Positions 1 through 64,000 of a DNA stretch of 64,000 nucleotides are shown here, piece after piece. The position numbers were made by a program, and so were the translations under genes. Where the stretch lies: the NCBI RefSeq assembly GCF_007713735.2, contig NZ_VMNW02000003.1, positions 62,001-126,000 of the forward strand. Reading direction: 5' to 3'. A model generated the notes under the pieces. That model ran no database searches and was not told the origin of the DNA. It saw only the letters and a program-made list of their open reading frames with translations. The stretch comes from Amycolatopsis acidicola (GTDB lineage Bacteria > Actinomycetota > Actinomycetes > Mycobacteriales > Pseudonocardiaceae). How positions within the stretch are numbered: the stretch's first letter is position 1; each line of letters begins with the position of its first letter.

Positions 1-1182
1 GACGCCGCGCCGGAAGTCCTGTATTTCGCGACCACTTCGCCGGCGTACTTCGACAAGACCAACGCGTCGGCCATCCACGCGGCTCTCGGGTTGCCTCAGG
101 CGGTGTTCGCCGCCGACCTCGCCGGTTCGGCTCGCTCGGGTTTCGCCGCGTGGCGGGCGGCGCGAGCGGCGGGCGGGCTGGCCGTTGTCGCGGACGTGCG
201 GACCGGACGGCCCGGGTCCGGCGACGAACGCGGTGGAGGCGACGGCGCCGTGGCTTTCCTGTTCGGCGACGAACCGGAAGGCATCGCCGAGGTGTTGGCG
301 GAGCATTCCCTTTCAGCCGAGCTGCTCGACCGCTGGCGTCAACCCGGCGACGCGGCAGGTGGCCAGTGGGAGGAGCGGTTCGGTCTTGAGACCTATCTGC
401 CGCTGCTGCGGCAAACGGCGGTCGAAGCGCTGAAGCTGGCGGGGCTCGGCGAGGCTGACCACGTGGTCGTCGTGTCGCCGAACTCCGGTGTGCGTAAGCA
501 GGCGGCTCGTGTGTTTCCCGGCGCCACGTCCTCGCCCATCGGCCATTCGGGGGCAGCGGACTTCGCGCTCGGGCTGGCGGACGTGCTCGACCGGGCGGGC
601 GTGGGGGAGACGGTGCTGATTTTGTCGGCTGCGGACGGTTGCGACGCCATCGTCTTGCGGACCACGGAACGTCTTCCGGCGGCCCGGCAGGCGCGGTCCG
701 TGGCTGGGCAGCTCGCTGACGGCGTCGAAGTCCCTTACCTGACTTACCTGAACTGGCGAGGATGGCTCGAACGTGAGCCACCACGCCGGCCGGAGCCGGA
801 CCTGCCCGCCGCTCCGCCCAGCTCGCGTACGGCGGCCTGGAAGTTCTCCTTTACCGGCAGTGCCTGCGGCAGCTGCGGGTTCGTGCACCTGCCTCCGCAA
901 CGCGGGTGCAAGAAATGCGGATCCGTGGACGAGATGGAACCCCGCCGGCTCGCGTCCGCACAGGGCACCGTCGCCACCTACACCGTCGACCGGCTCGCGT
1001 TTTCCCCGTCCCCGCCCCTGATCGAGGCTGTCGTCGATTTCGACGGCGGCGGCCGGTACACACTCGAAGTTGCCGACGCGCTGCCGGAAGAGCTCGCGGT
1101 CGGCACCCGGGTTGGCCTGTCCTTTCGCCGCCTGTTCACCGCCGGCGGTGTGCACAACTACTTCTGGAAGGCGCGCTTGTGA
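1..1182 (+). CDS. HMG-CoA-synthase-like / DUF35 (zinc ribbon-OB) fusion protein, 5' partial
   Basis: The reading frame is open from base 1, so the true start lies outside the window; an in-frame TTG at 91 is not a convincing start because the same fold continues upstream of it. The N-terminal two thirds resemble the HMG-CoA synthase/KAS III (thiolase-like) fold. The region around GSARSGFAAW, where the catalytic Cys would sit, has no Cys, so condensing activity is doubtful. The C-terminal ~110 residues are a DUF35 module: a rubredoxin-like ribbon with two CxxC pairs (CGSC, CKKC) and an OB fold. Such proteins pair with a thiolase-fold partner and act on acyl-CoA thioesters. The stop overlaps the GTG of the following thiolase gene by 4 bases, which fits a stoichiometric pair. 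Confidence 0.75.
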   Translation, partial: DAAPEVLYFATTSPAYFDKTNASAIHAALGLPQAVFAADLAGSARSGFAAWRAARAAGGLAVVADVRTGRPGSGDERGGGDGAVAFLFGDEPEGIAEVLAEHSLSAELLDRWRQPGDAAGGQWEERFGLETYLPLLRQTAVEALKLAGLGEADHVVVVSPNSGVRKQAARVFPGATSSPIGHSGAADFALGLADVLDRAGVGETVLILSAADGCDAIVLRTTERLPAARQARSVAGQLADGVEVPYLTYLNWRGWLEREPPRRPEPDLPAAPPSSRTAAWKFSFTGSACGSCGFVHLPPQRGCKKCGSVDEMEPRRLASAQGTVATYTVDRLAFSPSPPLIEAVVDFDGGGRYTLEVADALPEELAVGTRVGLSFRRLFTAGGVHNYFWKARL

Positions 1183-2369
1183 GCAGCAAGGGAATCCGTG
1201 ACCGCGTCGCCGTCGTCGGGATGGGCTGCACGCGGTTCGGCGAGCATTGGGCGTCCTCGGCCGAAGACATGCTGGTCGATGCTGCTGGAGAGGTCTTCGA
1301 GACGACGCCGGTCGCCCGCGACGACGTGGATGCCTACTGGCTGGGCACCCTGGGGTCGGGGCAGTCCGGTCTCACACTCAGCAAGGCGTTGTCGCTGGAC
1401 TACAAGCCTGTTTCGCGCGTGGAGAACTACTGCGCGACCGGATCGGAGGCATTCCGCAACGCCTGCTACGCGGTGGCGTCGGGCGCCTACGACCGAGTCA
1501 TGGCGATCGGGGTGGAAAAGCTCAAGGACTCCGGGTTTTCCGGGCTGCTGCGGGCCGATCCGCCGGGGGACGGGACGGCCCCCGAGCTGAGCCTGACCGC
1601 GCCGGCGGCCTTCTCCTTGCTCGATCCGGCCTACTGCGCACGATATTCGGTGGACCCGGCCGACATGCGGTCGGCGATGACCCATGTGGCCTGGAAGAAC
1701 CACGACAACGGCACCCGAAACCCCAAGGCGCAGTTCCGGTCCGGGGTGACGAAGGAGAAGATCGAGCGCGCACCGAAGGTGGCCGGAAGGCTCGGCGTCT
1801 TCGACTGTTCCGGAGTCTCCGACGGCGCCGCCGCGGCTCTGATCGTCCGGGCCGAAGACGCGTTCGAGTACACGGACCGCCCGATGTTCGTCAAAGGCCT
1901 GGCACTGGCCGCGGGGCCGGCGCTGGGCGCGTCCGACAGCGAATACGACTACACGACCTTCCCGGAAGTCGTCCGCAGCGCACGGGACGCTTTCGCGCAG
2001 GCGGGTGTCACGGATCCACGACACGAGATCTCCTTCGCCGAAGTGCACGACTGCTTCACCCCGACCGAGCTGGTGCTGATGGAAGACTTCGGCTTCGCCG
2101 AACGTGGCCAGGCGTGGAAGGACATCCTCGACGGCGCGTTCGAGCTGAGCGGCAGGCTTCCGGTCAACCCTGACGGCGGGCTGAAGTCCTTCGGCCATCC
2201 TGTGGGAGCGAGCGGCCTGCGAATGCTTTACGAGGTCTGGCTTCAGTTCCGGGGGGCCGCGGGAGAGCGGCAGCTGGCCGATCCCCGGCTCGCGCTGACG
2301 CACAACCTCGGCGGGCGCCCGGGGAGCTGCGTGTCGTTCGTCTCCGTGGTGGGCTCCGAGCGTGGTTGA
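1179..2369 (+). CDS. Thiolase / SCP2-type acetyl-CoA acetyltransferase
   Basis: 396 aa with a GTG start inside the GTGA overlap with the DUF35 fusion gene. The fold is a non-decarboxylating thiolase of the SCP-x/lipid-transfer type. The nucleophile Cys is present (NYCATGSE, around residue 90), as are the HDCFTPTE segment, the His motif FGHPVGASG near residue 345, and a late Cys in GRPGSC. It probably performs the last thiolytic step of a beta-oxidation-type pathway, or acts as a complex with the upstream DUF35 protein. The acyl substrate cannot be read from the sequence. It is the last gene before an AT-rich intergenic operator. Confidence 0.85.
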   Translation: MSSKGIRDRVAVVGMGCTRFGEHWASSAEDMLVDAAGEVFETTPVARDDVDAYWLGTLGSGQSGLTLSKALSLDYKPVSRVENYCATGSEAFRNACYAVASGAYDRVMAIGVEKLKDSGFSGLLRADPPGDGTAPELSLTAPAAFSLLDPAYCARYSVDPADMRSAMTHVAWKNHDNGTRNPKAQFRSGVTKEKIERAPKVAGRLGVFDCSGVSDGAAAALIVRAEDAFEYTDRPMFVKGLALAAGPALGASDSEYDYTTFPEVVRSARDAFAQAGVTDPRHEISFAEVHDCFTPTELVLMEDFGFAERGQAWKDILDGAFELSGRLPVNPDGGLKSFGHPVGASGLRMLYEVWLQFRGAAGERQLADPRLALTHNLGGRPGSCVSFVSVVGSERG

Positions 2370-2381
2370 CTGCACCGGATA

Positions 2382-2400
2382 TTTTTATCTATATTAAATT
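2382..2400. promoter_or_regulatory. AT-rich element A, candidate TetR operator
   Basis: TTTTTATCTATATTAAATT lies in the 67-base gap before the SnoaL-hydratase gene. It stands out sharply from the GC-rich surroundings. It matches four other elements at 9450, 13294, 14427 and 14539 (consensus about TTTAATCTAWATTWAA). Assignment to the tetR gene at 11347-12045 is inference. Confidence 0.55.
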
Positions 2401-2436
2401 CAAGAAGTGAGCACGCGACGAAGCGGAGGTTGGCCC

Positions 2437-3627
2437 ATGGATCGCGCGGCGGCGCAAGAACTGGCCACCCAGCTGTACCGGGCACTGTCCTCAGGTGACC
2501 GTGACGGGCTGGACCGGCTGTTGCACCCCGCGTTCGAGGGGCACGCCACGGAAGGACTGCCGTTGGGGCTCGGCGGGGACTACCACGGGCCGGCGGAGAT
2601 GCGCCGTGAGTTCTGGGGACGGATCGGGCGCAGCTACGCCGCGCACGCCGTGCCCGCCGAGTTCGCTCTGCTGGATGACGGCAGGCTGCAGGTACGTGGT
2701 CGTTACCAGGGCAAGGCGCGTGGTGGCGGCGACCTCGACGCGGAATTCGTGCACGTGCTCTCGTTCTCCGACGACCGGATTTCCGGGCTGGAGCAGCTCA
2801 CCGACAGTGGCCGGTGGGCGGAGGCGCTCGCGCCGGTGGATCTCGAAACCGTCAAATTCACAGTGACCGACGGGGTCGGCGAACTGCGACTGAACCGGCC
2901 GACAGCCCGGAACGCCTTGAACCAGGCCGCGGCGGACGAACTGTACGAGGTAGCGCTGCGCTGTGCGGCACGCGATGACCTGCGGGCGTTGCTGGTCACC
3001 GGCGAGGGGCGCGCGTTCACGGTCGGTGGCGACATTTCCGCGTTCGCGGAGGCCGAACCGGGTGAACTGCCTGCTGTTCTGCGGCGGATGACCAGCCCAT
3101 ACCACGAGGCTTTGAGAATCTTCAGCGGGCTCGAGGCGCCGATCGTCACGGCGGCACGAGGCGCGGTCGCGGGTGGCGGGCTCGGCCTGTTGTACGTCGC
3201 GGACATCGCGTTCGCCGCGGAAGGCACGAAGTTCGCGACCGGTTTCACGGGGCTCGGGCTCTCGGGTGATGGTGCCAACTCCTGGTTCCTGCCAAGGCTT
3301 GTCGGGCTCCGCCGGGCCTTCGAGCTCTACTACGAGCAGCGCGTGCTCGACGCCGACGAGGCCGCCGAGTGGGGACTGGTGTCGCACGTCGTACCCGACG
3401 AGGCGCTCGAGGATCGGGCCTGGGCGGCGGTGCGAAAGCTGGCCGACGGCCCGACACGCGCCTACTGCGAGATCCGCCGTCTCCTTCGCGATTCGTGGTC
3501 GTCCACATTGTCCGATCAACTGCTGAAGGAAACCGAGGCCATCGTGCGCTCGGGCGCGACGTCCGATGCCGGGCGGGCCGTCGAGGCTTTCCTCGCGAAG
3601 AAAACTCCGATATTCGAGGGAAGGTGA
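2437..3627 (+). CDS. SnoaL-like domain fused to enoyl-CoA hydratase
   Basis: 396 aa from the ATG at 2437, which is 7 bases after a GGAGG ribosome site; a GTG at 2407 would add ten residues but has no such site. Residues ~1-130 are an NTF2/SnoaL-like domain (LYRALSSGDRDGLDRLLHP, then GPAEMRREFW). Residues ~140-396 are a crotonase. It has a recognisable oxyanion-hole loop (GRAFTVGGDISAF) and second loop (ARGAVAGGGLGL), while the usual catalytic acidic position is replaced in GLGLSGDGANSW. Crotonases hydrate or isomerise enoyl-CoA; the SnoaL half may shape the pocket for a bulky substrate. It leads an operon that runs to the ferredoxin reductase, with a 2-base gap to the next gene. Confidence 0.8.
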   Translation: MDRAAAQELATQLYRALSSGDRDGLDRLLHPAFEGHATEGLPLGLGGDYHGPAEMRREFWGRIGRSYAAHAVPAEFALLDDGRLQVRGRYQGKARGGGDLDAEFVHVLSFSDDRISGLEQLTDSGRWAEALAPVDLETVKFTVTDGVGELRLNRPTARNALNQAAADELYEVALRCAARDDLRALLVTGEGRAFTVGGDISAFAEAEPGELPAVLRRMTSPYHEALRIFSGLEAPIVTAARGAVAGGGLGLLYVADIAFAAEGTKFATGFTGLGLSGDGANSWFLPRLVGLRRAFELYYEQRVLDADEAAEWGLVSHVVPDEALEDRAWAAVRKLADGPTRAYCEIRRLLRDSWSSTLSDQLLKETEAIVRSGATSDAGRAVEAFLAKKTPIFEGR

Positions 3628-3629
3628 AC

Positions 3630-4790
3630 ATGACCGGACTGGTCATCGACAACGACGAGCACCGCCTGCTCCGGGAGAGCGTGGCGAAGATCGCCGCCAA
3701 GTACGGGCATGAGTACTACGCCGAGCGAGCACGACGTGGCGAGCACATCGGTGAGCTGTGGCAAGAACTCGGCGAGGCCGGGCTGCTCGGAGTGCACCTG
3801 CCCGAAGAACACGGCGGCGGTGGGGCGGGCCTGACCGAGCTGACCATTGTCGTCGAGGAACTGGCCGCGCACGGGATCCCGTTGCTCATCGCGGTGATCT
3901 CGCCGGCGATCTGCGGCTCGATCCTGGCGGCTCACGGGTCGGCCGAGATGAAGGCGGAATGGCTGCCGGGCATCGCCGACGGCAGCCGGAAGATGGCGTT
4001 CGCCCTGACCGAGCCCGATGCCGGGTCCAACAGCCACAACGTCGCCACCATCGCCCGCGAGGACACCGACGGCTGGGTCATCTCGGGCGGGAAGTACTAC
4101 ATCTCGGCCGCAGACGAAAGCGAAGCACTTCTTCTGGTCGCGCGTGACGGGGAAGGCGCTCCGGGCGGCCGCAAGCCGTTGTCGTTGTTCGTGGTTCCGA
4201 TCGACAGCCCGGGACTGACGCTGCAACGGATCGACACCGAACTCACCTCGCCGGACCGGCAGTTCACCGTCTTCCTCGACGAGGTTCGTGTCGGCCCGGA
4301 GGCGCTGATCGGGGAAGCTGGCAAGGGACTCCGGCAGGTGTTCGCCGGGTTGAACCCGGAACGGATCCTGGCCGCCGCGCTGTGCACTGGTGTGGGCCGG
4401 TACGCCGTCGCGAAGGCGCGGGACTATGCCTGCCAGCGTCAGGTGTGGTCGACACCGATCGGTGCGCACCAGGGCATCGCACACCCACTCGCCGAATCCC
4501 ACATCGCGGTGGAGTTGGCGCGCCTCGCGACCATGCGTGCAGCTGAGCTGTTCGACTCGGGCCGCAACGCCGCCGAAGCGGCCAACATCGCGAAATATTC
4601 CGCCGCCGAGGCCGGGCTGAAAGCACTGGACCAGGCGATCCAGACACACGGCGGCAACGGTCTCGCCCGGGAGTACGGCCTGGCCGACCTGTGGTTCGTC
4701 ATCCGCCTGATGCGAACCGCGCCGGTCAGCAGGGAAATGGTTCTGAACTTCGTGGCCCAGCACAGCCTCGGGCTGCCCAACTCGTACTGA
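3630..4790 (+). CDS. Acyl-CoA dehydrogenase
   Basis: 386 aa, ATG at 3630 just after the preceding stop. It has the full ACAD layout: helical N-domain, FAD-binding motif FALTEPDAGSNSH (~residues 118-130), beta-domain, and helical C-domain with IQTHGGNGLAREYG. The C-terminal segment that usually carries the catalytic Glu (YEGTxxIQ) is replaced by TAPVSREM, so the base must come from elsewhere or the enzyme is specialised. It should introduce the alpha,beta double bond in the CoA substrate of this operon and pass electrons to ETF. The specific acyl group is unknown. Confidence 0.85.
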   Translation: MTGLVIDNDEHRLLRESVAKIAAKYGHEYYAERARRGEHIGELWQELGEAGLLGVHLPEEHGGGGAGLTELTIVVEELAAHGIPLLIAVISPAICGSILAAHGSAEMKAEWLPGIADGSRKMAFALTEPDAGSNSHNVATIAREDTDGWVISGGKYYISAADESEALLLVARDGEGAPGGRKPLSLFVVPIDSPGLTLQRIDTELTSPDRQFTVFLDEVRVGPEALIGEAGKGLRQVFAGLNPERILAAALCTGVGRYAVAKARDYACQRQVWSTPIGAHQGIAHPLAESHIAVELARLATMRAAELFDSGRNAAEAANIAKYSAAEAGLKALDQAIQTHGGNGLAREYGLADLWFVIRLMRTAPVSREMVLNFVAQHSLGLPNSY

Positions 4791-4809
4791 CCGAAGGGAG
4801 CGCACAACC

Positions 4810-5673
4810 ATGCCAGGAGTCGAGGGCCGAGTCGTCGTCGTAACGGGCGCAGGCGGCGGGCTGGGGCGTGAATACGCACTGCTGCTCGCGAGCCGGGGAG
4901 CGCGCGTCGTCGTCAACGACCTCGGCGGAGCCAGGGACGGTTCCGGTGCGGGCACGTCCATGGCCGACACCGTGGTCGGGGAAATCCGCGCCGCGGGCGG
5001 TGAAGCGGTCGCCAATTACGACAGCGTCGCCACTTCCGATGGCGCGGCGAAGATCGTGCAGACCGCGATCGACCACTTCGGCCGTGTGGACGGCCTCGTG
5101 AACAATGCCGGCATCCTGCGAGACCGCGCCTTTCACAAGATGGGCGACGACGACTGGGAATCCGTGCTCAGGGTGCACCTGTTCGGCGGCTTCAACGTGA
5201 CCCGCGCCGCGTGGCCGCATTTCCGCGAGCAAGGACATGGCCGGGTCGTCATGGCGACTTCGACCAGCGGGATCTACGGGAACTTCGGCCAGTCGAACTA
5301 CGGCACGGCGAAGGCGGGCCTGATCGGGCTGACCAACACGCTCGCGCTGGAAGGCCGCAAGTACAACATCCTCGCCAACGCGGTGGCTCCGATGGCCGCG
5401 ACCCGGATGACCGAGGACGTGGCCCCGCCAGAGTTGCTGAAGAAGCTCGATCCTGCCCAGATCGCGCCGATCGTGGCGTACCTGCTCGCCGACGAGTGCA
5501 CCGACAGCGGCTCGGTGATCGTTGCCGGCGGCGGCCAGGTCCACCGGGTGCAGTACTTCCAGTCGAAGGGGGTGACCTTCGGCGACGTGCCCACCGTCGA
5601 CGAGGTGGCTGCCCGGTGGAGCGAGATCACCGACATGACCGGGTCCGTCCCCGGTACCAATCCAGTCGGCTGA
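4810..5673 (+). CDS. SDR, 3-hydroxyacyl-CoA dehydrogenase (MFE-2 type)
   Basis: 287 aa. It carries the SDR cofactor loop TGAGGGLG (residues ~12-19), NNAG at ~98 and the active-site set S...YGTAK. The ATSTSGIYGNFGQSNYGTAKAG stretch and the GGARDGSG insertion after the second strand are typical of the dehydrogenase domain of peroxisomal multifunctional enzyme 2 and its actinobacterial homologues. The expected role is NAD-dependent oxidation of a (3R)-hydroxyacyl-CoA made by the hydratase upstream. A ribosome site (GAAGGGAG) lies before the ATG, in the 19-base gap after the ACAD. Confidence 0.82.
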   Translation: MPGVEGRVVVVTGAGGGLGREYALLLASRGARVVVNDLGGARDGSGAGTSMADTVVGEIRAAGGEAVANYDSVATSDGAAKIVQTAIDHFGRVDGLVNNAGILRDRAFHKMGDDDWESVLRVHLFGGFNVTRAAWPHFREQGHGRVVMATSTSGIYGNFGQSNYGTAKAGLIGLTNTLALEGRKYNILANAVAPMAATRMTEDVAPPELLKKLDPAQIAPIVAYLLADECTDSGSVIVAGGGQVHRVQYFQSKGVTFGDVPTVDEVAARWSEITDMTGSVPGTNPVG

Positions 5674-5686
5674 GAGAGGCGAATCG

Positions 5687-6997
5687 ATGACCGACACCCA
5701 GAACACCACCTTCGACGCCCTCGTCGTGGGCGCCGGCGCGGGTGGCCTGATGACGGCCGCCCGGCTGACCCACCTCGGCTACCGCACGCTCGTCGTCGAG
5801 CGGCTCGAGCACGTCGGCGGTCGCGCGTCCACCCGCGACATCGACGGATTCAAGGTCAACAACGGCGCGATCGTGATCGAGGTCGACGGCATCACCCAGG
5901 AGACCTTCGAGGAGGTCGGCGCCAAGTTCGACATCCGCAGGCCCAATCCGCCGATCCTGTACCGGATCGGCGGCAAGGACGTCGACGTCACCGGCGGCGG
6001 CTGGGGGTTCCTGCTGTCGAAGCTGACCCGGCAGGGCGCGAAACTCGTGAGCGGCCTCGGCGCGGCGCGCAAGGACGACGGGCTGCCCGAGGATGAACTG
6101 TCCACTGCGGACTGGGTCGCGAAATACACGAAGAACGAGTCCGTGCACGGAATTTTCCGCAACATGTGCGGCTCGGTCTTCGCGGTCGGTTCCGAAGAGC
6201 TGCCCGCGCGCGTTTTCCTCACCTATTTCACGCGCAAAAGCGCCTTCAAGAAGTTCGGCTTCTGCCCTGAAGGCACGATCGGCATCTGGCGCTCGCTCGC
6301 GGAGACGATCACGGCCAACGGTGGTGAGGTGTGGACCTCAGCCGAGGTGCTGAAGCTGCACCTCACCGATGGCCGGGTCACCGGGGCGACCGTCGACCGG
6401 GACGGCCGGCAGGTCGAGGTCACGGCCGGGTTCGCGGTGAGCGACGTCGGCCCAGCCGGGACGGTCAAGCTGGTGGGTGAAGACAACTTGCCCGCCGAAT
6501 ACCGGCAAACCGTGCAAAGTGGTGACCGGCCGTGCGGGATGGTCACCGTGAACTTCGCGAGCCGGGAACGACTCGTCGACGCTCCTGGCATGCTGAGCTT
6601 CGCGAAGACACGCCGCCTGTGCTACGTCGCGAACTTCACCGACATCTGCCCGGAAATGGCGCCGGAAGGCTGGCACCTCTATGTCGGGACAGCCGTGCCG
6701 AAGCCCGCTGTCGGTGATTTCGACGAGGCGGCGGAGAGGGAACTCCTGCTGGAGGATCTTCGCGAGCAGATCCCCGGATTCGACGGCGCGCGGATCATTT
6801 CCTGGGCGACCACCCGGGACGAATGGCCCCCGCAGCGCGCCGTCGCGGGTTTCGATCTGCCCAACACCACGCCGATCCCGAATCTGTGGAACGTAGGTGA
6901 CGGTGTCAAGGAGTACGCGAACGGCGGCACGACCGCCTGTGCGGAGACCGCGAAGCTCGTCGTCGAGCAGATCACGCGCCAACACAGCCCGAAGTGA
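5687..6997 (+). CDS. FAD-dependent oxidoreductase (phytoene-desaturase-like)
   Basis: 436 aa. The N-terminus has a dinucleotide-binding Rossmann motif (VVGAGAGGLMTAARL, residues ~11-25) followed by VERLEHVGGRAST, typical of the phytoene dehydrogenase/amine oxidase flavoprotein superfamily. The C-terminal FAD contact WNVGDGVKEYANGGTTACAET is also present. There is no signal peptide. The substrate is not recognisable from sequence. Its place between the SDR and the ferredoxin/reductase pair suggests a redox step in the same pathway, possibly using that electron chain. Confidence 0.75.
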   Translation: MTDTQNTTFDALVVGAGAGGLMTAARLTHLGYRTLVVERLEHVGGRASTRDIDGFKVNNGAIVIEVDGITQETFEEVGAKFDIRRPNPPILYRIGGKDVDVTGGGWGFLLSKLTRQGAKLVSGLGAARKDDGLPEDELSTADWVAKYTKNESVHGIFRNMCGSVFAVGSEELPARVFLTYFTRKSAFKKFGFCPEGTIGIWRSLAETITANGGEVWTSAEVLKLHLTDGRVTGATVDRDGRQVEVTAGFAVSDVGPAGTVKLVGEDNLPAEYRQTVQSGDRPCGMVTVNFASRERLVDAPGMLSFAKTRRLCYVANFTDICPEMAPEGWHLYVGTAVPKPAVGDFDEAAERELLLEDLREQIPGFDGARIISWATTRDEWPPQRAVAGFDLPNTTPIPNLWNVGDGVKEYANGGTTACAETAKLVVEQITRQHSPK

Positions 6998-7007
6998 GGA
7001 GAGAACC

Positions 7008-7202
7008 ATGAAGATCACCGTCGACCGCGTGAAGTGCACCGGGCTGGGGATCTGCGAGTCGCTGGCACCCGACGTGTTCGAGGTGAACGACGCCGGAGAC
7101 CTGGAATTGAAGACCGAGCACGTTTCCGAGGGGCTGCTTGCCGATGTCGAGGCCGCCGTCGCGGGCTGCCCGACCGAGGCGCTGCGATTGGAAAAGGACT
7201 GA
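7008..7202 (+). CDS. [3Fe-4S]-type ferredoxin
   Basis: 64 aa, ATG at 7008 after a GAGGAGAGAA ribosome site. The Cys pattern is CTGLGIC (C-x5-C) near the start and CPTEA near the end. This is the actinobacterial ferredoxin type that normally carries one [3Fe-4S] cluster and donates electrons to cytochrome P450s or Rieske oxygenases. It is encoded 4 bases before its presumed reductase. No oxygenase lies in this operon, so the terminal acceptor is elsewhere. Confidence 0.88.
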   Translation: MKITVDRVKCTGLGICESLAPDVFEVNDAGDLELKTEHVSEGLLADVEAAVAGCPTEALRLEKD

Positions 7203-7206
7203 TCTC

Positions 7207-8406
7207 ATGCGGAACCTCGTCGTTGTCGGGGCCTCGCTCGCCGGTCTGCGAGCGGTGGAAGGTGCTCGTAAAGCCGGATTCGACGGCCGGATCACTCTCG
7301 TGGGCGCGGAGGAGCACCTTCCCTACGACCGGCCACCGCTGTCCAAGTCCTATTTGGACGACGCGGTGCCGGAGGCGACGATCTTCCGCTCCGAGGAGGT
7401 GCTTCGCGATGAACTCGACGTCGACCTGAAGCTGGGCACTCCCGCTACCGGGCTGAACACCGTGACGAAGGAACTGCGTCTCGCCGAGAGCAGCCTGCCC
7501 TACGACGCGCTGGTGATCGCGACCGGCGCCACCGCCCGCACGCTGCCCAGCGACCTGACCGGAGTACATACGCTCAGGACGCTGGATGACGCCATCGCGG
7601 TGCGCGCTGCGCTTGACGCTGGCGCCCGCACCGTCGTGATCGGCGCCGGCTTCATCGGTTCCGAAGTCGCTTCCGGAGCACGCAAACGGGGCGTTGACGT
7701 CACCGTGGTCGAGGCGCTTCCGACGCCTTTGGCGCGCGCTGTCGGTGAGGTGATGGGCAGTGCTTGCGCGGCGTTGCACCTGCGCAACGGGACCGATCTC
7801 CGTTGTGGTGTAGGCGTGGCGGCACTCGAAGGCGCCGGCCAGGTGAAGCGGGTGGTGCTGACGGACGGGACCACGATCGATGCCGACCTCGTCGTGGTCG
7901 GCATCGGGGCGGTACCGGCGACGGGCTGGCTCGAGGATTCCGGCCTTCGGCTGGACAACGGTGTCGTGTGCGACGAGTACCTGTTCACCGGCGCGGACGG
8001 CGTCTACGCGGCAGGTGACGTGGCGCGCTGGCAGAACCCGTTGTTCGATCGACCGATGCGGCTGGAGCACTGGACGAGCGCCGCGGAGCAGGGGGCCGCG
8101 GCGGCCCGCAACGCGCTCGATGCGGAGTCCGCCAAGCCGTACTCGACGGTCCCGTACTTCTGGTCCGACTGGTACGACAGCAGGATCCAGTTCGTCGGCG
8201 TACCGGCAACTGACGAGATCCGCGTGGTCGAAGGTGATCCAGAGGCCGGTGGCCGCATGGCCGCGCTGTACCGGGAGGGCGACCGGCTCGCCGGCGCGCT
8301 CGCCGTGAACGGGCAGAACGTCATCATGAAGTACCGCGGCCTTATCATGAAGCGCACGAGCTGGACCGATGCGCTCGCTTTCGCCGAGCGCCGGAAAGCG
8401 GCCTGA
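7207..8406 (+). CDS. NAD(P)H-ferredoxin reductase (FAD)
   Basis: 399 aa. It has two Rossmann motifs, VVVGASLAGLRAVEGAR (residues ~4-20) and VVIGAGFIGSEVASG (~140-154), and the ATG box (VIATGA). The FAD contact GVYAAGDVARW near 265 and the C-terminal dimerisation/redox domain are those of the BphA4/putidaredoxin-reductase family. It transfers electrons from NAD(P)H to the [3Fe-4S] ferredoxin encoded immediately upstream. It is the last gene of the operon, followed by a strong hairpin. A second, distinct reductase of the same family lies at 34029. Confidence 0.9.
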   Translation: MRNLVVVGASLAGLRAVEGARKAGFDGRITLVGAEEHLPYDRPPLSKSYLDDAVPEATIFRSEEVLRDELDVDLKLGTPATGLNTVTKELRLAESSLPYDALVIATGATARTLPSDLTGVHTLRTLDDAIAVRAALDAGARTVVIGAGFIGSEVASGARKRGVDVTVVEALPTPLARAVGEVMGSACAALHLRNGTDLRCGVGVAALEGAGQVKRVVLTDGTTIDADLVVVGIGAVPATGWLEDSGLRLDNGVVCDEYLFTGADGVYAAGDVARWQNPLFDRPMRLEHWTSAAEQGAAAARNALDAESAKPYSTVPYFWSDWYDSRIQFVGVPATDEIRVVEGDPEAGGRMAALYREGDRLAGALAVNGQNVIMKYRGLIMKRTSWTDALAFAERRKAA

Positions 8407-8408
8407 AC

Positions 8409-8438
8409 GACCGGCCGTGGTGGTTGCCACGGCCGGTC
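8409..8438. terminator. Hairpin terminator between convergent genes
   Basis: A perfect 12-bp stem, GACCGGCCGTGG / CCACGGCCGGTC, with the 6-base loop TGGTTG. It starts 2 bases after the reductase stop codon and 21 bases before the end of the opposing gene. There is no long T run, as is common for bidirectional hairpins in high-GC actinobacteria. Confidence 0.75.
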
Positions 8439-8459
8439 GCCTGCCATCGTCCTGAACCG

Positions 8460-9467
<1,008 letters not shown>

Positions 9468-9559
9468 GTTGGTCGAGAGATAGCTCTCAGTGGCACGAGG
9501 GGCGGCGGTCGATCTGCTTAACTTGCATTAGAACAGAGGTGTCGGTGAGGGGTGTGGTC

Positions 9560-11317
9560 ATGACATCGGGGCCGTTGGCGGGACGCCGGGTGATCGAACT
9601 CGCGGGCATCGGGCCGGGCCCGTTCGCCGCCATGACGCTCGCGGATCTCGGTGCCGAGGTAGTCCGGGTCGATCGTCCCGGCGGCTCCTTCTTCCCGGGA
9701 CACGAACATTCCGACATCCTCAACCGGGGAAAGAAGTCGGTGTTGCTCGATCTGCGGGATCCCGAGGCGGTGCGAACCGTCCTGACAATGGTCGAGCGGG
9801 CCGACGTGCTGATCGAGGGATACCGGCCCGGGGTCGCCGAACGCCTGGGCGTGGGGCCGGACGAGTGTCTGGCGCGTAATCCCCGGCTGGTCTACGGGCG
9901 GATGACGGGGTGGGGGCAGGACGGTCCGCTCGCCACCACAGCCGGTCATGACATCGCCTACATCGCACTGACGGGCGCCTTGCACGCGATCGGGCCTGCG
10001 GACGGCCCGCCGCAGATCCCGCTGAACCTGGTCGGTGATTTCGGTGGCGGAGGTGCCTACCTGGTCATCGGCATCCTGGCGGCCCTCGACGAGGCGTGGC
10101 GTAGCGGGCGCGGGCAAGTCGTCGACGCGGCCATCGTCGATGGCGCCGCTCACCTGTTGGCCGGCACGCACGCCTTCCTTGCCAACGGCACCTGGGTGGA
10201 TGAGCGGGGTGTGAACCTGCTTGACGGTGGTACACCCTTCTACTCGGTGTACCGGACGGCGGACGGCAGGCACATGGCTGTCGGAGCACTCGAACGGAAG
10301 TTCTACGCCGAACTCCTCGACAAGCTCGGCCTCGACGAAGACCCGGCGGACCAGCAGGACCGGGACCGTTGGCCCGCGCTGCGCAAGCGGATCGCGGAGG
10401 TGTTCGAGAAGCGAACCCAAGCCGAGTGGGCCGAGGTGTTCGCTCAGTCGGACGCCTGCGTCGCTCCTGTACTCAGCCTTCGCGAAGCCGCGGCTCACCC
10501 GCATCTAAAGGCGCGTGGCTCGCTCGTCGAACGCGACGGGCTCCTCCAGCCCGCGCCGGCGCCGAGGTTCTCCCGGACGCCCGCGTCCCTCGGCACTTCG
10601 CCGCCTGTGCCTGGGCAGGACACCGCCGGAATTCTCGCCGCACTGGGAGCTTCGGAGCAGGTAGACGAATCGGGACGACGGCGCGCCGCAGTGACCGAAC
10701 TCGGCGCCGCACTGCGCTCCCTGGTCGATCTCACCACCCGGACAGAGGTCCCGTCGGCCGTGCTCGAGGGCACCGCCAGGACGCTGCGTGGGCTCGCTCC
10801 GACGTTGGCGGCCCGTGTTCGTCCGCTGCCGGAGCAGGCGTCTGTCGACGACCTCAGAAACGGCGTGCGCATGCTGAACCCGGTGATCGGGGCCGGTAAT
10901 CCGATCGCCCCGCCGATGCGCATCGAGATCGACGGCGACAGCGCGATCGGCTGGTGCACCCTGGGCCGGGCTTACGAAGGCCCGCACATGTACGGGCATG
11001 GCGGGATGAGCGCGATGCTGCTCGACCAGGTCCTCGGCCACGCCGTGGCCGCGAGTGCGAGGAACGGCGTGACGAAGGGGCTCACCGTCGAATACCTGCG
11101 TCCGGTGCCGCTCGAGGTCCCGCTCCGGATCTGGGCGAAGGCGGTCGAAGTGAGCGGCAGGCACACTACGGTGACCGGTGCCATCACCACGGCCGCCGAT
11201 CCGGACACGCCCTTGGTCGAGGCGCGGGGGCGGTTCGTGCGGCTCCGGCCGGACCAGGTCGAAACCATGTTCGCGGGCTCGGTGGCGAAGGTTTCCCCGG
11301 AGTCCGCGCACGACTGA
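9560..11317 (+). CDS. CaiB/BaiF (AMACR-like) CoA-transferase fused to hotdog thioesterase
   Basis: 585 aa from the ATG at 9560, 7 bases after GAGGGG. Residues ~1-375 are a class III CoA-transferase most like alpha-methylacyl-CoA racemase: RVIELAGIGPGPFAAMTLADLGAEVVRVD at the start, ADVLIEGYRPGVAERLG, GRMTGWGQDGPL, and GHDIAYIALTGAL. Residues ~420-580 form a PaaI-type hotdog domain (GPHMYGHGGMSAMLLDQVLG, then TKGLTVEYLRPVPLE). The racemase part would interconvert (2R)- and (2S)-methylacyl-CoA. The hotdog part would hydrolyse a CoA thioester or simply bind one. The two are in one uninterrupted frame, so the fusion is real unless an assembly error joined them. It ends the rightward unit before tetR. 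Confidence 0.82.
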   Translation: MTSGPLAGRRVIELAGIGPGPFAAMTLADLGAEVVRVDRPGGSFFPGHEHSDILNRGKKSVLLDLRDPEAVRTVLTMVERADVLIEGYRPGVAERLGVGPDECLARNPRLVYGRMTGWGQDGPLATTAGHDIAYIALTGALHAIGPADGPPQIPLNLVGDFGGGGAYLVIGILAALDEAWRSGRGQVVDAAIVDGAAHLLAGTHAFLANGTWVDERGVNLLDGGTPFYSVYRTADGRHMAVGALERKFYAELLDKLGLDEDPADQQDRDRWPALRKRIAEVFEKRTQAEWAEVFAQSDACVAPVLSLREAAAHPHLKARGSLVERDGLLQPAPAPRFSRTPASLGTSPPVPGQDTAGILAALGASEQVDESGRRRAAVTELGAALRSLVDLTTRTEVPSAVLEGTARTLRGLAPTLAARVRPLPEQASVDDLRNGVRMLNPVIGAGNPIAPPMRIEIDGDSAIGWCTLGRAYEGPHMYGHGGMSAMLLDQVLGHAVAASARNGVTKGLTVEYLRPVPLEVPLRIWAKAVEVSGRHTTVTGAITTAADPDTPLVEARGRFVRLRPDQVETMFAGSVAKVSPESAHD

Positions 11318-11346
11318 CGGTGCGGCGGCCCTGGCCACATCGGTGT

Positions 11347-12045
11347 CTAGCCGGTCGCCTTGGCGGCCTTCCTGGGGCGCGCCTTTCGGGGTGCGGGCCG
11401 CTCGGCTTCGGCCTCGGGCTCGCTACTCAGCCCGTTCCGCACAATGGACTTGGCGGTGCGGATGACCTGATCGAGCGACCCGCGCCGCGGGTTCCACCAT
11501 TCCGCTGCCCAGTTGAGCGCGCCCAGTACGAGCATGCGGGCCGCCCTCGCATCGAGTTCCGGCCGCAGCACGCCCTCTCGCCGCGCGTCTTCGAAAAGCT
11601 TGCGCCAGATATCGCCGTACCGGTTCGCTTCGGCGGTGTACCGGGCCCGGATGTTCTCCGGAATCTGTCCCGCGTTCCGAATCGCGGCAGTCGTGTAGTC
11701 GGAGATCTCGAGCTGGTAGCGCAGATGCGATTCGACAGCGGCCTCGATGCGGTCCAGCGGTGCGGCTTCCGGCGGCAGTTCGTCGAGGGTTCCTTGCACG
11801 TGCTGGGCCATGTGCGCGATCCCCGACCACATGACTTCTTCGATCAGGTCTTCCCGGGACGGGAAGTAGTAGTAGATGCCGGGCGCCTGCATGTCCGCGG
11901 TCTCGGCGACGTCGGTCAGCCGGGTACCCGCGAAACCCTTTCGGCTCAGCACGTGTGCGGCAGCGTCGAGGATCCGCAAACGTGTGGTCGCGGACTTGGT
12001 GCCGCCTGCCTCGTCGTGCTCTTTACGAGCCGGTTTTCTAGCCAC
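11347..12045 (-). CDS. TetR-family transcriptional regulator
   Basis: 232 aa, GTG start at 12045. The N-terminal helix-turn-helix is clear (RLRILDAAAHVLSRKGFAGTRLTDVAETADMQAPGIYYYFPSREDLIEEV, residues ~22-70). The ligand domain resembles that of regulators that respond to acyl-CoAs. The C-terminus carries a lysine/proline-rich tail (RPAPRKARPRKAAKATG) that may aid non-specific DNA contact. It lies 54 bases downstream of the broken ACAD gene on the same strand, so the promoter holding element C probably drives both, giving autoregulation. It is the natural candidate to bind elements A-E. Confidence 0.85.
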   Translation of the reverse strand: MARKPARKEHDEAGGTKSATTRLRILDAAAHVLSRKGFAGTRLTDVAETADMQAPGIYYYFPSREDLIEEVMWSGIAHMAQHVQGTLDELPPEAAPLDRIEAAVESHLRYQLEISDYTTAAIRNAGQIPENIRARYTAEANRYGDIWRKLFEDARREGVLRPELDARAARMLVLGALNWAAEWWNPRRGSLDQVIRTAKSIVRNGLSSEPEAEAERPAPRKARPRKAAKATG

Positions 12046-12099
12046 GAATCAATACTATCTGCTCCGCGGGTGGTGGACCCGTACCCACACTCCCGGGTG

Positions 12100-13255
12100 T
12101 CAGCGGGCCAGGCCGCCCCGGTTGACCAGCTGGCCCGCGATGACGTTCCGCTGGATCTCGTTCGTTCCCTCACCCACGATCATCAAGGGCGCGTCCCGGA
12201 AGTAGCGCTCCACGTCGTACTCGGTGGAGTATCCGTAGCCACCGTGGATGCGTACGGCGTCGAGCGCGACCTCCATGGCGACCTCCGATGCGTAGAGTTT
12301 CGCCATACCGGCTTCCATGTCGCAGCGCTGCCCGGAATCGAAACGTTCTGCGGCGTGCAGCACGAGCTGCCGTGCGGCAGTGAGCTTGGTCGCCATGTCG
12401 GCGAGGTAGTTCGAAATGGACTGATGCTTCCAGATGGGCTTGCCGTAGCTTTCGCGTTGCTGCGCGTAGGCGAACGCGTCGTCGAAGGCGGCTCGCCCGA
12501 CGCCGAGCGCGCGCGACGCCACTTGGATCCGGCCCGTTTCCAGCCCTTTCATCATCTGCGCGAAGCCGTGACCTTCGTCGCCGCCGAGTACGGAGTCGGC
12601 CGGGGCCCGGTAGCCGTCGAACGACAGTTCGCAGCTCTCCACGCCCTTGTAACCCAATTGGGCAGATCCCGTGAAACCGTCAGGCCCGGGCTGTGCTCGA
12701 CGAGCAGGATGCTGATTCCGCGGTGCCGGGGTGTCGCGGCCGGATCTGTCTTGCACAGCAAGGCGATCAGCTGCGAGCGGCGTGCGTTGCTGATCCAGGT
12801 CTTCGCCCCGTTGATCACGTAGCCGTCGTCGTCGCGGCGGGCGACCGTCGTCATGGCCTGGAGGTCCGATCCGCCGCCCGGTTCGGTCAATGCCATTGTC
12901 GCGCGGACCTCGCCGGTGGCCATCCGGGGAAGAAGCGGTCTTTCGGTTCTTCGGTCACGAAGGCGAGCAGGAGCTTCGACACCACCGTGTGCCCGCCCAT
13001 GGCCCCGGCCAGGCTCATCCAGCCACGGGCGAGCTCCTCGGTGATGCCGACGTAGCAAGGGATGGAGACCGGTGCCTCGTCATAGGGTTCGGGGATCGCG
13101 AGACCGAAGATGCCGAGCTCTTTCATCTGCTCGATGAGCTTCTCCGGGTACTCGTTGGCGTGCTCGAGTTCGCGGACGACCGGGCGCACCTCGGCGTCGA
13201 CCCATTCCCGGACGGTCTTGACGACTCCGGCTACCTCGGGCGAGAGCGTGGCCAC
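12100..13255 (-). pseudogene. Acyl-CoA dehydrogenase disrupted by two 1-base deletions
   Basis: Three overlapping frames together encode one complete ACAD. The N-domain (MATLSPEVAGVV to KDRFFP) runs from 13255 to about 12928. The middle (ATMALTEPGGGSDLQ, ISNARRSQLIALL) runs to about 12657. The C-domain runs to 12100 (LGYKGVESCELSF to VGEGTNEIQRNVIAGQLV, with the catalytic Glu present). Each junction needs one added base, at 12925-12932 (a C run on the coding strand) and at 12652-12660 (AATTGGG). With both restored the gene is exactly 386 codons, a normal ACAD length. Either the gene is inactive in this strain or the sequence has two indel errors; the otherwise good conservation favours a recent event or an error. 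It heads an operon with tetR. Confidence 0.8.
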
Positions 13256-13293
13256 CGCTGGCTACTTTGTGCGGGTTCGATCGCTGGCTTCAA

Positions 13294-13309
13294 TTTAAGT
13301 TAGATTAAA
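13294..13309. promoter_or_regulatory. AT-rich element C, candidate TetR operator
   Basis: TTTAAGTTAGATTAAA, a near-palindrome, lies 38 bases upstream of the start of the disrupted ACAD gene and hence of the ACAD-tetR operon. It reads TTTAATCTAACTTAAA on the other strand and is the cleanest of the five related elements. Confidence 0.6.
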
Positions 13310-13358
13310 ATATGCAAGGATGCAACGAGCTGGAGATCCAGGGCGCGGGAGCGCGCCG

Positions 13359-14393
13359 TCAGGCGGGCAGGTACTGCCGGTGGGACGGCGTCTCGGTGGA
13401 ACTGGCCCGGCCGAGCAAGGTCAGCACGTCCAGGTGTGCCTCGATCTCCATGACAGCGGACATCTGGTGCTCCAGTTCGAGGTGGTCGAGCCGCCGCTGG
13501 TGGCGGGTCCAGGGCAACTGCTCGGCTACTTCGTAGGCGGTGCTCGCGCCGGCCGTAAGGACGTCGGCGACCTTGTCCAGGCGCTCCCGGTGGTGCTCCA
13601 GCAGTTCATGCACGCGGGCGTGCGTGCTGGTCGTGACCGGTCCGTGCGCCGGGAGAAGTACCGAATCCGGTCGGCCGAGGACAAGCTCGAGCGAGCGAAG
13701 GAAGGAGCGCAGCGGCCGAGGTTCCGGCGACAGTTCGAAGCCGAGTGACGGGGTGATCCTCGGCAACACGTGGTCGCCGGAGAACAACACGCCGGCTGTC
13801 GCATGCGCGAAAGCCGTATGTCCACGCGTGTGTCCTGGAGTGGCGACGACTTCCAGTTCACCGTGGCGCAGGGCGATCCGGTCTTCATGGTCCAGCCAGC
13901 CGTCGGGTGGCCCGAATGGCATGCCGGTCTCGTAGTCGGGCGCAGGCTCGGTTTGGAGTCGCTTTGCCAGGTCGTCCGCCCCGCACCTCGCCAGCAACGT
14001 CTGGTGCTCCGGGAAACGGGTGCTGTGGCGGTCGTAAGCACTGATGCTGTGCTGCTCACCGCGACCGGTGAAGAGTGAGATGCCCAGCGAGTCCCGCCAG
14101 GCGTAGGCCTGGGTGTAGTGATCCCAGTGGTGATGGGTGGCGAGACAGGTGGAGATGTCCTGGAGTCGGTGCCCCAGATCGCCGAGAGCGACCGTGAGCG
14201 CTTGCTCGTTGACGTCGCTTTGCCAGCCGGGGTCGACGAGAACCAGGCCGTCCGGGCCTTCGAGCACGTAGGCGTTGACCGTGGTGAGGCCGGTCAGGGG
14301 GAGTGGCAGCGGAATCCGGTGTATGCCGGAGGTGACGGCATGTGCCCCGGGTTCGGTCCAGTCTGCCGGCTGCTCTGCTGTCTCGGCTGTCAT
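13359..14393 (-). CDS. Metallo-beta-lactamase-fold hydrolase
   Basis: 344 aa. The metal-binding signature THHHWDH (~residues 86-92) is followed by GHTRGHTAF and SGDHVLPRITP, giving the His/Asp ligands of a glyoxalase II-like di-metal site. The C-terminal ~90 residues form a winged-helix-like extension (TRHQRRLDHLELEHQM), as in the LACTB2/MBLAC2-type hydrolases. The likely reaction is hydrolysis of a thioester, perhaps an acyl-CoA of this pathway. There is no signal peptide, so it is cytoplasmic. AT-rich element D lies 34 bases upstream. Confidence 0.82.
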   Translation of the reverse strand: MTAETAEQPADWTEPGAHAVTSGIHRIPLPLPLTGLTTVNAYVLEGPDGLVLVDPGWQSDVNEQALTVALGDLGHRLQDISTCLATHHHWDHYTQAYAWRDSLGISLFTGRGEQHSISAYDRHSTRFPEHQTLLARCGADDLAKRLQTEPAPDYETGMPFGPPDGWLDHEDRIALRHGELEVVATPGHTRGHTAFAHATAGVLFSGDHVLPRITPSLGFELSPEPRPLRSFLRSLELVLGRPDSVLLPAHGPVTTSTHARVHELLEHHRERLDKVADVLTAGASTAYEVAEQLPWTRHQRRLDHLELEHQMSAVMEIEAHLDVLTLLGRASSTETPSHRQYLPA

Positions 14394-14426
14394 TCGTGCT
14401 TCCTCATCTGCTCGTATTTGCCATCC

Positions 14427-14446
14427 AGATTAACGTAAATTAGAAA
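14427..14446. promoter_or_regulatory. AT-rich element D, candidate TetR operator
   Basis: AGATTAACGTAAATTAGAAA lies upstream of the MBL-fold gene. On the other strand it contains TCTAATTTACGTTAATCT, which aligns with element C. It is a weaker match than B, C and E. Confidence 0.5.
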
Positions 14447-14538
14447 TTTGGCTCACGATCTCACGGTGCCACCCATGGCGATCCATGTGTTATTGATGAC
14501 ACTCGAGGCTGTCTTCCGGTTTCTTGACTTCGACAAAA

Positions 14539-14556
14539 TTTCAAATATAGATTAAA
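14539..14556. promoter_or_regulatory. AT-rich element E, candidate TetR operator
   Basis: TTTCAAATATAGATTAAA lies 35 bases upstream of the GTG of the phosphotransferase-fold gene. On the other strand it reads TTTAATCTATATTTGAAA, close to elements A and C. With D it marks a divergent promoter pair. Confidence 0.6.
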
Positions 14557-14591
14557 AGTATGCGTGTCGTCGAGGCGAAGGAGTCAGGCCG

Positions 14592-15644
14592 GTGGTCCCA
14601 GTGCGGGAAGCAAGTGCCGAGGACGGCCACGATCGGGCTGGAGCGGACCGTGATGACGGGACGCTCGCCCGTTGGCTGGCCGATCGTGCGCCGGAGGTGC
14701 ATGGCTCCGTCACGGTTCGCCGGATCGGCAACGGGCAGTCCAATCTGACCGCTGCGGTCACCGATGAAGCGGGCCACCGTTGGGTGCTGCGGAGGCCTCC
14801 TCCCGGACGGCACGACCGGACCGCGCACGACGTTCACCGCGAGGTGCGCGTCCTCACGGCGTTGGCGGGCAGCCCGGTCCCGGTGCCCGCGGTGGTGGCG
14901 AGCGGCCAGGACGAAGCGGGCATCGACGGCCCGTTCTACCTGATGGAGCATGCTCAGGGTGAAGTGCTGAACGATGAACAAGACGCGGCCGGGCTCCCGG
15001 CGCGCGAGCGTCTCACGGTGAGTCGTGATGTGGCCGGGGTACTGGCGGCTCTGCACGCCGTTTCCCCGGCCGAGGTTGGGTTGTCAGACCTGGGGCGCCC
15101 TGATGCCTACCTGGAACGGCAACTGGCCCGCCTCGCGCGGAACTGGTCGAGCTGGACGGTCGGCCGCGAGCCGCACTCGGAGTGGGAAGAATGCCGTACA
15201 CGGCTCGCTGCGCGAATACCCGGGCAGCAACGGGTGGTCATCACCCACGGCGACTACCGGCTTTCGAATGTCGTGGTCGCCGCGGGGCGGATCAACGCGG
15301 TGCTGGACTGGGAACTGTGCACACTGGGAGATCCGCTGGCAGACCTTGCCTGGCTCGCGGACGACTGGCGGTCACCCGCGGAGCCGGCGACGGCGATCCC
15401 CAGCCCTACCCGGGTCGGTGGCTTCCTCGATAGGGACGAAGTCGTGGCCGGTTACGCCGACTCGGCCGGAATCGATGTCACGGATTTGCCTTACTACCGC
15501 GCGTTCACCCACTGGAAGGCGGCGACTCTCCTGCAGGGCGTCCTGCGGCGCAGAGGTGACAGCGGTGTGCGCGGAACCCCGTCCTCGGCCGAACTCGAGG
15601 GGACGATCCACGCTCTGCTGACCGAAGCCCTCGAACTTCTCTGA
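14592..15644 (+). CDS. APH-fold phosphotransferase (ACAD10/11 N-domain-like)
   Basis: 350 aa, GTG start 8 bases after AAGGAG. It has the kinase-like APH fold: RRIGNGQSNLTAAV glycine-rich segment, the catalytic loop VITHGDYRLSNVVV (HGDxxxxN, residues ~216-225) and the metal-binding LDWELCTLGDPLADLAWL (D-x-E). This subtype is closest to the kinase domain found fused to acyl-CoA dehydrogenases in eukaryotic ACAD10/ACAD11 and common next to fadE genes in actinobacteria. There it is linked to phosphorylation of 4-hydroxyacyl-CoA during hydroxy acid breakdown. That specific function is inference here. Confidence 0.82.
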   Translation: MVPVREASAEDGHDRAGADRDDGTLARWLADRAPEVHGSVTVRRIGNGQSNLTAAVTDEAGHRWVLRRPPPGRHDRTAHDVHREVRVLTALAGSPVPVPAVVASGQDEAGIDGPFYLMEHAQGEVLNDEQDAAGLPARERLTVSRDVAGVLAALHAVSPAEVGLSDLGRPDAYLERQLARLARNWSSWTVGREPHSEWEECRTRLAARIPGQQRVVITHGDYRLSNVVVAAGRINAVLDWELCTLGDPLADLAWLADDWRSPAEPATAIPSPTRVGGFLDRDEVVAGYADSAGIDVTDLPYYRAFTHWKAATLLQGVLRRRGDSGVRGTPSSAELEGTIHALLTEALELL

Positions 15645-15661
15645 TCCCGCAAGGAGAATCC

Positions 15662-16633
15662 GTGCGCCCCGAAGACGACTACACGCACCCGGTCGGTGCC
15701 GAGGCGAACTTCAACGAGTCGATGTACTTCCACTTCTACGACCCGAACGAGCGGCTGGGAGGGTTTGTCCGGCTCGCCAATCGGCCCAACGAGGGACGCG
15801 GCGAGATGACGGTCTGTCTGTACCTTCCGGATGGCGAGGTCGCGTTCAGCTTCGGACGTCCGGAGGTGTCGTCGAACGACAGGTTCGACGCCGCCCGATT
15901 GCGGTTCGTCGTCCGAGAGCCGATGCGTCGGCACAAGGTCTCCTACTGCGGTGACGTCTTTCTGATCCACGATCCGTCCGCGCTCAGCGATCCCCGGACC
16001 GCGTTCCGCTCCAGTCCGCAGCTGCCCTGTGCACTCGAACTCGACATCACCGCGACCGCACCCGCGTCGGCGCACACCTTCGAAACGGCCGGCGGGGCGT
16101 TCGCCCCCAACCACTATGAGCAGTTGCTGTCCGCGCGGGGACGGCTGCGCGTCGGCCGTCGGGTCGTGCAGATCTCCGGGCACGGTCTGCGAGACCATTC
16201 CTGGGGGCCGCGTCATTGGCAGGCTCCCTGGTTCTACCGGTGGGTGCACGGCGCCGCCGAAGACTTCGGTTTCATGGGCGCGTGGTTCGGCCAGCGCGAC
16301 GGATCGGCTCTGCGGGGCGGTTTCGTCTGGGACGGCGATACTCTCAGCGAGCTCGATTCGCTGGAAATAGCAAGTGAACGAGACGACCGGGACGAGCAGG
16401 TGGCGATGACGGTGGTCCTGCGATCCGCTGGAAGGGAATGGAAGCTGGACGGCACGGTCCTCGCGAAGGTGCCCTTGCGCCACCGCCGTGAGGCCGCAGA
16501 CGGGGTCGTGCAGACGACCAGAATCGTGGAAGGCCTGACGAAGTGGGCCCTGCCCGACGGGCGTGTGCTACACGGCATGTCGGAATACCTGGACCAAATC
16601 GTCGAGGGCAGGCCTGCCGGGCTCGGAGTCTGA
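15662..16633 (+). CDS. DUF7064/DUF7065-type beta-sandwich protein (CrtC-like)
   Basis: 323 aa, GTG start after AAGGAGAATCC, 17 bases behind the phosphotransferase-fold gene and likely co-transcribed. Features include FNESMYFHFYDPNERLGGFVRLANRPNEG at the start and GLRDHSWGPRHWQAPWFYRW in the middle. These are typical of a two-domain beta-sandwich family distantly related to carotenoid hydratase CrtC and often found in steroid or lipid catabolic loci. The biochemical role is not known to me. It may be a lyase, hydratase or binding protein for a large hydrophobic substrate. It is convergent with the SDR gene, with only 18 bases between their stops. Confidence 0.7.
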   Translation: MRPEDDYTHPVGAEANFNESMYFHFYDPNERLGGFVRLANRPNEGRGEMTVCLYLPDGEVAFSFGRPEVSSNDRFDAARLRFVVREPMRRHKVSYCGDVFLIHDPSALSDPRTAFRSSPQLPCALELDITATAPASAHTFETAGGAFAPNHYEQLLSARGRLRVGRRVVQISGHGLRDHSWGPRHWQAPWFYRWVHGAAEDFGFMGAWFGQRDGSALRGGFVWDGDTLSELDSLEIASERDDRDEQVAMTVVLRSAGREWKLDGTVLAKVPLRHRREAADGVVQTTRIVEGLTKWALPDGRVLHGMSEYLDQIVEGRPAGLGV

Positions 16634-16651
16634 GCGAGCCCGGCGCGGCCG

Positions 16652-17536
16652 TCAGCGTGGGATCGGGTGTCCGTCCATGTCGGAACGACCGCGGGCTTTT
16701 GCGACGAGGCCGGGCATCAGCTCGTCGAGCCGTTCCTGCGTCCAGCGCGTGCCGTTGTCGGCTTCGGGGCCGGCGACCCATCCTTCGGCCACGCTGATCC
16801 GGGAACCCTTGATGTTGAAGATCTGCCCGGTCACCGCGCGGGACGCCGGGCTGCCGAGCCAGGCGACGAGTGGAGCGATGTTCGCCGGATCCATCTCGGC
16901 CTTCTCGGCGTCGGTTCGCTCTCGCAGGGCCTCGGTCATCCGGGTCAAGGCGGCAGGGGCGATGGCGTTCACTGTGACGCCGTAGCGGGCGAGCTCTTCG
17001 GCGAGCACGATCGTGAGCGATGCGATGGCGCCTTTCGCTGCGCCGTAGTTGGACTGGCCGACATTGCCGTACAGCCCCGAAGACGAGGAGGTGTTGATGA
17101 TCCGGCCATCGACCGCCTTACCGCTCTTACTGAGCTCACGCCAATGGCCCGCCGCATGGCGGCTGGTGACGAAGGTGCCGCGGAGGTGCACTGCGATGAC
17201 CTCGTCCCATTCCCGCTCGGTCATGCTGACGAACATGCGGTCCCGGAGGATGCCCGCGTTGTTCACGAGCACGTCGAGCCTGCCGAACTCCGAGAGCGCC
17301 GTGCCTATCAGCTGTCGCCCACCGTCCCAAGTGGACACGTCGTCGTGGTTCGCCACCGCGACTCCACCATGGGAACGGATCTCGTCGACTACTGCGCCCG
17401 CGGGGTCGTCGTCACCGGCCAGATCATTGACCACGACCTTGGCGCCCTGACGTGCGAATTCCAGCGCTTCCGCCCTGCCGATGCCCCGCCCCGCGCCGGT
17501 GACGATGACGACGCGCTCCTCAACGGGTTCGCTCAC
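16652..17536 (-). CDS. SDR, 3-hydroxyacyl-CoA dehydrogenase (MFE-2 type)
   Basis: 294 aa. SDR motifs are TGAGRGIG (~residues 13-20), NNAG (~93) and S...YGAAKG. The SSSSGLYGNVGQSNYGAAK region and a long C-terminal extension (RISVAEGWVAGPEADNGTRW) match the dehydrogenase half of multifunctional enzyme type 2. It probably oxidises a (3R)-hydroxyacyl-CoA with NAD. Its start overlaps the end of the acyl-CoA ligase gene by 17 bases, so the two are translated from one mRNA. It is a paralogue of the SDR at 4810 with a similar core. Confidence 0.82.
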   Translation of the reverse strand: MSEPVEERVVIVTGAGRGIGRAEALEFARQGAKVVVNDLAGDDDPAGAVVDEIRSHGGVAVANHDDVSTWDGGRQLIGTALSEFGRLDVLVNNAGILRDRMFVSMTEREWDEVIAVHLRGTFVTSRHAAGHWRELSKSGKAVDGRIINTSSSSGLYGNVGQSNYGAAKGAIASLTIVLAEELARYGVTVNAIAPAALTRMTEALRERTDAEKAEMDPANIAPLVAWLGSPASRAVTGQIFNIKGSRISVAEGWVAGPEADNGTRWTQERLDELMPGLVAKARGRSDMDGHPIPR

Positions 17537-19115
17537 CTTGTTCTCCCTTGCTCCGGTGTATCTCGCGTAGCCTGAATTTCTGCACTTTTCCGGTGGCGTT
17601 GCGCGGCAGGGCGGCGGTGATCACCACGGCGCCGGGTTTCTTGTAGGAAGCCAGTTTTTCCCTGCAGTGCTCGATGATCTCGGACTCGGTCGGGGGCGCC
17701 AGTGGATCGGCGGGCACGACGACGGCGAGCGGTGACTCGCCCCAGCGCTCGTGTGGTGTGCCGACAACGGCGACCTCGCTCACCTTCGGATGGCTGCCGA
17801 TCACGCGTTCGAGCTCGGCGGGGTAGATGTTCTCTCCACCGGAAATGATCAGGTCCTTTTTGCGGTCGACGATCCAGAGCAGCCCCGCGGAGTCCATCCG
17901 CGCCAGGTCTCCCGAATGGAACCAGCCACCGGCGAACGCTTCCGCGGTCTCGCGGGTCTTGTTCCAGTAGCCGGTCATGATCGTCGGCCCGCGGTAGACA
18001 ATCTCACCGATGTCCCCTGCCGGGACGTCCCGCATCTCTTCGTCGACGATCCGCACTTCGACGTTCAGGACGGGTCTCCCGACCGATCCCCGGTTGTTCC
18101 TGGCCTCGTCCCCGGTCAGCGTGCAGGCGGTCCCGGATGTTTCGGTCTGACCGAATATATTGAAGATCCGGGTCTGCCCGAACACCTCGTCCAAGCGCCG
18201 CAACAGATCCGGGCCTGCCGGTGCGGTGCCCCAGCTGATGCTGCGGAGGTGGAAACTCCGGTGCTCGATGTGCTCCGGTGCGCAGACTTCCTGCCACTGT
18301 GTCGGTACCAGGCTGCACGTGGTCACCCGGTGCCGTTCGAGTAGATCGACGATTTCCGCCGGTCTCGTGCGAGGGGCGAGCATGATCACCTGTCCGCCGA
18401 GGAGGATGGACAGGACGAGTGCGTTGAGCCCCCCAACGTGGAACAGCTGCAAGCCGGACAGCCACACTTCCTCGCCCGGAACGAGTTGCTGGATGTGGGC
18501 CCGTGCGAGGGACTGGAGCGTCATCGCCGAGTGAGGAATCACGGCGCCTTTGGGTGAGCCCGTCGTCCCGGACGTGTACATGATGGCCATCGGCGACCCG
18601 TCGGGGACGTCCACAGCCAACGGTTCATCCGGTGAGGACGCGACGAGATCTTCATAGCGAAGCACGTTTTCGCCCGCTTCGGCGGGTGAGGTCAAAACGA
18701 CTGGTGAGATGCCGGCCAGCTGTGCGGACGCGATGGCGACGTCGCCCAGCGTGCCTTCGCCGACCAGCGTTCCGGCGCCGGAGTCACGCAGGATGTAGCC
18801 GACTTCGTCGGCGACGAGACGGTGGTTGACCGGAACGGCGATGGCGCCGATCCGGGCGCAGGCATAGAAAATCTCGGCGACCTCGATGGTGTTCCGCATC
18901 AGGATCGCGACCCGGGACCCCGCGGTGATGCCCAGACCTCGCAAACCATGAGCCACCCGGGTGACCCGCTGGTCCAGGACCCGGTACGTGACCGAGCGGT
19001 CGCCGCAGCGCACCGCGATCCGGTCCGGGAAGCGGCGGGCCGCGCGGGCGAGCTGTTCGCCGTGGGACATCCTGCGCCATTGCTCGGCAGGAGGGTTCTC
19101 GACAGCGGTCGACAT
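17520..19115 (-). CDS. Acyl-CoA synthetase (FadD-like, ANL superfamily)
   Basis: 531 aa. ANL core motifs are all present: phosphate loop YTSGTTGSPKG (~residues 179-189), IFGQTETSG (A5), GWFHSGDLARMD (A7), RKKDLIISGGENIYPAELE (A8) and the catalytic Lys in PRNATGKVQKF near the C-terminus. It would activate a carboxylic acid to its CoA thioester through an acyl-adenylate and so prime the pathway encoded around it. It is transcribed divergently from the MaoC-thiolase operon. The promoter region between them carries a GntR-type site (19316). Confidence 0.88.
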   Translation of the reverse strand: MSTAVENPPAEQWRRMSHGEQLARAARRFPDRIAVRCGDRSVTYRVLDQRVTRVAHGLRGLGITAGSRVAILMRNTIEVAEIFYACARIGAIAVPVNHRLVADEVGYILRDSGAGTLVGEGTLGDVAIASAQLAGISPVVLTSPAEAGENVLRYEDLVASSPDEPLAVDVPDGSPMAIMYTSGTTGSPKGAVIPHSAMTLQSLARAHIQQLVPGEEVWLSGLQLFHVGGLNALVLSILLGGQVIMLAPRTRPAEIVDLLERHRVTTCSLVPTQWQEVCAPEHIEHRSFHLRSISWGTAPAGPDLLRRLDEVFGQTRIFNIFGQTETSGTACTLTGDEARNNRGSVGRPVLNVEVRIVDEEMRDVPAGDIGEIVYRGPTIMTGYWNKTRETAEAFAGGWFHSGDLARMDSAGLLWIVDRKKDLIISGGENIYPAELERVIGSHPKVSEVAVVGTPHERWGESPLAVVVPADPLAPPTESEIIEHCREKLASYKKPGAVVITAALPRNATGKVQKFRLREIHRSKGEQGERTR

Positions 19116-19315
19116 CGTCGTCCTTTCCGGTGCCGCGATCAGTTCGGCTGGCAGGAAGACCCGCGGTGGGACAGTCGGGCACGCCGCCCCCGGTTCGGCC
19201 TTCTGCGGAAGGCATTGGTTGGGCCATTCTGTTCAGATCGTCAGATGGCTGTCAAGGCTGGTTTTTGTTCCACGGCAATGATTCGATGCTTGACATCGGA
19301 GTATGCCGATGGCTC

Positions 19316-19330
19316 AATGGTCCTACCAAA
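19316..19330. promoter_or_regulatory. GntR-type operator candidate 4
   Basis: AATGGTCCTACCAAA lies in the 404-base region between the divergent acyl-CoA ligase (start 19115) and MaoC-like hydratase (start 19520). It matches the AATGG-N5-CCAAT sites at 25102, 37282 and 39483 with one changed end base. Nothing else recognisable was seen in this intergenic stretch. Confidence 0.5.
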
Positions 19331-19519
19331 CATTCGAACCGTCGAGCCCGGCGAGCCTTGTTACCCGGACTGTGGCGAGCCCGCCCGGATCCGCCGGTAC
19401 CCACTACGAAACGCTTTGGAGCGCAAGATGCTGCTCGATGACGAGCATGCCGATCGCAGTGGCCGCGCAACGCCGGCCGTCGCCCCGGACCACGATGATC
19501 CGCAGGGAGGCGCCGCCTG

Positions 19520-20380
19520 ATGCCTCTCGATCTCGCAGTCGTCGGGCGCGAACGCCCTCCGGTGAAGCGATCGTGGGACTCGGCCGCCGCGATCCTGTAC
19601 GCGCTCGGCGTCGGGGCGGGCGCCGCCGACCCCGCCGCCGAACTCGAGTTCACCACCGAGACCGACGGCGACCGGGTGCAGCGTGTGCTGCCGACGTTCG
19701 CCTCGGTCCTGGTGCCCGGTCGGTTGTCCGGGGAGCTCGGGACCTTCGACCGCTCCCGGGTCGTGCACGCCGAAGAGGAACTGACACTCCATCGCCCACT
19801 CCCGGCGGCCGGCGACGTCGTGATCCGGTCCCGCGTCGCCGGCATCCACGACCAGGGGTCAGCCGCGTTGGTCGTGGTCGAAGCCGATTTCGACGACGCG
19901 ACCGACGGGCAAACCATCGCGACAGTGCGATCCGGGCTTTTCTTTCGCGGCGAGGGCGGGTTCGGGGGAGCCAGGGCGCCAAAAACGGCGTGGGCCCGCC
20001 CCGAGCGGCAGCCCGACTGGAGCTCGACGTACCAGACCAGGCCCGAGCAGGCACTGCTGTTCCGTCTCAACGGCGACCGCAATCCCCTTCACGCGGACCC
20101 AGGCTTCGCCCGGCGCGCGGGCTTCCCGCGGCCGATCCTGCACGGGCTGTGTACGTACGGTTTCGCGGGCCGCGCGGTTCTGCGCTCCTTCGCCGAGGGT
20201 GATCCAGGGCGGGTCACGTCGTTCGCCGCCCGGATGTCGGCGCCCGTCCTCCCCGGCGAGCAGCTGACCGTGAACATCTGGCAGGACAGCCCGTCGACCG
20301 CTGTCTTCCAGGTCACCAAGCCGGACGGCACGGTCGTGCTGGACCGCGGCCGCGCCGGGGTCCGAGTCGAGGAGGCATGA
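19520..20380 (+). CDS. MaoC-type (R)-enoyl-CoA hydratase, double hotdog
   Basis: 286 aa. The C-terminal hotdog (residues ~150-285) carries the hydratase-2 motif LNGDRNPLHADPGFARRAG, with the catalytic Asp and His, followed by RPILHGLCTYG. The N-terminal hotdog (1-130) lacks it and should serve substrate binding. This is the arrangement of hydratase 2 of MFE-2 and of mycobacterial ChsH3/HtdY. It hydrates a trans-2-enoyl-CoA to the (3R)-hydroxyacyl-CoA, the substrate of the MFE-2 type SDR at 16652. First gene of an operon that runs to 25053; its stop overlaps the next gene's ATG. Confidence 0.88.
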   Translation: MPLDLAVVGRERPPVKRSWDSAAAILYALGVGAGAADPAAELEFTTETDGDRVQRVLPTFASVLVPGRLSGELGTFDRSRVVHAEEELTLHRPLPAAGDVVIRSRVAGIHDQGSAALVVVEADFDDATDGQTIATVRSGLFFRGEGGFGGARAPKTAWARPERQPDWSSTYQTRPEQALLFRLNGDRNPLHADPGFARRAGFPRPILHGLCTYGFAGRAVLRSFAEGDPGRVTSFAARMSAPVLPGEQLTVNIWQDSPSTAVFQVTKPDGTVVLDRGRAGVRVEEA

Positions 20381-21531
20381 TGGCCGACCGCACACCCGTG
20401 ATCTGCGGGGTGGGTCTTTCCGACTACCCGAAGGCACCGCTGTTGTCCGTCCGGGGGCACCATGCTCTCGCGATGCGCCGTGCGCTGGCCGATGCCGGGC
20501 TGCGCAAGTCCGACATCGACGGATACGCCAACGCCGACAGCAAACTGGCGGACATAGCGGAATACCTGGGGATCGAGCACCGGTGGGTCGACGGCACCTC
20601 ACTGGGTGGTTCCTCGTTCGAGTTTCACGTCCAGCACGCGGCGGCCGCGATCCGGGCGGGCTACGCCGACACGGTCCTGGTCAGTTACGGATCCGACCAG
20701 CTGTCGGCTCGTGGCCGGACCTTGGGCACCGGCGGTGCCGCCGGGGTGCAGGCGCCGGATACCTGGGGCAGCTTCGAAGCGCCTTACGGCAATGTCCTCG
20801 TCGGCTCCTACGCGATGGCCGCCCTCCGCCACATGCACGAGTTCGGCACTACACCGGAACAGCTGGCCCAGATCGCGGTCGCCGCACGCGAGTTCGCCGC
20901 GTACAACCCGAAAGCTCAATACCGGCAACCACTTTCGGTCCAGGATGTGCTCGATTCCCGGATGATCGCCGACCCGCTGCACAAACTCGACTGCTGCGTG
21001 GTCAGCGACGGCGGTGGTGCGTTCATCATGACGACCGCCGAACGCGCGCGAGACCTGCGGCAGCCGCCGGTATACGTGCTCGGGGCCGCCGCGGGCCAGA
21101 CTCATTGGAACATCAGCCAGATGCCCGACTTCACCACGACCGCGGCGACAGCCGCGGCGGCGGAGGCCTACCGGCAGGCCGGTATCAGGCCGGAAGACGT
21201 CGACACGGTGATGACCTACGACAGCTTCACGATTACCGCGCTGATGCTGATCGAGGCGCTCGGCTTCTGCAAGCTCGGGGAGGGCGGCCCCTTCGTCGAG
21301 GAAGGACACATCCGCAAGGGCGGCCGGTTGCCGATGAACACCGACGGCGGCGGCCTGTCCGCGTGCCATCCGGGCATGCGAGGGCTGTTCCTGATAGCCG
21401 AAGCTGTCCGGCAGTTGCGTGGGCAGGCCGGCGAGGTGCAGACACCGGACTGCGAGATCGCCGTGGCAGCCGGGTCCGGCGGTTACCTGTCTGCGATGGG
21501 CGTGACGGTCCTCGGCGCGAAGCCGGTATGA
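20377..21531 (+). CDS. Thiolase-fold lipid-transfer protein, Ltp2-like aldolase candidate
   Basis: 384 aa, starting in an ATGA overlap with the MaoC gene. It has the overall SCP-x/thiolase fold, but the nucleophile Cys position is replaced (SLGGSSFEFHVQHAAAAI). The MTYDSFTITALMLIEALGF segment with a Tyr and a HPGMRG loop remain. Cys-less thiolases of this type, such as mycobacterial Ltp2, pair with a DUF35 protein and catalyse retro-aldol C-C cleavage in steroid side-chain degradation. The next gene encodes exactly such a DUF35 protein. An aldolase role is therefore inferred; the substrate is not known. Confidence 0.75.
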   Translation: MMADRTPVICGVGLSDYPKAPLLSVRGHHALAMRRALADAGLRKSDIDGYANADSKLADIAEYLGIEHRWVDGTSLGGSSFEFHVQHAAAAIRAGYADTVLVSYGSDQLSARGRTLGTGGAAGVQAPDTWGSFEAPYGNVLVGSYAMAALRHMHEFGTTPEQLAQIAVAAREFAAYNPKAQYRQPLSVQDVLDSRMIADPLHKLDCCVVSDGGGAFIMTTAERARDLRQPPVYVLGAAAGQTHWNISQMPDFTTTAATAAAAEAYRQAGIRPEDVDTVMTYDSFTITALMLIEALGFCKLGEGGPFVEEGHIRKGGRLPMNTDGGGLSACHPGMRGLFLIAEAVRQLRGQAGEVQTPDCEIAVAAGSGGYLSAMGVTVLGAKPV

Positions 21532-21545
21532 GGAAGGAGATCACC

Positions 21546-21974
21546 GTGACCAACGCGGACGTGATCGCGAACCGGATCGACAGCCGGCCACGCCCTGAAC
21601 CGAACGAAGTGACGGCACCGTACTTCGCCGCCTGCGCGCGCGGGGAACTGCTCATCCAGCGATGCCCCGATTGCGGACACGCTCAGCACTACCCCCGCGC
21701 GCTGTGCACGTCCTGCGGTGCGGCGCCGGATTGGGAACGCAGCAGTGGCCAGGGCACGGTTTACACATTCACGGTCATCCGTCAGACCGGGGTCGCGCCG
21801 TTCCGGGAAGAAGTGCCCTACGTCGTCGCCATGATCGAACTCGCGGAGGGGCCGCGGCTGATGGGCAACGTGACCGGTGTCGATCCGGAAGCGGTGCGGA
21901 TCGGGATGCCGGTCGAGGTCTACATGGTCCAGGTCGACGACGAGGTCGGCGTGCCCTACTGGAGGGCACGATGA
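21546..21974 (+). CDS. DUF35 zinc-ribbon/OB-fold partner protein
   Basis: 142 aa from the GTG at 21546, which follows AGGAAGGAG at a good distance; an ATG at 21528 overlapping the previous stop would add six residues. Residues ~35-60 form the zinc ribbon with CPDCG and CTSCG; the rest is an OB fold (GQGTVYTFTVIRQTGVAPF). Such proteins bind the CoA moiety and complete the active site of Ltp2- or BbsB-type thiolase-fold partners. It sits directly after that partner and overlaps the next ACAD gene by 4 bases. Confidence 0.85.
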   Translation: MTNADVIANRIDSRPRPEPNEVTAPYFAACARGELLIQRCPDCGHAQHYPRALCTSCGAAPDWERSSGQGTVYTFTVIRQTGVAPFREEVPYVVAMIELAEGPRLMGNVTGVDPEAVRIGMPVEVYMVQVDDEVGVPYWRAR

Positions 21975-23033
21975 GCGAAATCGATGACCTGCGCGGCACC
22001 GTCCGCGAATTCCTGGTCGACCGGATGCCCGCCGAGCGGGTGCGCGAGGTCATGGACTCGCAGGCGGGCTTCGACAGTGCTGCCTGGGACCGGCTGGCGA
22101 CCGAACTCGGCGTCGTCGGTATGACCGTGCCGGCGGAGTTCGGCGGCGCGGATGCCGGATTCGACGCCGCGGCGGTCGTGCTCGGCGAGCTGGGCCGGAC
22201 CTTGGCCCCCGTTCCCTGCCTGTCCCATGTCCTTGCGGTCGAGGCGGTTTCGAGCTGCCGGGACCGCTCGCTGCGGGGTGAGATCCTGCCGGGAATCGCG
22301 GCAGGCAGGACCATGGCGACGATCGCGGTGGCCGACGAAATCGACCACCCCGTGACCGTCTGCTCGGACGGCGACGGGTGGCGGGCGGACGGTGGCAAGT
22401 CCCACGTTCTCGATGGCGGCGGGGCTGATCTTTTCCTGCTCGCGGTCCGTGACGGTGAGCACCGCGGGTGGTTCGCCGTGGACAGGGCCACTACCGGGGT
22501 CGAGGTCGACATGCTGACCGGTTACGACCTGACAAGGCGGCAAAGCCAGTGTCCGGTTCGAATCGGCGGTCGCGCGGCGGCTGTCCGGTGAGGAGGCGAT
22601 CGAGCCGGTGATGTCGCTAGCCGCCACCGCACTGGCGGCGGAGCAACTCGGTGGTGCGCAAGCTTGTCTCGACGCATCGGCGTCCTATGCGCGAGAGCGT
22701 GTCCAGTTCGGCAGGGCGATCGGATCCTTCCAGGCTGTCAAGCACCGCATCGCCGACGACCTGGTCGAGGTCGAGCTCGCCCGGGTTCTGGTCGAGGCGG
22801 CGGTCGCCTCGATCTGCGCGGGTGAGGATTCCGGGCTGCCGGCCTCGCTGGCCAAGGTCGCCGCGGCCACGGCGTACCAGCGACTGGCGGCGGACAACAT
22901 CCAGAACCACGGCGGGATCGGCTACACCTGGGAACACGACGCACACCTGTATTTCCGGCGCGCGTTCGGGACCGCCCCGCTCTTCGGCGACGTGGACGAG
23001 CTTCGTGACCTGATCGCGGCGGAGGTGATGTGA
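21971..23033 (+). pseudogene. Acyl-CoA dehydrogenase, small subunit type, with frameshift
   Basis: The first frame (MSEIDDLRGTVREFL to LTGYDLTRRQSQ) breaks near 22548-22551. The correct continuation (VRFESAVARRLSGEEAIEPVMSLAATALAAEQLGG to DVDELRDLIAAEVM) is one base over, so the sequence has one extra base (or lacks two). Corrected length is about 353 aa, typical of the shorter partner of actinobacterial heteromeric ACADs such as FadE28. N-terminal helical, middle and C-terminal helical domains are all present (RVQFGRAIGSFQAVKHRIAD, NIQNHGGIGYTWEHDAHLYFRR). It overlaps the second ACAD gene (TGATG), as expected for an alpha2beta2 pair. Whether it is truly broken or a sequence error is open. 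Confidence 0.8.
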
Positions 23034-24253
23034 TGACGGCCGAATCCGTCTCCGAGTTCCGGAACAGGGCACACACGTGGCTGTCCGAGCACCTGGTGCA
23101 GTGGACGGCAGCCGATGACGGCGCCGACGACGGCTCCGATCAGGAGGCCGTGGCTCGCGTCAAGGAGTTCCAAGCGGCGCTGCACGACGCCGGTTTCGCC
23201 GGTATCTCCTGGCCCGCCGAATACGGCGGCCAGGGACTGACTGTCGAGTACGAGCGCGCCTTCGCCGACGAACTCGCCGCATTCGATCCGCCCGCCCGGC
23301 TGCTCCTCGTCGGCCTCGGCATGTGTGGTCCGACCCTGCTGACGCTCGGCACCGAGAAACAGAAGCGGCGCTACGTGCGGCCGCTCGTCCGCGGGGAAGA
23401 GGTCTGGTGCCAGCTGTTCTCGGAGCCCGGTGCGGGCTCCGATCTAGCCGGTCTCCGGTCGTCGGCCAGGCAGGATGGCGACGCGTGGGTGATCACCGGG
23501 CAGAAGGTGTGGACGAGTCACGCCAAGGCTTGTGATTTCGGTTTGGCGCTGGTGCGCACGGATGCCGGCGAGCCGAAGCACAAGGGACTGACCATGTTCG
23601 TCGTCGACATGTCCCAGCCGGGGGTCACGGTTCGCCCGCTCCGGCAGATGACCGGCTCAGCCGAGTTCAACGAGGTTTTCCTCGACGACGTGCGTGTGCC
23701 CGGCACCCAGGTCGTCGGCGGGATCGGTGGCGGCTGGAACGCGGCGATCGTGATGCTGATGAACGAGCGGACCTCGATCGGAGCGTCCTCGCGGAAGCTG
23801 TCCCGGGTCTCCGCGCACGATCTGGCCCAGCTGGCCCGGAAACACGGCAGGGACGACGACACCGAGATCCGCCGCACGATCGCGGACCTGTACCTGCGCG
23901 AACGCGCGCTGGCCGGGCTCGGCGCCGGCATCCAGGCGAAGGTGCGAGCCGGAACGGATCCCGGTCCGGCCGGTTCGATCGCGAAAGTCGTCAAGGCCAG
24001 GCTGACCAAGTCGGCGGCGGAGCTCGCGTTCCGGATCGCCGGGGCTGAGGCGACTGCGTGGCTAGAAGCGTCGGGCGAGGGACTTGCCGAGGCGCTGTCG
24101 CGATCCCGTGCCGCTTCGCTCGCCGGCGGTACTGACGACATCCAGCGCACGATCATCGGGGAACGGCTAATCGGGCTCCCGCGCGAACCCGCTGTGGACC
24201 GTGGCATTCCCTTTCGGGACCTGGGAAAGGCCGGGGCAGGTGAGTCGTGGTGA
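23033..24253 (+). CDS. Acyl-CoA dehydrogenase, FadE29-like large subunit
   Basis: 406 aa from the ATG in a TGATG overlap, 7 bases after GGAGG. It has the FAD motif CQLFSEPGAGSDLAGLRS (~residues 124-141), WVITGQKVWTSHA and a full C-domain. The canonical YEGT catalytic Glu site reads SLAGGTDDIQRTIIG, i.e. Glu is replaced by Gly. This is usual for actinobacterial heterotetrameric ACADs, which take the base from another position. With the preceding gene it should form a two-subunit dehydrogenase acting on a bulky or branched acyl-CoA. Confidence 0.87.
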   Translation: MTAESVSEFRNRAHTWLSEHLVQWTAADDGADDGSDQEAVARVKEFQAALHDAGFAGISWPAEYGGQGLTVEYERAFADELAAFDPPARLLLVGLGMCGPTLLTLGTEKQKRRYVRPLVRGEEVWCQLFSEPGAGSDLAGLRSSARQDGDAWVITGQKVWTSHAKACDFGLALVRTDAGEPKHKGLTMFVVDMSQPGVTVRPLRQMTGSAEFNEVFLDDVRVPGTQVVGGIGGGWNAAIVMLMNERTSIGASSRKLSRVSAHDLAQLARKHGRDDDTEIRRTIADLYLRERALAGLGAGIQAKVRAGTDPGPAGSIAKVVKARLTKSAAELAFRIAGAEATAWLEASGEGLAEALSRSRAASLAGGTDDIQRTIIGERLIGLPREPAVDRGIPFRDLGKAGAGESW

Positions 24254-25053
24254 CCGACTTGCTCGTCGACTGCGACGCTGGGGTCGCCACGGTGACCCTC
24301 AACCGGCCGGACAGGCTCAACGCACTCACCCAGCCCATGATCGTCGGCTTGTGGGAGACGTTCACCGAACTCGACGCGGCCGACGATGTCCGTGCCATCG
24401 TGGTCACCGGGGCCGGCCGGGCGTTCTCGTCGGGCAGCGATCTCTCCGCCGGCGGTGACGGGCAGGCGTTCCGCAAGGACCCGGTGGTGTACCGCCATCG
24501 TGCCTGGGAGTTGCGAACACCGGTTATCGGCGCGATCAACGGCGCGGCTGTGGGTGTCGCGCTGACGATGGCCAGCCAGTGGGACATTCGCTACGTCGCG
24601 GAGGACGCGAAATTGGCGTTCCCGTTCACCAGACGCGGGGTGAGCGGGGAAGCGCATTCGGCGTGGATCCTGCCCCGGCTCGTGGGATTGTCCCGGGCGC
24701 TCGAGCTGATGATCTCCGGCAGGTTCTTCAGCGGCGCGGAGGCAGCCGCGATCGGATTCGCGGCACGCGCACTGCCCCGAGACGAAGTGCTGCCCGCGGC
24801 GCGGGAACTGGCGCTTGACATCGCCACCAACACCTCACCGGCGATGGTGGCCGCCAACAAGCGTCTCCTGTGGACCTGCGCACAGGAGACAGATGCTCAT
24901 CGTGGTGGAGAGATCGAGCAACGGGTCTACGACTGGGTGCGCACTCTCGATGAGCCTGCCGAGGGTGCCAAGTCGTTCCTGGAACGGCGTCCGCCATGCT
25001 GGCCGACGCCGAAATCGGTAGCGCTGCCTGCGGTGATCAACCCGGCGGACTGA
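24247..25053 (+). CDS. Enoyl-CoA hydratase/isomerase (crotonase)
   Basis: 268 aa, beginning at tandem GTG codons (24247/24250) that overlap the ACAD end by 7 bases. Crotonase motifs: LNRPDRLNALTQPM (~residues 18-31), oxyanion-hole loop GRAFSSGSDLSAGG and INGAAVGVALTMASQWDIRY. The position after the second loop reads RRGVSGEAHSAWILPRLVG with a Glu, compatible with hydratase catalysis. It ends the MaoC-led operon. An 82-base gap with a GntR-type site separates it from the dioxygenase operon. Confidence 0.85.
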   Translation: MVTDLLVDCDAGVATVTLNRPDRLNALTQPMIVGLWETFTELDAADDVRAIVVTGAGRAFSSGSDLSAGGDGQAFRKDPVVYRHRAWELRTPVIGAINGAAVGVALTMASQWDIRYVAEDAKLAFPFTRRGVSGEAHSAWILPRLVGLSRALELMISGRFFSGAEAAAIGFAARALPRDEVLPAARELALDIATNTSPAMVAANKRLLWTCAQETDAHRGGEIEQRVYDWVRTLDEPAEGAKSFLERRPPCWPTPKSVALPAVINPAD

Positions 25054-25101
25054 GGCCGGTCACCTGTCTCGACTTGACGGAGGGGCCACCCTCTATGATT
25101 C

Positions 25102-25116
25102 AATGGCCCAACCAAT
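25102..25116. promoter_or_regulatory. GntR-type operator candidate 1
   Basis: AATGGCCCAACCAAT lies 19 bases upstream of the dioxygenase alpha start and just before its AAGGAG ribosome site. It is part of a larger imperfect palindrome (TTCAATGG...CCAATGAA, 25099-25119). A repressor bound here would block the promoter or early transcription of the 12 kb aromatic operon. Confidence 0.6.
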
Positions 25117-25135
25117 GAACCAATAAGGAGTCTTG

Positions 25136-26461
25136 ATGACTGGCTTCGCACCTCGAACCAGCGAGGTCGCCGAGGTGATCCGGATCCCGGGGCGGGAAAC
25201 CGAGTTCATCCGGGATCTGCGCTCTCCCAACAGGTTCCTTGTGAATCGTGCGGCGTTCACCGACGACACCGTGCTCGCCAGGGAGCGGGAGGAGGTGTTC
25301 GCCAGGTGCTGGATCTACGTCGGCCACGTTTCCGAAATTCCGAAGCCGGGCGATTTCGTCGCGCGGGAGGTGGCGGGCAGGCCGATCCTGTTCACGCGCA
25401 ACTCCGCCGGAGAGATCCGGGTGCTGCTGAACTCGTGCTCGCACCGTGGCGCGGAGGTGTGCCGTGAGCGGCGGGGAAACCAGCGGCGGTTCCGCTGCTT
25501 CTATCACTCCTGGTCGTTCGACAACGACGGCCGCCTGGTGTCCATGCCGGACGAGGATGGCTTCCCCGAGGGATTCCGCAAGGAGGACCACGGCCTGGCC
25601 CAGCCCACGTCGGTGGACCAGTACCGCGGGTTCGTCTTCCTCACCTTCAACGACGAGGCCGAACCGCTCGTGGACTACTTGGCTGACGCCAAGTACTACC
25701 TGGACCTGACCGCGGACCAGGCCGCCGCGGACATCGGGATGGCCGTCCAGTCCGGCACGCACGAGTACTCGATGAAGTCGAACTGGAAACTCCTGGCGGA
25801 GAACAGTTCAGACGGCTACCACGCCATCCCGGTGCACAAGACCTATTTGGACGTCCAGAAATCGCGCGGGGACCAGATCGCGGGCAATACGGAGAAGGAC
25901 TGGAAAGCCTCGCACGCCTTCGATCTCGGCAACGGGCACACGGTCACGGTCAAACAGGCGCCGTGGGGGCGGCCGATCGCGCGCTGGCAGCCGTCGATGG
26001 GGGAGGACACCAAGGCGGTCGTCGAGGAGTCCTACCGGCGGCTCGAGCAGGTGCACGGCGCCGAGCGCGCCGAACTGATCGCCAACCTCGACTTCAACAT
26101 GCTGGTCTTCCCCAATCTGGTGATCAACAACATCATGGCGGTCATCATCCGCACCTTCTACCCGAACACGCCCGGGCACATGAACGTGACGGCGTGGTCG
26201 CTGGCCCCGAAGGACGAAACCCCGGAAGCGCGGCGGGTGCGCAACGAGTCGTTCCTGTCCTTCCTCGGGCCGGCCGGTCTCGCGACACCGGACGACAACG
26301 AAGCGCTCGAGTCCTGTCAGCGGGGTTATCAGAGTCGTCCCGGCGAAGGGTGGAGCGACGTTTCCCGCGGGATGGACAAAGTGGACCCCGCGAACTGGGA
26401 CGAGCTGCAGATGCGCACGTTCTGGCGCCGCTGGGACGAACTGATGGGAGGCAAGGCGTGA
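25136..26461 (+). CDS. Rieske aromatic-ring-hydroxylating dioxygenase, alpha subunit
   Basis: 441 aa from the ATG 5 bases after AAGGAG. The Rieske [2Fe-2S] motif is exact: Cys101-x-His103 (CSHRG) and Cys121-x2-His124 (CFYH). The mononuclear iron site has Asp226, His229 and His234 in NSSDGYHAIPVH, with the third carboxylate expected near residue 380. It should add both atoms of O2 to an aromatic ring, giving a cis-dihydrodiol, with the beta subunit encoded next and electrons from the ferredoxin and reductase at 33829-35210. The subfamily is that of the benzoate/cumate-like or PAH dioxygenases; the substrate is not assigned. Confidence 0.92.
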   Translation: MTGFAPRTSEVAEVIRIPGRETEFIRDLRSPNRFLVNRAAFTDDTVLAREREEVFARCWIYVGHVSEIPKPGDFVAREVAGRPILFTRNSAGEIRVLLNSCSHRGAEVCRERRGNQRRFRCFYHSWSFDNDGRLVSMPDEDGFPEGFRKEDHGLAQPTSVDQYRGFVFLTFNDEAEPLVDYLADAKYYLDLTADQAAADIGMAVQSGTHEYSMKSNWKLLAENSSDGYHAIPVHKTYLDVQKSRGDQIAGNTEKDWKASHAFDLGNGHTVTVKQAPWGRPIARWQPSMGEDTKAVVEESYRRLEQVHGAERAELIANLDFNMLVFPNLVINNIMAVIIRTFYPNTPGHMNVTAWSLAPKDETPEARRVRNESFLSFLGPAGLATPDDNEALESCQRGYQSRPGEGWSDVSRGMDKVDPANWDELQMRTFWRRWDELMGGKA

Positions 26462-26976
26462 TCGACTTCCCGGATGCCGAGCAGGCGTCGTCGAAGCGGT
26501 TCGACCGCGCGGCCGTCGAGGATTTCCTTTACTACGAGGCACAACTGCTGGACGCCTGGAAGCTGGAGGAGTGGCGCGACCTGTTCACTCCGGACGGCCG
26601 CTACGTGGTGCCGGCCACCGATAATCCCGCCGGTGACGTCGACCTGGACCTGAACCTGATCGACGACGACCACGTCGGCCTCCAGGGACGTGTCCAGCGC
26701 CTGATGAGTACCTACGCGCACATCGAGAATCCCCGGTCGACCACCTCGCGCGTGATCAGCAACGTTCGCCTGCGCGACGACGATTCCGGGGATCTGGCGG
26801 TGCGCTGCACCGCGGTGGTACACCGGTCGCGCGTGCCGGGTACGACGTCCTATGTGGCCGATGTGCGCTACCTGTTGCGGCAGAAGGAAAATTCGTTCCG
26901 GATCGCGCGGAAGCACGCGGTGCTCGGGCACCACACCTTACGTGACGTCGGCGGCGTCCTCTCGATCATCCTGTGA
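26458..26976 (+). CDS. Ring-hydroxylating dioxygenase, beta subunit
   Basis: 172 aa, GTG start in a GTGA overlap with the alpha gene. It has the NTF2-like cone of dioxygenase small subunits: FLYYEAQLLDAWKLEEWRDLFTPDGRYVVPAT, then RVQRLMSTYAHIENPRSTTSRVISNVRL and a conserved C-terminal RKHAVLGHHTLRDVG. The subunit is structural in the alpha3beta3 hexamer. The length matches the family norm. Confidence 0.92.
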   Translation: MIDFPDAEQASSKRFDRAAVEDFLYYEAQLLDAWKLEEWRDLFTPDGRYVVPATDNPAGDVDLDLNLIDDDHVGLQGRVQRLMSTYAHIENPRSTTSRVISNVRLRDDDSGDLAVRCTAVVHRSRVPGTTSYVADVRYLLRQKENSFRIARKHAVLGHHTLRDVGGVLSIIL

Positions 26977-27947
26977 TGGGCGGAAAGATGCGTGCGGCGG
27001 TCCCCATCGACGGGGAGATCGAGCTGGCCGAGGTTCCGGTGCCCGAGCCGGGCCCCCGCGAGGTGCTCGTCGCGGTCCACGCGGCGGGCATGAACCGGGC
27101 GGATCTGTTGCACCGTCGGGGCCGCTACCGCCAGCAGGCCTTCCGTCGCCCCGGAAGTCCCGACATCGCGGGCCTGGAGTTCGCGGGCGAAATCGCCGCG
27201 GTGGGCGCCGACGTCCGTGAGGCCACCGTCGGCCGGCGGGTGATGGCGATGTGCGGTGGCGCCTACGCCGAGTACGTCGCTGTCGACGAGCGTTTGCTGT
27301 TGCCGTCGCCCGATGGGCTGCAGTCGGCGGACTGTGCCGCGTTGCCGATGGCTCTGCTGACCGAGTTCGAGGCGCTCGTGCGTCTGGCCGGGTTCCACAG
27401 CGGGGACCGGGTGCTGGTGACAGGTGCGACGTCGTCGGCCGGTTTGGCCGGGGTGCAGCTCGCGCACTGCCTGGGAGCGGAGGTCGTGGCGACCACACGG
27501 TCTCTCCACGCCGATTCCCTGTTGCGCGATGTCGGTGCGGATCTTGTGGTGCACAACGAAAGCGAGCTCGCGGAGCAGACGGGTTCCACCGGCGTCGACA
27601 TCGTGATCGACCACGTGGGCGGCGCGATGTTCGAAGCAAGCGTCACCGTCGCCCGCACACGGGCGCGCCTGGTCTCGGTCGGGCGGCTGGGCGGTCGGTC
27701 CGCCTCACTCGATCTTGCCGACCTCGCCGCCCGGCGCGCGCGGGTGACCGGAACGACGTGGAAGAACCAGACACTCGACGAGATCGCCGCGTGCGTGGAC
27801 GAGTTTCGCCGTGTCGCGCAACCACTTGTCGACGCCGGCCGGATCAAGCCTGTGACCGGACGACGCATCCAGTTCGCCGACATCCGGTCGGGATACGAGC
27901 ACCTGACCGCCCCGCGAGAGCCGGGCAAGCCCGTCGTCATTTTCTGA
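26976..27947 (+). CDS. Quinone oxidoreductase-like MDR protein
   Basis: 323 aa, starting in a TGATG overlap. It is a zinc-free medium-chain dehydrogenase/reductase: GMNRADLLHRRGRY at ~35-48, the cofactor loop VTGATSSAGLAGVQLAHCLGA (~140-160) and a C-terminal GRIKPVTGRRIQFADI. It probably reduces a quinone or an enone with NADPH. In this operon it could reduce an unsaturated intermediate or protect against catechol/quinone redox cycling. The specific substrate is unknown. Confidence 0.8.
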   Translation: MGGKMRAAVPIDGEIELAEVPVPEPGPREVLVAVHAAGMNRADLLHRRGRYRQQAFRRPGSPDIAGLEFAGEIAAVGADVREATVGRRVMAMCGGAYAEYVAVDERLLLPSPDGLQSADCAALPMALLTEFEALVRLAGFHSGDRVLVTGATSSAGLAGVQLAHCLGAEVVATTRSLHADSLLRDVGADLVVHNESELAEQTGSTGVDIVIDHVGGAMFEASVTVARTRARLVSVGRLGGRSASLDLADLAARRARVTGTTWKNQTLDEIAACVDEFRRVAQPLVDAGRIKPVTGRRIQFADIRSGYEHLTAPREPGKPVVIF

Positions 27948-27973
27948 CCAGGGAACAACGAGAGGAGTTTCTC

Positions 27974-28837
27974 ATGACGTACCACAGTGTGTGGTCGGAT
28001 CTGCGGGGAGTGGAGTTCAGGCAGCGCTGGGTCGACGCGGGCGGGGTGGCGACCCGGGTGCTCGAATCGGGCAGCGCGGACAAGCCCGCGCTGATCTTCA
28101 TCCACGGCACCGGGGGCCACGCCGAAGCCTATGTGCGTAACCTCGGTCCGCACGCCGAGCACTTCCACACCTACTCGATCGACATGGTCGGCCACGGTTT
28201 CAGCGACAAGCCCGACCAGGCCTACGACTTCAAGGACTACGTGGAGCACCTTCGCGCTTTCCTTGACGCGGAAGGGATCCGTAAGGTCTCGATCAGTGGT
28301 GAGTCGATGGGCGCGGGGATCGCCGGGTGGTTCGCGCTGACCTACCCCGACCGGGTGGACAAGATCGTGCTCAACACCGGCGCGGCGTTGCGGCTGCCCG
28401 AGGACGTCGTCCAGCGGCTGGCGACGCTGTCCATGGACGCGGTGGTCAACGCGAGCGAAGAGAGTGTGCGCAAGCGGCTGGAATGGCTGGTGCACGACCC
28501 TTCCGACATCAACGAGGACCTCGTCGACACCCGGCTGACGATCTACCGGAACCCGGAGTACGTCGCGCGGATGACCAACATCCTCAAGCGGCACACCGAT
28601 CCCGATGGGCAGGACCGCAACTGCCTGGAACAGCACCACTGGGAAAAGGTTGCGTGCCCCGTGCTGGTGCTGTGGACCGACCACGACCCGACCGCGCCGC
28701 CGGAGATCGGCAAGCAGGTCGCGGACTGGATCCCCGACTCGCGGTTCGCGGTGATGACCGACGCGGGTCACTGGCCGCAGTTCGAGGACCCGGAGACGTT
28801 CAACCGGATCCACCTCGACTTCCTGCTGGGCCGTTGA
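27974..28837 (+). CDS. Alpha/beta hydrolase, meta-cleavage product hydrolase
   Basis: 287 aa from the ATG after GAGAGGAG. Catalytic triad: Ser111 in GESMG, Asp in WTDHDPTAP near 238 and His in DAGHWPQFEDPE near 265; the oxyanion element HGTGG is at ~39. This is the BphD/HsaD type of C-C hydrolase, which splits the ring-fission product of an extradiol dioxygenase into a dienoate and a carboxylic acid. The extradiol dioxygenase (29659) and dienoate hydratase (35207) in the same operon support this. Confidence 0.88.
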   Translation: MTYHSVWSDLRGVEFRQRWVDAGGVATRVLESGSADKPALIFIHGTGGHAEAYVRNLGPHAEHFHTYSIDMVGHGFSDKPDQAYDFKDYVEHLRAFLDAEGIRKVSISGESMGAGIAGWFALTYPDRVDKIVLNTGAALRLPEDVVQRLATLSMDAVVNASEESVRKRLEWLVHDPSDINEDLVDTRLTIYRNPEYVARMTNILKRHTDPDGQDRNCLEQHHWEKVACPVLVLWTDHDPTAPPEIGKQVADWIPDSRFAVMTDAGHWPQFEDPETFNRIHLDFLLGR

Positions 28838-28839
28838 CC

Positions 28840-29619
28840 ATGTCAGTACACGAAGCGATCGTGGGTGACCGGTTCCGCGACCAGGTGGTGGTGGTGACCG
28901 GGGCTGCGGGCGGAATCGGCAGCGCGATCATCACCCGTGCGGCCCGCGAGGGAGCGCACGTCGTCGCCGCCGACCGCGCACCCGACGGGGAGCAGAAGGT
29001 CGCGGGCTTTCTCGGTGCGGATGCACCGAAGTGGGCCTACGTCGGGTCCGATGTGTCCACTGAGGACGGAGCGCGGCAGCTGGTGGACGAGGCGCTCGGC
29101 CGGTTCGGCAGGCTTGACGTCCTGGTCAACAACGCCGGTGGCGGCATCATCAAACCGTTCCTCGACCACACACCGGAAACAATGCGCGAGACCGTGGACC
29201 GCAACCTGTGGACCACCGTCTGGTGTTCCCGCGCGGTGGTACCGGTCATGTCCGAGCAGAGGTACGGCCGGATCGTGAACGTGGGTGCGGACTCGGTGCG
29301 CAACGGGCTGTTCGAGCACGCGATGTACAACGCCGCCAAGGGCGGAGTGCACGGCCTGACCACCGGGATGGCCCGGGAGTTCGCCGGCGGCGGCATCACG
29401 GTGAACACCGTCGCGCCGACCGGAACGGAAACCCCGTTCACGCTGTCGCGGCCACCGGAGGCGGTGGAGCGGTTCGAGAAGACGCGCAACCTGATCCCGG
29501 TGGGGCGGTTCGCCAAAGCCGCCGAGGTCGCGTCCGCCGTGCTGTACCTGGCCAGCGAGGAGGCGTCGTTCATCACCGGTCAGGTGCTCAGCATCAACGG
29601 TGGCTCGACCATGCTCTGA
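28840..29619 (+). CDS. SDR, cis-dihydrodiol dehydrogenase candidate
   Basis: 259 aa, starting 3 bases after the hydrolase gene and translationally coupled. It is a classical SDR: TGAAGGIG (~residues 20-27), NNAGGG (~91) and the Tyr-x3-Lys in MYNAAKGGVHG; C-terminal FITGQVLSINGGSTML. Between a ring dioxygenase and an extradiol enzyme, the expected job is NAD-dependent rearomatisation of the cis-dihydrodiol to a catechol. The sequence family alone would also fit other hydroxy substrates. Confidence 0.82.
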   Translation: MSVHEAIVGDRFRDQVVVVTGAAGGIGSAIITRAAREGAHVVAADRAPDGEQKVAGFLGADAPKWAYVGSDVSTEDGARQLVDEALGRFGRLDVLVNNAGGGIIKPFLDHTPETMRETVDRNLWTTVWCSRAVVPVMSEQRYGRIVNVGADSVRNGLFEHAMYNAAKGGVHGLTTGMAREFAGGGITVNTVAPTGTETPFTLSRPPEAVERFEKTRNLIPVGRFAKAAEVASAVLYLASEEASFITGQVLSINGGSTML

Positions 29620-29658
29620 CGCTTCGTCACGCAGCCGAACAGAACAAGGAGAAACCTG

Positions 29659-30519
29659 ATGCCAGAAGAAAAACTGATCCCGCAGCGCCTGGGGTACGTG
29701 GTGCTGGACGTGACCGACCTCGACGACGCGGTCACCCGGTGGACGAAGTACGCGATGCTCGAAGTGTCCGAACGCACCGAGGACGTGATCCACCTGCGCG
29801 GTGGCACCGACCACCACTGGATCGTGCTGCACCGGACCGAGGGCGAGGCCGGGATCCGCAAGCTGGCCTTCGAAGTGGTCGAGCCCGGCGATCTCGACCG
29901 CTATCGCGACCGGCTGACCGCCGAAGGCGTCGAGGTCACCGACCACGAGGGGGAGTGGACCGGCCCGGCCATCCGCTTCCGCGACCCCAACGGCTACCTC
30001 GTCGAGCTGTTCACGGGCATGGGAAACATGGGCGTCCCGCCCACCAAGCCGTGGATCAACCCCTCCGCGATGCTGCACGCGGTGGTCGCCGTGGCCGATC
30101 TGGAGAAGTCCTTCGACTTCTACGGGCGGGTCCTCGGGATGCTCGAGTCCGACCGCGTCCTGGAGCGCACCATCTTCCTGCGCGCCGCCAACCAGTTCCA
30201 CCACTCGCTGGTGATCGGTGCCGGCCGGGGTGAGCCGCCGCTGCTCGACCACGTCGCTTTCCACTTCGACGGGATCGACGACCTGATGCGGGTCCGGCAG
30301 AACTTCATCGAGAACGACCAGCCGTTCTCCCGCGACCTGTTGCGGCACCCGACGTCGGGCTCGATGGGGTTCTACGCCAAGGGCCTCCCCGGGCCGTCGA
30401 CCGTCGAATTCTGCATCGAGCACGGCAAGATCACCGACCCGGACCACCGGCCGCGGTCGATGGCGCGGGCCCGCTGGGCGTCGAACGTCTGGCTGCCACC
30501 GGTGGATCTCAATGCTTGA
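29659..30519 (+). CDS. Type I extradiol ring-cleavage dioxygenase (VOC fold)
   Basis: 286 aa after AAGGAGAAA. Two glyoxalase/VOC modules are visible: residues ~8-120 (LGYVVLDVTDLDDAVTRW) and ~135-250 (MLHAVVAVADLEKSFDFYGRVLGM). Candidate Fe(II) ligands lie in the second module: His in MLHAVV, His in LLDHVAFHF and Glu in STVEFCIEHG, in the BphC order. It should open a catechol ring next to the diol with O2. Its product is the substrate of the hydrolase at 27974. Its end overlaps the amidohydrolase gene by 8 bases. Confidence 0.85.
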   Translation: MPEEKLIPQRLGYVVLDVTDLDDAVTRWTKYAMLEVSERTEDVIHLRGGTDHHWIVLHRTEGEAGIRKLAFEVVEPGDLDRYRDRLTAEGVEVTDHEGEWTGPAIRFRDPNGYLVELFTGMGNMGVPPTKPWINPSAMLHAVVAVADLEKSFDFYGRVLGMLESDRVLERTIFLRAANQFHHSLVIGAGRGEPPLLDHVAFHFDGIDDLMRVRQNFIENDQPFSRDLLRHPTSGSMGFYAKGLPGPSTVEFCIEHGKITDPDHRPRSMARARWASNVWLPPVDLNA

Positions 30520-31549
30520 TGTCCACACCCACTTCTTCCCGCGGGATCTGCCACCGCCGTCGGACCAGGCGGTGCGGGAAGGGTGGCCGGTGCTCGAAGC
30601 GCAGGGCGACCAGGTCCGTGTTTTCCAGCGCGGCAAGCATGTGCGGACCCTCGGGCCGTCCGCCTGGGACGCCGGAGCACGGTTCGAGGACATGGACCGG
30701 GACGAGGTCGTGGGGCAGGTCGTCATGCCGACCCCGTTCACGTTCCTCTACGACGCCTCCGCGGAAATCGCCGGACGGTATGCCAGGGAACAGAACGACC
30801 GGCTCGCGGAACTCATCGCGGCCGGGCAGGGCCGGTTGTTCGGTTTGGGCGCGATTCCCTTGCAGGACCCCGAAGCAGCGGTAGCCGAGATCAAGCGTCT
30901 GCCCGGTGAGCTCGGGATGCACGGCGTTGCCATCGGCACCCACGCGCACCGATTTCAGCTGCACGACAAGGAACTGGACCCGGTGTTCGCCGAGCTGGAA
31001 GCCTCGGGATCGGCGGTGTTCGTGCACCCATGGCAACCCGTCGCGCCCGAGCGCTCCTGCCATCACGGGCTGGCTTTCGGCCTCGGCAGGGCGATCGAGA
31101 CCGAACTCGCAGTCGGCTCCCTGCTGTTCGGCGGAGTTCTGGACCGGCATCCCGCCCTGCGGATCTGCCTGGCGCACGGGGGCGCGGGCGTCCCGGCGCT
31201 TCGAGGCCGCCTCCTGAACGGCTGGCAACGTCAGCACGACGCGCCACCGCGGGACGGGCCCTGGCAGGCCTTGCGCACGCTCTGGGCGGACGGGCTCACC
31301 TACGACCCGGGCGCGCTGGCACTGGCCGAGGACACCTTCGGGCCCGAGCACATGGTCGTCGGATCGGACTACCCGTTCGCCGCCATGGAATCACCGATCG
31401 CCGCCTCCTACCGCCTCGGCGCCGAGTCACTGCGGCTCGGTGGGCGTTGGCGGGACACGACGACTCGCAATGCCCTGGATTTTCTCGGCTGCACGAGCGC
31501 CGAGCGCGCACGTTTTCCCTCCACCACAAAGAACGGACATGCGGTATGA
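30512..31549 (+). CDS. Amidohydrolase-2 / ACMSD-like metal-dependent decarboxylase or hydrolase
   Basis: 345 aa. The metal-binding N-terminus LDVHTHFFP (HxH), a mid-barrel His (VHPWQPV), LAHGG and the late Asp in VGSDYPFA form the ACMSD/amidohydrolase-2 site. Members decarboxylate aromatic or muconate acids, or hydrolyse ring-fission lactones and side chains. In this operon it may remove a carboxyl group from a ring or ring-fission acid; that is inference. It overlaps its neighbours at both ends. Confidence 0.82.
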
Positions 31550-32688
31550 AACTCGATCAGGACCACCAGGACTTCCTCGCGGCCGTGCGGGACATGGCGG
31601 ACAAGCACGTACGCCCGGTCGCCGACGAGATCGACAAGACCAATGAGTTCCCGGCCGGCCTTGTCGACGTCTTCGGGGACATGGGCCTGGTGCAGCTGGC
31701 CGTGCCCGAGGAGTACGGCGGCCCGGGCGGCGACCTGCTCTCCGGCTGCCTCGCCCGCGAGGCGGTGGCGGAGGCCGGGTCGATGGCGCTCGCGCAGCTC
31801 GCCGGCCAGAACTCCATCGTCGTCAACGCCATCCTCACCGGCGCGAGCAAGGAACTACTCGGCGAGATCATGCCGCTGCTCGCGCAGGGGCGGACCATCA
31901 CCTGCATCGCGATCACCGAACCCGACGCCGGCTCCGACCCGTCCCTGATGAAGACGAAGGCCACCAAGGACGGAGACCGCTGGATCCTCAACGGTGCCAA
32001 GCAGTTCATCACCTGGGGCAGCATGGCGAAGTACGCCCTGGTGTTCGCCCGCACCAACGACCAGCCCGGAAGCAAGGGCATCAGCGCGTTCCTCGTCGAC
32101 ACCGACCAGGAAGGCTGGAAGGTCGCCAAACACAACGACAAGATGGGCCAGCACGGCGTCCCCAACAACGAGATCTTCCTCGACGACGTCGTGGTCGACG
32201 ACGCCTACATGGTGGGCGAAGAGGGCAACGGCTTCGGTGCCGCGATGCACGGACTGCACCTCAACCGGCCCACCGTCGCCGCCATCGCGGTCGGTGCCGC
32301 GCAGTGCGCGCTGGACTACGCCATCAACTACGCCAAGGAGCGCGAAGCGGGTGGCCGGCGCATCGTCGAATACCAGGGCCTGCAGTGGATGATGGCCGAG
32401 AACTTCACCAACATCGCCGCGGCCAGACACCTGGTCTACGACTGCGCCCAGGCCTACGACAGCGGCGCGCCCCGTGACGAAGTGACCAGGCTGTCGTCGA
32501 TGGCCAAACTGTTCGCCGCCGACACCGTCAACCGGGCCACCGCCGACGCGGTGCAGATCCTGGGCGGTCACGGCTACATGTCCGACCACCCCGTCGAACG
32601 TTACATGCGCGACGCCAAGCTGCTCGGGATCTACGAGGGCACGAGCCAGATCCAGCGCAACATCATCGCCAAGCGGATCCTGCGATGA
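31546..32688 (+). CDS. Acyl-CoA dehydrogenase
   Basis: 380 aa, ATGA overlap with the amidohydrolase gene. It is a full-length, canonical [21 protein letters not shown] (~residues 124-140) for [17 protein letters not shown], and the catalytic Glu in [18 protein letters not shown]. It is closer to short-chain/2-methylbutyryl-type dehydrogenases than the FadE28/29-like pair. It probably oxidises the acid released by ring-fission product hydrolysis, after CoA transfer by one of the two CaiB proteins downstream. Confidence 0.9.
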
Positions 32689-33845
32689 GCCTGCCACTCG
32701 AGGGCATCCGGGTGCTCGACTTCACGATCATGATCGCCGGCCCGTACGGCGGGCGGCTGCTCGCCGACGCGGGCGCCGAAGTGATCAAAGTCGAGGCGCC
32801 CGAAGGGGATCCGATGCGCAAGCGCACGCCGTTGCGTGCGGGCGCGAGCAGTTACTTCGGCTCCCTGAACGCCGGCAAACGCGGTGTGATGCTCGATCTC
32901 AAGGACCCGGACGGCCACCGGCAGGCCGTGGATCTCGTCGCCGGGGCGGACGTGCTCATCGAGAACTTCCGCCCCGGGGTGATGGCGAAACTGGGCCTGG
33001 ACTACGAAACCTGTGCGCGCGTGAACCCGGGATTGGTCTACTGCTCGATCTCCGGGTACGGCCAGACCGGTCCGAAGGCGCTGTACCCGGCCTACGCGCC
33101 GATCGTGCACGCGATGTCCGGCTACGACATCACGAACATGAACTACCAGCGCGACGCCGACCGGCCCGCCTCCACAGGGATCTTCGTCGCGGACGTGATG
33201 GCGGGGCAGGTCGCGTACGGCGGAATCGTCTCGGCGTTGCTGGCCCGCGGCAACCACGGGCGCGGGGACCACCTGGACATCGCGTTGCTGGACATCATGC
33301 TCTCGACGCTGGTCTACGAAACGCAGGCCGCGCAGGACACCGGCCCCAGCCTGGGCAAGACCGTCTACCGGCCGGTCCCAGCCGGCGACGAGTTCCTCAT
33401 CATCGCCGCGATCACCGATCGCAACTTCCGGACGCTGGCCGAGGCGATGGGGCGTCCGGACCTGCTCACCGACCCACGCTTCGCCGAGATGTCCGCGCGC
33501 GAGCACAACTGGGAGGCATGGCAGGACGTGATCGCAGGCTGGGCCGCGGACCAGGAGGCGGCCGAAGCCGAGAAATACCTGCTGGACAGGGGAGTTCCGT
33601 GTGCCCGGTTCCGCACGGTCGAGGACGTGCTCGATGACGAACAGCTTCGCGCACGCGGAACCCTGCGCCGAGCAGAGGACGCGGCAGGCACCTACGACTA
33701 CGTGGGCCTGCCGTTTCAAACGGAATCGTTCGGCGCTGACCGGGCACCGGCCTTGGTCCCCGCACTCGGTGCCGACAACGAAGCGGTACTCGGCCGTGGC
33801 CGGGAAAGCACGAAAACCGGGAAGCGACATGAAAGTTCGAGTTGA
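32685..33845 (+). CDS. CaiB/BaiF family CoA-transferase
   Basis: 386 aa in an ATGA overlap. Class III CoA-transferase features: [39 protein letters not shown] at the N-terminus, [18 protein letters not shown] and [14 protein letters not shown], and the catalytic Asp region in [15 protein letters not shown] (~residues 163-178). It should move CoA between an acyl-CoA donor and a pathway acid without ATP. Its last 17 bases overlap the ferredoxin gene. Confidence 0.87.
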
Positions 33846-34023
33846 CGAAGACAAATGCTGTGGGTTCGCCGCCTGCCTGAGCGTGGCGCCGAAGGTGTTC
33901 GACATCGACAGCGACCAGATCGCCGTCCTCCTGATCGACGGCGAGATCCCCGAGGACCTGCGGGGCTGCACGCGTGACGCGGCAGAGGCATGCCCGACCG
34001 ACGCGATCGTGATCGAGGAGTGA
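33829..34023 (+). CDS. [3Fe-4S]-type ferredoxin of the dioxygenase system
   Basis: 64 aa, ATG at 33829 inside the end of the CoA-transferase gene. Cys pattern: KCCGFAAC (C-x5-C) and ACPTDA, with an extra Cys at position 11 and another in GCTRDA. It is the same size and type as the ferredoxin at 7008, but only about half similar. It is the probable electron donor to the Rieske dioxygenase. [3Fe-4S] ferredoxins serve this role in some actinobacterial polycyclic aromatic dioxygenases. Confidence 0.87.
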   Translation: MKVRVDEDKCCGFAACLSVAPKVFDIDSDQIAVLLIDGEIPEDLRGCTRDAAEACPTDAIVIEE

Positions 34024-34028
34024 GCGCG

Positions 34029-35210
34029 ATGGATGTCGTCATCGTCGGTGCCTCCGTCGCGGGCGTCGCGACGGCCGACGCGCTGCGCAAGGCCGGTCAC
34101 GACGGCGGGATCACCCTCGTCGACGCGGACCGGCATCTGCCTTACGACAAACCGCCGCTGTCCAAGGGTGCGCTGAAGCCGGACTGGGACGCGCGCAAGA
34201 GCTTGCTGAGGCCCGAACAGCACTACCGGGACCAGGGAATCGAGCTCGTGCTCGGGCAGCCGGCCCGTGCGCTCGACCCGGCGCGCCCGATGGTGACGCT
34301 GGACAGCGGCGGCGAGATCGGTGGTGATGCGGTGGTGATCGCGACCGGGGTGCGAGCGCGCCGGCTGCCCGGCATGCCGCCCTTGCGGGGCGTGCACACC
34401 ATCCGGAACCTGGACGACAGCGTCGCGCTGAGGCGCGAACTGTCCGGCGCGCCGAAGCTCGTCATCGTCGGGGGTGGGTTCATCGGCGCGGAAGTGGCCT
34501 CGGTGGCCGTGAGTCTCGGTGCGGACGTCACCATCGTCGAAGCCAGGGAACGCCCGTTCCAGCACCTGTTCGGCGCCGACGTCGCCCTGTCGCTGGCGCG
34601 GCGCCACGACAAGCACGGAGTGCGCCTGCTGTGCGGCCAGGGGGTCGCGCGGCTTTCGGGCGAGGCCAAGGTCGAGCAGGTCGTGCTGACCGACGGAACG
34701 GTGCTGGACGCCGACGTGGTCCTGCTCGGCCTCGGTGCGGAACCGGTCGTCGACTGGCTCGCCGGTTCCGGCGTGCGTGTCGAGAACGGTGTCGTGTGTG
34801 ACGATTCGGGCCGCACCAACCGCCGGAACGTCTACGCGGCAGGGGATGTCGCCGCCTGGTGGTACCCCACGGCGCGGCGGCACATGCGGGTCGAGCACTG
34901 GACAACCGCGAAAGAACAGGGCACCGCCGTTGCCCGCGCCATTCTCGGATCCTCCGCGCCCGCGCCGTCGGTGCCGTATTTCTGGTCCGATCAGTACGGG
35001 AGCCGCCTGCAGTTCCTCGGTACCTCGGAGGGCTACGACAGTTCGAGGGTCAGCCACGGCAGCCTCGGCACCGACGAGTATGTCGTGCTGTACCGGAAAG
35101 CGGGCACCGTCATCGGCGCGCTCGGACTCGGCGCGACACGGGAGCTGATGCGCTGCCGCGCCCTCATCGGACACGCGGACCAAGGCACCGAGAGAGCGAT
35201 CGCCTCATGA
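34029..35210 (+). CDS. Ferredoxin reductase of the dioxygenase system
   Basis: 393 aa. FAD motif VIVGASVAGVATADALRKAG, NADH motif VIVGGGFIGAEVASVAVSLGA (~residues 140-160), and NVYAAGDVAAWWYP for FAD. BphA4/putidaredoxin-reductase family. It passes electrons from NAD(P)H to the ferredoxin 5 bases upstream and on to the dioxygenase at 25136. It overlaps the hydratase gene by 4 bases. Confidence 0.9.
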   Translation: MDVVIVGASVAGVATADALRKAGHDGGITLVDADRHLPYDKPPLSKGALKPDWDARKSLLRPEQHYRDQGIELVLGQPARALDPARPMVTLDSGGEIGGDAVVIATGVRARRLPGMPPLRGVHTIRNLDDSVALRRELSGAPKLVIVGGGFIGAEVASVAVSLGADVTIVEARERPFQHLFGADVALSLARRHDKHGVRLLCGQGVARLSGEAKVEQVVLTDGTVLDADVVLLGLGAEPVVDWLAGSGVRVENGVVCDDSGRTNRRNVYAAGDVAAWWYPTARRHMRVEHWTTAKEQGTAVARAILGSSAPAPSVPYFWSDQYGSRLQFLGTSEGYDSSRVSHGSLGTDEYVVLYRKAGTVIGALGLGATRELMRCRALIGHADQGTERAIAS

Positions 35211-36013
35211 CCGCGGTCGACGAACTCACCGTCCGGCAAGCCTGCCGTGAACTGTGGACGGCCGCGCGACTGCACCGTCCGGTACCGCCGATCCGGGACT
35301 TGTTCGAGCCCGGGGACATCGACAGCGGATACGCCGTCCAGGAACTGCTCACCCTGTGCCGGTTGCGCGACGGCGGCCGCGTCATCGGGCACAAGATCGG
35401 GCTGACCTCTCCGGCTGTGCAGCGCCAGCTCGGCGTGGACCAGCCGGATTTCGGGGTCCTGTTCCACGACATGCTCCGCACTGGGCGCGAGCCGATCGAC
35501 CTGGCCTCCCTGATCGCGCCGAAGATCGAGGCAGAGGTCGCCTTCGTCCTCGCCGGGGACCTCGACGATCCGGAGCTGACGCCGGCCGCGGTCCAGCGAA
35601 AGGTCGCTTACGTCCAACCGGCACTGGAGATCGTCGACAGCCGGGTTGGGGACTGGGACATCTCGATCGTGGACACGGTCGCCGACAACGCCTCCTCAGG
35701 GCTGTTCGTACTGGGCGACAAGAAAACCCCGCTGAACGGCCTTGATCTCATCGCCGCCCGGATGACGATGACCACGGCCGGGGAGGTGGTCTCCCACGGA
35801 ACCGGAGCCGACTGCCTCGGTGATCCCGTCCTCGCCGTGCTGTGGCTGGCCCGCAAGCTCCGAGACCTGGGCCTCACCCTGCGCGCGGGCGAAATCGTCC
35901 TCGCCGGCGCGCTGGGGCCAATGGCGACAGTCCGGGCCGGCGCCACCTACCACGCGGAGATCAGCGGACTCGGCACAGTGTCGGCTGGCTTCGAGCAAAG
36001 GAAACGCTTGTGA
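35207..36013 (+). CDS. 2-hydroxypenta-2,4-dienoate (2-keto-4-pentenoate) hydratase family
   Basis: 268 aa, ATGA overlap. It belongs to the FAH-like MhpD/BphH/TesE family: GHKIGLTSPAVQRQLGVDQPDFGVLF (~residues 61-86), metal-binding PKIEAEVAFVL with the paired Glu, and GEIVLAGALGPMATVRAG. It adds water to the dienoate left by the C-C hydrolase. A 4-oxalocrotonate decarboxylase is a closely related alternative. The aldolase and acetaldehyde dehydrogenase that usually follow are not in this window. Confidence 0.85.
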   Translation: MTAVDELTVRQACRELWTAARLHRPVPPIRDLFEPGDIDSGYAVQELLTLCRLRDGGRVIGHKIGLTSPAVQRQLGVDQPDFGVLFHDMLRTGREPIDLASLIAPKIEAEVAFVLAGDLDDPELTPAAVQRKVAYVQPALEIVDSRVGDWDISIVDTVADNASSGLFVLGDKKTPLNGLDLIAARMTMTTAGEVVSHGTGADCLGDPVLAVLWLARKLRDLGLTLRAGEIVLAGALGPMATVRAGATYHAEISGLGTVSAGFEQRKRL

Positions 36014-37191
36014 CAGTCGGAGAAGAGCTATCAAACGGGCCGCTCGACGGGATGCTGGTACTTGATCTCTCCCGTGCGCTCGCGGGCCCGCACGCCGCCA
36101 TGATGCTCGGTGACATGGGCGCGAGGGTCATCAAAGTGGAGAGCCCAGCAGGGGATGACAGCCGCAGCTGGGGGCCGCCGTTCGTCGGCGGCGACGAAGA
36201 CCGGGAATCGACCTATTTCTTCTGCGCCAACAGGAACAAAGAATCCATCACCCTCGATCTGAAGGCCGGGGCCGATCGCGGCACGCTCGACGAACTGGTG
36301 CGCCGCGCGGACGTACTCGTCGAGAACTTCCGCCCCGGCGGGTTCGCGCGCCTAGGCTACAGGGATGACCGGCTCCGTTCGTTGAACCCTGGTCTGGTGC
36401 GGCTCTCGATCACCGGCTTCGGGCACGACGGGCCGGAAAGCGCGCGGCCAGGGTACGACCAGATCCTGCAGGGCGAGGGCGGCCTGATGAGCCTCACCGG
36501 AGACGAGCAGGGCACCATCACCAAGGTCGGCGTGCCGATCGCCGACCTGATGGCCGGGATGAACGGCGCCATCGGTGTGCTGTCCGCTCTCTGCGAACGG
36601 GCGCGTACCGGGCGAGGCCGCGTCGTGCGGACGTCTCTGCTCGCGGCGATGATCGGCGCCCACGCGTTCCAGGGCACCCGCTGGACCGTCGGGAAGGAAG
36701 TGCCGGTCCCGACCGGCGCGCAGCATCCCTCGATCGCGCCTTACGGGTTGTTCGAGACGCAAACAGCGCCGGTGCAAGTCGCCTGCGGCTCCGAAGCGTT
36801 GTGGCGCTCCTTCGCTCATGTCGTCGGCATTCCGGCCGACGATCCGAGGTTCGGCACGAACTCCCTCCGCGTCGCGAACCGGAGCGAGCTGACAGCGGAG
36901 ATCACCGGCATGCTCGCGGCCCGGCCCGCGGAGCATTGGCTGCGGCGGCTGGCCGAGGCCGGGATCCCGGCAGGCAAAGTGCGCGGCCTCGATGACGTGT
37001 ACGCCTGGGAACAGGTTGCCTCCCAAGGACTTCTCATCGAGGTCGACCACCTGACCCAGGGCACGCTGACGCTGCCGGGACCGACCGTGCGCTTCGACGA
37101 CAACGCTCATGCCGCCGGACGACAGGAGCATCTTGCCCCGCCGACTCTCGGACAGCACAACGAGTCCGTGCGGGAATGGCTTCGCACCTGA
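36010..37191 (+). CDS. CaiB/BaiF family CoA-transferase
   Basis: 393 aa from the GTG in a GTGA overlap. Family features: MLVLDLSRALAGPHAAMMLGDMGARVIKVE, ADVLVENFRPGGFARLGY, LSITGFGHDGPESARPGYD and VGVPIADLMAGMNGAIGVL with the active-site Asp (~residue 178). It is clearly a separate paralogue from the enzyme at 32685, so two acids may be activated, or one enzyme activates and one recovers CoA. Last gene of the aromatic operon. Confidence 0.87.
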   Translation: MTVGEELSNGPLDGMLVLDLSRALAGPHAAMMLGDMGARVIKVESPAGDDSRSWGPPFVGGDEDRESTYFFCANRNKESITLDLKAGADRGTLDELVRRADVLVENFRPGGFARLGYRDDRLRSLNPGLVRLSITGFGHDGPESARPGYDQILQGEGGLMSLTGDEQGTITKVGVPIADLMAGMNGAIGVLSALCERARTGRGRVVRTSLLAAMIGAHAFQGTRWTVGKEVPVPTGAQHPSIAPYGLFETQTAPVQVACGSEALWRSFAHVVGIPADDPRFGTNSLRVANRSELTAEITGMLAARPAEHWLRRLAEAGIPAGKVRGLDDVYAWEQVASQGLLIEVDHLTQGTLTLPGPTVRFDDNAHAAGRQEHLAPPTLGQHNESVREWLRT

Positions 37192-37275
37192 TCTCCCGCC
37201 AGCGGGAAATCGTTGTCTTCACAGGGTTTTCGGTCACCCGTGACTCGGGCCGCTATTGACCTGAGTGTCACATTG

Positions 37276-37296
37276 TGGCTCAATGGTTGAGCCAAT
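37276..37296. promoter_or_regulatory. GntR-type operator candidate 2 (perfect palindrome)
   Basis: TGGCTCAA-TGG-TTGAGCCA (37276-37294) is a perfect inverted repeat with 8-base arms; the core AATGGTTGAGCCAAT (37282-37296) matches sites at 25102 and 39483. It is 50 bases upstream of the MFS transporter start, in promoter position. This is the strongest of the four related sites. Confidence 0.65.
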
Positions 37297-37345
37297 AAGC
37301 CGGGTCTGTCTGTTCGCACCTCAGAATCGTTCCAACGGAGGAACA

Positions 37346-38656
37346 ATGTCGATGCAACAACTCCCCGGGGGGATTTCAGCTGTTCCGGCACAGGAGGCGA
37401 CACCGGGAACCTCCCGTCGCGCGTGGCTCGTGGTGGCCGTCCTCGTGCTGTTCATGGTCGTCAACTGGGCCGACCGCTCCATCCTGGGCCTGGCCGCCAA
37501 GCCGATGATGGCTTCCCTGCACCTCACGCCCGCGCAGTTCGGGTTCCTCGGCAGCGCGTTCTTCTTCCTGTTCAGCATCAGCGGGATCGTGATCGGCTTC
37601 CTCGCCAACCGGATCTCCAGCCGGTGGATCCTCCTGGTGATCGTCGCCCTGTGGTCGTTGTGCCAGCTGCCGATCGTGTTCACCAGCTCGATGACGGTCG
37701 TTCTCGTGAGCCGGATCCTGCTCGGCGCGGCCGAGGGGCCATCCAACGGTATGGCCACGCACGCCGCGCACAGCTGGTTCACGCCGGAACGCCGTGGGCT
37801 GCCCAGTTCCCTGATCACCTCCGGCTCCTCGATCGCCAAGTTCGTCATGGCGCCCGTGATGACGTTCGTGATCATCGGCTTCGGCTGGCGGGCGGCGTTC
37901 TTCACGCTCGCGGTGCTCGGCGCCGTGTGGTGCCTGCTCTGGCTCTTCATCGGCAAGGAAGGGCCCTACAGTGCGGTCAAGCCGGCCGAGGAGGGGCATG
38001 AAGCCGTAGCGGAGCCGAAAGTGCCGCTCCGGCGGATTCTCCTCAGCGGGACGTTCATCGGTGCCGTGGTGGGCACGTTCCCCCAGTACGCGCTCATCAC
38101 GGTCGTGATGACCTGGCTGCCGTCGTATTTCGAGTCCGCGCTCGGGTTCTCCGAGGTGCAGGCGGGCTCGTTCTTCGGCCTGCCGAGCTTCGGTGCGATG
38201 ATCGCGATGATCGGCGGCGCCTTCGTGACCGATCGCGTGCTGGCTCGCGGAGGTTCGGCGCGCGTCGCCCGTGGACTCGTCGCGGGGGCGGCATTGGTGA
38301 TCGGTGGCGCGCTGATCGTGCTCCTCACCCTGCTGCACTCGCCGTACGTCGTCCTCGGTCTGTTCGTGCTCGGCTACGGGATCAGCATGTGCTCGATGCC
38401 GTTGATGTACGCCGCGATCGGGAGCCTCGCGCCCGCCCGCCAGCGTGCCGGTGTCCTCGGGGTTTTCCTCGCGTTGCAGAACTCCGCCGGCATCATCGCC
38501 CCCGCGGTCGCCGGTGCGATGATCTCGGCTGCACCTGACGAAGCCTCGGGTTACGGGAACGTTTTCCTGCTGTGCGGTGCCCTCGTCGTGGTCGGCGGCG
38601 TGGCGCTGGCGCTGCTGGTGAACCCCGAACGCGATGCCAGGAGGATCAACGCCTGA
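37346..38656 (+). CDS. MFS transporter, anion:cation symporter-like
   Basis: 436 aa, ATG 5 bases after GGAGGAAC. About twelve hydrophobic helices are evident, with the central loop (GKEGPYSAVKPAEEGHEAVAEPKVPLRR, ~residues 210-240) between the two halves. The first helix motif (VNWADRSILGLAAKPMM) and GRILLGAAEGPSNG-like loop match the ACS family that takes up organic acids by proton symport. It probably imports the aromatic acid degraded by the upstream operon. It has its own promoter with the palindromic operator. Confidence 0.87.
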   Translation: MSMQQLPGGISAVPAQEATPGTSRRAWLVVAVLVLFMVVNWADRSILGLAAKPMMASLHLTPAQFGFLGSAFFFLFSISGIVIGFLANRISSRWILLVIVALWSLCQLPIVFTSSMTVVLVSRILLGAAEGPSNGMATHAAHSWFTPERRGLPSSLITSGSSIAKFVMAPVMTFVIIGFGWRAAFFTLAVLGAVWCLLWLFIGKEGPYSAVKPAEEGHEAVAEPKVPLRRILLSGTFIGAVVGTFPQYALITVVMTWLPSYFESALGFSEVQAGSFFGLPSFGAMIAMIGGAFVTDRVLARGGSARVARGLVAGAALVIGGALIVLLTLLHSPYVVLGLFVLGYGISMCSMPLMYAAIGSLAPARQRAGVLGVFLALQNSAGIIAPAVAGAMISAAPDEASGYGNVFLLCGALVVVGGVALALLVNPERDARRINA

Positions 38657-38664
38657 ATCACGCC

Positions 38665-38708
38665 GAAGGGCGCCTTCCCGTCACAGACCCGGTGGGACGG
38701 CGCCTTTC
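38665..38708. terminator. Hairpin terminator after the MFS gene
   Basis: GAAGGGCGCCTTCCC and GGGACGGCGCCTTTC pair over 15 bases with two imperfect positions, around a 14-base loop. The hairpin starts 8 bases after the transporter stop and lies before the end of the convergent GntR gene, so it may serve both. Confidence 0.65.
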
Positions 38709-38720
38709 GTGCTGCGTGGC

Positions 38721-39458
38721 TCAAGAGCGGAAGTACGAGCCCTCGTAGGCCCCGGTGAGCCACATCCGGTGGATGCGTTTGAGGTGCCGCTCGGCCTCCT
38801 GTACCGCCTTCTCGGCTTCCCGCTTACGGAGATGGCCGAGGAGCCGGCGTCGCGACCGAAGGATGATGTCGTCGTCGGTGGACGGGCCCACCGCCATGAC
38901 CATTTCCCGGAGCAGCTCCGAAAGCGAACGCACGAGCACCTGCATCACGGGGTTGCGCGTCGCGTCCGCGAGCAGATTGAAGAACTCGACGTGCACGGCA
39001 CCCTTGCGCTCCCAGTCGCCGACGGCCGACAGTTTCGACGCCTGCTCGACGTTGTCCTCGAGGGCTTGGAGGTCCTCCCCGGTCATGCGTTCGCAGACGG
39101 CTCGCAGCAGAGCCGGCTCGAGCCACATCCGCACCTCGGTGAAATCGGACAGCGAGACATTGGTCGCCTGCAAGGCGTCCGAAACGGATCGGGCGGCGGT
39201 GCTGTGATCTAGCTTGGTGATGAACGCGCCTCCGGTGTGGCCCTTCTTCAGCGTGATCTGGCCGGAAATCTCCAGCATCCGCAACGCTTCCCGTACCGTG
39301 TTGCGGCTGACCGCGAACTGCTCGGCCAGTGCGCGCTCGGACGGCAGGCGATCGCCTGGCTCAAGCTCGCCCCGCTGGATCGAGCCCCGGATCTGCGAGA
39401 TGATCTCGTCGATGGCCCGCCTGGGGCGAGCGGGCTGGAACGTCACCTCATCGGTCAA
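38721..39458 (-). CDS. GntR-family regulator, FadR/FCD subfamily
   Basis: 245 aa from the TTG at 39458, placed 8 bases after GGGAGG; a GTG at 39446 is the alternative. Winged helix: IISQIRGSIQRGELEPGDRLPSERALAEQFAVSRNTVREALRMLEISGQI (~residues 17-66). The C-terminal FCD helical domain has the metal/ligand Asp and His residues (VRMWLEP, AVHVEFFNLLADAT, AERHLKRIH). FadR-type proteins bind sites of the form TNGTN3ACNA or related short palindromes. A copy of the AATGG-N5-CCAAT element lies 25 bases upstream, suggesting autoregulation, and others precede the operons it probably controls. Confidence 0.87.
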   Translation of the reverse strand: MTDEVTFQPARPRRAIDEIISQIRGSIQRGELEPGDRLPSERALAEQFAVSRNTVREALRMLEISGQITLKKGHTGGAFITKLDHSTAARSVSDALQATNVSLSDFTEVRMWLEPALLRAVCERMTGEDLQALEDNVEQASKLSAVGDWERKGAVHVEFFNLLADATRNPVMQVLVRSLSELLREMVMAVGPSTDDDIILRSRRRLLGHLRKREAEKAVQEAERHLKRIHRMWLTGAYEGSYFRS

Positions 39459-39482
39459 GTGAAGCGCCTCCCGGTTCGGGTC

Positions 39483-39497
39483 ATTGGCTCCACCATT
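39483..39497. promoter_or_regulatory. GntR-type operator candidate 3 (divergent promoter)
   Basis: ATTGGCTCCACCATT, which is AATGGTGGAGCCAAT on the other strand, lies between the gntR gene (start 39458) and the AtuA-like gene. The position would allow one bound dimer to control both divergent genes. Confidence 0.6.
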
Positions 39498-39581
39498 GTA
39501 CCGGTGCCGAGATCGTTCTCGGGGTCGCCTTACCGGCCGGACTTCGCGCGTCCTCACCAGGGCGACCGGTTGACGGAAGAG

Positions 39582-41395
39582 GTGTCAGGGTGCCATTGTC
39601 CGAAGATAGGCTCCAATATTACAGCCAATCGTGCGCTCAGGGTCGGACAGTTCTCGGCCTATCACGGCGATCGTCCGGACGGCATGGGGGAACTGCTCGA
39701 CAGCGGCGTCGACATTCTGACCGGCGGCTATCTCGCTGAGCTGACGATGCTCGTGCTGCGCAAGAACCAGCTGCGAGGAGGCGTCGACCACGCCGCGGCC
39801 TTCGTCGACCAGCTCGAGCGGCACCTTCCACGCATCGCCGACCAGGGGGTGAAGGTGGTGACGAACGCGGGCGGGCTCGATCCACTTGCCTGCGCCGACG
39901 CGGTGCGCGAGGCCTGCGCGAAGCAGGGTGTGACCCTACGGGTCGCCGCGGTGACAGGCGATGACCTCAAAACGGACCTCGCGGGGTTGCTCGGCCCCGA
40001 GGGCGTGCTTCGCAACGTCGACACGGGCGAGGACCTGGTCGTAGCCGAGCACGACATCCTGACGGCCAACGCCTATCTGGGCGCGTGGCCGATCGTCGCG
40101 GCGCTTGGCGCGGGTGCGCATATCGTGATCTGCCCGCGGATGACCGGCTCGTCCTTGATCGTTGGACCAGCGGCCTGGAACTTTGGCTGGGCACGGGATG
40201 ATTGGCACTCGCTCGCCGGTGGGGTGGTGGCGGGGCATCTCATCGAATGCTGCGCCCAGGTCACCGGCGGCAACTTCGCGCTGTTCCACGAGCACGGTGA
40301 TCTCGGGCTGCCGGGCATGCCCATCGCCGAGATCGCCGAGGGCGCGACCTGTGTGATCACCAAGTCCAAGGGCTCCGGGGGGCTCGTCTCCACCGACACC
40401 GTTTCCGCTCAGCTGCTGTACGAAATCGGTGGCCCGGAGTACCTGAACCCCGATGTGATCGTGGACCTGTCGCAGGTGACGGTGGTCCGGGAAGGGGACA
40501 ACCGGGTTCGGGTGCGCGGAGCACGCGGCCGGGCGCCGAACGATCTGACGAAGCTGTCGCTGACTTTCGAGGGCGGCTATCGCAACACGATGACGGTTGG
40601 CCTTACCGGCTTGCACCTGAAGGAAAAACCGGCCTGGTTGCAGCGTGCCGTCGAGCGCGCTGTCGGAGCCCCCGAGACTTTCGATGCGTTCCGGTGGACG
40701 GTCGTCGGCCCGGCCAGGGACGTCGACGGTGATCAGGCTCAGGAGTCCGCATGGGTGGTCATCAGCGCGCGCGACCACGATCGCGCGAAGGTGAGCAGGA
40801 AGAACTTCTCCGACCGCATCGTCCAGCTGGGCACCTCGAACGTGCCCGGCTTTTACCTGACTACGCCGCCGCAGAAGGAACGGCTCTTCGGAGTCCAATG
40901 GCCCTGTCTTGTATCCAAGAAAAACGTGCAGGTCAGCGTGCCGGTGGACGAGAGCCCGGCGGCCGATATTCCTTGGCAGGCTTGGGTTACGGACGGGAAG
41001 CCCCTTCCCGTCCCGTCGCCGGAACTACCGGCTGCCCGGCAGGCCCGACCGTGCGCCTTCCCCTCGGTGCGGTCGTCGGTACTCGCTCCGGGGACAAGGG
41101 TGGAATGGCGAACCTCGGTGTCTGGGCACGAAGTGCCGAGGCCTACGCCTGGCTACGGGAGCACCTCACGGTGGAACGGCTGCACGAGTTGATTCCCGAG
41201 GCGGACGGGCTCCGGGTCGAACGCCATGAGCTCCCTTCCCTGCCCGCGCTCAACTTCCTTCTAGTTGGTTACCTGGAGCAGGGCGTCTCGTCCTGCTTGC
41301 GGATCGACCCGCAAGCGAAAGGGCTGGGGGAGTACCTGGCGGCCAAGGTTGTGGACATTCCGGCGTCCCTGGTCCGGGCGAGCGGCGCGCGATGA
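39582..41395 (+). pseudogene. AtuA-like (DUF1446) acyclic terpene utilisation-type protein with frameshift
   Basis: The DUF1446 part (RVGQFSAYHGDRPDGMGELLDSGVDILTGGYLAELTM to PLPVPSPELP) is in one frame. The C-terminal AtuA-like domain (VRLPLGAVVGTRSGDKGGMANLGVWARSAEAYAWL to the stop at 41395) is one base over. The junction lies between about 41020 and 41052 and needs one added base; the corrected protein is about 604 aa, normal for the fused family. Without the correction the first frame runs into unrelated residues to 41192. A separate small subunit starting at GTG 41050 is possible but would overlap the first gene by 140 bases. AtuA-family proteins are linked to terpenoid and other branched acid breakdown; the reaction is unclear. 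The start is uncertain (GTG 39582 chosen; no good ribosome site). Confidence 0.7.
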
Positions 41396-41506
41396 TCGAC
41401 TTCGGCCTGGGGGACGGAGCTCTGATGGAACACGTCTCGACAGATGCCCACGGGTCCGACCGTGAGTCACAGATAGCATTTGTCCCATGACCGTCATCCG
41501 GGGGCC

Positions 41507-42146
41507 GTGGAAGTCAACGAAGGGACGGGCGCCGTCCAGCGCGCCGCCGCGGCGATCCGCGATCTCGTCATGCATCGCAAGCTGGTCCCGGGACAGCAGG
41601 TGCGGCAGGAGGATCTGTCCCGGCAGATCGGCATCAGCCGCGGGCCCATCCGCGAGGCATTGCGGATCCTGCGGCAGGACGGCGTGGTCGCATACGAGCG
41701 GCACCGCGGTTACTTCGTCACGCAGTTCAGCGCGGACGAGATGAACCAACTATACCTGGCGCGCGATCTCCTCGAGACCGCCGTGCTCGCGAAGCTGCCG
41801 GCGCCGTCGGAGGAGTCGCTCGCCGAACTGGCCGCCATCAACGAGTCCGTCCGGAGCGCGGGAACCGGTGTCGATCTCGTGATGCGCGAGAACGACCGCT
41901 TTCACGCCGGCGTGCTCGCCCTGTCAGCGCAGCGGCTGCTGGTCGAGGAGATCGACCGGATCTGGCGGATGTCCGTGGCGTACCGGGCGTTGTCGGTCAG
42001 TGTCCTGTCGGACGCCGCCGTCCTCGCCGAAGATCACGACGGCATGCTCGACGCCCTGCGCGCCGGAGACGGCAAGCGTTTGGCCGGAGCTGTGGCGAGA
42101 CCATCGTCAGGTCTCGTTGAACCGTCTATTGCCGATTTTGCGCTGA
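41507..42146 (+). pseudogene. GntR-family regulator (FCD type) with C-terminal frameshift
   Basis: The N-terminal winged helix is intact: AVQRAAAAIRDLVMHRKLVPGQQVRQEDLSRQIGISRGPIREALRIL, then an FCD domain (LYLARDLLETAVLAKL, NDRFHAGVLALSAQRLLVEEIDRIWR). Near 42080-42092 the expected ending (ELWRDHRQVSLNRLLPILR, stop at 42146) is in a frame one base over. Uncorrected, the frame continues through low-GC sequence to 42259. I infer one inserted base. The start is uncertain: GTG 41507 or TTG 41480. It follows the AtuA-like gene on the same strand and may be its regulator. Confidence 0.6.
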
Positions 42147-42575
42147 TTTCGACGTCCTCACTCCGAGTGGACATTTGTGCCCCAACTTCGGCTCTGAAGT
42201 GGTTGACAGTATTCGAGCCAACTGACGGGGTGTTGGAGCGGGTTGTGTCACCCTCATGAGTGGTTTTCTGAGGTTAATTTTGAGGCTGCGAGAAGGCGTG
42301 TTGTCGTGGTCGATCGGCTCGGCGTCGCTGTGGCTTGTAGGCGGGATGCCGTGGCTGACGAAGATCAACAGCTCGCCTGGCATCTTGGGCTGAAACGCTT
42401 CTGACCAGCCAGGGAAAACCCGAGGTCGCACATCGCTGAAGGGGTAGGCATTCCGAAGATGCCGGGAGAACCGAAGCGCGTGCAGCGTCCAAGGCGCGCG
42501 ACTGACCTGGCAAAACGCCGAACTCAAGCAGGTCATCGGGTGGGCGCCGGTTCTCGGCGCCCACCCGATGCGGCT
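42147..42575. other. Gene-free stretch, possible decayed DNA
   Basis: About 430 bases without a convincing gene on either strand. It has lower GC than its surroundings in the first half (for example TGAGGTTAATTTTGAGG near 42270) and no recognisable start/ribosome site. Short frames here do not resemble any family I know. It separates the aromatic/terpenoid catabolic block from the C1 island and could be the remnant of an inserted element. I found no terminal inverted repeats. Confidence 0.4.
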
Positions 42576-43202
42576 TCAGCTCAGGATCGGCTTGCCGAGC
42601 GGCAGCGGTTTGCCGCCGGTCGCGGCGGAGACCGCGCCGGCGAACAGGTACACCCCGACCGCGGTGAACGCGAACACGGCGTACCCGCCCGCGGTGGTGG
42701 CCACGGTGGAGCCGCCCACCGTGCCGTACAGCACGAGGGCGAGCGCGAGGTCGACCAGGGCGAACAGCAGTGTGAACGCGACGGGCAGCCGCAAGGTGGT
42801 CAGCGTCAGCAGGCCGATCGTGACGAGCCAGGCGATCAGGAACAGGCCCTGGGTCGCGATCGCCGCGTCGGCGGAGATGCCGAACCAGCCGTGGAGCAGA
42901 CCGAGCACCAAAGCCGCGTAGCTGAGCCAAAATCCGGCGAAAACACCGAACACGGCGGCGACCGCGCTCTCGCCGAGCGCGGCCGCCCAGACCGCGGCGA
43001 CGAGCTGCCCCACGCCGGTCGCGGGCAGGATGATCGCGATCGAGGCGCCGACGGCGGCGGCCGGGACGTAGCCCGTCAGCACCAGGCCGAGCGCGGTCGC
43101 GCCGACGATGAAGGTGGGCACGCCGATCAGGGCGGGGTCGCCCCGTGGCGCGGCGGGGGCGGAGACCGCGGGTGCTTCGGTGGCAGCGGCAGTGGTGGTC
43201 AT
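42576..43202 (-). CDS. Acetate/succinate-type transporter (GPR1/FUN34/YaaH, SatP)
   Basis: 208 aa, ATG after CGAGGAGTAACG. Six hydrophobic helices; the family signature near the first helix reads GDPALIGVPTFIVGATALGL, with FGVFAGFWLSYAALVLGL later. The family moves acetate and other small monocarboxylates across the membrane with protons. It is the third gene of the hps unit, 40 bases after the 92-aa gene, so it appears tied to C1 metabolism. It could handle formate- or acetate-like small acids; this is inference. Confidence 0.8.
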   Translation of the reverse strand: MTTTAAATEAPAVSAPAAPRGDPALIGVPTFIVGATALGLVLTGYVPAAAVGASIAIILPATGVGQLVAAVWAAALGESAVAAVFGVFAGFWLSYAALVLGLLHGWFGISADAAIATQGLFLIAWLVTIGLLTLTTLRLPVAFTLLFALVDLALALVLYGTVGGSTVATTAGGYAVFAFTAVGVYLFAGAVSAATGGKPLPLGKPILS

Positions 43203-43242
43203 CGTTACTCCTCGTCGAGTTGCGAATGATCCCGGGTGACGG

Positions 43243-43521
43243 TCAGGCCGGGGGCCACATCCGCGACAGTTCCGGGTGGTCGTCGTCGAGCAGGCGGTGC
43301 GCCAGCGCGATCGCCTCTTTCGGGTCGATCTGGTCGAATTCGGGGTCCCCCTTGGCGAAACCCTCGAAGGTGTCCGCCAGTTCGTTCGCCGCGGCGGGGG
43401 ACAGGCTGGTGTCGTGGCGGCATTCCACGTAGCGCAGCCGGAGCACGCCGGCGGCCTGCAGCATCAAGGCGCAGTAACTGTCCTGTGAACGAGCCCGGGC
43501 ACCGGACTTCTGGTCGTTCAC
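43243..43521 (-). CDS. Small hypothetical protein of the hps operon
   Basis: 92 aa, GTG start after an AAAGGAA ribosome site. It has no signal peptide or membrane segment. The composition is acidic in the second half (FAKGDPEFDQIDPKEAIALAHRLLDDDHPELSRMW). The N-terminal part contains two Cys residues (SYCALML, VECRHD). I do not recognise the family. Its place between hps and a small-acid transporter, 24 bases after hps, suggests a role in the formaldehyde-fixing unit. Confidence 0.65.
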   Translation of the reverse strand: MNDQKSGARARSQDSYCALMLQAAGVLRLRYVECRHDTSLSPAAANELADTFEGFAKGDPEFDQIDPKEAIALAHRLLDDDHPELSRMWPPA

Positions 43522-43545
43522 ACCGATTCCTTTCTCCGTAGGGGC

Positions 43546-44175
43546 TTAGCGGGTGGCGCGTTTTTTGAGTTCGGCCGCGGCGGCGCCGGGGTCGGGCGCG
43601 TTGTAGATCGCGCCGCCGGCGACGGCGACCTTCGCGCCGGCTTCCCGCACCGATCCGATCGTGTCGACCTTCACGCCACCGGCGATGGAGAACGGCACCC
43701 CCGCCAGACGCCCGTCTTCCAGCAACTGATCGATCGAGTAACCCGGACGCGCTTGCTCGTCCAGACCGGCGTGGATTTCCACGAACGACACGCCCAGCTT
43801 CGCGACCTCACGAATCCGCGCCACCCGCCCCTCGACCACGCTGATCATGTCGGCCACGACCTGCTTGCCGTACTTACGGCCCGCCGCGACAGCACCCCGG
43901 ATCGTGTCGTCGTCGACCGCGCCCATCACGGTGACCAGGTCGGCGCCCGCCTCGAACGCCAAACCGGCTTCCAGCTCACCGGCGTCGGCGGTTTTGAGGT
44001 CGGCGAACACGAGCTTGTCCGGGTGCGCGGCCTTGATCGCGCTCACCGCACCGATACCCGCCGACTTCACCAGCGGGGTACCCAATTCGAGAATGTCCAC
44101 GTGCTCGGACACCTGATTCGCCAGGGTCAGCGCGGCGGGAAGATCCAGGACATCCAACGCAACCTGCAGCTGCAC
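43546..44175 (-). CDS. hps: 3-hexulose-6-phosphate synthase
   Basis: 209 aa from the GTG at 44175, preceded by GAGGAG; longer frames upstream are leader sequence. It belongs to the OMP decarboxylase-like barrel family: QVALDVLDLPAALTLA at the start, the metal-binding DLKTADAGELEAGLAF (~residues 59-74), ADLVTVMGAVDDDTI, and phosphate-binding SIAGGVKVDTIG and VAGGAIYNA. HPS condenses formaldehyde with ribulose-5-phosphate, the key step of the RuMP cycle and of formaldehyde detoxification. The isomerase partner (phi, SIS domain) is not in this window. First gene of a leftward unit with two small genes. Its 110-base leader recurs at the right end of the window. Confidence 0.93.
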   Translation of the reverse strand: MQLQVALDVLDLPAALTLANQVSEHVDILELGTPLVKSAGIGAVSAIKAAHPDKLVFADLKTADAGELEAGLAFEAGADLVTVMGAVDDDTIRGAVAAGRKYGKQVVADMISVVEGRVARIREVAKLGVSFVEIHAGLDEQARPGYSIDQLLEDGRLAGVPFSIAGGVKVDTIGSVREAGAKVAVAGGAIYNAPDPGAAAAELKKRATR

Positions 44176-44184
44176 AACGAACTC

Positions 44185-44297
44185 CTCAGCATTACGAGAA
44201 CCGGATAAGTCCCACCACTTTCGCCCGGTGCCCTGAATGCCGACAACACCTCCGCACATCCGGAAACGCAATCCCCTAATGCGAACTCCGAATAACC
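44185..44297 (-). promoter_or_regulatory. hps leader/promoter, copy 1 of a duplicated element
   Basis: The ~110 bases directly upstream of hps are almost the same as the last ~110 bases of the window (63888-64000, opposite strand). The most conserved part is a 31-base identical block that includes CGCATTAGGGGATTGCG and ends GGATGTGCG. Such conservation of non-coding sequence suggests a shared promoter and regulator site, or an RNA leader, for C1-induced genes. Confidence 0.65.
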
Positions 44298-44536
44298 GCC
44301 GAGAGCCGTGATCCGCTCGTGGCGGGACGGTCGCCGTTCGTCCGTGATCCGGCGCCGGTCGTTCGCGATCGGTTGCCAGGCCCCGCCGCGGGCACGGAAG
44401 GTGGTGTCGGAAAAGCCGAGCTCAGGGCGGCGGCCGTGACCAGGATCGAACTTGCGGGAGGACGCCATGAGATGCGATGAGCCTGATTCCGCGGTGGGCG
44501 CGGACAGCCCCGGTCCCGGCTCGCCGTGGCGCTGAC

Positions 44537-45448
44537 ATGTTCATTCACTGCCTTGGAGTCGCGGCCGGCGGAGGTTATCCGCAGTGGAATTGCGCCTGCG
44601 GCGGGTGCCGGACGGCGCGGGCCAAACCCGAATTCGCGTCGAGCCATGCCGGAATAGCGGTTTCCGGAACCGGTGAGCGGTGGTTTCTGCTCAACGCGAC
44701 CCCGGACGTCCATCATCAGATCGCGGCGGACCGTTCGCTGCATCCGGGCCCGGGGATCCGCGAAACGCCGGTGGCGGGTGTGCTCCTGACCGACGCGGAG
44801 TTCGACCACACGATAGGTCTGCTGATGCTGCGCGAGGGCTCGACGCTGACGGTGTACGGGACTTCCCCCGTGCTCGACGCGCTGACTTCGTTCTTCCCCG
44901 TCCGGGAACTGCTCGGCGACTACGCGGCCCTGTCCTGGTCCCGGATCGAAATCGGCACCCCGCTGGAGCTGGACGACCGGCTGCGGGTAACCGCTTTCCT
45001 GACCGGCTCGAAAGCTCCGCGCTACGTCGGGAGTTCACGGCATTCGCCGCATGCGGACGCGGCCGCGGAATGGGAAGTGGGCTTCCGGCTGGAAGACGCC
45101 GTGACGGGCGGAATCGTGGTGTACGCGCCGACGCTTCCCCGCTGGGACGAGAAGTTCGCCGGACAGGTGGCGGCGGCCGACTGCGTGTTCCTCGACGGCA
45201 CGTTCTGGACGGACGACGAAATGTCGTGCCAGGGCGCGGGAAACCGGACCGGGCGCTCGATGGGGCACATGCCCGTCAGCGGCGCCGACGGCTCCGCCCG
45301 CGCGCTGGCCGCGCTCGGCGCGAAACGGAAGATCTACACGCACATCAACAACACGAACCCGATCCTCGACGAAGGGTCCCGGGAGCGGCGGTGGCTGACG
45401 GACCTTGGCATCGAGGTCGGCCGAGCCGGTTTGGAGGTGGAAGTATGA
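44537..45448 (+). CDS. pqqB: PQQ biosynthesis protein PqqB
   Basis: 303 aa from the ATG at 44537; the frame is open 20 codons further upstream, but the family starts at this Met (MFIHCLGVAAGGGYPQWNC). It is a metallo-beta-lactamase-fold protein with the PqqB zinc-binding CACGGC Cys knuckle (~residues 19-24) and LTDAEFDHTIGLL, GHMPVSG and YTHINNTNPILD for metal binding. PqqB is thought to hydroxylate the Tyr moiety in the PqqA-derived dipeptide. First gene of pqqBCDE, ATGA overlap with pqqC, divergent from hps across 361 bases. Confidence 0.95.
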   Translation: MFIHCLGVAAGGGYPQWNCACGGCRTARAKPEFASSHAGIAVSGTGERWFLLNATPDVHHQIAADRSLHPGPGIRETPVAGVLLTDAEFDHTIGLLMLREGSTLTVYGTSPVLDALTSFFPVRELLGDYAALSWSRIEIGTPLELDDRLRVTAFLTGSKAPRYVGSSRHSPHADAAAEWEVGFRLEDAVTGGIVVYAPTLPRWDEKFAGQVAAADCVFLDGTFWTDDEMSCQGAGNRTGRSMGHMPVSGADGSARALAALGAKRKIYTHINNTNPILDEGSRERRWLTDLGIEVGRAGLEVEV

Positions 45449-46140
45449 ACGCCTGGTCCACGGAGGAGTTCGAAGCGCGGCTGCGGTCGATCGGTGAAAA
45501 GCGGTACCACCATCTGCACCCGTTCAACGAACGGATGCACGCGGGCACGCTCACCGAGGAGGAGTTCCGGGGGTGGGTGCGGAACCGGTTCTACTATCAG
45601 GTGAACCTGCCGGTGAAGGACGCGTTCATCCTGACAAAGCTCCCCGGCCGCGAGGACCGGCGCCGGTGGATCCAGCGCATCATCGACCACGACGGCCGCA
45701 CCGGGAACGAAGGCGGCATCGAGAAGTGGGTCCGCCTCGGCGAATCGGTCGGCCTGACCCGCGAGCAGCTTTTCGACGATGACACGGTTTTGCCGGGCGT
45801 GCGCTTCGCCGTGGACGCCTATGTGGACTTCTGCCGCCGGCAGCCGTGGCTGGAGTCCGTCGCGTCGGCGCTGACGGAGCTGTTCGCGCCCGATCTGCTC
45901 AGCAGGCGGATCACCGACGTCAGCCGCCACTACCCGTGGATCGCGGCGGAAGGCCTGGAGTACTTCCGGGCGCGGCTCACCCAGCAGCCCAAGGACATCG
46001 CGCATCTGCTCGAACTGGTGCTGGACAACGCGAAATCCCGCGAACAGCAGGACGCGTGCGCGCGGGCGCTGGAGTTCAAGTGCGATGTACTCTGGAGCCT
46101 CCTCGACGCCGTCGAACTCGCCTACGGCAAGAGCTCGTGA
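45445..46140 (+). CDS. pqqC: Pyrroloquinoline-quinone synthase PqqC
   Basis: 231 aa. It is a heme-oxygenase-like helical protein with the family core RYHHLHPFNERMHAGTLTEEEFRGWVRNRFYYQ (~residues 19-51) and ILTKLPGREDRRRWIQRIIDHDG. PqqC carries out the last ring closure and eight-electron oxidation to PQQ without a cofactor. It overlaps pqqB by 4 bases and abuts pqqD in a TGATG junction. Slightly shorter than the proteobacterial enzymes, mainly at the C-terminus. Confidence 0.95.
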   Translation: MNAWSTEEFEARLRSIGEKRYHHLHPFNERMHAGTLTEEEFRGWVRNRFYYQVNLPVKDAFILTKLPGREDRRRWIQRIIDHDGRTGNEGGIEKWVRLGESVGLTREQLFDDDTVLPGVRFAVDAYVDFCRRQPWLESVASALTELFAPDLLSRRITDVSRHYPWIAAEGLEYFRARLTQQPKDIAHLLELVLDNAKSREQQDACARALEFKCDVLWSLLDAVELAYGKSS

Positions 46141-46415
46141 TGGACACCGACGATCTGACGGCCATCCCGCGGCTGGTGACCAAGGCGATGCTCAAGCACG
46201 ACAGCGTCCGGGACGTCGAACTGCTCCTGCTGCCGGAACGGGTCGTGCTGCTGAACAAGTCCGGGGCGGCGATACTGGGCCTCTGCGACGGCAGCCGGAC
46301 CGTACGGCAGCTGGTCGACCGGCTCGAGCGGGATTTCGAGGCGACCGATCTCACGAACGACGTCATGAAGTTCCTCGAGGACGCCAGCGGGCGGGGCTGG
46401 GTGGTGGTCCGGTGA
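46140..46415 (+). CDS. pqqD: PqqA peptide chaperone PqqD
   Basis: 91 aa. RiPP recognition element fold: IPRLVTKAMLKHDSVRDVELLLLPERVVLLNKSGAAILGLCDGSRTVRQLVDRLERDF, ending in a C-terminal helix. PqqD binds PqqA and presents it to PqqE. It is encoded as a separate protein here, not fused to pqqC. It starts in TGATG with pqqC and its stop overlaps the GTG of pqqE. Confidence 0.94.
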   Translation: MDTDDLTAIPRLVTKAMLKHDSVRDVELLLLPERVVLLNKSGAAILGLCDGSRTVRQLVDRLERDFEATDLTNDVMKFLEDASGRGWVVVR

Positions 46416-47518
46416 ACGGGACACCACAGCCGTTCGGCCTGCTGGCCGAGGTGACCCACCAGTGCCCGCTGCACTGCGTCTACTGCTCGAACCCCGTGGC
46501 GCTGCTCGGCAGGCAGGACGAGCTCACCACCGGCGACTGGATCCGGGTGATCGGCGAAGCGGCCGCGCTCGGTGTCGTGCAGGTGCACTTCTCCGGCGGG
46601 GAACCGTTGGTGCGCGGCGATTTGGAGACACTGGTCGCCGAGGCCCGCCGCCTCGGCCTGTACACGAACCTGATCACCAGCGGCCTCGGGCTCACGGAGT
46701 CCCGGGCCGGATCGCTCGTCGCGGCGGGGCTCAACAGCGCCCAGCTGAGCATCCAGGGCGACGCCGCCGAGTCGACGGACCTGGTCGCGGCGAGCAAACG
46801 CTTCGACAAGAAGGAAGCGGCCGCGCGGATCATCCGTGACGCCGGGCTGCCGTTGAACATGAACGTGGTCCTGCACCGGCTGAATCTGGCCCGGCTGGAC
46901 GCGATCATCGACGTCTGCGTGGACTGGGGCGCCGAACGGCTGGAGCTCGCCAACGCCCAGTACTACGGCTGGGCGTTGCGCAACCGCGAACTCCTGATGC
47001 CGAGCAAGACCCAGCTGGACGAGGCGGTCGGCGTCTACGAACGCCGGAAGGCCGAATTGGCGCAGCAGCTGGAACTGCTCTGGATCCTCCCGGACTACTA
47101 CGAGCCCTACCCCAAGCCGTGCATGGGCGGATGGGCGCGGACGGCGCTGACCGTCGCCCCGGACGGCGTGGTCTACCCGTGCCCGGTCGCGGCGGAGATC
47201 ACGACGATGGAGTTCGCTTCGGTGCGCGAGCACGATCTCGCGTGGATCTGGGCGAATTCTCCCGCGTTCGAGGCTTTCCGTGGCACCGCGTGGATGCCCG
47301 ACCCGTGCCGCGGCTGTCCGCGCAAGGAACTGGACTTCGGCGGCTGCCGGTGCCAGGCCTTCGCGCTGACCGGCGACGCGGGCCGCACCGACCCGGTGTG
47401 CCGGTATTCGCCGGACCACCACCTGGTGCGGGACGCGCTCGTGCGGGCCAACCAGGAGGAGGTCGCGGACGGCGAGCTCGTGTACCGCCGTCCCACGGTT
47501 TCGGCGCGAGGACGATGA
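46412..47518 (+). CDS. pqqE: Radical SAM PqqA Glu-Tyr cross-linking enzyme PqqE
   Basis: 368 aa from the GTG overlapping the pqqD stop. The radical SAM cluster motif is Cys18-x3-Cys22-x2-Cys25 (CPLHCVYC). SAM-binding FSGGEPLVRGDLETL follows, and the C-terminal SPASM region has Cys in KPCMGGW, VYPCPVA, DPCRGCPRKELDFGGCRCQAF for two auxiliary clusters. PqqE forms the C-C bond between Glu and Tyr of PqqA. The next gene (M1 peptidase) overlaps its stop by 4 bases. Confidence 0.95.
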   Translation: MNGTPQPFGLLAEVTHQCPLHCVYCSNPVALLGRQDELTTGDWIRVIGEAAALGVVQVHFSGGEPLVRGDLETLVAEARRLGLYTNLITSGLGLTESRAGSLVAAGLNSAQLSIQGDAAESTDLVAASKRFDKKEAAARIIRDAGLPLNMNVVLHRLNLARLDAIIDVCVDWGAERLELANAQYYGWALRNRELLMPSKTQLDEAVGVYERRKAELAQQLELLWILPDYYEPYPKPCMGGWARTALTVAPDGVVYPCPVAAEITTMEFASVREHDLAWIWANSPAFEAFRGTAWMPDPCRGCPRKELDFGGCRCQAFALTGDAGRTDPVCRYSPDHHLVRDALVRANQEEVADGELVYRRPTVSARGR

Positions 47519-49908
47519 CCCTCACGCAGGATGAAGCGGCGGAGCGGTCGGCCGAGGTCTTCGACGTCGAGTATGAAGTAGCCCTCGATCTTACCGTGGG
47601 GGAGCGGGAATTCACGACGGTCACGGTCGTCCGCTTCCAGGCCAGGACCGGCCGCGAGGTCGTCTTCCTCGACTTCGCGGGCGAGGTCGATTCCGTTTCC
47701 CACAACGGTTCCGAGGTGCCCGACGCGCACGACGGGACGCGCGTCCGGCTCGCCGCGCGGCCGGGCGCGAACACGGTCCGGGTGGCCGGTTCCGCGCCGT
47801 ATTCGCGCACCGGTGAGGGTCTGCACCGGTTCCGCGACCCGCTCGACGGACAGGTCTACCTGCACACCAAGTTCGAGCCTTTCGCGGCGCACAAGGTGTT
47901 CGCGTGTTTCGACCAGCCCGACCTGAAGGCGACGGTCGAGCTGAGCGTCACCGCCGAGGACGACTGGGTGGTGGTCGCCAACACCGAACCGGTGGAGTCC
48001 GGGCCGACTTGGCGGTTCGGCCGGACGCCCCCGCTGCCGACGTACCTGGTCGCGTTCTGCGCGGGCCCGTTCCGCCGGGTCGGTTCGAGCCACCACGGAA
48101 TTCCGCTGGCGCTGTACGCGCGGAGCTCGCTTTTCGAACGGCTTACTGACGAGGCGGCCGAGATCTTCGAGGTCGTCGGCCGCGGTCTCGACTTCTACGG
48201 GCGGCTGTTCGCGCTCCCGTATCCCTTCGCGAAGTACGACCACGTCTTCGCGCCCGAGTACGCGTTCGGGGGCATGGAACATCCGGGCTGCGTGACGCTC
48301 AACGAACGGTTCCTCTTCGCGCACCGCGTCACCGAGGACAAGCGGCGGCGGCGGTCCGAGCTGCTGATGCACGAAATGGCGCACATGTGGTTCGGCGACT
48401 ACGTGACGATGCGCTGGTGGGACGACCTGTGGCTGAACGAGGCCTTCGCGGTGCTGATGTCGGTCGTCGCGCAGCCGGAGGTCACGCGGTACGGGGAAGG
48501 CTGGACCGCGTTCGAGCACCACAACCTGCCGCCGGCCCGGCACGCCGACCAGCTGCCGACCAGCCACGCGATCCGGGTGACCACGGCCGACACCGACGCC
48601 GCGCGGTCGAACTTCGGCCCGATCGTCTACCGGAGAGGCGCGGCGGTCCTTCACGAACTCGCCGGACGCCTCGGCTGGGAGTCCTTCATCGCCGGGGTGC
48701 GGACGTATCTGCGGGCGCACGCGTGGGGCAACGCCGGGCTCGACGACTTCGTGGCGGCGCTGCGATCGGTGTCGGACGAAGACCTGGATCGCTGGGTGGC
48801 GGAGTGGTTGCTGCGGCCCGGGGTCAACACGGTCGAAGTGTCCAGAGTGGAGGGACGGGTGGCGCAGCTGCCCGATCCGGAGGTTCCGCCGCGCCACCTG
48901 AATCCGGTCGTCGCGGCGTTCGACGAGCACGACGGCAAGCTGGTGCCGTGCGACACGACGCCGTCGGCGGATCTGCTGGTGCCGAACGCAGACGCGGCTT
49001 GCTATGTCAAGGTCAGGCTGGACCCGCGGTCCCGGCAGGCGGCGTTACGTTGTCTGTCCACTATGGATGACCAGCGAACGCGTGCGGTCGTGTGGGGAGC
49101 GCTCTGGGACGATGTTCTCGACGCGCGCGTCGCCGCCCGGGAGTACGCGTCCGCCGTACTCGCGCATGGGCGGGTGGAGAGCGATGGCATCGTGGAGGCG
49201 CTCCTGGAGCGTGCTGTTACGGCGGTGCAGGTTTATGGGGATCCCAGGGGGCTTCGCGTGCTGGCGGGCCGGGTGCGGGAACAACTGGCCGGTGCCGTTC
49301 CGGGTGGCGACCGGCAATTGGTGCTGGCGCGCGTACTCGTCAGCGTCGTCGAGGACGGCGATCTGCTGCGCGAACTCGCGTGTGGACGGTCGCCTTGGCC
49401 GGAGCTGGCAGTGGATCCCGACCTCAGGTGGCGGAGCCTGTTCCGGCTCGCGTCGACCGGAGGCGAGATCGACGGACTCCTGGATCGCGCGCGAGAAGCC
49501 GACCCCGGGGACGGTGGCCACCGCAACGCCTTGACGGCCGAAGCCGCAAGCCCTTCCGGTAAAGAAGAAGCGTGGAACCGGTTGTTCGATGACGGTCTTT
49601 CGCTGGCGGAGAAGAAGGCCGTCATGGCGGGATTCCGGCAGCCGGGCCAGGAATCGGTGCTCACGCCGTACGCGGACCGCTACTGGCGGGCGCTGGAGAG
49701 TCTGACGCGAGAACCTCGGCGCGAGTTCGTCCTCGCGTTCGCCGGTGCCCTGTATCCGCGGTTCACCGACGCCGGACAGCGCGTGCTGGCAGACACCGAT
49801 GAGTTGCTGGAGCGCGGGCTGCTGCCCGACGACGTGCGCAAGGTCGTCCGGGAGGAGCGCGCCGAGCTCCTCATCATGCGGGCGGCTCGCGTCCGCGACG
49901 CGGTGTGA
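47515..49908 (+). CDS. M1 family metallo-aminopeptidase in the pqq operon
   Basis: 797 aa, ATGA overlap with pqqE. The zinc site is His286-Glu287-x2-His290-x18-Glu309 (HEMAHMW ... LNEAF), with the exopeptidase motif GGMEHPG at 252-258 in place of GAMEN. An N-terminal beta-domain and a long C-terminal helical ERAP1-like domain complete the PepN layout. There is no signal peptide. PQQ assembly needs proteolysis of cross-linked PqqA; the usual M16 peptidase PqqF/G is not in this window. Tight coupling to pqqE makes this enzyme a candidate to trim PqqA. General peptide turnover is the alternative. Confidence 0.88.
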   Translation: MTLTQDEAAERSAEVFDVEYEVALDLTVGEREFTTVTVVRFQARTGREVVFLDFAGEVDSVSHNGSEVPDAHDGTRVRLAARPGANTVRVAGSAPYSRTGEGLHRFRDPLDGQVYLHTKFEPFAAHKVFACFDQPDLKATVELSVTAEDDWVVVANTEPVESGPTWRFGRTPPLPTYLVAFCAGPFRRVGSSHHGIPLALYARSSLFERLTDEAAEIFEVVGRGLDFYGRLFALPYPFAKYDHVFAPEYAFGGMEHPGCVTLNERFLFAHRVTEDKRRRRSELLMHEMAHMWFGDYVTMRWWDDLWLNEAFAVLMSVVAQPEVTRYGEGWTAFEHHNLPPARHADQLPTSHAIRVTTADTDAARSNFGPIVYRRGAAVLHELAGRLGWESFIAGVRTYLRAHAWGNAGLDDFVAALRSVSDEDLDRWVAEWLLRPGVNTVEVSRVEGRVAQLPDPEVPPRHLNPVVAAFDEHDGKLVPCDTTPSADLLVPNADAACYVKVRLDPRSRQAALRCLSTMDDQRTRAVVWGALWDDVLDARVAAREYASAVLAHGRVESDGIVEALLERAVTAVQVYGDPRGLRVLAGRVREQLAGAVPGGDRQLVLARVLVSVVEDGDLLRELACGRSPWPELAVDPDLRWRSLFRLASTGGEIDGLLDRAREADPGDGGHRNALTAEAASPSGKEEAWNRLFDDGLSLAEKKAVMAGFRQPGQESVLTPYADRYWRALESLTREPRREFVLAFAGALYPRFTDAGQRVLADTDELLERGLLPDDVRKVVREERAELLIMRAARVRDAV

Positions 49909-50167
49909 CCGATTCACCGGAATCGCCACGAACCCGGCCGGACGAACGACGGGCCATTGAGGACGAACGGTGGTCCTGGTGTCACGAAAGGGAATGTGAG
50001 CACTGGCACGGCCGCCGGAGCGGCCTGCCCGCCCGTAGATGACCCCGCGCGCACCGTTCATGGTCGCGCCCCCTGCGTTCGTTTCCCGCGGATTGACCGG
50101 GTATTCCGCCGCCGGGCAGTCTCGCTGAAGACCGCGATCCGCCGGTGCCGAGCGAGAGGGTGAAGAA

Positions 50168-51208
50168 ATGGTTCTTCCGTCAAAGATGCCCCAGCTCGCG
50201 GACCTCGACCTGCTGTTGTCGGTCGAGCGGTACGGCAGCGTGGGAAAGGCGGCGCAGGCGCACAGCCTTTCCCAGCCCGCCGCCAGCATCCGGATCAGCG
50301 CGATGGAACGCCGGCTCGGCCTTCGCCTGCTGGACCGTTCTCCCGCCGGTTCGAAGCTGACCGAGGACGGGGAAATGCTCGCGAAGTACGCCCGCAATGT
50401 GATGCAGGCGGCGCGGGAGTTGCTGGAATTCGGCTCCGGGGCCCGTTCTTCGGAAGCGAAACGACTCCGTGTCGCGGGCAGCCCGGCGATTTCCGAGCAT
50501 CTGATTCCCGAATGGCTCAACCGTTCCCGGTTCTCGTTCGGCGAAGCCAGGGTCGAAGTGCGGACCGGCAGCGTCGACACACTGCGCCGGCTGATCCGGA
50601 CGAGCCACGTCGATCTCGCGTTCATCGACGGCTGGTGCCAGGCCGGGCCCCCGGGACGGCAGCAGCCTCGCGATGAACTGGTGACGCGGTACATCTGTGA
50701 CGACGAGCTGGCGGTGGTGGTCGGCTCGAAGCATCCGTGGGCCGTGCGCGCCACTCCCTTGACGGTGCGGGAACTCGCGGCCGCGCCGCTGGTGGTGCGC
50801 GAGCGCGGTTCCGGGCTCCGGGAGTTCACGGACGAGCTGCTGGGAACCGCGGGCGCCCCGGAGAGCTACGTCGAATTCCCTTCCACCGGCGCGATCAAGC
50901 AGGCGGTCGCGAACAGCAGGCGGGTCACGGTGCTCAACGTTTCCACCGTGCGGTCCGAACTCGCGGAAGGACGGCTGCATCTGGTGCCCGTGGACCAGGA
51001 AATGCCCGCGAAACCGATCTACGCGGCGTGGAGCGAACGCCGCGGTCTCCCGGAGTACGCGGGAGAACTCGTGGAGATCGCCGCGTCGAAGGGCTCACCG
51101 GTGCCCGTCCTCGTGCCGGGACAAAAGCCGAGAGAGGCCGGCCCGCGCAAGCGGACCCGGCCGAGCAAACCGGGTCTGTCGATCGACGTCCACGAATCGA
51201 TCGCCTGA
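50168..51208 (+). CDS. LysR-family transcriptional regulator (CbbR-like position)
   Basis: 346 aa; an ATG at 50186 is an alternative start. N-terminal winged helix: LADLDLLLSVERYGSVGKAAQAHSLSQPAASIRISAMERRLGLRLLDRS (~residues 9-57). The effector domain is typical (VRTGSVDTLRRLIRTSHVDLAFI), and a basic C-terminal tail (RKRTRPSKP) extends it. It lies 39 bases upstream of the aldolase gene on the same strand, in the place where CbbR-like regulators of sugar-phosphate genes are often found. The 260 bases before it show no other feature. Control of fba and glpX-like genes is inference. Confidence 0.82.
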   Translation: MVLPSKMPQLADLDLLLSVERYGSVGKAAQAHSLSQPAASIRISAMERRLGLRLLDRSPAGSKLTEDGEMLAKYARNVMQAARELLEFGSGARSSEAKRLRVAGSPAISEHLIPEWLNRSRFSFGEARVEVRTGSVDTLRRLIRTSHVDLAFIDGWCQAGPPGRQQPRDELVTRYICDDELAVVVGSKHPWAVRATPLTVRELAAAPLVVRERGSGLREFTDELLGTAGAPESYVEFPSTGAIKQAVANSRRVTVLNVSTVRSELAEGRLHLVPVDQEMPAKPIYAAWSERRGLPEYAGELVEIAASKGSPVPVLVPGQKPREAGPRKRTRPSKPGLSIDVHESIA

Positions 51209-51247
51209 CCGTCCCATCCGGTACCGAAAGCAGGAGGAACGACGACA

Positions 51248-52225
51248 GTGTCAGCTCTGAACAAGATCGCGCGAACCATGGTGTCCGGCAGGCGCGGGAT
51301 CCTCGCCGCCGACGAGAGCATCGGGACGATGTCCGCCAGGCTGGAAAAAGTGGGCGTCGAGCCGACCGCGGAGACCCGCCGGGTGTACCGGGAGCTGCTC
51401 GTCACCACCCCGCAGCTCGCCGAGTCGGTCAGCGGCATCATCCTCGCAGACGAGACGTTCCACCAGAAACTGGGCGATGGCCGCACTTTCCCGCAGTACC
51501 TCGACGACATCGGGATCCTCGCCGGGATCAAGGTCGACACCGGGGCGAAGCCGCTGGCCGGCGCGCCCGAGGAGAAGATCACCGAGGGGCTCGACGGGCT
51601 GCGCGAACGGGTCGCGGACTACGTGCGGCTCGGCGCGACGTTCGCGAAATGGCGGGCGGTGATCACGATCGGCGGTGACGCGCCGTCGGAGCGCGCGGTG
51701 CGTGCGAACGTGCACGCGCTGGCCCGCTACGCCGGCCTCTGCCAGGAGGGCGGGCTGGTGCCGATCGTCGAACCCGAGGTGCTGATGGACGGCGACCATT
51801 CGCTGGAGCGCTGCCGTGAGGTGACGACCGCCGTGCTGGAAACGCTGTTCGAGGAGCTCGACCTGATGCGCGTGCGGCTCGACGGCATCGTCCTCAAGCC
51901 CAACATGGTGGTTCCCGGGACCGGCAGCGGGGAGCGGCCCACGGTGGGGGCCGTCGCACTGGCCACCGTGGAGGTGCTGCGGGAGACCGTGCCGACGTCC
52001 GTGCCGGGTATCGCTTTCCTTTCCGGCGGGCAAAGTCCGGAGCTCGCGACGCAGCACCTCGGGGCGATGCAGAAGCTCGGACGGCTGCCGTGGGAGCTCA
52101 CCTACTCGTTCGGCCGGGCGCTGGTCGGGCCCGCGCTGGAGACCTGGCGAGGCGACGACACCAACTGGGCCGCCGCGCAGAAAGCGCTCTCCGAGCGGGC
52201 CCTCGCGAACGCTGCCGTGCGTTAG
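51248..52225 (+). CDS. fba: Class I fructose-bisphosphate aldolase
   Basis: 325 aa, GTG start after GGAGGAACGACGACA. The Schiff-base enzyme pattern is present: RRGILAADESIGTM (~residues 16-29), FAKWRAVITI, and the active-site Lys in GIVLKPNMVVPG (~residue 217), followed by FLSGGQSPELAT. Class I aldolases need no metal. It supplies triose and hexose phosphates for the rearrangement phase that rebuilds ribulose-5-phosphate. It is followed by a strong hairpin. Confidence 0.92.
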   Translation: MSALNKIARTMVSGRRGILAADESIGTMSARLEKVGVEPTAETRRVYRELLVTTPQLAESVSGIILADETFHQKLGDGRTFPQYLDDIGILAGIKVDTGAKPLAGAPEEKITEGLDGLRERVADYVRLGATFAKWRAVITIGGDAPSERAVRANVHALARYAGLCQEGGLVPIVEPEVLMDGDHSLERCREVTTAVLETLFEELDLMRVRLDGIVLKPNMVVPGTGSGERPTVGAVALATVEVLRETVPTSVPGIAFLSGGQSPELATQHLGAMQKLGRLPWELTYSFGRALVGPALETWRGDDTNWAAAQKALSERALANAAVR

Positions 52226-52230
52226 AGCCG

Positions 52231-52280
52231 CCGCGGGCGGCCGGATCTGTCCGAGTGGGTCCCGGCCCGGCCGCCCGTGG
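52231..52280. terminator. Hairpin between fba and the glpX-like gene
   Basis: CCGCGGGCGGCCGG (52231-52244) pairs with CCGGCCGCCCGTGG (52267-52280) at 13 of 14 positions, with a 22-base loop. It begins 5 bases after the aldolase stop. There is no T run, so termination may be partial, leaving some read-through to the next gene. Confidence 0.6.
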
Positions 52281-52315
52281 CTTTCCACCCTTACCCCGCG
52301 AGCGGATCGAGAGTG

Positions 52316-53239
52316 ATGAGTACTCAGGAATGGACCACCACCGGGATTTCCGTCGCACCCGGCGATACGCTCGCGCTCGAACTCGTGCGGGTGACCGAAG
52401 CGGCCGCGATCGCGGCGGGGCGCTGGGTCGGCCGCGGTGAGCGGGACAACGGCCGGATCGCCGGCACCGCCGCGATGCGCGAGCACCTCGCGTCGGTGCG
52501 CATGCGCGGTGTGGTGGTGATCGGCGACGCCGGCATGGAAGCCGGGTTTGGCGAAGGGCCGGTGTGCGACGTCTGCATCACTGTGGGGGACGGGGCTTTG
52601 TCGGCGGCGAGGGATGTGCCGAACTCCCTGTCGGCCATCGCGGTCGCCGAGCGTGGCGCCTTCTACGAGCCGTCTCCGGGTGCTGTCATGGACAAGCTGG
52701 CCGTCGGGTCCGACTGCGCCGACGTCGTCGACATCACGCGTCCGGTCGCGGACAACCTGTGGGCGATCGCCGCGGCGAAGGGGGTCCGGGTGCCGGATTT
52801 GGTGGTCGCCGTGCCGAACCGGCCGCGGCATGCGGCGCTCGTGCGGGAACTCCGTGACGCGGGCGCGCGGATCCATCTGCTGGAAGGCGGAGACATCGCG
52901 GGTGCGATCGCGGCGGCGCGGGACGACGGCCCGGTGGACGTGCTGCTGGGCAGCGGGGGAGCGGCCGGGGGCGTGGTCGCCGCGGCCGCGCTGTCCTGCA
53001 TCGGCGGGGCGCTGCAGATGCGGCTGCGCACCGACGACGTCGACAAGGTCCTGCACACCGGCGATCTGGTGCGCGGCGAGAACATTCTGTTCTGTGCCAC
53101 CGGGGTGACGGGTAGCGAGTCGCTGCACGGGGTCCGGCATCACTCGGGTCGTACGACGACACAGTCCATTGTGCTCTGTTCGAACCCGCGCACGGCACGG
53201 ACGATCGCGTCCGAACGGCGACTCTTCCCGCCGGATTGA
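52316..53239 (+). CDS. GlpX-like (class II FBPase/SBPase family) protein, active site degenerate
   Basis: 307 aa. The whole sequence aligns with GlpX: RVTEAAAIAAGRWVGRG at the start, PVADNLWAIAAAKGV, PVDVLLGSGGAAGGVVAAAALSCIGG, HTGDLVRGENILFCATGVTGSESLHGV and a matching C-terminus. The metal and catalytic motifs are changed. GRGD-K reads GRGERD, GEGE reads GDAG, the DPxxGT loop is missing (ITVGDGALSAARD), and GAPEG reads GAAGG. The protein is also slightly short because of deletions around these sites. It may therefore be a non-catalytic homologue or have a different activity. It shares the region with fba and rpiB. Confidence 0.78.
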   Translation: MSTQEWTTTGISVAPGDTLALELVRVTEAAAIAAGRWVGRGERDNGRIAGTAAMREHLASVRMRGVVVIGDAGMEAGFGEGPVCDVCITVGDGALSAARDVPNSLSAIAVAERGAFYEPSPGAVMDKLAVGSDCADVVDITRPVADNLWAIAAAKGVRVPDLVVAVPNRPRHAALVRELRDAGARIHLLEGGDIAGAIAAARDDGPVDVLLGSGGAAGGVVAAAALSCIGGALQMRLRTDDVDKVLHTGDLVRGENILFCATGVTGSESLHGVRHHSGRTTTQSIVLCSNPRTARTIASERRLFPPD

Positions 53240-53276
53240 CGCGGTGACCGCCGATTCGACGGCCACCGCGGTGTTC

Positions 53277-53756
53277 TCAAACCGGTCGTTCTCCGGGCAG
53301 GGCCGGCGGTTGGCCGGTGCGTTCGTAGTCCGTCAGCTGGTCGATCCGGCGTTGGTGGCGGCCGCCGTCGAATTCCGTGGCGAGGAACGCGTCCACGATC
53401 CGCTCGGCCTCCTCGACCGTGTGCATCCGGGCGCCGATACCGGCCAGCAGCGCGTTGTTGTGCCGCCGGGCCAGCCGCGCGGTGTCGACGTTCCACGTCA
53501 GCGCTGCGCGGGCGCCGGGCACCTTGTTCGCGGCGATCTGTTCCCCGTTCCCGGAACCGCCGATGACGAGGCCGAGGCTGCCCTCGTCGGCGACGACGCG
53601 CCGCGCCGTTTCGACGCAGAACGGCGGGTAGTCGTCGTCGGGGTCATAACCGCCGGGGCCGACATCTGTCACGTCGTGGCCGAGTTCGGTGAGCCTGCCG
53701 AGGAAATGGTTCTTGAGTTCGAGTCCGGCGTGATCGGAGCCAAGGTAGATTCGCAC
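53277..53756 (-). CDS. rpiB: Ribose-5-phosphate isomerase B
   Basis: 159 aa. RpiB/LacAB fold: MRIYLGSDHAGLELKNHF at the start and VIGGSGNGEQIAANKVPGARAALTWNVDTARLARRHNNALLAGIGARM (~residues 66-113). The active-site Cys position of this family is replaced by Ser (GGSGNGE), as in the mycobacterial/actinobacterial type that uses Glu as base. It interconverts ribose-5-P and ribulose-5-P, the acceptor for HPS. It is convergent with the GlpX-like gene. Confidence 0.92.
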   Translation of the reverse strand: MRIYLGSDHAGLELKNHFLGRLTELGHDVTDVGPGGYDPDDDYPPFCVETARRVVADEGSLGLVIGGSGNGEQIAANKVPGARAALTWNVDTARLARRHNNALLAGIGARMHTVEEAERIVDAFLATEFDGGRHQRRIDQLTDYERTGQPPALPGERPV

Positions 53757-54081
53757 ACCCGAAGTCTAGGTTCCCATTCCCGGATTATCCGTTGATCGTC
53801 ATGAGAACCGCTTTGTTCCCCCGTTGTTTTTTCCTATGCCCGTCCTGGTGCGCCGCGTGGCCGGACGGACCGGTGCACCCGCCCTCCCGCTCGTGGGCTG
53901 CCGGGCGCCGTTCGGCACCGGTTGCGGACCACTGGTTCAAGATCGGTTGCGGCGGCTCGGTTAACTCCAAGATGCTTCTTCATGACCGCGAAATTTCGTG
54001 GTGTCGTCCTCGGACTTCCGCGGAACATGAATGTCCGGTTCCGGCGAAGGCGCCGGACCCAGCCGACAGGAGGAACAAGAC
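53757..54081. other. Intergenic region upstream of pqqA
   Basis: 325 bases between the divergent rpiB and pqqA starts, with no gene supported on either strand. It is less GC-rich in its outer parts (near 53790-53830 and 53985-54000). It must hold the pqqA promoter and a 5' leader. The ribosome site for pqqA is AGGAGG at 54068-54073. Confidence 0.6.
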
Positions 54082-54156
54082 ATGAAGTGGGAAACTCCGG
54101 AATACACGGTCATCGAGGTGTGTGCCGAGGCCACCGGTTACTTCTACCGGGGCTGA
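54082..54156 (+). CDS. pqqA: PQQ precursor peptide PqqA
   Basis: 24 aa, ATG 8 bases after a perfect AGGAGG. It begins MKWETPEY, like known PqqA (MKWxxPxY), and has the Glu16-x3-Tyr20 pair (EATGY) that PqqE cross-links and that becomes PQQ. The length of 24 and the positions 16 and 20 match the classical peptide. A Cys at 14 and the ending YFYRG are unusual. It is 6.6 kb downstream of pqqE and on the same strand, with its own promoter region and terminator. This allows expression at higher level than the enzymes. Confidence 0.93.
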   Translation: MKWETPEYTVIEVCAEATGYFYRG

Positions 54157-54191
54157 AGCCGGGCCGCAGCGCCCGTTTCGCCCGGCTTTTT
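54156..54191 (+). terminator. Rho-independent terminator of pqqA
   Basis: AAGCCGGG (54156-54163) pairs perfectly with CCCGGCTT (54181-54188), and the T run continues to 54191. It starts at the last base of the stop codon, so the pqqA transcript ends immediately after the peptide. Confidence 0.8.
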
Positions 54192-54370
54192 CCGTAGTCA
54201 CGGCGGATCGGAAGAATTCGCGACGGGACTACGCCGGCGTGGGGCCCCGGATCCCGGAAATCCTGACCGGGCCGGGGCCCCGCGTCACCACCCGGCAAGC
54301 CGATGCCTTGTCCGTCAACGATTCCGCCGCGGCAGCGCCGCTCCCGGTGAACCCTTCGCGAGGTGCGCTC

Positions 54371-54919
54371 ATGACTCTGGCCTTTCTTCCGCTGATAGCA
54401 CTCGCCTTCGGGCTCAGTCTCGACAATTTCCGGTCCTCGATCGCCATCGGCACCATCCCGTTCGGGTGGCGCCGCGCCGTGCAGGTGTCGCTGGTGTTCG
54501 GCCTGTGGGACGCGGTGGGGCCGCTGCTGGGCGGGTTTCTCGGGCACTACCTCGGCGAGTTCCTCGGTGACACCGCGGAGTACATCGGCGCGGCCGCGCT
54601 GGGGTTGTACGGCGCGTACTTCATCATCAGCGCGATCCGGAACCCGGAGCCGGAGGACATGGACCATCCCTGGGTGACGCTGTTCGGGATGCCGCTTTCG
54701 CTGAGCGTGGACAATTTCATCGCCGGCGCCGGCCTGGGCATCGCGGGGTTCTCCGTCCTCGTCCCGATGCTGACCTTCGGTGCCATGACCGTGGTGATGT
54801 CGTTCGCGGGGTTGTACGTCGGACGGCTGGCCGCCAAGGCCGTCCGGATCCGGTCCGACCTGTTCAGCGGGATCTCCCTGCTGAGTGCCGCGATCCTGCT
54901 GCCACTGGTCTTCGGCTGA
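54371..54919 (+). CDS. MntP-like divalent metal exporter
   Basis: 182 aa, ATG at 54371. Six hydrophobic helices in two repeats, each with the acidic helix motif of the family: [15 protein letters not shown] (~residues 13-27) and [16 protein letters not shown] (~113-128), as in MntP/DUF204 (LSxDxF). MntP exports Mn2+. It ends 1 base before katG, so both are probably on one mRNA, linking metal export with peroxide defence. Transport of another metal cannot be excluded. Confidence 0.82.
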
Positions 54920-54920
54920 C

Positions 54921-57149
54921 ATGCCCGAGAATCCCGACACCCACGTCTACCGCACCTACGACAAGGTACTGGGGGAGGCGCCGCCTGCCCGGCGGCGGAA
55001 CACCGGCGCCCGGGCGAACGACTGGTGGCCGGACCGGGTCGAGCTGAAGGCGTTGCGCCGGCCCCGGGACGCGGGCAACCCGCTTGGCGAGGACTTCGAC
55101 TACGCCGAACAGTTCGCCTCGCTGGATCTCGACGAACTGGCGCGTGACGTCGACGAGGTGCTGATGACCTCGCAGGACTGGTGGCCCGCCGAATTCGGGC
55201 ACTACGGCCCGCTCGTGCTCCGGATGGCCTGGCACGCCGCGGGAACCTACCGCGTCAGTGACGGCCGGGGCGGCGCGGCTGCCGGAATGCAGCGCTTCGC
55301 CCCGGTGAACAGCTGGCCGGACAACCGCAATCTGGACAAGGCGCGGCGGTTGCTGTGGCCGGTGAAACAGAAGTACGGGCGCCGGATCTCGTGGGCGGAC
55401 CTGATGGTCTTCGCGGGCAACCGCGCACTGGAGTCCATGGGCTTCAAGACCTTCGGGTTCGGCGGCGGCCGCGTCGAAGTGTGGGAGCCCGACGAGACGT
55501 ACTGGGGCCCGGAACGCAAGTGGCTCGCCGAAGAGCGCTACAGCGGTCTGCGCGAGCTCGACGAGCCGCTGGCAGCCACCGAGATGGGCTTGATCTACGT
55601 CGATCCGCAGGGCCCCGCGACGAATCCCGATCCGGTGCTCGCCGCCCGCGACATCCGGGAGACCTTCAAACGGATGGGGCTGGGCGACGAGGAGACGGTG
55701 GCGCTCATCGCGGGCGGGCACACGTTCGGCAAGACGCACGGCCCGGCTGACCCGAATCTCGTCTGTGGCCCCGAACCCGAGGCCGCGCCGCTCACCGCGC
55801 AGGGCCTCGGCTGGGCGGGCGGGCACGGCCGCGGCGTCGCGGCGGACACGGTCACCAGCGGGCTGGAAGGCATGTGGACGCGCACGCCCGCCGAGTGGGA
55901 CCACACGTTCTTCGAGACGTTGTTCGCCTACAAATGGGATGTCGAGCTCAGCCCGGCCGGGCTGTGGCAGTGGATCCCGAGCGACGGCCAGGGCGAGGGC
56001 ACCGTGCCGGACCCCTTCGACCCGGACACGAAACACCATCCGGTCATGCTCACCACCGACCTCTCGTTGCAGGAGGACCCGGTCTACGAGTCGATCTCGC
56101 GGCGGTTCCTGGAGCATCCGGACGAGTTCGAGGACGCCTTCGCGCGCGCCTGGTTCAAGCTGACCCACCTCGACATGGGCCCGGTCCGGCGCTACCTGGG
56201 GCCGCTCGTCCCGGCCGAACCGCTGATCTGGCAGGACCCGGTGCCGGAGGTGGACCACGAACTGGTGGACGCCGACGACGTCGCCGCCCTCAAGCGCGAG
56301 GTGCTCGGATCCGGTTTGACGGTCGCGCAGCTCGTCTCCACGGCGTGGGCGTCGGCTTCGACCTACCGTGACAGCGACAAGCGCGGCGGGGCGAACGGGG
56401 CGCGGATCCGGCTCGAGCCGCAACGCCACTGGCCTGTCAACGATCCCGCGCGACTGGACGTCGTTTTGCCCGTGCTGCAAGGGATCCAGGAGAAGTTCAC
56501 CGCCTCCCGGCACGACGGCAAGCGGATCTCGATGGCCGATCTGATCGTGCTGGGCGGTTGCGCCGCCGTGGAGCAGGCCGCCGCCGCGGGCGGCCACGAG
56601 GTCGAAGTCCCGTTCCGGCCCGGGCGCACCGACGCGACCCGGGAATGGACCGACGTCGAGTCGTTCGGCGCGTTGCGGCCCACGGCGGACGGTTTCCGGA
56701 ACTACCTTGGCGACGGTCTCCCGATGCCCCCGGAGCACCTGCTGATCGACCGGGCGAACCTGCTCACGTTGAGCGCGCCCGAAATGACGGTGCTGCTCGG
56801 CGGGTTGCGGGTGCTGGGCGCGAATCACCGGAGTTCTCCGCTGGGTGTGCTGACGTCGGCGCCGGGGACGCTGACGAACGACTTCTTCGTCAACCTGCTG
56901 GACATGGGGACGGAGTGGGCGCCGAGACGGCACGGCCACGCCTGGACGGCGAGTTACGAGGGCCGCGCCAGGGACACCGGCGAGGTGAGGTGGACCGCGA
57001 GCCGGGTCGATCTCCTTTTCGGCTCGCATTCCGAATTGAGAGCGCTATCCGAGGTCTACGCCAGTGCGGACGCGGGCGGAAAGTTCGTCCGTGATTTCGT
57101 GGCGGCCTGGGTGAAGGTCATGGAACTCGACCGGTTCGACCTACGCTGA
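54921..57149 (+). CDS. katG: Catalase-peroxidase KatG
   Basis: 742 aa with the two-domain KatG layout. The distal site is [11 protein letters not shown] with His105 and Trp104. The Tyr of the Met-Tyr-Trp adduct is in [11 protein letters not shown] and the Met in TFKRMGLGD. The proximal heme His is in [11 protein letters not shown]. The C-terminal domain repeats the fold without heme ([29 protein letters not shown]). It removes H2O2 and oxidises phenols. Its place inside the C1 island suggests protection from peroxide made during alcohol oxidation and PQQ assembly. One base separates it from the MntP-like gene. Confidence 0.96.
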
Positions 57150-57162
57150 AAAATCCGGTTGG

Positions 57163-57196
57163 AACGCCTTCGCGGAAAAGTCGCGTGAGGCGTTTT
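57163..57196 (+). terminator. Rho-independent terminator after katG
   Basis: AACGCCTTCGCG pairs with CGCGTGAGGCGTT (one small bulge), followed by a run of five T. It begins 14 bases after the katG stop. Confidence 0.75.
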
Positions 57197-57490
57197 TCTG
57201 CTGCGCTCATGAGATTTCCCCGGTGGCTCATCAGCCGTAGCGATGGGACCGAAAATCCAGTGTGGACACCAAAAGTACGCCTCGGATCTGCACGAACGGT
57301 ACCTGTTTCCGGGCGAACGGCGGCGTAGTGCCGGTCTCCGGCAAGGGATGTCGGAACGGTTTTCCCGGGGGTAGAGTTCGGACTCGTTACAGGCTCGACG
57401 GTGCATACCGGTTCTCAATCAGCACCTGTAACCACGAGTTTCGTGAAGCGGTCGAAATGCTGATTTCTGCTGACGAGGAGGTGAAGTCCG
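57197..57490. promoter_or_regulatory. Promoter region of the cupredoxin-quinoprotein operon
   Basis: About 290 bases without a gene. ACGGT occurs at 57296, 57356 and 57398, i.e. spaced 60 and 42 bases, and ACGGTGCATACCGGT (57398-57412) contains a short inverted repeat. These could be regulator sites for the LytTR proteins encoded downstream. No sure -10/-35 could be assigned. The ribosome site before the first gene is GAGGAGGTG. Confidence 0.4.
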
Positions 57491-57946
57491 ATGACGATTG
57501 CCCAGGAACGAGAAGATCTCCTGGCCGAGCTCGGCGGACAGAACAGGGCCACCATCGGTGCCGTGCTCGGGTCCGGCTCGATCGGGAAGGCGACCGAGCG
57601 TGCCGACGGCACGATGGAGGCGACCATCCGGATCCCGGAGGACGCGATGACGTGGGAGCCGGGGGTGCTGATCCTGCCGCACGCCGGGATTCTCGAGCTG
57701 ACGATCATCAACGACGACAAGAACACCCACGCTTGCCTGCTGCCCAGCAACGGCGACAAGCAGTTCATCGGCCTGCTGAACCACTCGAAGGGCACCGCGC
57801 GGCTCGAACTGGACGGCCCCGGCTGCTACTGGTACGGCTCGCCCGCCGGCAACGACGAGGGCCGCGGGCTGACCGCCGCCATCGTCGTGACCGGTGAGGT
57901 GCCGCCGGAAGCCAAGCTCGACCGACCCGCCCAGCCGCGGCCGTAG
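57491..57946 (+). CDS. Cupredoxin-fold protein upstream of the PQQ dehydrogenase
   Basis: 151 aa, ATG after GAGGAGGTGAAGTCCG. The C-terminal ~100 residues look like a plastocyanin/MSMEG-type cupredoxin: GVLILPHAGILELTIINDDKNTHACLLPSNGDKQ, then GPGCYWYGSPAGNDEGRGLTAAIVVTG. The first His ligand could be in NTHAC, but the late loop that should read Cys-Pro-x-x-Gly-His-x4-Met has Gly and Asn at the Cys and His places. Type 1 copper binding is therefore doubtful unless the nearby Cys (GPGC) is used. There is no signal peptide. It lies 16 bases before the quinoprotein gene, so it is probably its electron acceptor or a structural partner. Confidence 0.68.
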   Translation: MTIAQEREDLLAELGGQNRATIGAVLGSGSIGKATERADGTMEATIRIPEDAMTWEPGVLILPHAGILELTIINDDKNTHACLLPSNGDKQFIGLLNHSKGTARLELDGPGCYWYGSPAGNDEGRGLTAAIVVTGEVPPEAKLDRPAQPRP

Positions 57947-57962
57947 AAAGGCAGGAACCACC

Positions 57963-59645
57963 ATGACGATCGAATACGTCGACGCCGGCAAGGCGTTCGA
58001 CCACAGTCAGCTGTCCAACCTGCCGCACAGCGCGCCGGACGTGACGCGCGGCGTGGACTACGAGCGCATCCTCCGTGCGCGGAGCGAATCGGACAACTGG
58101 CTCACCTACTACGGCGACTACGACGGCAAGCGGCACAGCCTGCTCGACCAGATCAACGCCGGGAACGTCAAGGACCTCAAGGTCGCCTGGATCTTCCAGG
58201 CGAGCGCGAGCGGGCTGATCGCCTCCACGTCGACCTACGCGTTCGAGGCCTGCCCGCTGGTCGTCGACGGGGTCATGTTCGTCACCGGCTGGGACGGCTG
58301 GCTCTGGGCGCTCGACGCGAAGACCGGCGAGCAGCTGTGGCGCTACAAGCACGCCATCCCGATCGACGTCACGTTGTGCTGTGCCAACGTCAACCGCGGC
58401 TGCGCGGTGGCGAACGGCAAGGTCTACATGGTCACCCAGAACGCCCAGCTGGTCGCGCTCGACGCCACCAACGGCCGGAAGGTCTGGCAGAAGACCATCG
58501 GCGACGTGCGGGCGGGCGAAAGCGCCTCGATCGCCCCGCTGGTCGTGAAGGACACGCTCATCACCGGTTCCGCCGGCGGCGAGTACGGCGTCCGCGGGCA
58601 CATCGACTGCTGGGACCTGGAAACCGGCGAGCAGCGCTGGCGCACCTACACCGTGCCGAAGCCCGGCGAGCCCGGCTCGGAGACCTGGCCTGCCGACGGC
58701 GAGGCCTGGCAGCGCGGCGGCGCGAACCACTGGGTCACCGGCACGTTCGACCCGGAGCTGAACCTCTACTACGCGGGCACGGGTAACCCGGCGCCCGACT
58801 TCGACGGCGAGGTCCGTGAAGGGGACAACCTCTACACCGACAGCGTGGTCGCGGTGGACGTCGACACCGGCGAGATCAAGTGGCACTACCAGTTCACCCC
58901 GCACGACCTGTGGGACTACGACTCCACCATGGAGATGACGCTGTTCGAGCGGGACGGCAAGAAACTGCTGGCCCACTTCGACAAGAACGGCTACATGTTC
59001 GTGCTCGACCGCACCAACGGCGAGCTGCAGCACGTCACGCCGTTCGTCGACCGGATCGACTGGGGCGTCATCACCCGCGACGGCAAGGTGACCCCGCGGA
59101 AGTACCCGGACAAGGAGGGCGAGCCCTGCCACTTCTTCCCCGGCCCCGCCGGGGCGAAGGAATGGACGCACGCGTCGTACAACCCGGACCACGACCTGTT
59201 CTACGTCCCGGTCGCCGACGTGGGCGCCACCGCCACCCGGCGTCGCCGCGAGTTCAAGGAGGGCATGCCCTACTGGGGTGCCGCCGTCGAGGTCGACATC
59301 GACAACATGGCCGGGTCGGTCAGCGCGTTCGACTCGCACGGCGAGGAGAAGTGGCGGCACCGGCTCGACAATCTGCCGATGGCCGCTTCGACGCTGAGCA
59401 CGGCGGGGGATGTGGTATTCGCCGGCACACCCGCGGGCGAATTCCTGGCGCTCCACTCGCAAACGGGCGAGAAGCTCTGGAGCTTCCAGTGCGGCAGCGG
59501 GCACCACAGCAGCCCGAGCACCTTCACCGTCGACGGCAAGCAGTACGTCGCGGTGCCGGTGGGCTGGGGCGGCTGGCTCGAGGGCATCGTCCCCGGCATG
59601 TCCGGTCAGGGACACGGTGCTTCGCTGATCGTGTTCTCGCTGTGA
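57963..59645 (+). CDS. PQQ-dependent alcohol (methanol) dehydrogenase
   Basis: 560 aa, ATG after AAAGGCAGG. Eight-bladed quinoprotein propeller with tryptophan docking motifs (GWDGWLWALDAKTGEQLWRYK, STPAGEFLALHSQTGEKLWSFQ-like repeats). It has the vicinal disulfide Cys139-Cys140 (TLCCAN) that lies over PQQ. The catalytic Asp is Asp318 in HDLWDYD; Asp320, two residues later, is the position used by XoxF/PedH to bind lanthanides, although other quinoproteins also have it. No signal peptide is visible, unlike periplasmic MDHs. The metal, cell location and physiological alcohol are not proven. Nearby PQQ genes and hps point to methanol or another small alcohol. Confidence 0.87.
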   Translation: MTIEYVDAGKAFDHSQLSNLPHSAPDVTRGVDYERILRARSESDNWLTYYGDYDGKRHSLLDQINAGNVKDLKVAWIFQASASGLIASTSTYAFEACPLVVDGVMFVTGWDGWLWALDAKTGEQLWRYKHAIPIDVTLCCANVNRGCAVANGKVYMVTQNAQLVALDATNGRKVWQKTIGDVRAGESASIAPLVVKDTLITGSAGGEYGVRGHIDCWDLETGEQRWRTYTVPKPGEPGSETWPADGEAWQRGGANHWVTGTFDPELNLYYAGTGNPAPDFDGEVREGDNLYTDSVVAVDVDTGEIKWHYQFTPHDLWDYDSTMEMTLFERDGKKLLAHFDKNGYMFVLDRTNGELQHVTPFVDRIDWGVITRDGKVTPRKYPDKEGEPCHFFPGPAGAKEWTHASYNPDHDLFYVPVADVGATATRRRREFKEGMPYWGAAVEVDIDNMAGSVSAFDSHGEEKWRHRLDNLPMAASTLSTAGDVVFAGTPAGEFLALHSQTGEKLWSFQCGSGHHSSPSTFTVDGKQYVAVPVGWGGWLEGIVPGMSGQGHGASLIVFSL

Positions 59646-59670
59646 TGTCCTGACGGTTTCCCGTTTTCCG

Positions 59671-59714
59671 GACCGGTGACCGGGTCGTTCCCGCCGACGA
59701 CCCGGTCACCGGTC
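59671..59714. terminator. Long perfect hairpin after the PQQ dehydrogenase gene
   Basis: GACCGGTGACCGGGTCGT (59671-59688) pairs perfectly over 18 bases with 59697-59714, around the loop TCCCGCCG. There is no T run. It lies between the quinoprotein stop and the start of a small gene 25 bases later, so it may act as a partial terminator or mRNA stabiliser. Confidence 0.7.
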
Positions 59715-59739
59715 TGCCGCCGTTCGCGAAGGTGATCCG

Positions 59740-59946
59740 ATGAACGAGTCCTCGATTCCGGGCCAGGACAAGGAAAGCGCGGGCCTGCCGTGCCTGTACT
59801 GCGGGGAGCGATACGGGCCGGACGACGTCCGGCGGCACACCGAGCCGGTGGACTGCGGGCCCTGCATCACGTGCGTCGGCAAGCCCGCGTGTTTCGAATG
59901 CCGCCTCATGTACTGCGTCTGCGACGTGCACCGGTACCGGGGCTGA
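59740..59946 (+). CDS. Small Cys-rich protein downstream of the PQQ dehydrogenase
   Basis: 68 aa, ATG 6 bases after AAGGTGAT. Ten Cys in a dense pattern (PCLYCGERYG, DCGPCITCVGKPACFEC, MYCVCDVHRYRG) plus three His indicate a metal-binding knuckle or zinc-finger-like fold. There is no signal peptide. I do not recognise the family. The position behind the quinoprotein suggests a role with that enzyme, for example metal delivery or regulation. It is convergent with the GAF-LytTR gene, 10 bases between stops. Confidence 0.65.
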   Translation: MNESSIPGQDKESAGLPCLYCGERYGPDDVRRHTEPVDCGPCITCVGKPACFECRLMYCVCDVHRYRG

Positions 59947-59956
59947 AAAACGAGCG

Positions 59957-61351
59957 TCAGATCGCCAGTGCCCGGCGCACGGTGGGGGCGTTCCGCCGGG
60001 AAACCGGCACCATGGTCTGGTCCTGGTCGTCCATGACCAGCACCAGCTCGCCCTTGTACCGGCGCTCGACCTCGCGGATGCGGCTGAGGTTCACGACGTA
60101 CTGGCGGTGCACCCGGAGGAATCCGGCGTCGCTCAGGTCGGCTTCGAGCCGGTCCAGGCCGGGCAGCGCGGAGCGCAGCAGCCCTTGGTCGGTCGACAGC
60201 CACACGTCGTTGCCGTCCGACTGCGCGAAGGAGACTTCGGGGAGCCGCAACAGAACCATGCGGTTCTCGCGCGTCGCGACCATCCGGTGTGGTTGCGCGC
60301 GCAGCGAGACGTCGTCGTTCGCCCTGGGAAGTAGATCTCCTTCGGACACCCCGAACGAGACGACGTTGCCGACCAGATGACCGGACAGGAACACCGGCCG
60401 GAAGCTGATCGCCGTCGGTTCGTGGGTGAGCCGGGTGAAGATCTGCGTCGAACCGGCCCAGTCGTGGTTGCGCGACGCCTGTTCCGCCGCGTATTTGGCG
60501 GCCTGGATGAATTCCGGCAGTTCCGGTTTCCACCGCACCGCGGGATCGGGTGCCGGCGTGGAGCCCGGGATGCCGAGTAGCGCGCCCGCGGTGTCGTCGG
60601 CCAGCACGACCCGGCCGGCGCGATCGACGGCGGCGAGCGCCGCGCTCGAGCCCGACCGGACGTGGTTGAGCGCGGCGACCAGTTCGGCGCCGTCGTTCTT
60701 GGCGCGCTGGCGCAGGATGCGCTGGGTCAGCGTGGCGGCGTGGCCGAGCCAGTTCCCCGCGCTGGCGGGAAGATCGCTGCGCCAGCAGGAAATGTTGAGC
60801 ACCGCCACCGGCTTCCTGGTCACCACGTCCCGGACCGCGACACCCGCGCAGGTCCAGTCGTGGAAGGCCTGGCACCAGTGTTCGGCACCGCGGATGACCA
60901 CGGGGGTGTAGGTCGTCAGCGCGGTCCCCATGCCGTTCGTCCCGGTGGCGCCTTCCGACCAGCAGAACCACGGCGCCAGGTTGGCCTCGGCGGCGAGGGT
61001 GCGGGTGGCCTGGTCGCCCCATTCGGCCAGGACCCGCCCGGAGCCGTCGGCGATGGTCACGATGCCGCCGAGCGTGCCGACCTCGTGGGCCAGCGCAGCG
61101 GCGCGGAACCCGAGCTCGGCGAAGACGACGTCGTGCTCCAGGGCGTGGCCGACCTCCGCGACGGCCGCCGGGGCTTCGGTGAGGCCGGGGTCGACCCGGT
61201 ATTGGTCCCGGCACCGGTGCCAGGAAATCGCTATCTCCGGCCGCACGCCGCTGAGGTCGTCCTCGCCGCGGGCGAACCGTTCCCACGCCCTGAACACCGT
61301 CGTGTCGTCACGGTTGCGCGAACTCGGGTCGAGCCGGCGTACCTGTGCCAT
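59957..61351 (-). CDS. GAF-LytTR transcriptional regulator
   Basis: 464 aa, ATG at 61351. The N-terminal half resembles the sensor part of AcoR-type activators (VRPEIAISWHRCRDQYRVDP, then a GAF domain with EGATGTNGMGTAL and GAEHWCQAFHDWTCAGVAVRDV). Instead of an AAA+ and Fis domain it ends in a LytTR DNA-binding domain (~residues 365-464: VSFAQSDGNDVWLSTDQGLLRS, GFLRVHRQYVVNLSRIREVERR). AcoR-like GAF domains sense small metabolites. It is one of a divergent pair beside the PQQ dehydrogenase operon and is a candidate methanol/formaldehyde-responsive regulator. Confidence 0.83.
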   Translation of the reverse strand: MAQVRRLDPSSRNRDDTTVFRAWERFARGEDDLSGVRPEIAISWHRCRDQYRVDPGLTEAPAAVAEVGHALEHDVVFAELGFRAAALAHEVGTLGGIVTIADGSGRVLAEWGDQATRTLAAEANLAPWFCWSEGATGTNGMGTALTTYTPVVIRGAEHWCQAFHDWTCAGVAVRDVVTRKPVAVLNISCWRSDLPASAGNWLGHAATLTQRILRQRAKNDGAELVAALNHVRSGSSAALAAVDRAGRVVLADDTAGALLGIPGSTPAPDPAVRWKPELPEFIQAAKYAAEQASRNHDWAGSTQIFTRLTHEPTAISFRPVFLSGHLVGNVVSFGVSEGDLLPRANDDVSLRAQPHRMVATRENRMVLLRLPEVSFAQSDGNDVWLSTDQGLLRSALPGLDRLEADLSDAGFLRVHRQYVVNLSRIREVERRYKGELVLVMDDQDQTMVPVSRRNAPTVRRALAI

Positions 61352-61411
61352 GGGAGACCGCCTTTGGTCTATCGGGCCGGGCGCGGCGATTTGGCCTTGG
61401 GCGTCAAGCTA

Positions 61412-61427
61412 GGTTCGGGAACGAACC
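61412..61427. promoter_or_regulatory. Inverted repeat between the two GAF-LytTR genes
   Basis: GGTTCG-GGAA-CGAACC is a perfect inverted repeat with 6-base arms, 61 bases upstream of the leftward regulator gene. It lies in the 369-base divergent region (61352-61720), which otherwise shows no gene; the part near 61630-61670 is AT-richer and may hold the rightward promoter. Confidence 0.4.
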
Positions 61428-61720
61428 GGGGGCAAGCGGCTTGGGATGACCGTGCGTGAACCCCTTACGAACGGTCGCGCCGCGATGCCGGACGGCGGCC
61501 ATCCGCCCACCAGCGGTCGGTCCGGACGGACGCTTGCCCGTCGTTTGGCTCGGTGGCAAGGTTTTTCGGTGCTACCTGTCCGATCGGGTAGTTCTACGGC
61601 GATCTCGCGAAACGACATGCACCTGTCTTGAAAACTCTTGCTGCACCGAGTTACTTTGTCACTTCTGTGAGTGCCCGGCGGTCGGGGGAATTCCGCCGCA
61701 CCGGCGACAAGGAGGTCGCG

Positions 61721-63172
61721 ATGACTGGGAGAGTGCCGCCACTGGTGGTCGCACCGAGCAGGCCCAGCGGACGTGACCGCGTGCCCGACGGCTCTTTGGT
61801 GGCAACGTCATCGGCGAAGGAAGTGGCCCGCGCGTGGGAGAACTTCGCCGCGGGCGAAGACATCGAGACCGGCGTGCGGCCCGAGATCCTGGCTTCGTGG
61901 TACCGGTGCCGGGATCGCTACGAGGTCGACCGCACGCTCGATGTCGCGCCGGGGGCAGGCGGTGACGAGGCCCAGGGGATCGACAACGGGGTCATCTTCA
62001 CCGCGCTTGGCGGTCTCGGCGCGCTGGCGGGTCAGGCGGTCGAAAGCGACGGTGCGGTCGTCACCGTGACGGACGGGGACGGGCGCGTCCTCGGCTCCTG
62101 GGGCGACCCCAGCGCGCAGCGCCGCGCCGAACTGCACAACCTCGCGCCGTGGTCCTCGTGGTCGGAGGAGTGCACGGGCACGAACGGGATGGGCACGTCG
62201 CTGGAGGTGTCCGGCCCGGTGACCGTGACCGGGCCGGAACATTGGTGCGAAGCGTTCCACCAGTGGGCGTGCGCGGGTATTTCCATCCGCGACGTGGTGA
62301 CCGGCGCGCCGGTGGCGTCGATCAACATTTCGCGCTGGAACGCGTCGCTGTCGAAACTCGTGCCGCCGTGGCTGACGAAGGCGGTCGCGTGCGTGGAACA
62401 GGAGATCTACCGGCGCGCCATCTACGAAGCCGACAAGGTGATCGCCGAATTCACCAAGAAATCCGCGCAGGCGGGCGGTTCCTTCATGGCGATGGACCGC
62501 GGCGGCAACGTGATCGCCGCGAACGAAGCGGCCGTCGCGATGCTCGGGCTGGCCGGGGAAACACCCATCGTCGCGGGCGCGACCGAACCGGCGGAGCGCT
62601 GGACCCCGGACGTCACGGGGCTGCGCGATGTGGTGCGGTGGGCCATGGACCGCGCGAAGGGGACGACCGGGTGGAGCGGCTACGCGCATCTGCCGGTCTG
62701 TCCCGGCGAAGAGCCCACGCCACTGACCATGCGGTCCGTCGTCGACTCCAACCACGTGGTGGGCATGCTGTGCATGTTCGGCGTGCAGGAGGGCGAAGCC
62801 TACGAGGGCAACGCCGACGAGACGATCGGCCCGCTGCCCCGGTGCGTCATCGGGATGCGCAACGACCGGCTGGTGCTGCTGGCGCCTTCGGAAATCCGCT
62901 ACGCCGAGGCCGACCGGAACATCGTCTGGCTGATCACCGAACGGGGCCGGATCCAGGCCGCGACCCGCGGTCTGGAGAACGTCGAGCGATCGCTGACGTC
63001 ACACGGGTTCCGCCGGGTGCACCGGCGGTTCCTGGTCAACCTCCGCCGGGTGGCGGAAATCGAGCGGGGCATCAAGGGGGAACTGTTCCTGATCATGGAC
63101 TCCCGGGCGCACGAGTTCGTGCCCGTGTCCCGGCGGCACGCCACGGATCTGCGGCGCATGCTCGGGGTGTGA
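61721..63172 (+). CDS. GAF-LytTR transcriptional regulator, paralogue
   Basis: 483 aa from the ATG 6 bases after AAGGAGG; the frame is open further upstream but without a comparable site. Same architecture as the divergent neighbour: VRPEILASWYRCRDRYEVD, GAF domain with EECTGTNGMGTSLEV and GPEHWCEAFHQWACAGISIRDV, a PAS-like middle (SFMAMDRGGNVIAANEAAVAMLGL), and a C-terminal LytTR domain (SEIRYAEADRNIVWLITERGRI, GFRRVHRRFLVNLRRVAEIERG). The two proteins are clearly paralogous but well diverged. It is convergent with rpe, with abutting stops. Confidence 0.83.
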   Translation: MTGRVPPLVVAPSRPSGRDRVPDGSLVATSSAKEVARAWENFAAGEDIETGVRPEILASWYRCRDRYEVDRTLDVAPGAGGDEAQGIDNGVIFTALGGLGALAGQAVESDGAVVTVTDGDGRVLGSWGDPSAQRRAELHNLAPWSSWSEECTGTNGMGTSLEVSGPVTVTGPEHWCEAFHQWACAGISIRDVVTGAPVASINISRWNASLSKLVPPWLTKAVACVEQEIYRRAIYEADKVIAEFTKKSAQAGGSFMAMDRGGNVIAANEAAVAMLGLAGETPIVAGATEPAERWTPDVTGLRDVVRWAMDRAKGTTGWSGYAHLPVCPGEEPTPLTMRSVVDSNHVVGMLCMFGVQEGEAYEGNADETIGPLPRCVIGMRNDRLVLLAPSEIRYAEADRNIVWLITERGRIQAATRGLENVERSLTSHGFRRVHRRFLVNLRRVAEIERGIKGELFLIMDSRAHEFVPVSRRHATDLRRMLGV

Positions 63173-63853
63173 TCAGCGCGCGGCCAGCGCTTCCACCTGA
63201 CGGCGCAGGCCTTCCACGGCCTGCGCCGGATCCGCGGCCGCGTAGACGGCCGAGCCGGCGACGAAGCAGTCGACGCCGGCCTCGGCCGCCTGCTCGATCG
63301 TGTCGGCGTTGATCCCGCCGTCGATCTCCACCACCAGGTTCAGGTGGCCGGCGTCGACCAGCGTCCGTGCCCTGCGCACCTTGCCGAGGACGTCGGCGAT
63401 GAACTTCTGGCCGCCGAAACCGGGTTCCACGGACATCACCAGCAGGGTGTCGTAGTGCTTGAGCACGTCGAGGTAGGGCTCCAGCGGTGTGCCCGGTTTG
63501 ATCGCGAGCCCCGCCTTGGCGCCCGCGGCTCGCAGGTTCTTCGCGAGCATGACCGGGTCCTCGGCGGCCTCGACGTGCACGGTGACGTTGTAGGAACCCG
63601 CTTCCGCGTACCCGATCGCCCAGCGATCCGGGTTTTCGATCATCAGGTGGCAGTCCACCGGAATGCCGGTGGCGGCCAGCAGCGACCGCACGACGGGCAG
63701 GCCCAGGGTCAGGTTCGGCACGAAATGCGCGTCCATGACGTCCACGTGCAGCCAGTCCGCGCCGCGTTTTCCTTGTACGGCGGTCACTTCCTCGGCGAGG
63801 CGGGCGAAGTCGGCGGAGAGGATGGACGGAGCTATCAACGGCTGGTTCGACAC
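63173..63853 (-). CDS. rpe: Ribulose-phosphate 3-epimerase
   Basis: 226 aa, GTG start. Classic Rpe barrel: [17 protein letters not shown] (~residues 7-23), [20 protein letters not shown] with the metal His and Asp, [24 protein letters not shown] and [12 protein letters not shown]. It interconverts ribulose-5-P and xylulose-5-P in the rearrangement phase of the RuMP cycle. It is divergent from the duplicated hps-type leader at the right end, so it sits next to a second C1 promoter. Confidence 0.93.
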
Positions 63854-63887
63854 GGTTCCGAGAATAGGACGGCCGGTGCCGGTGCCG

Positions 63888-64000
63888 GGATATTCGGAGT
63901 GCGCATTAGGGGATTGCGTTTCCGGATGTGCGGGGGTGTTGTCGGGATTCGGGTTTCCGGGTGAAGGTGGTGGGACCGATCCGAATTCTCGTAGTGGCTA
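63888..64000 (+). promoter_or_regulatory. hps-type leader/promoter, copy 2, at the window edge
   Basis: This rightward sequence is nearly the same as the leader of hps (44185-44297, leftward), including a 31-base identical block and the following GGTGTTGTCGG and GGTGGTGGGAC segments. In the first copy the hps GTG lies about 10 bases past the end of the matched part. The window stops here, so a second hps-like gene or another C1 gene most likely begins within the next few dozen bases. Confidence 0.65.

Follow-up and report, generated by a model that had tools for sequence, protein, structure and literature searches.

The window, a 64,000-nucleotide stretch from Amycolatopsis acidicola (source assembly of 9.47 Mb in 195 contigs, with a contamination estimate of 6.96%), carries two adjacent plus-strand genes that are separated by a gap of 16 bases. 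The first (57491..57946) encodes a 151-aa protein of the MSMEG_3727 family, which we call the partner and which matches TIGR04339 with 259.9 bits (cut-off 75) and PF23509 with 245.7 bits (cut-off 27). The second (57963..59645) encodes, from its ATG, a 560-aa PQQ-dependent alcohol dehydrogenase, the quinoprotein. It scores 621.2 bits against TIGR03075, the profile for PQQ-dependent methanol/ethanol dehydrogenases (cut-off 480.05).

Upstream of this pair and on the same strand lie genes for KatG, a catalase-peroxidase paralogue (54921..57149; TIGR00198, 1064.4 bits against a cut-off of 770.25), and for an MntP-family membrane protein (54371..54919; PF02659, 85.2 bits against 24.4). Downstream of the pair we found a gene for a cysteine-rich protein of 68 aa with nine Cys (59740..59946, plus strand), which has no NCBIfam or Pfam match. 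It is followed by two LytTR-type regulators that match PF04397, the first on the minus strand (59957..61351; 58.6 bits) and the second on the plus strand (61721..63172; 62.7 bits), and by a minus-strand gene for ribulose-phosphate 3-epimerase (RPE; 63173..63853; PF00834, 255.8 bits).

The window also encodes PQQ synthesis. The genes pqqB, pqqC, pqqD and pqqE (44534..47518, plus strand) score 366.7, 313.5, 72.1 and 480.5 bits, all above the NCBIfam cut-offs, and we therefore rejected the idea that PQQ synthesis is lacking. A motif scan gave a probable pqqA for the 24-aa precursor peptide (54082..54156, plus strand), whose Glu and Tyr are spaced as expected. This candidate reaches 15.7 bits against TIGR02107, below the cut-off of 20; its counterpart in locus L120 reaches 35.8 bits. 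Directly 3′ of pqqE is a gene for an M1 aminopeptidase (47515..49908, plus strand; TIGR02412, 675.4 bits against 591.2), which is possibly the peptidase that trims PqqA.

Further genes belong to sugar phosphate metabolism. They encode 3-hexulose-6-phosphate synthase (HPS), copy 1 (43546..44175, minus strand; TIGR03128, 233.8 bits against 200), a class I fructose-bisphosphate aldolase together with a GlpX-type fructose-bisphosphatase (51248..53239, plus strand; NF033379, 476.8 bits; PF03320, 280.4 bits) and an RpiB-type ribose-5-phosphate isomerase (53277..53756, minus strand; PF02502, 154.4 bits). PHI and an NDMA-type methanol dehydrogenase are encoded on the same contig, just outside the window. 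The gene for the NDMA-type enzyme (685.4 bits) is 9.4 kb past the window and adjoins that of an ExaC-type aldehyde dehydrogenase. In this stretch past the window (L171, 15426-19314), it is followed by genes whose products resemble MadB (an AAA ATPase) and MadC (VWA proteins) and score below the respective NCBIfam cut-offs; a mycofactocin maturase is encoded elsewhere in the genome.

Two nearly identical HPS genes (43546-44175 of the window and 6011-6640 of L171) bracket the island, and they have a common 44-base upstream element. The near-identity and the common element suggest that the copies arose by a recent duplication. This element occurs only upstream of the two HPS copies, and we did not find a promoter element common to the pair and the RuMP genes. 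A scan for consensus promoters and terminators also found nothing.

We studied relatives of the pair in two sets of loci that overlap in genomes. The first set (L040-L079) consists of 40 loci that were hand-picked among the TIGR04339 matches listed. The named set (L080-L158) is the best 80, of which 79 are distinct, of 157 relatives, so that farther relatives are outside it; 47 of its loci, termed well-flanked, extend 8 kb or more to either side. By name, the best-matching relatives in our search are Amycolatopsis and Pseudonocardia. Of 390 genomes from the window's taxonomic family, 135 have a TIGR04339 match above the cut-off (136 at an E-value of 0.001), and TIGR04339 occurs in two of the 394 genomes of a class-wide sample. 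A phylum sample comprised 396 genomes, and TIGR03075 scored above its cut-off in nine of them: eight from another family and the window's own. Each of these nine has the partner next to the quinoprotein, with no signal seen.

The quinoprotein gene is beside the partner gene in 78 of the 79 named loci (best of 157 relatives) and in 39 of the 40 first-set loci. The odd one among the 79 (L136) is on a contig that ends 63 bases past the partner. In the odd one of the first set (L059), a partner gene (63% identity) is present and no quinoprotein gene was found within the 20-kb stretch.

The gene order of the window (KatG, partner, quinoprotein, cysteine-rich protein, two LytTR genes, RPE) is repeated in related genomes, and a second arrangement among the relatives is LytTR, KatG, partner, quinoprotein and pqqBCDE. 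A LytTR regulator is linked to the pair in 45 of the 47 well-flanked loci of the best-of-157 set. The MntP-family gene is linked in 25 of the same 47 loci and in six of eight loci from the distant family, and this pump might be involved in handling the enzyme's metal. Relatives of the 68-aa cysteine-rich protein occur in 34 of 87 loci, including those of Micrococcales and mycobacteria; it is possibly a metal or redox protein.

The original prediction was that both proteins of the pair lack a Sec or Tat signal, and this withstood an analysis of the alternative upstream starts of each, which took in stop positions, hydrophobicity and a scan for twin-arginine patterns and yielded no signal. The alternative start of the quinoprotein, GTG 57894, adds 23 residues (MRCRRKPSSTDPPSRGRRKAGTT) that are hydrophilic and have no hydrophobic stretch, and an in-frame stop lies two codons upstream of this GTG. 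For the partner, no upstream start is possible, because a TGA (57482-57484) lies three codons above the ATG; GAGGAGG is found at 57475-57481.

The same result was obtained with the relatives. As a signal score, we used the most hydrophobic 11-residue window within the first 45 residues, calculated for every possible in-frame start, with a threshold of 1.8. Whichever start was tried, this threshold was reached by none of 108 distinct quinoproteins (mean 0.73, maximum 1.66) and by none of 110 distinct partners (maximum 1.64). Under identical scoring, 11 of 12 plasmid-borne control quinoproteins reach at least 1.8, the exception being a haloarchaeal protein (L185; 0.39). Among distant actinobacterial PQQ-propeller proteins, 14 of the 15 that are scorable are at 1.8 or above. 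The fifteenth has a Tat-like start and scores 1.27 (L200), which means that the hydrophobicity score can miss Tat signals. The comparison had 19 rows, with 15 at 1.8 or above; we dropped a broken fragment that scored 2.04 (L201), and three rows had no scorable start (L198, L203 and L205), two of these being contig-cut members of the family.

Patterns resembling a twin-arginine motif follow some possible start in 6 of the 108 quinoproteins and 6 of the 110 partners. In the examples inspected, no hydrophobic core was seen after the pattern, and no start reaches 1.8. At most five codons are open upstream of residue 1 in 65 of the 110 partners. The N-terminus of the quinoproteins is conserved (residues 1-12 have a mean identity of 0.85, against 0.84 for the protein overall, and residues 13-30 have 0.57), and it is thus unlike a cleaved signal. 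We regard it as almost certain that Sec and Tat signals are absent from the pair. As read from the sequences, the missing signal is a trait of the whole examined family and extends beyond Amycolatopsis acidicola.

The active-site residues of the quinoprotein are intact. Residues C139-C140, E207, N275, the catalytic D318 and D320 are present in all 108 quinoproteins, including that of the window. D320 corresponds to the second Asp of lanthanide-type enzymes, two positions after the catalytic Asp, and is also found in 9 of the 12 controls. The closest solved chain by sequence is PedH (6zcv; 357.4 bits, E-value 1.4e-105). His514-His515 occurs in 108 of 108 quinoproteins but neither in PedH nor in any of the 12 controls, and Cys510 occurs in 104 of 108. 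The quinoprotein is probably a lanthanide-type PQQ alcohol dehydrogenase.

The partner was predicted to have a cupredoxin fold, and this proved correct for the fold, though not for the copper site that the name implies. Prediction from the single sequence gave a pLDDT of 48.4, and we instead used an AlphaFold2 model based on an alignment of 35 sequences (mean pLDDT 76.7, with residues 15-27 poor). The top PDB match of this model in Foldseek is CupA (E-value 4.1e-6), and there are 191 PDB matches with an E-value of at most 0.001. Searches of solved structures with the partner's sequence or profile gave nothing useful. At the position of the copper loop, which we placed from the strands of the predicted model, the partner has SxxGNDEGRG, and 117 of the 120 matched sequences have no Cys, His or Met within the 14 residues of the loop. 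Given that the copper ligands are missing from this C-terminal loop, the partner probably does not carry electrons in the manner of azurin, and we rejected it as a copper electron carrier to the extent that the model places the loop correctly. Most of the sequences end in a tail of the type LDRPxQPRP. We infer that the partner is an obligatory structural subunit of the quinoprotein.

It was also predicted that no gene for a c-type cytochrome is near the pair, and indeed there is no coding-like ORF of at least 80 aa with CXXCH in positions 47000-64000 of the window. CXXCH ORFs with a hydrophobic N-terminus occur in 3 of 87 neighborhoods. Searching the whole genome with PF00034 and PF13442 revealed one protein, the dihaem QcrC, which is encoded on another contig next to QcrA, QcrB and a CtaE-like protein. 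We found no soluble cytochrome c in the genome with these profiles. With neither a copper loop nor a soluble cytochrome found, the electron acceptor must be something else. In three of the eight distant-family loci, an ORF that we named by eye as 2Fe-2S ferredoxin-like is near the pair (for example, 3320-3623 of L222 and 13230-13533 of L225). This protein is possibly a cytosolic acceptor in the distant family.

The interpretation that we favor, with reasonable though limited confidence, is that the pair is a cytoplasmic lanthanide-type PQQ alcohol dehydrogenase, probably acting on methanol, with a dedicated copper-free subunit of cupredoxin fold and a cytosolic acceptor. Location in the cytoplasm, taken separately, is very likely. 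The original prediction had left two options, either that the proteins are exported in some other way or that they work in the cytoplasm with an acceptor out of the ordinary, and the evidence favors the second over the first. The cytoplasmic reading is favored because the examined family as a whole lacks a signal, because the N-terminus is conserved, because the quinoproteins are rich in Cys (a mean of 7.1 per protein versus 3.8 in the controls), because genes for PQQ synthesis, RuMP enzymes and KatG, none of them named in the original prediction, are around the pair, and because no soluble cytochrome c was found.

According to this cytoplasmic interpretation, methanol would be oxidized in the cytoplasm, and formaldehyde would be released beside HPS and the other RuMP-cycle enzymes encoded around the pair. 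PQQ would be made in the same compartment and loaded onto the quinoprotein there, with no export involved. Electrons would pass neither to a soluble periplasmic cytochrome c nor, judging by its sequence, through copper in the partner, but to a cytosolic acceptor. Two candidates for this acceptor stand out. One is O2, whose reduction would give H2O2 that the linked KatG could use; the other is a small redox carrier of the cytosol, for example mycofactocin.

The substrate is likely a small alcohol, and methanol is a somewhat better than even guess for Amycolatopsis acidicola. In the window's subtype, the pair is embedded in genes of the RuMP cycle, and HPS occurs in 14 of the 16 first-set loci of this subtype. 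On the other hand, HPS is linked in just 17 of the 79 named loci (best of 157 relatives), with none in the stretch examined for the other 62, which leaves methanol uncertain as the substrate across the family. Moreover, the genome has an NDMA-type methanol dehydrogenase, and the methanol enzyme could be this one and not the pair. A cytoplasmic pair could instead oxidize another small alcohol or an aldehyde, and methanol would be left to the NDMA-type enzyme. The nearest solved structure is that of an ethanol enzyme, PedH, and the ExaC-type aldehyde dehydrogenase beside the NDMA-type enzyme is also consistent with such a division. Because of the RuMP-cycle genes that surround the pair in the window's subtype, we consider this division unlikely. 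According to a passage in PMC6529628, and under the conditions used there, Mycolicibacterium smegmatis, which has MSMEG_3726 and MSMEG_3727, does not grow on methanol and needs mycofactocin for C2-C6 alcohols.

The linkage of KatG to the pair is widespread. KatG is encoded in 72 of the 79 named loci (best of 157 relatives) and in 45 of the 47 that are well-flanked, in several orientations, and it is directly upstream of the pair on the same strand in 58 of the 79. It is also present in 30 of the 40 first-set loci. The KatG of the window retains the distal Arg, Trp and His, Tyr229 and the proximal His, and it has Leu at the position of Met255, which belongs to the Met-Tyr-Trp cofactor. The second KatG of the genome (contig C195) has the Met. 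Among 92 KatGs of such clusters, Leu or Phe occupies this position in 40 and Met in 52, while Met occurs in all 31 other KatGs, and the loss of Met corresponds to about 12 changes on the tree. The cluster KatGs group apart from the 31 others with a low tree support of 0.44; one of the 31 is encoded about 14 kb from a pair. As stated in parts of PMC8355310 and PMC13272816, the cofactor is essential for the catalase activity and not for the peroxidase activity.

We see the chances that the quinoprotein and KatG are functionally coupled as evenly balanced. They could form a single redox module, with O2 or H2O2 re-oxidizing PQQH2 and the diverged KatG serving in this cycle as peroxidase instead of catalase. 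The linkage in varied orientations, the separate grouping of the cluster KatGs and the repeated replacement of a residue that catalase activity needs would all fit such a module. However, plain protection would explain the linkage too, more than half of the cluster KatGs (52 of 92) retain Met, and KatG is missing from 10 of the 40 first-set loci and from all eight distant-family loci. This module is therefore doubtful. Less probable again is a complete cytosolic cycle with a copper-free subunit, re-oxidation of PQQ by O2 or H2O2, a KatG without the catalase cofactor as dedicated peroxidase, and formaldehyde entering the RuMP cycle. If true, this cycle would be a bacterial counterpart of the peroxisomal pair of alcohol oxidase and catalase.

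One conserved feature does not point to the cytoplasm. Vicinal Cys residues form a disulfide in exported quinoproteins, and C139-C140 is kept in 108 of 108 family members, which does not favor a reducing compartment. In addition, QcrC, the sole c-type cytochrome found, presumably faces the outside of the membrane. The pair might be exported in folded form without a Sec or Tat signal, by a type VII-like system or an unknown carrier, and act at the surface with electrons passing to bcc-aa3 via QcrC. Every biochemically known relative acts outside the membrane, according to the relevant section of PMC12124388. Nevertheless, folded export is quite improbable: a signal is absent from the 108 quinoproteins, the 110 partners and the KatG of the window, the quinoproteins have extra cysteines, no secretion gene was identified among the conserved neighbors, and the RuMP and PQQ-synthesis genes that surround the pair encode cytoplasmic functions. 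Finally, it is scarcely credible that the quinoprotein lacks PQQ and is no more than an empty scaffold. Although a related NCBIfam group (TIGR04528) is named 'acido-empty-quinoprotein', the match to it (423.4 bits) is below the cut-off of 650, none of the 108 quinoproteins has lost any of the cofactor and metal residues tested, and PqqE was found within the stretch in 38 of the 79 named loci (best of 157 relatives) and in seven of the eight distant-family loci.

If the cytoplasmic interpretation is true, a widespread actinobacterial clade of quinoproteins breaks the rule that these enzymes work outside the membrane. PQQ, and perhaps lanthanides, would then be used inside the cytoplasm, and one would have to ask whether quinoproteins have a new electron acceptor. 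Quinoproteins are described in a passage of PMC12124388 as periplasmic enzymes whose electron acceptors are cytochrome c, quinones or azurin. A part of PMC3763247 assigns PQQ-dependent methanol dehydrogenases (PQQ-MDH) to Gram-negative bacteria and NDMA-dependent enzymes to Actinobacteria; the interpretation would bear on methanol oxidation by Gram-positive methylotrophs, which has long been credited to NDMA-type nicotinoproteins. Genes for PQQ synthesis and PQQ-MDH have been reported in Actinobacteria, as noted in passages of PMC5606694 and PMC4269115. Both family names and the existence of actinobacterial PQQ-MDH genes are already known. In the open-licence literature, we found nothing on the location or function of the TIGR03075/TIGR04339 pair. 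Our interpretation would also bear on an old report in which Nocardia sp. 239 is said to have a methanol dehydrogenase complex that contains PQQ.

Several known systems resemble the pair in part. PedH of Pseudomonas putida (6zcv, 6zcw), a lanthanide-dependent PQQ ethanol dehydrogenase, has the same vicinal Cys residues, Glu, Asn, catalytic Asp and second Asp at +2. However, PedH is periplasmic according to part of PMC6839425, whereas the quinoprotein of the window has no signal, has histidines at 514-515 and is constantly accompanied by a TIGR04339 partner. The XoxF and MxaFI methanol dehydrogenases have TIGR03075, the fold and the cofactor site in common with the quinoprotein, and the reaction is likely the same. 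They are periplasmic and feed cytochrome c, in contrast to the window's system, with its lack of a signal and no soluble cytochrome c found. Azurin and other cupredoxin acceptors have the fold of the partner model, but their Cys-His-Met copper loop is replaced by SxxGNDEGRG in the partner. Methylotrophic yeasts use an alcohol oxidase together with catalase. The resemblance to this system is only one of working, in that a haem enzyme that handles peroxide would stand beside formaldehyde fixation; the enzymes are unrelated, and peroxide in the case of our pair is hypothetical. A further counterpart is MSMEG_3726/MSMEG_3727 of Mycolicibacterium smegmatis, which is the same gene pair. MSMEG_3727 is a member of TIGR04339, and MSMEG_3726 is described in a passage of PMC3023750 as a lone PQQ alcohol dehydrogenase within a PQQ cassette.
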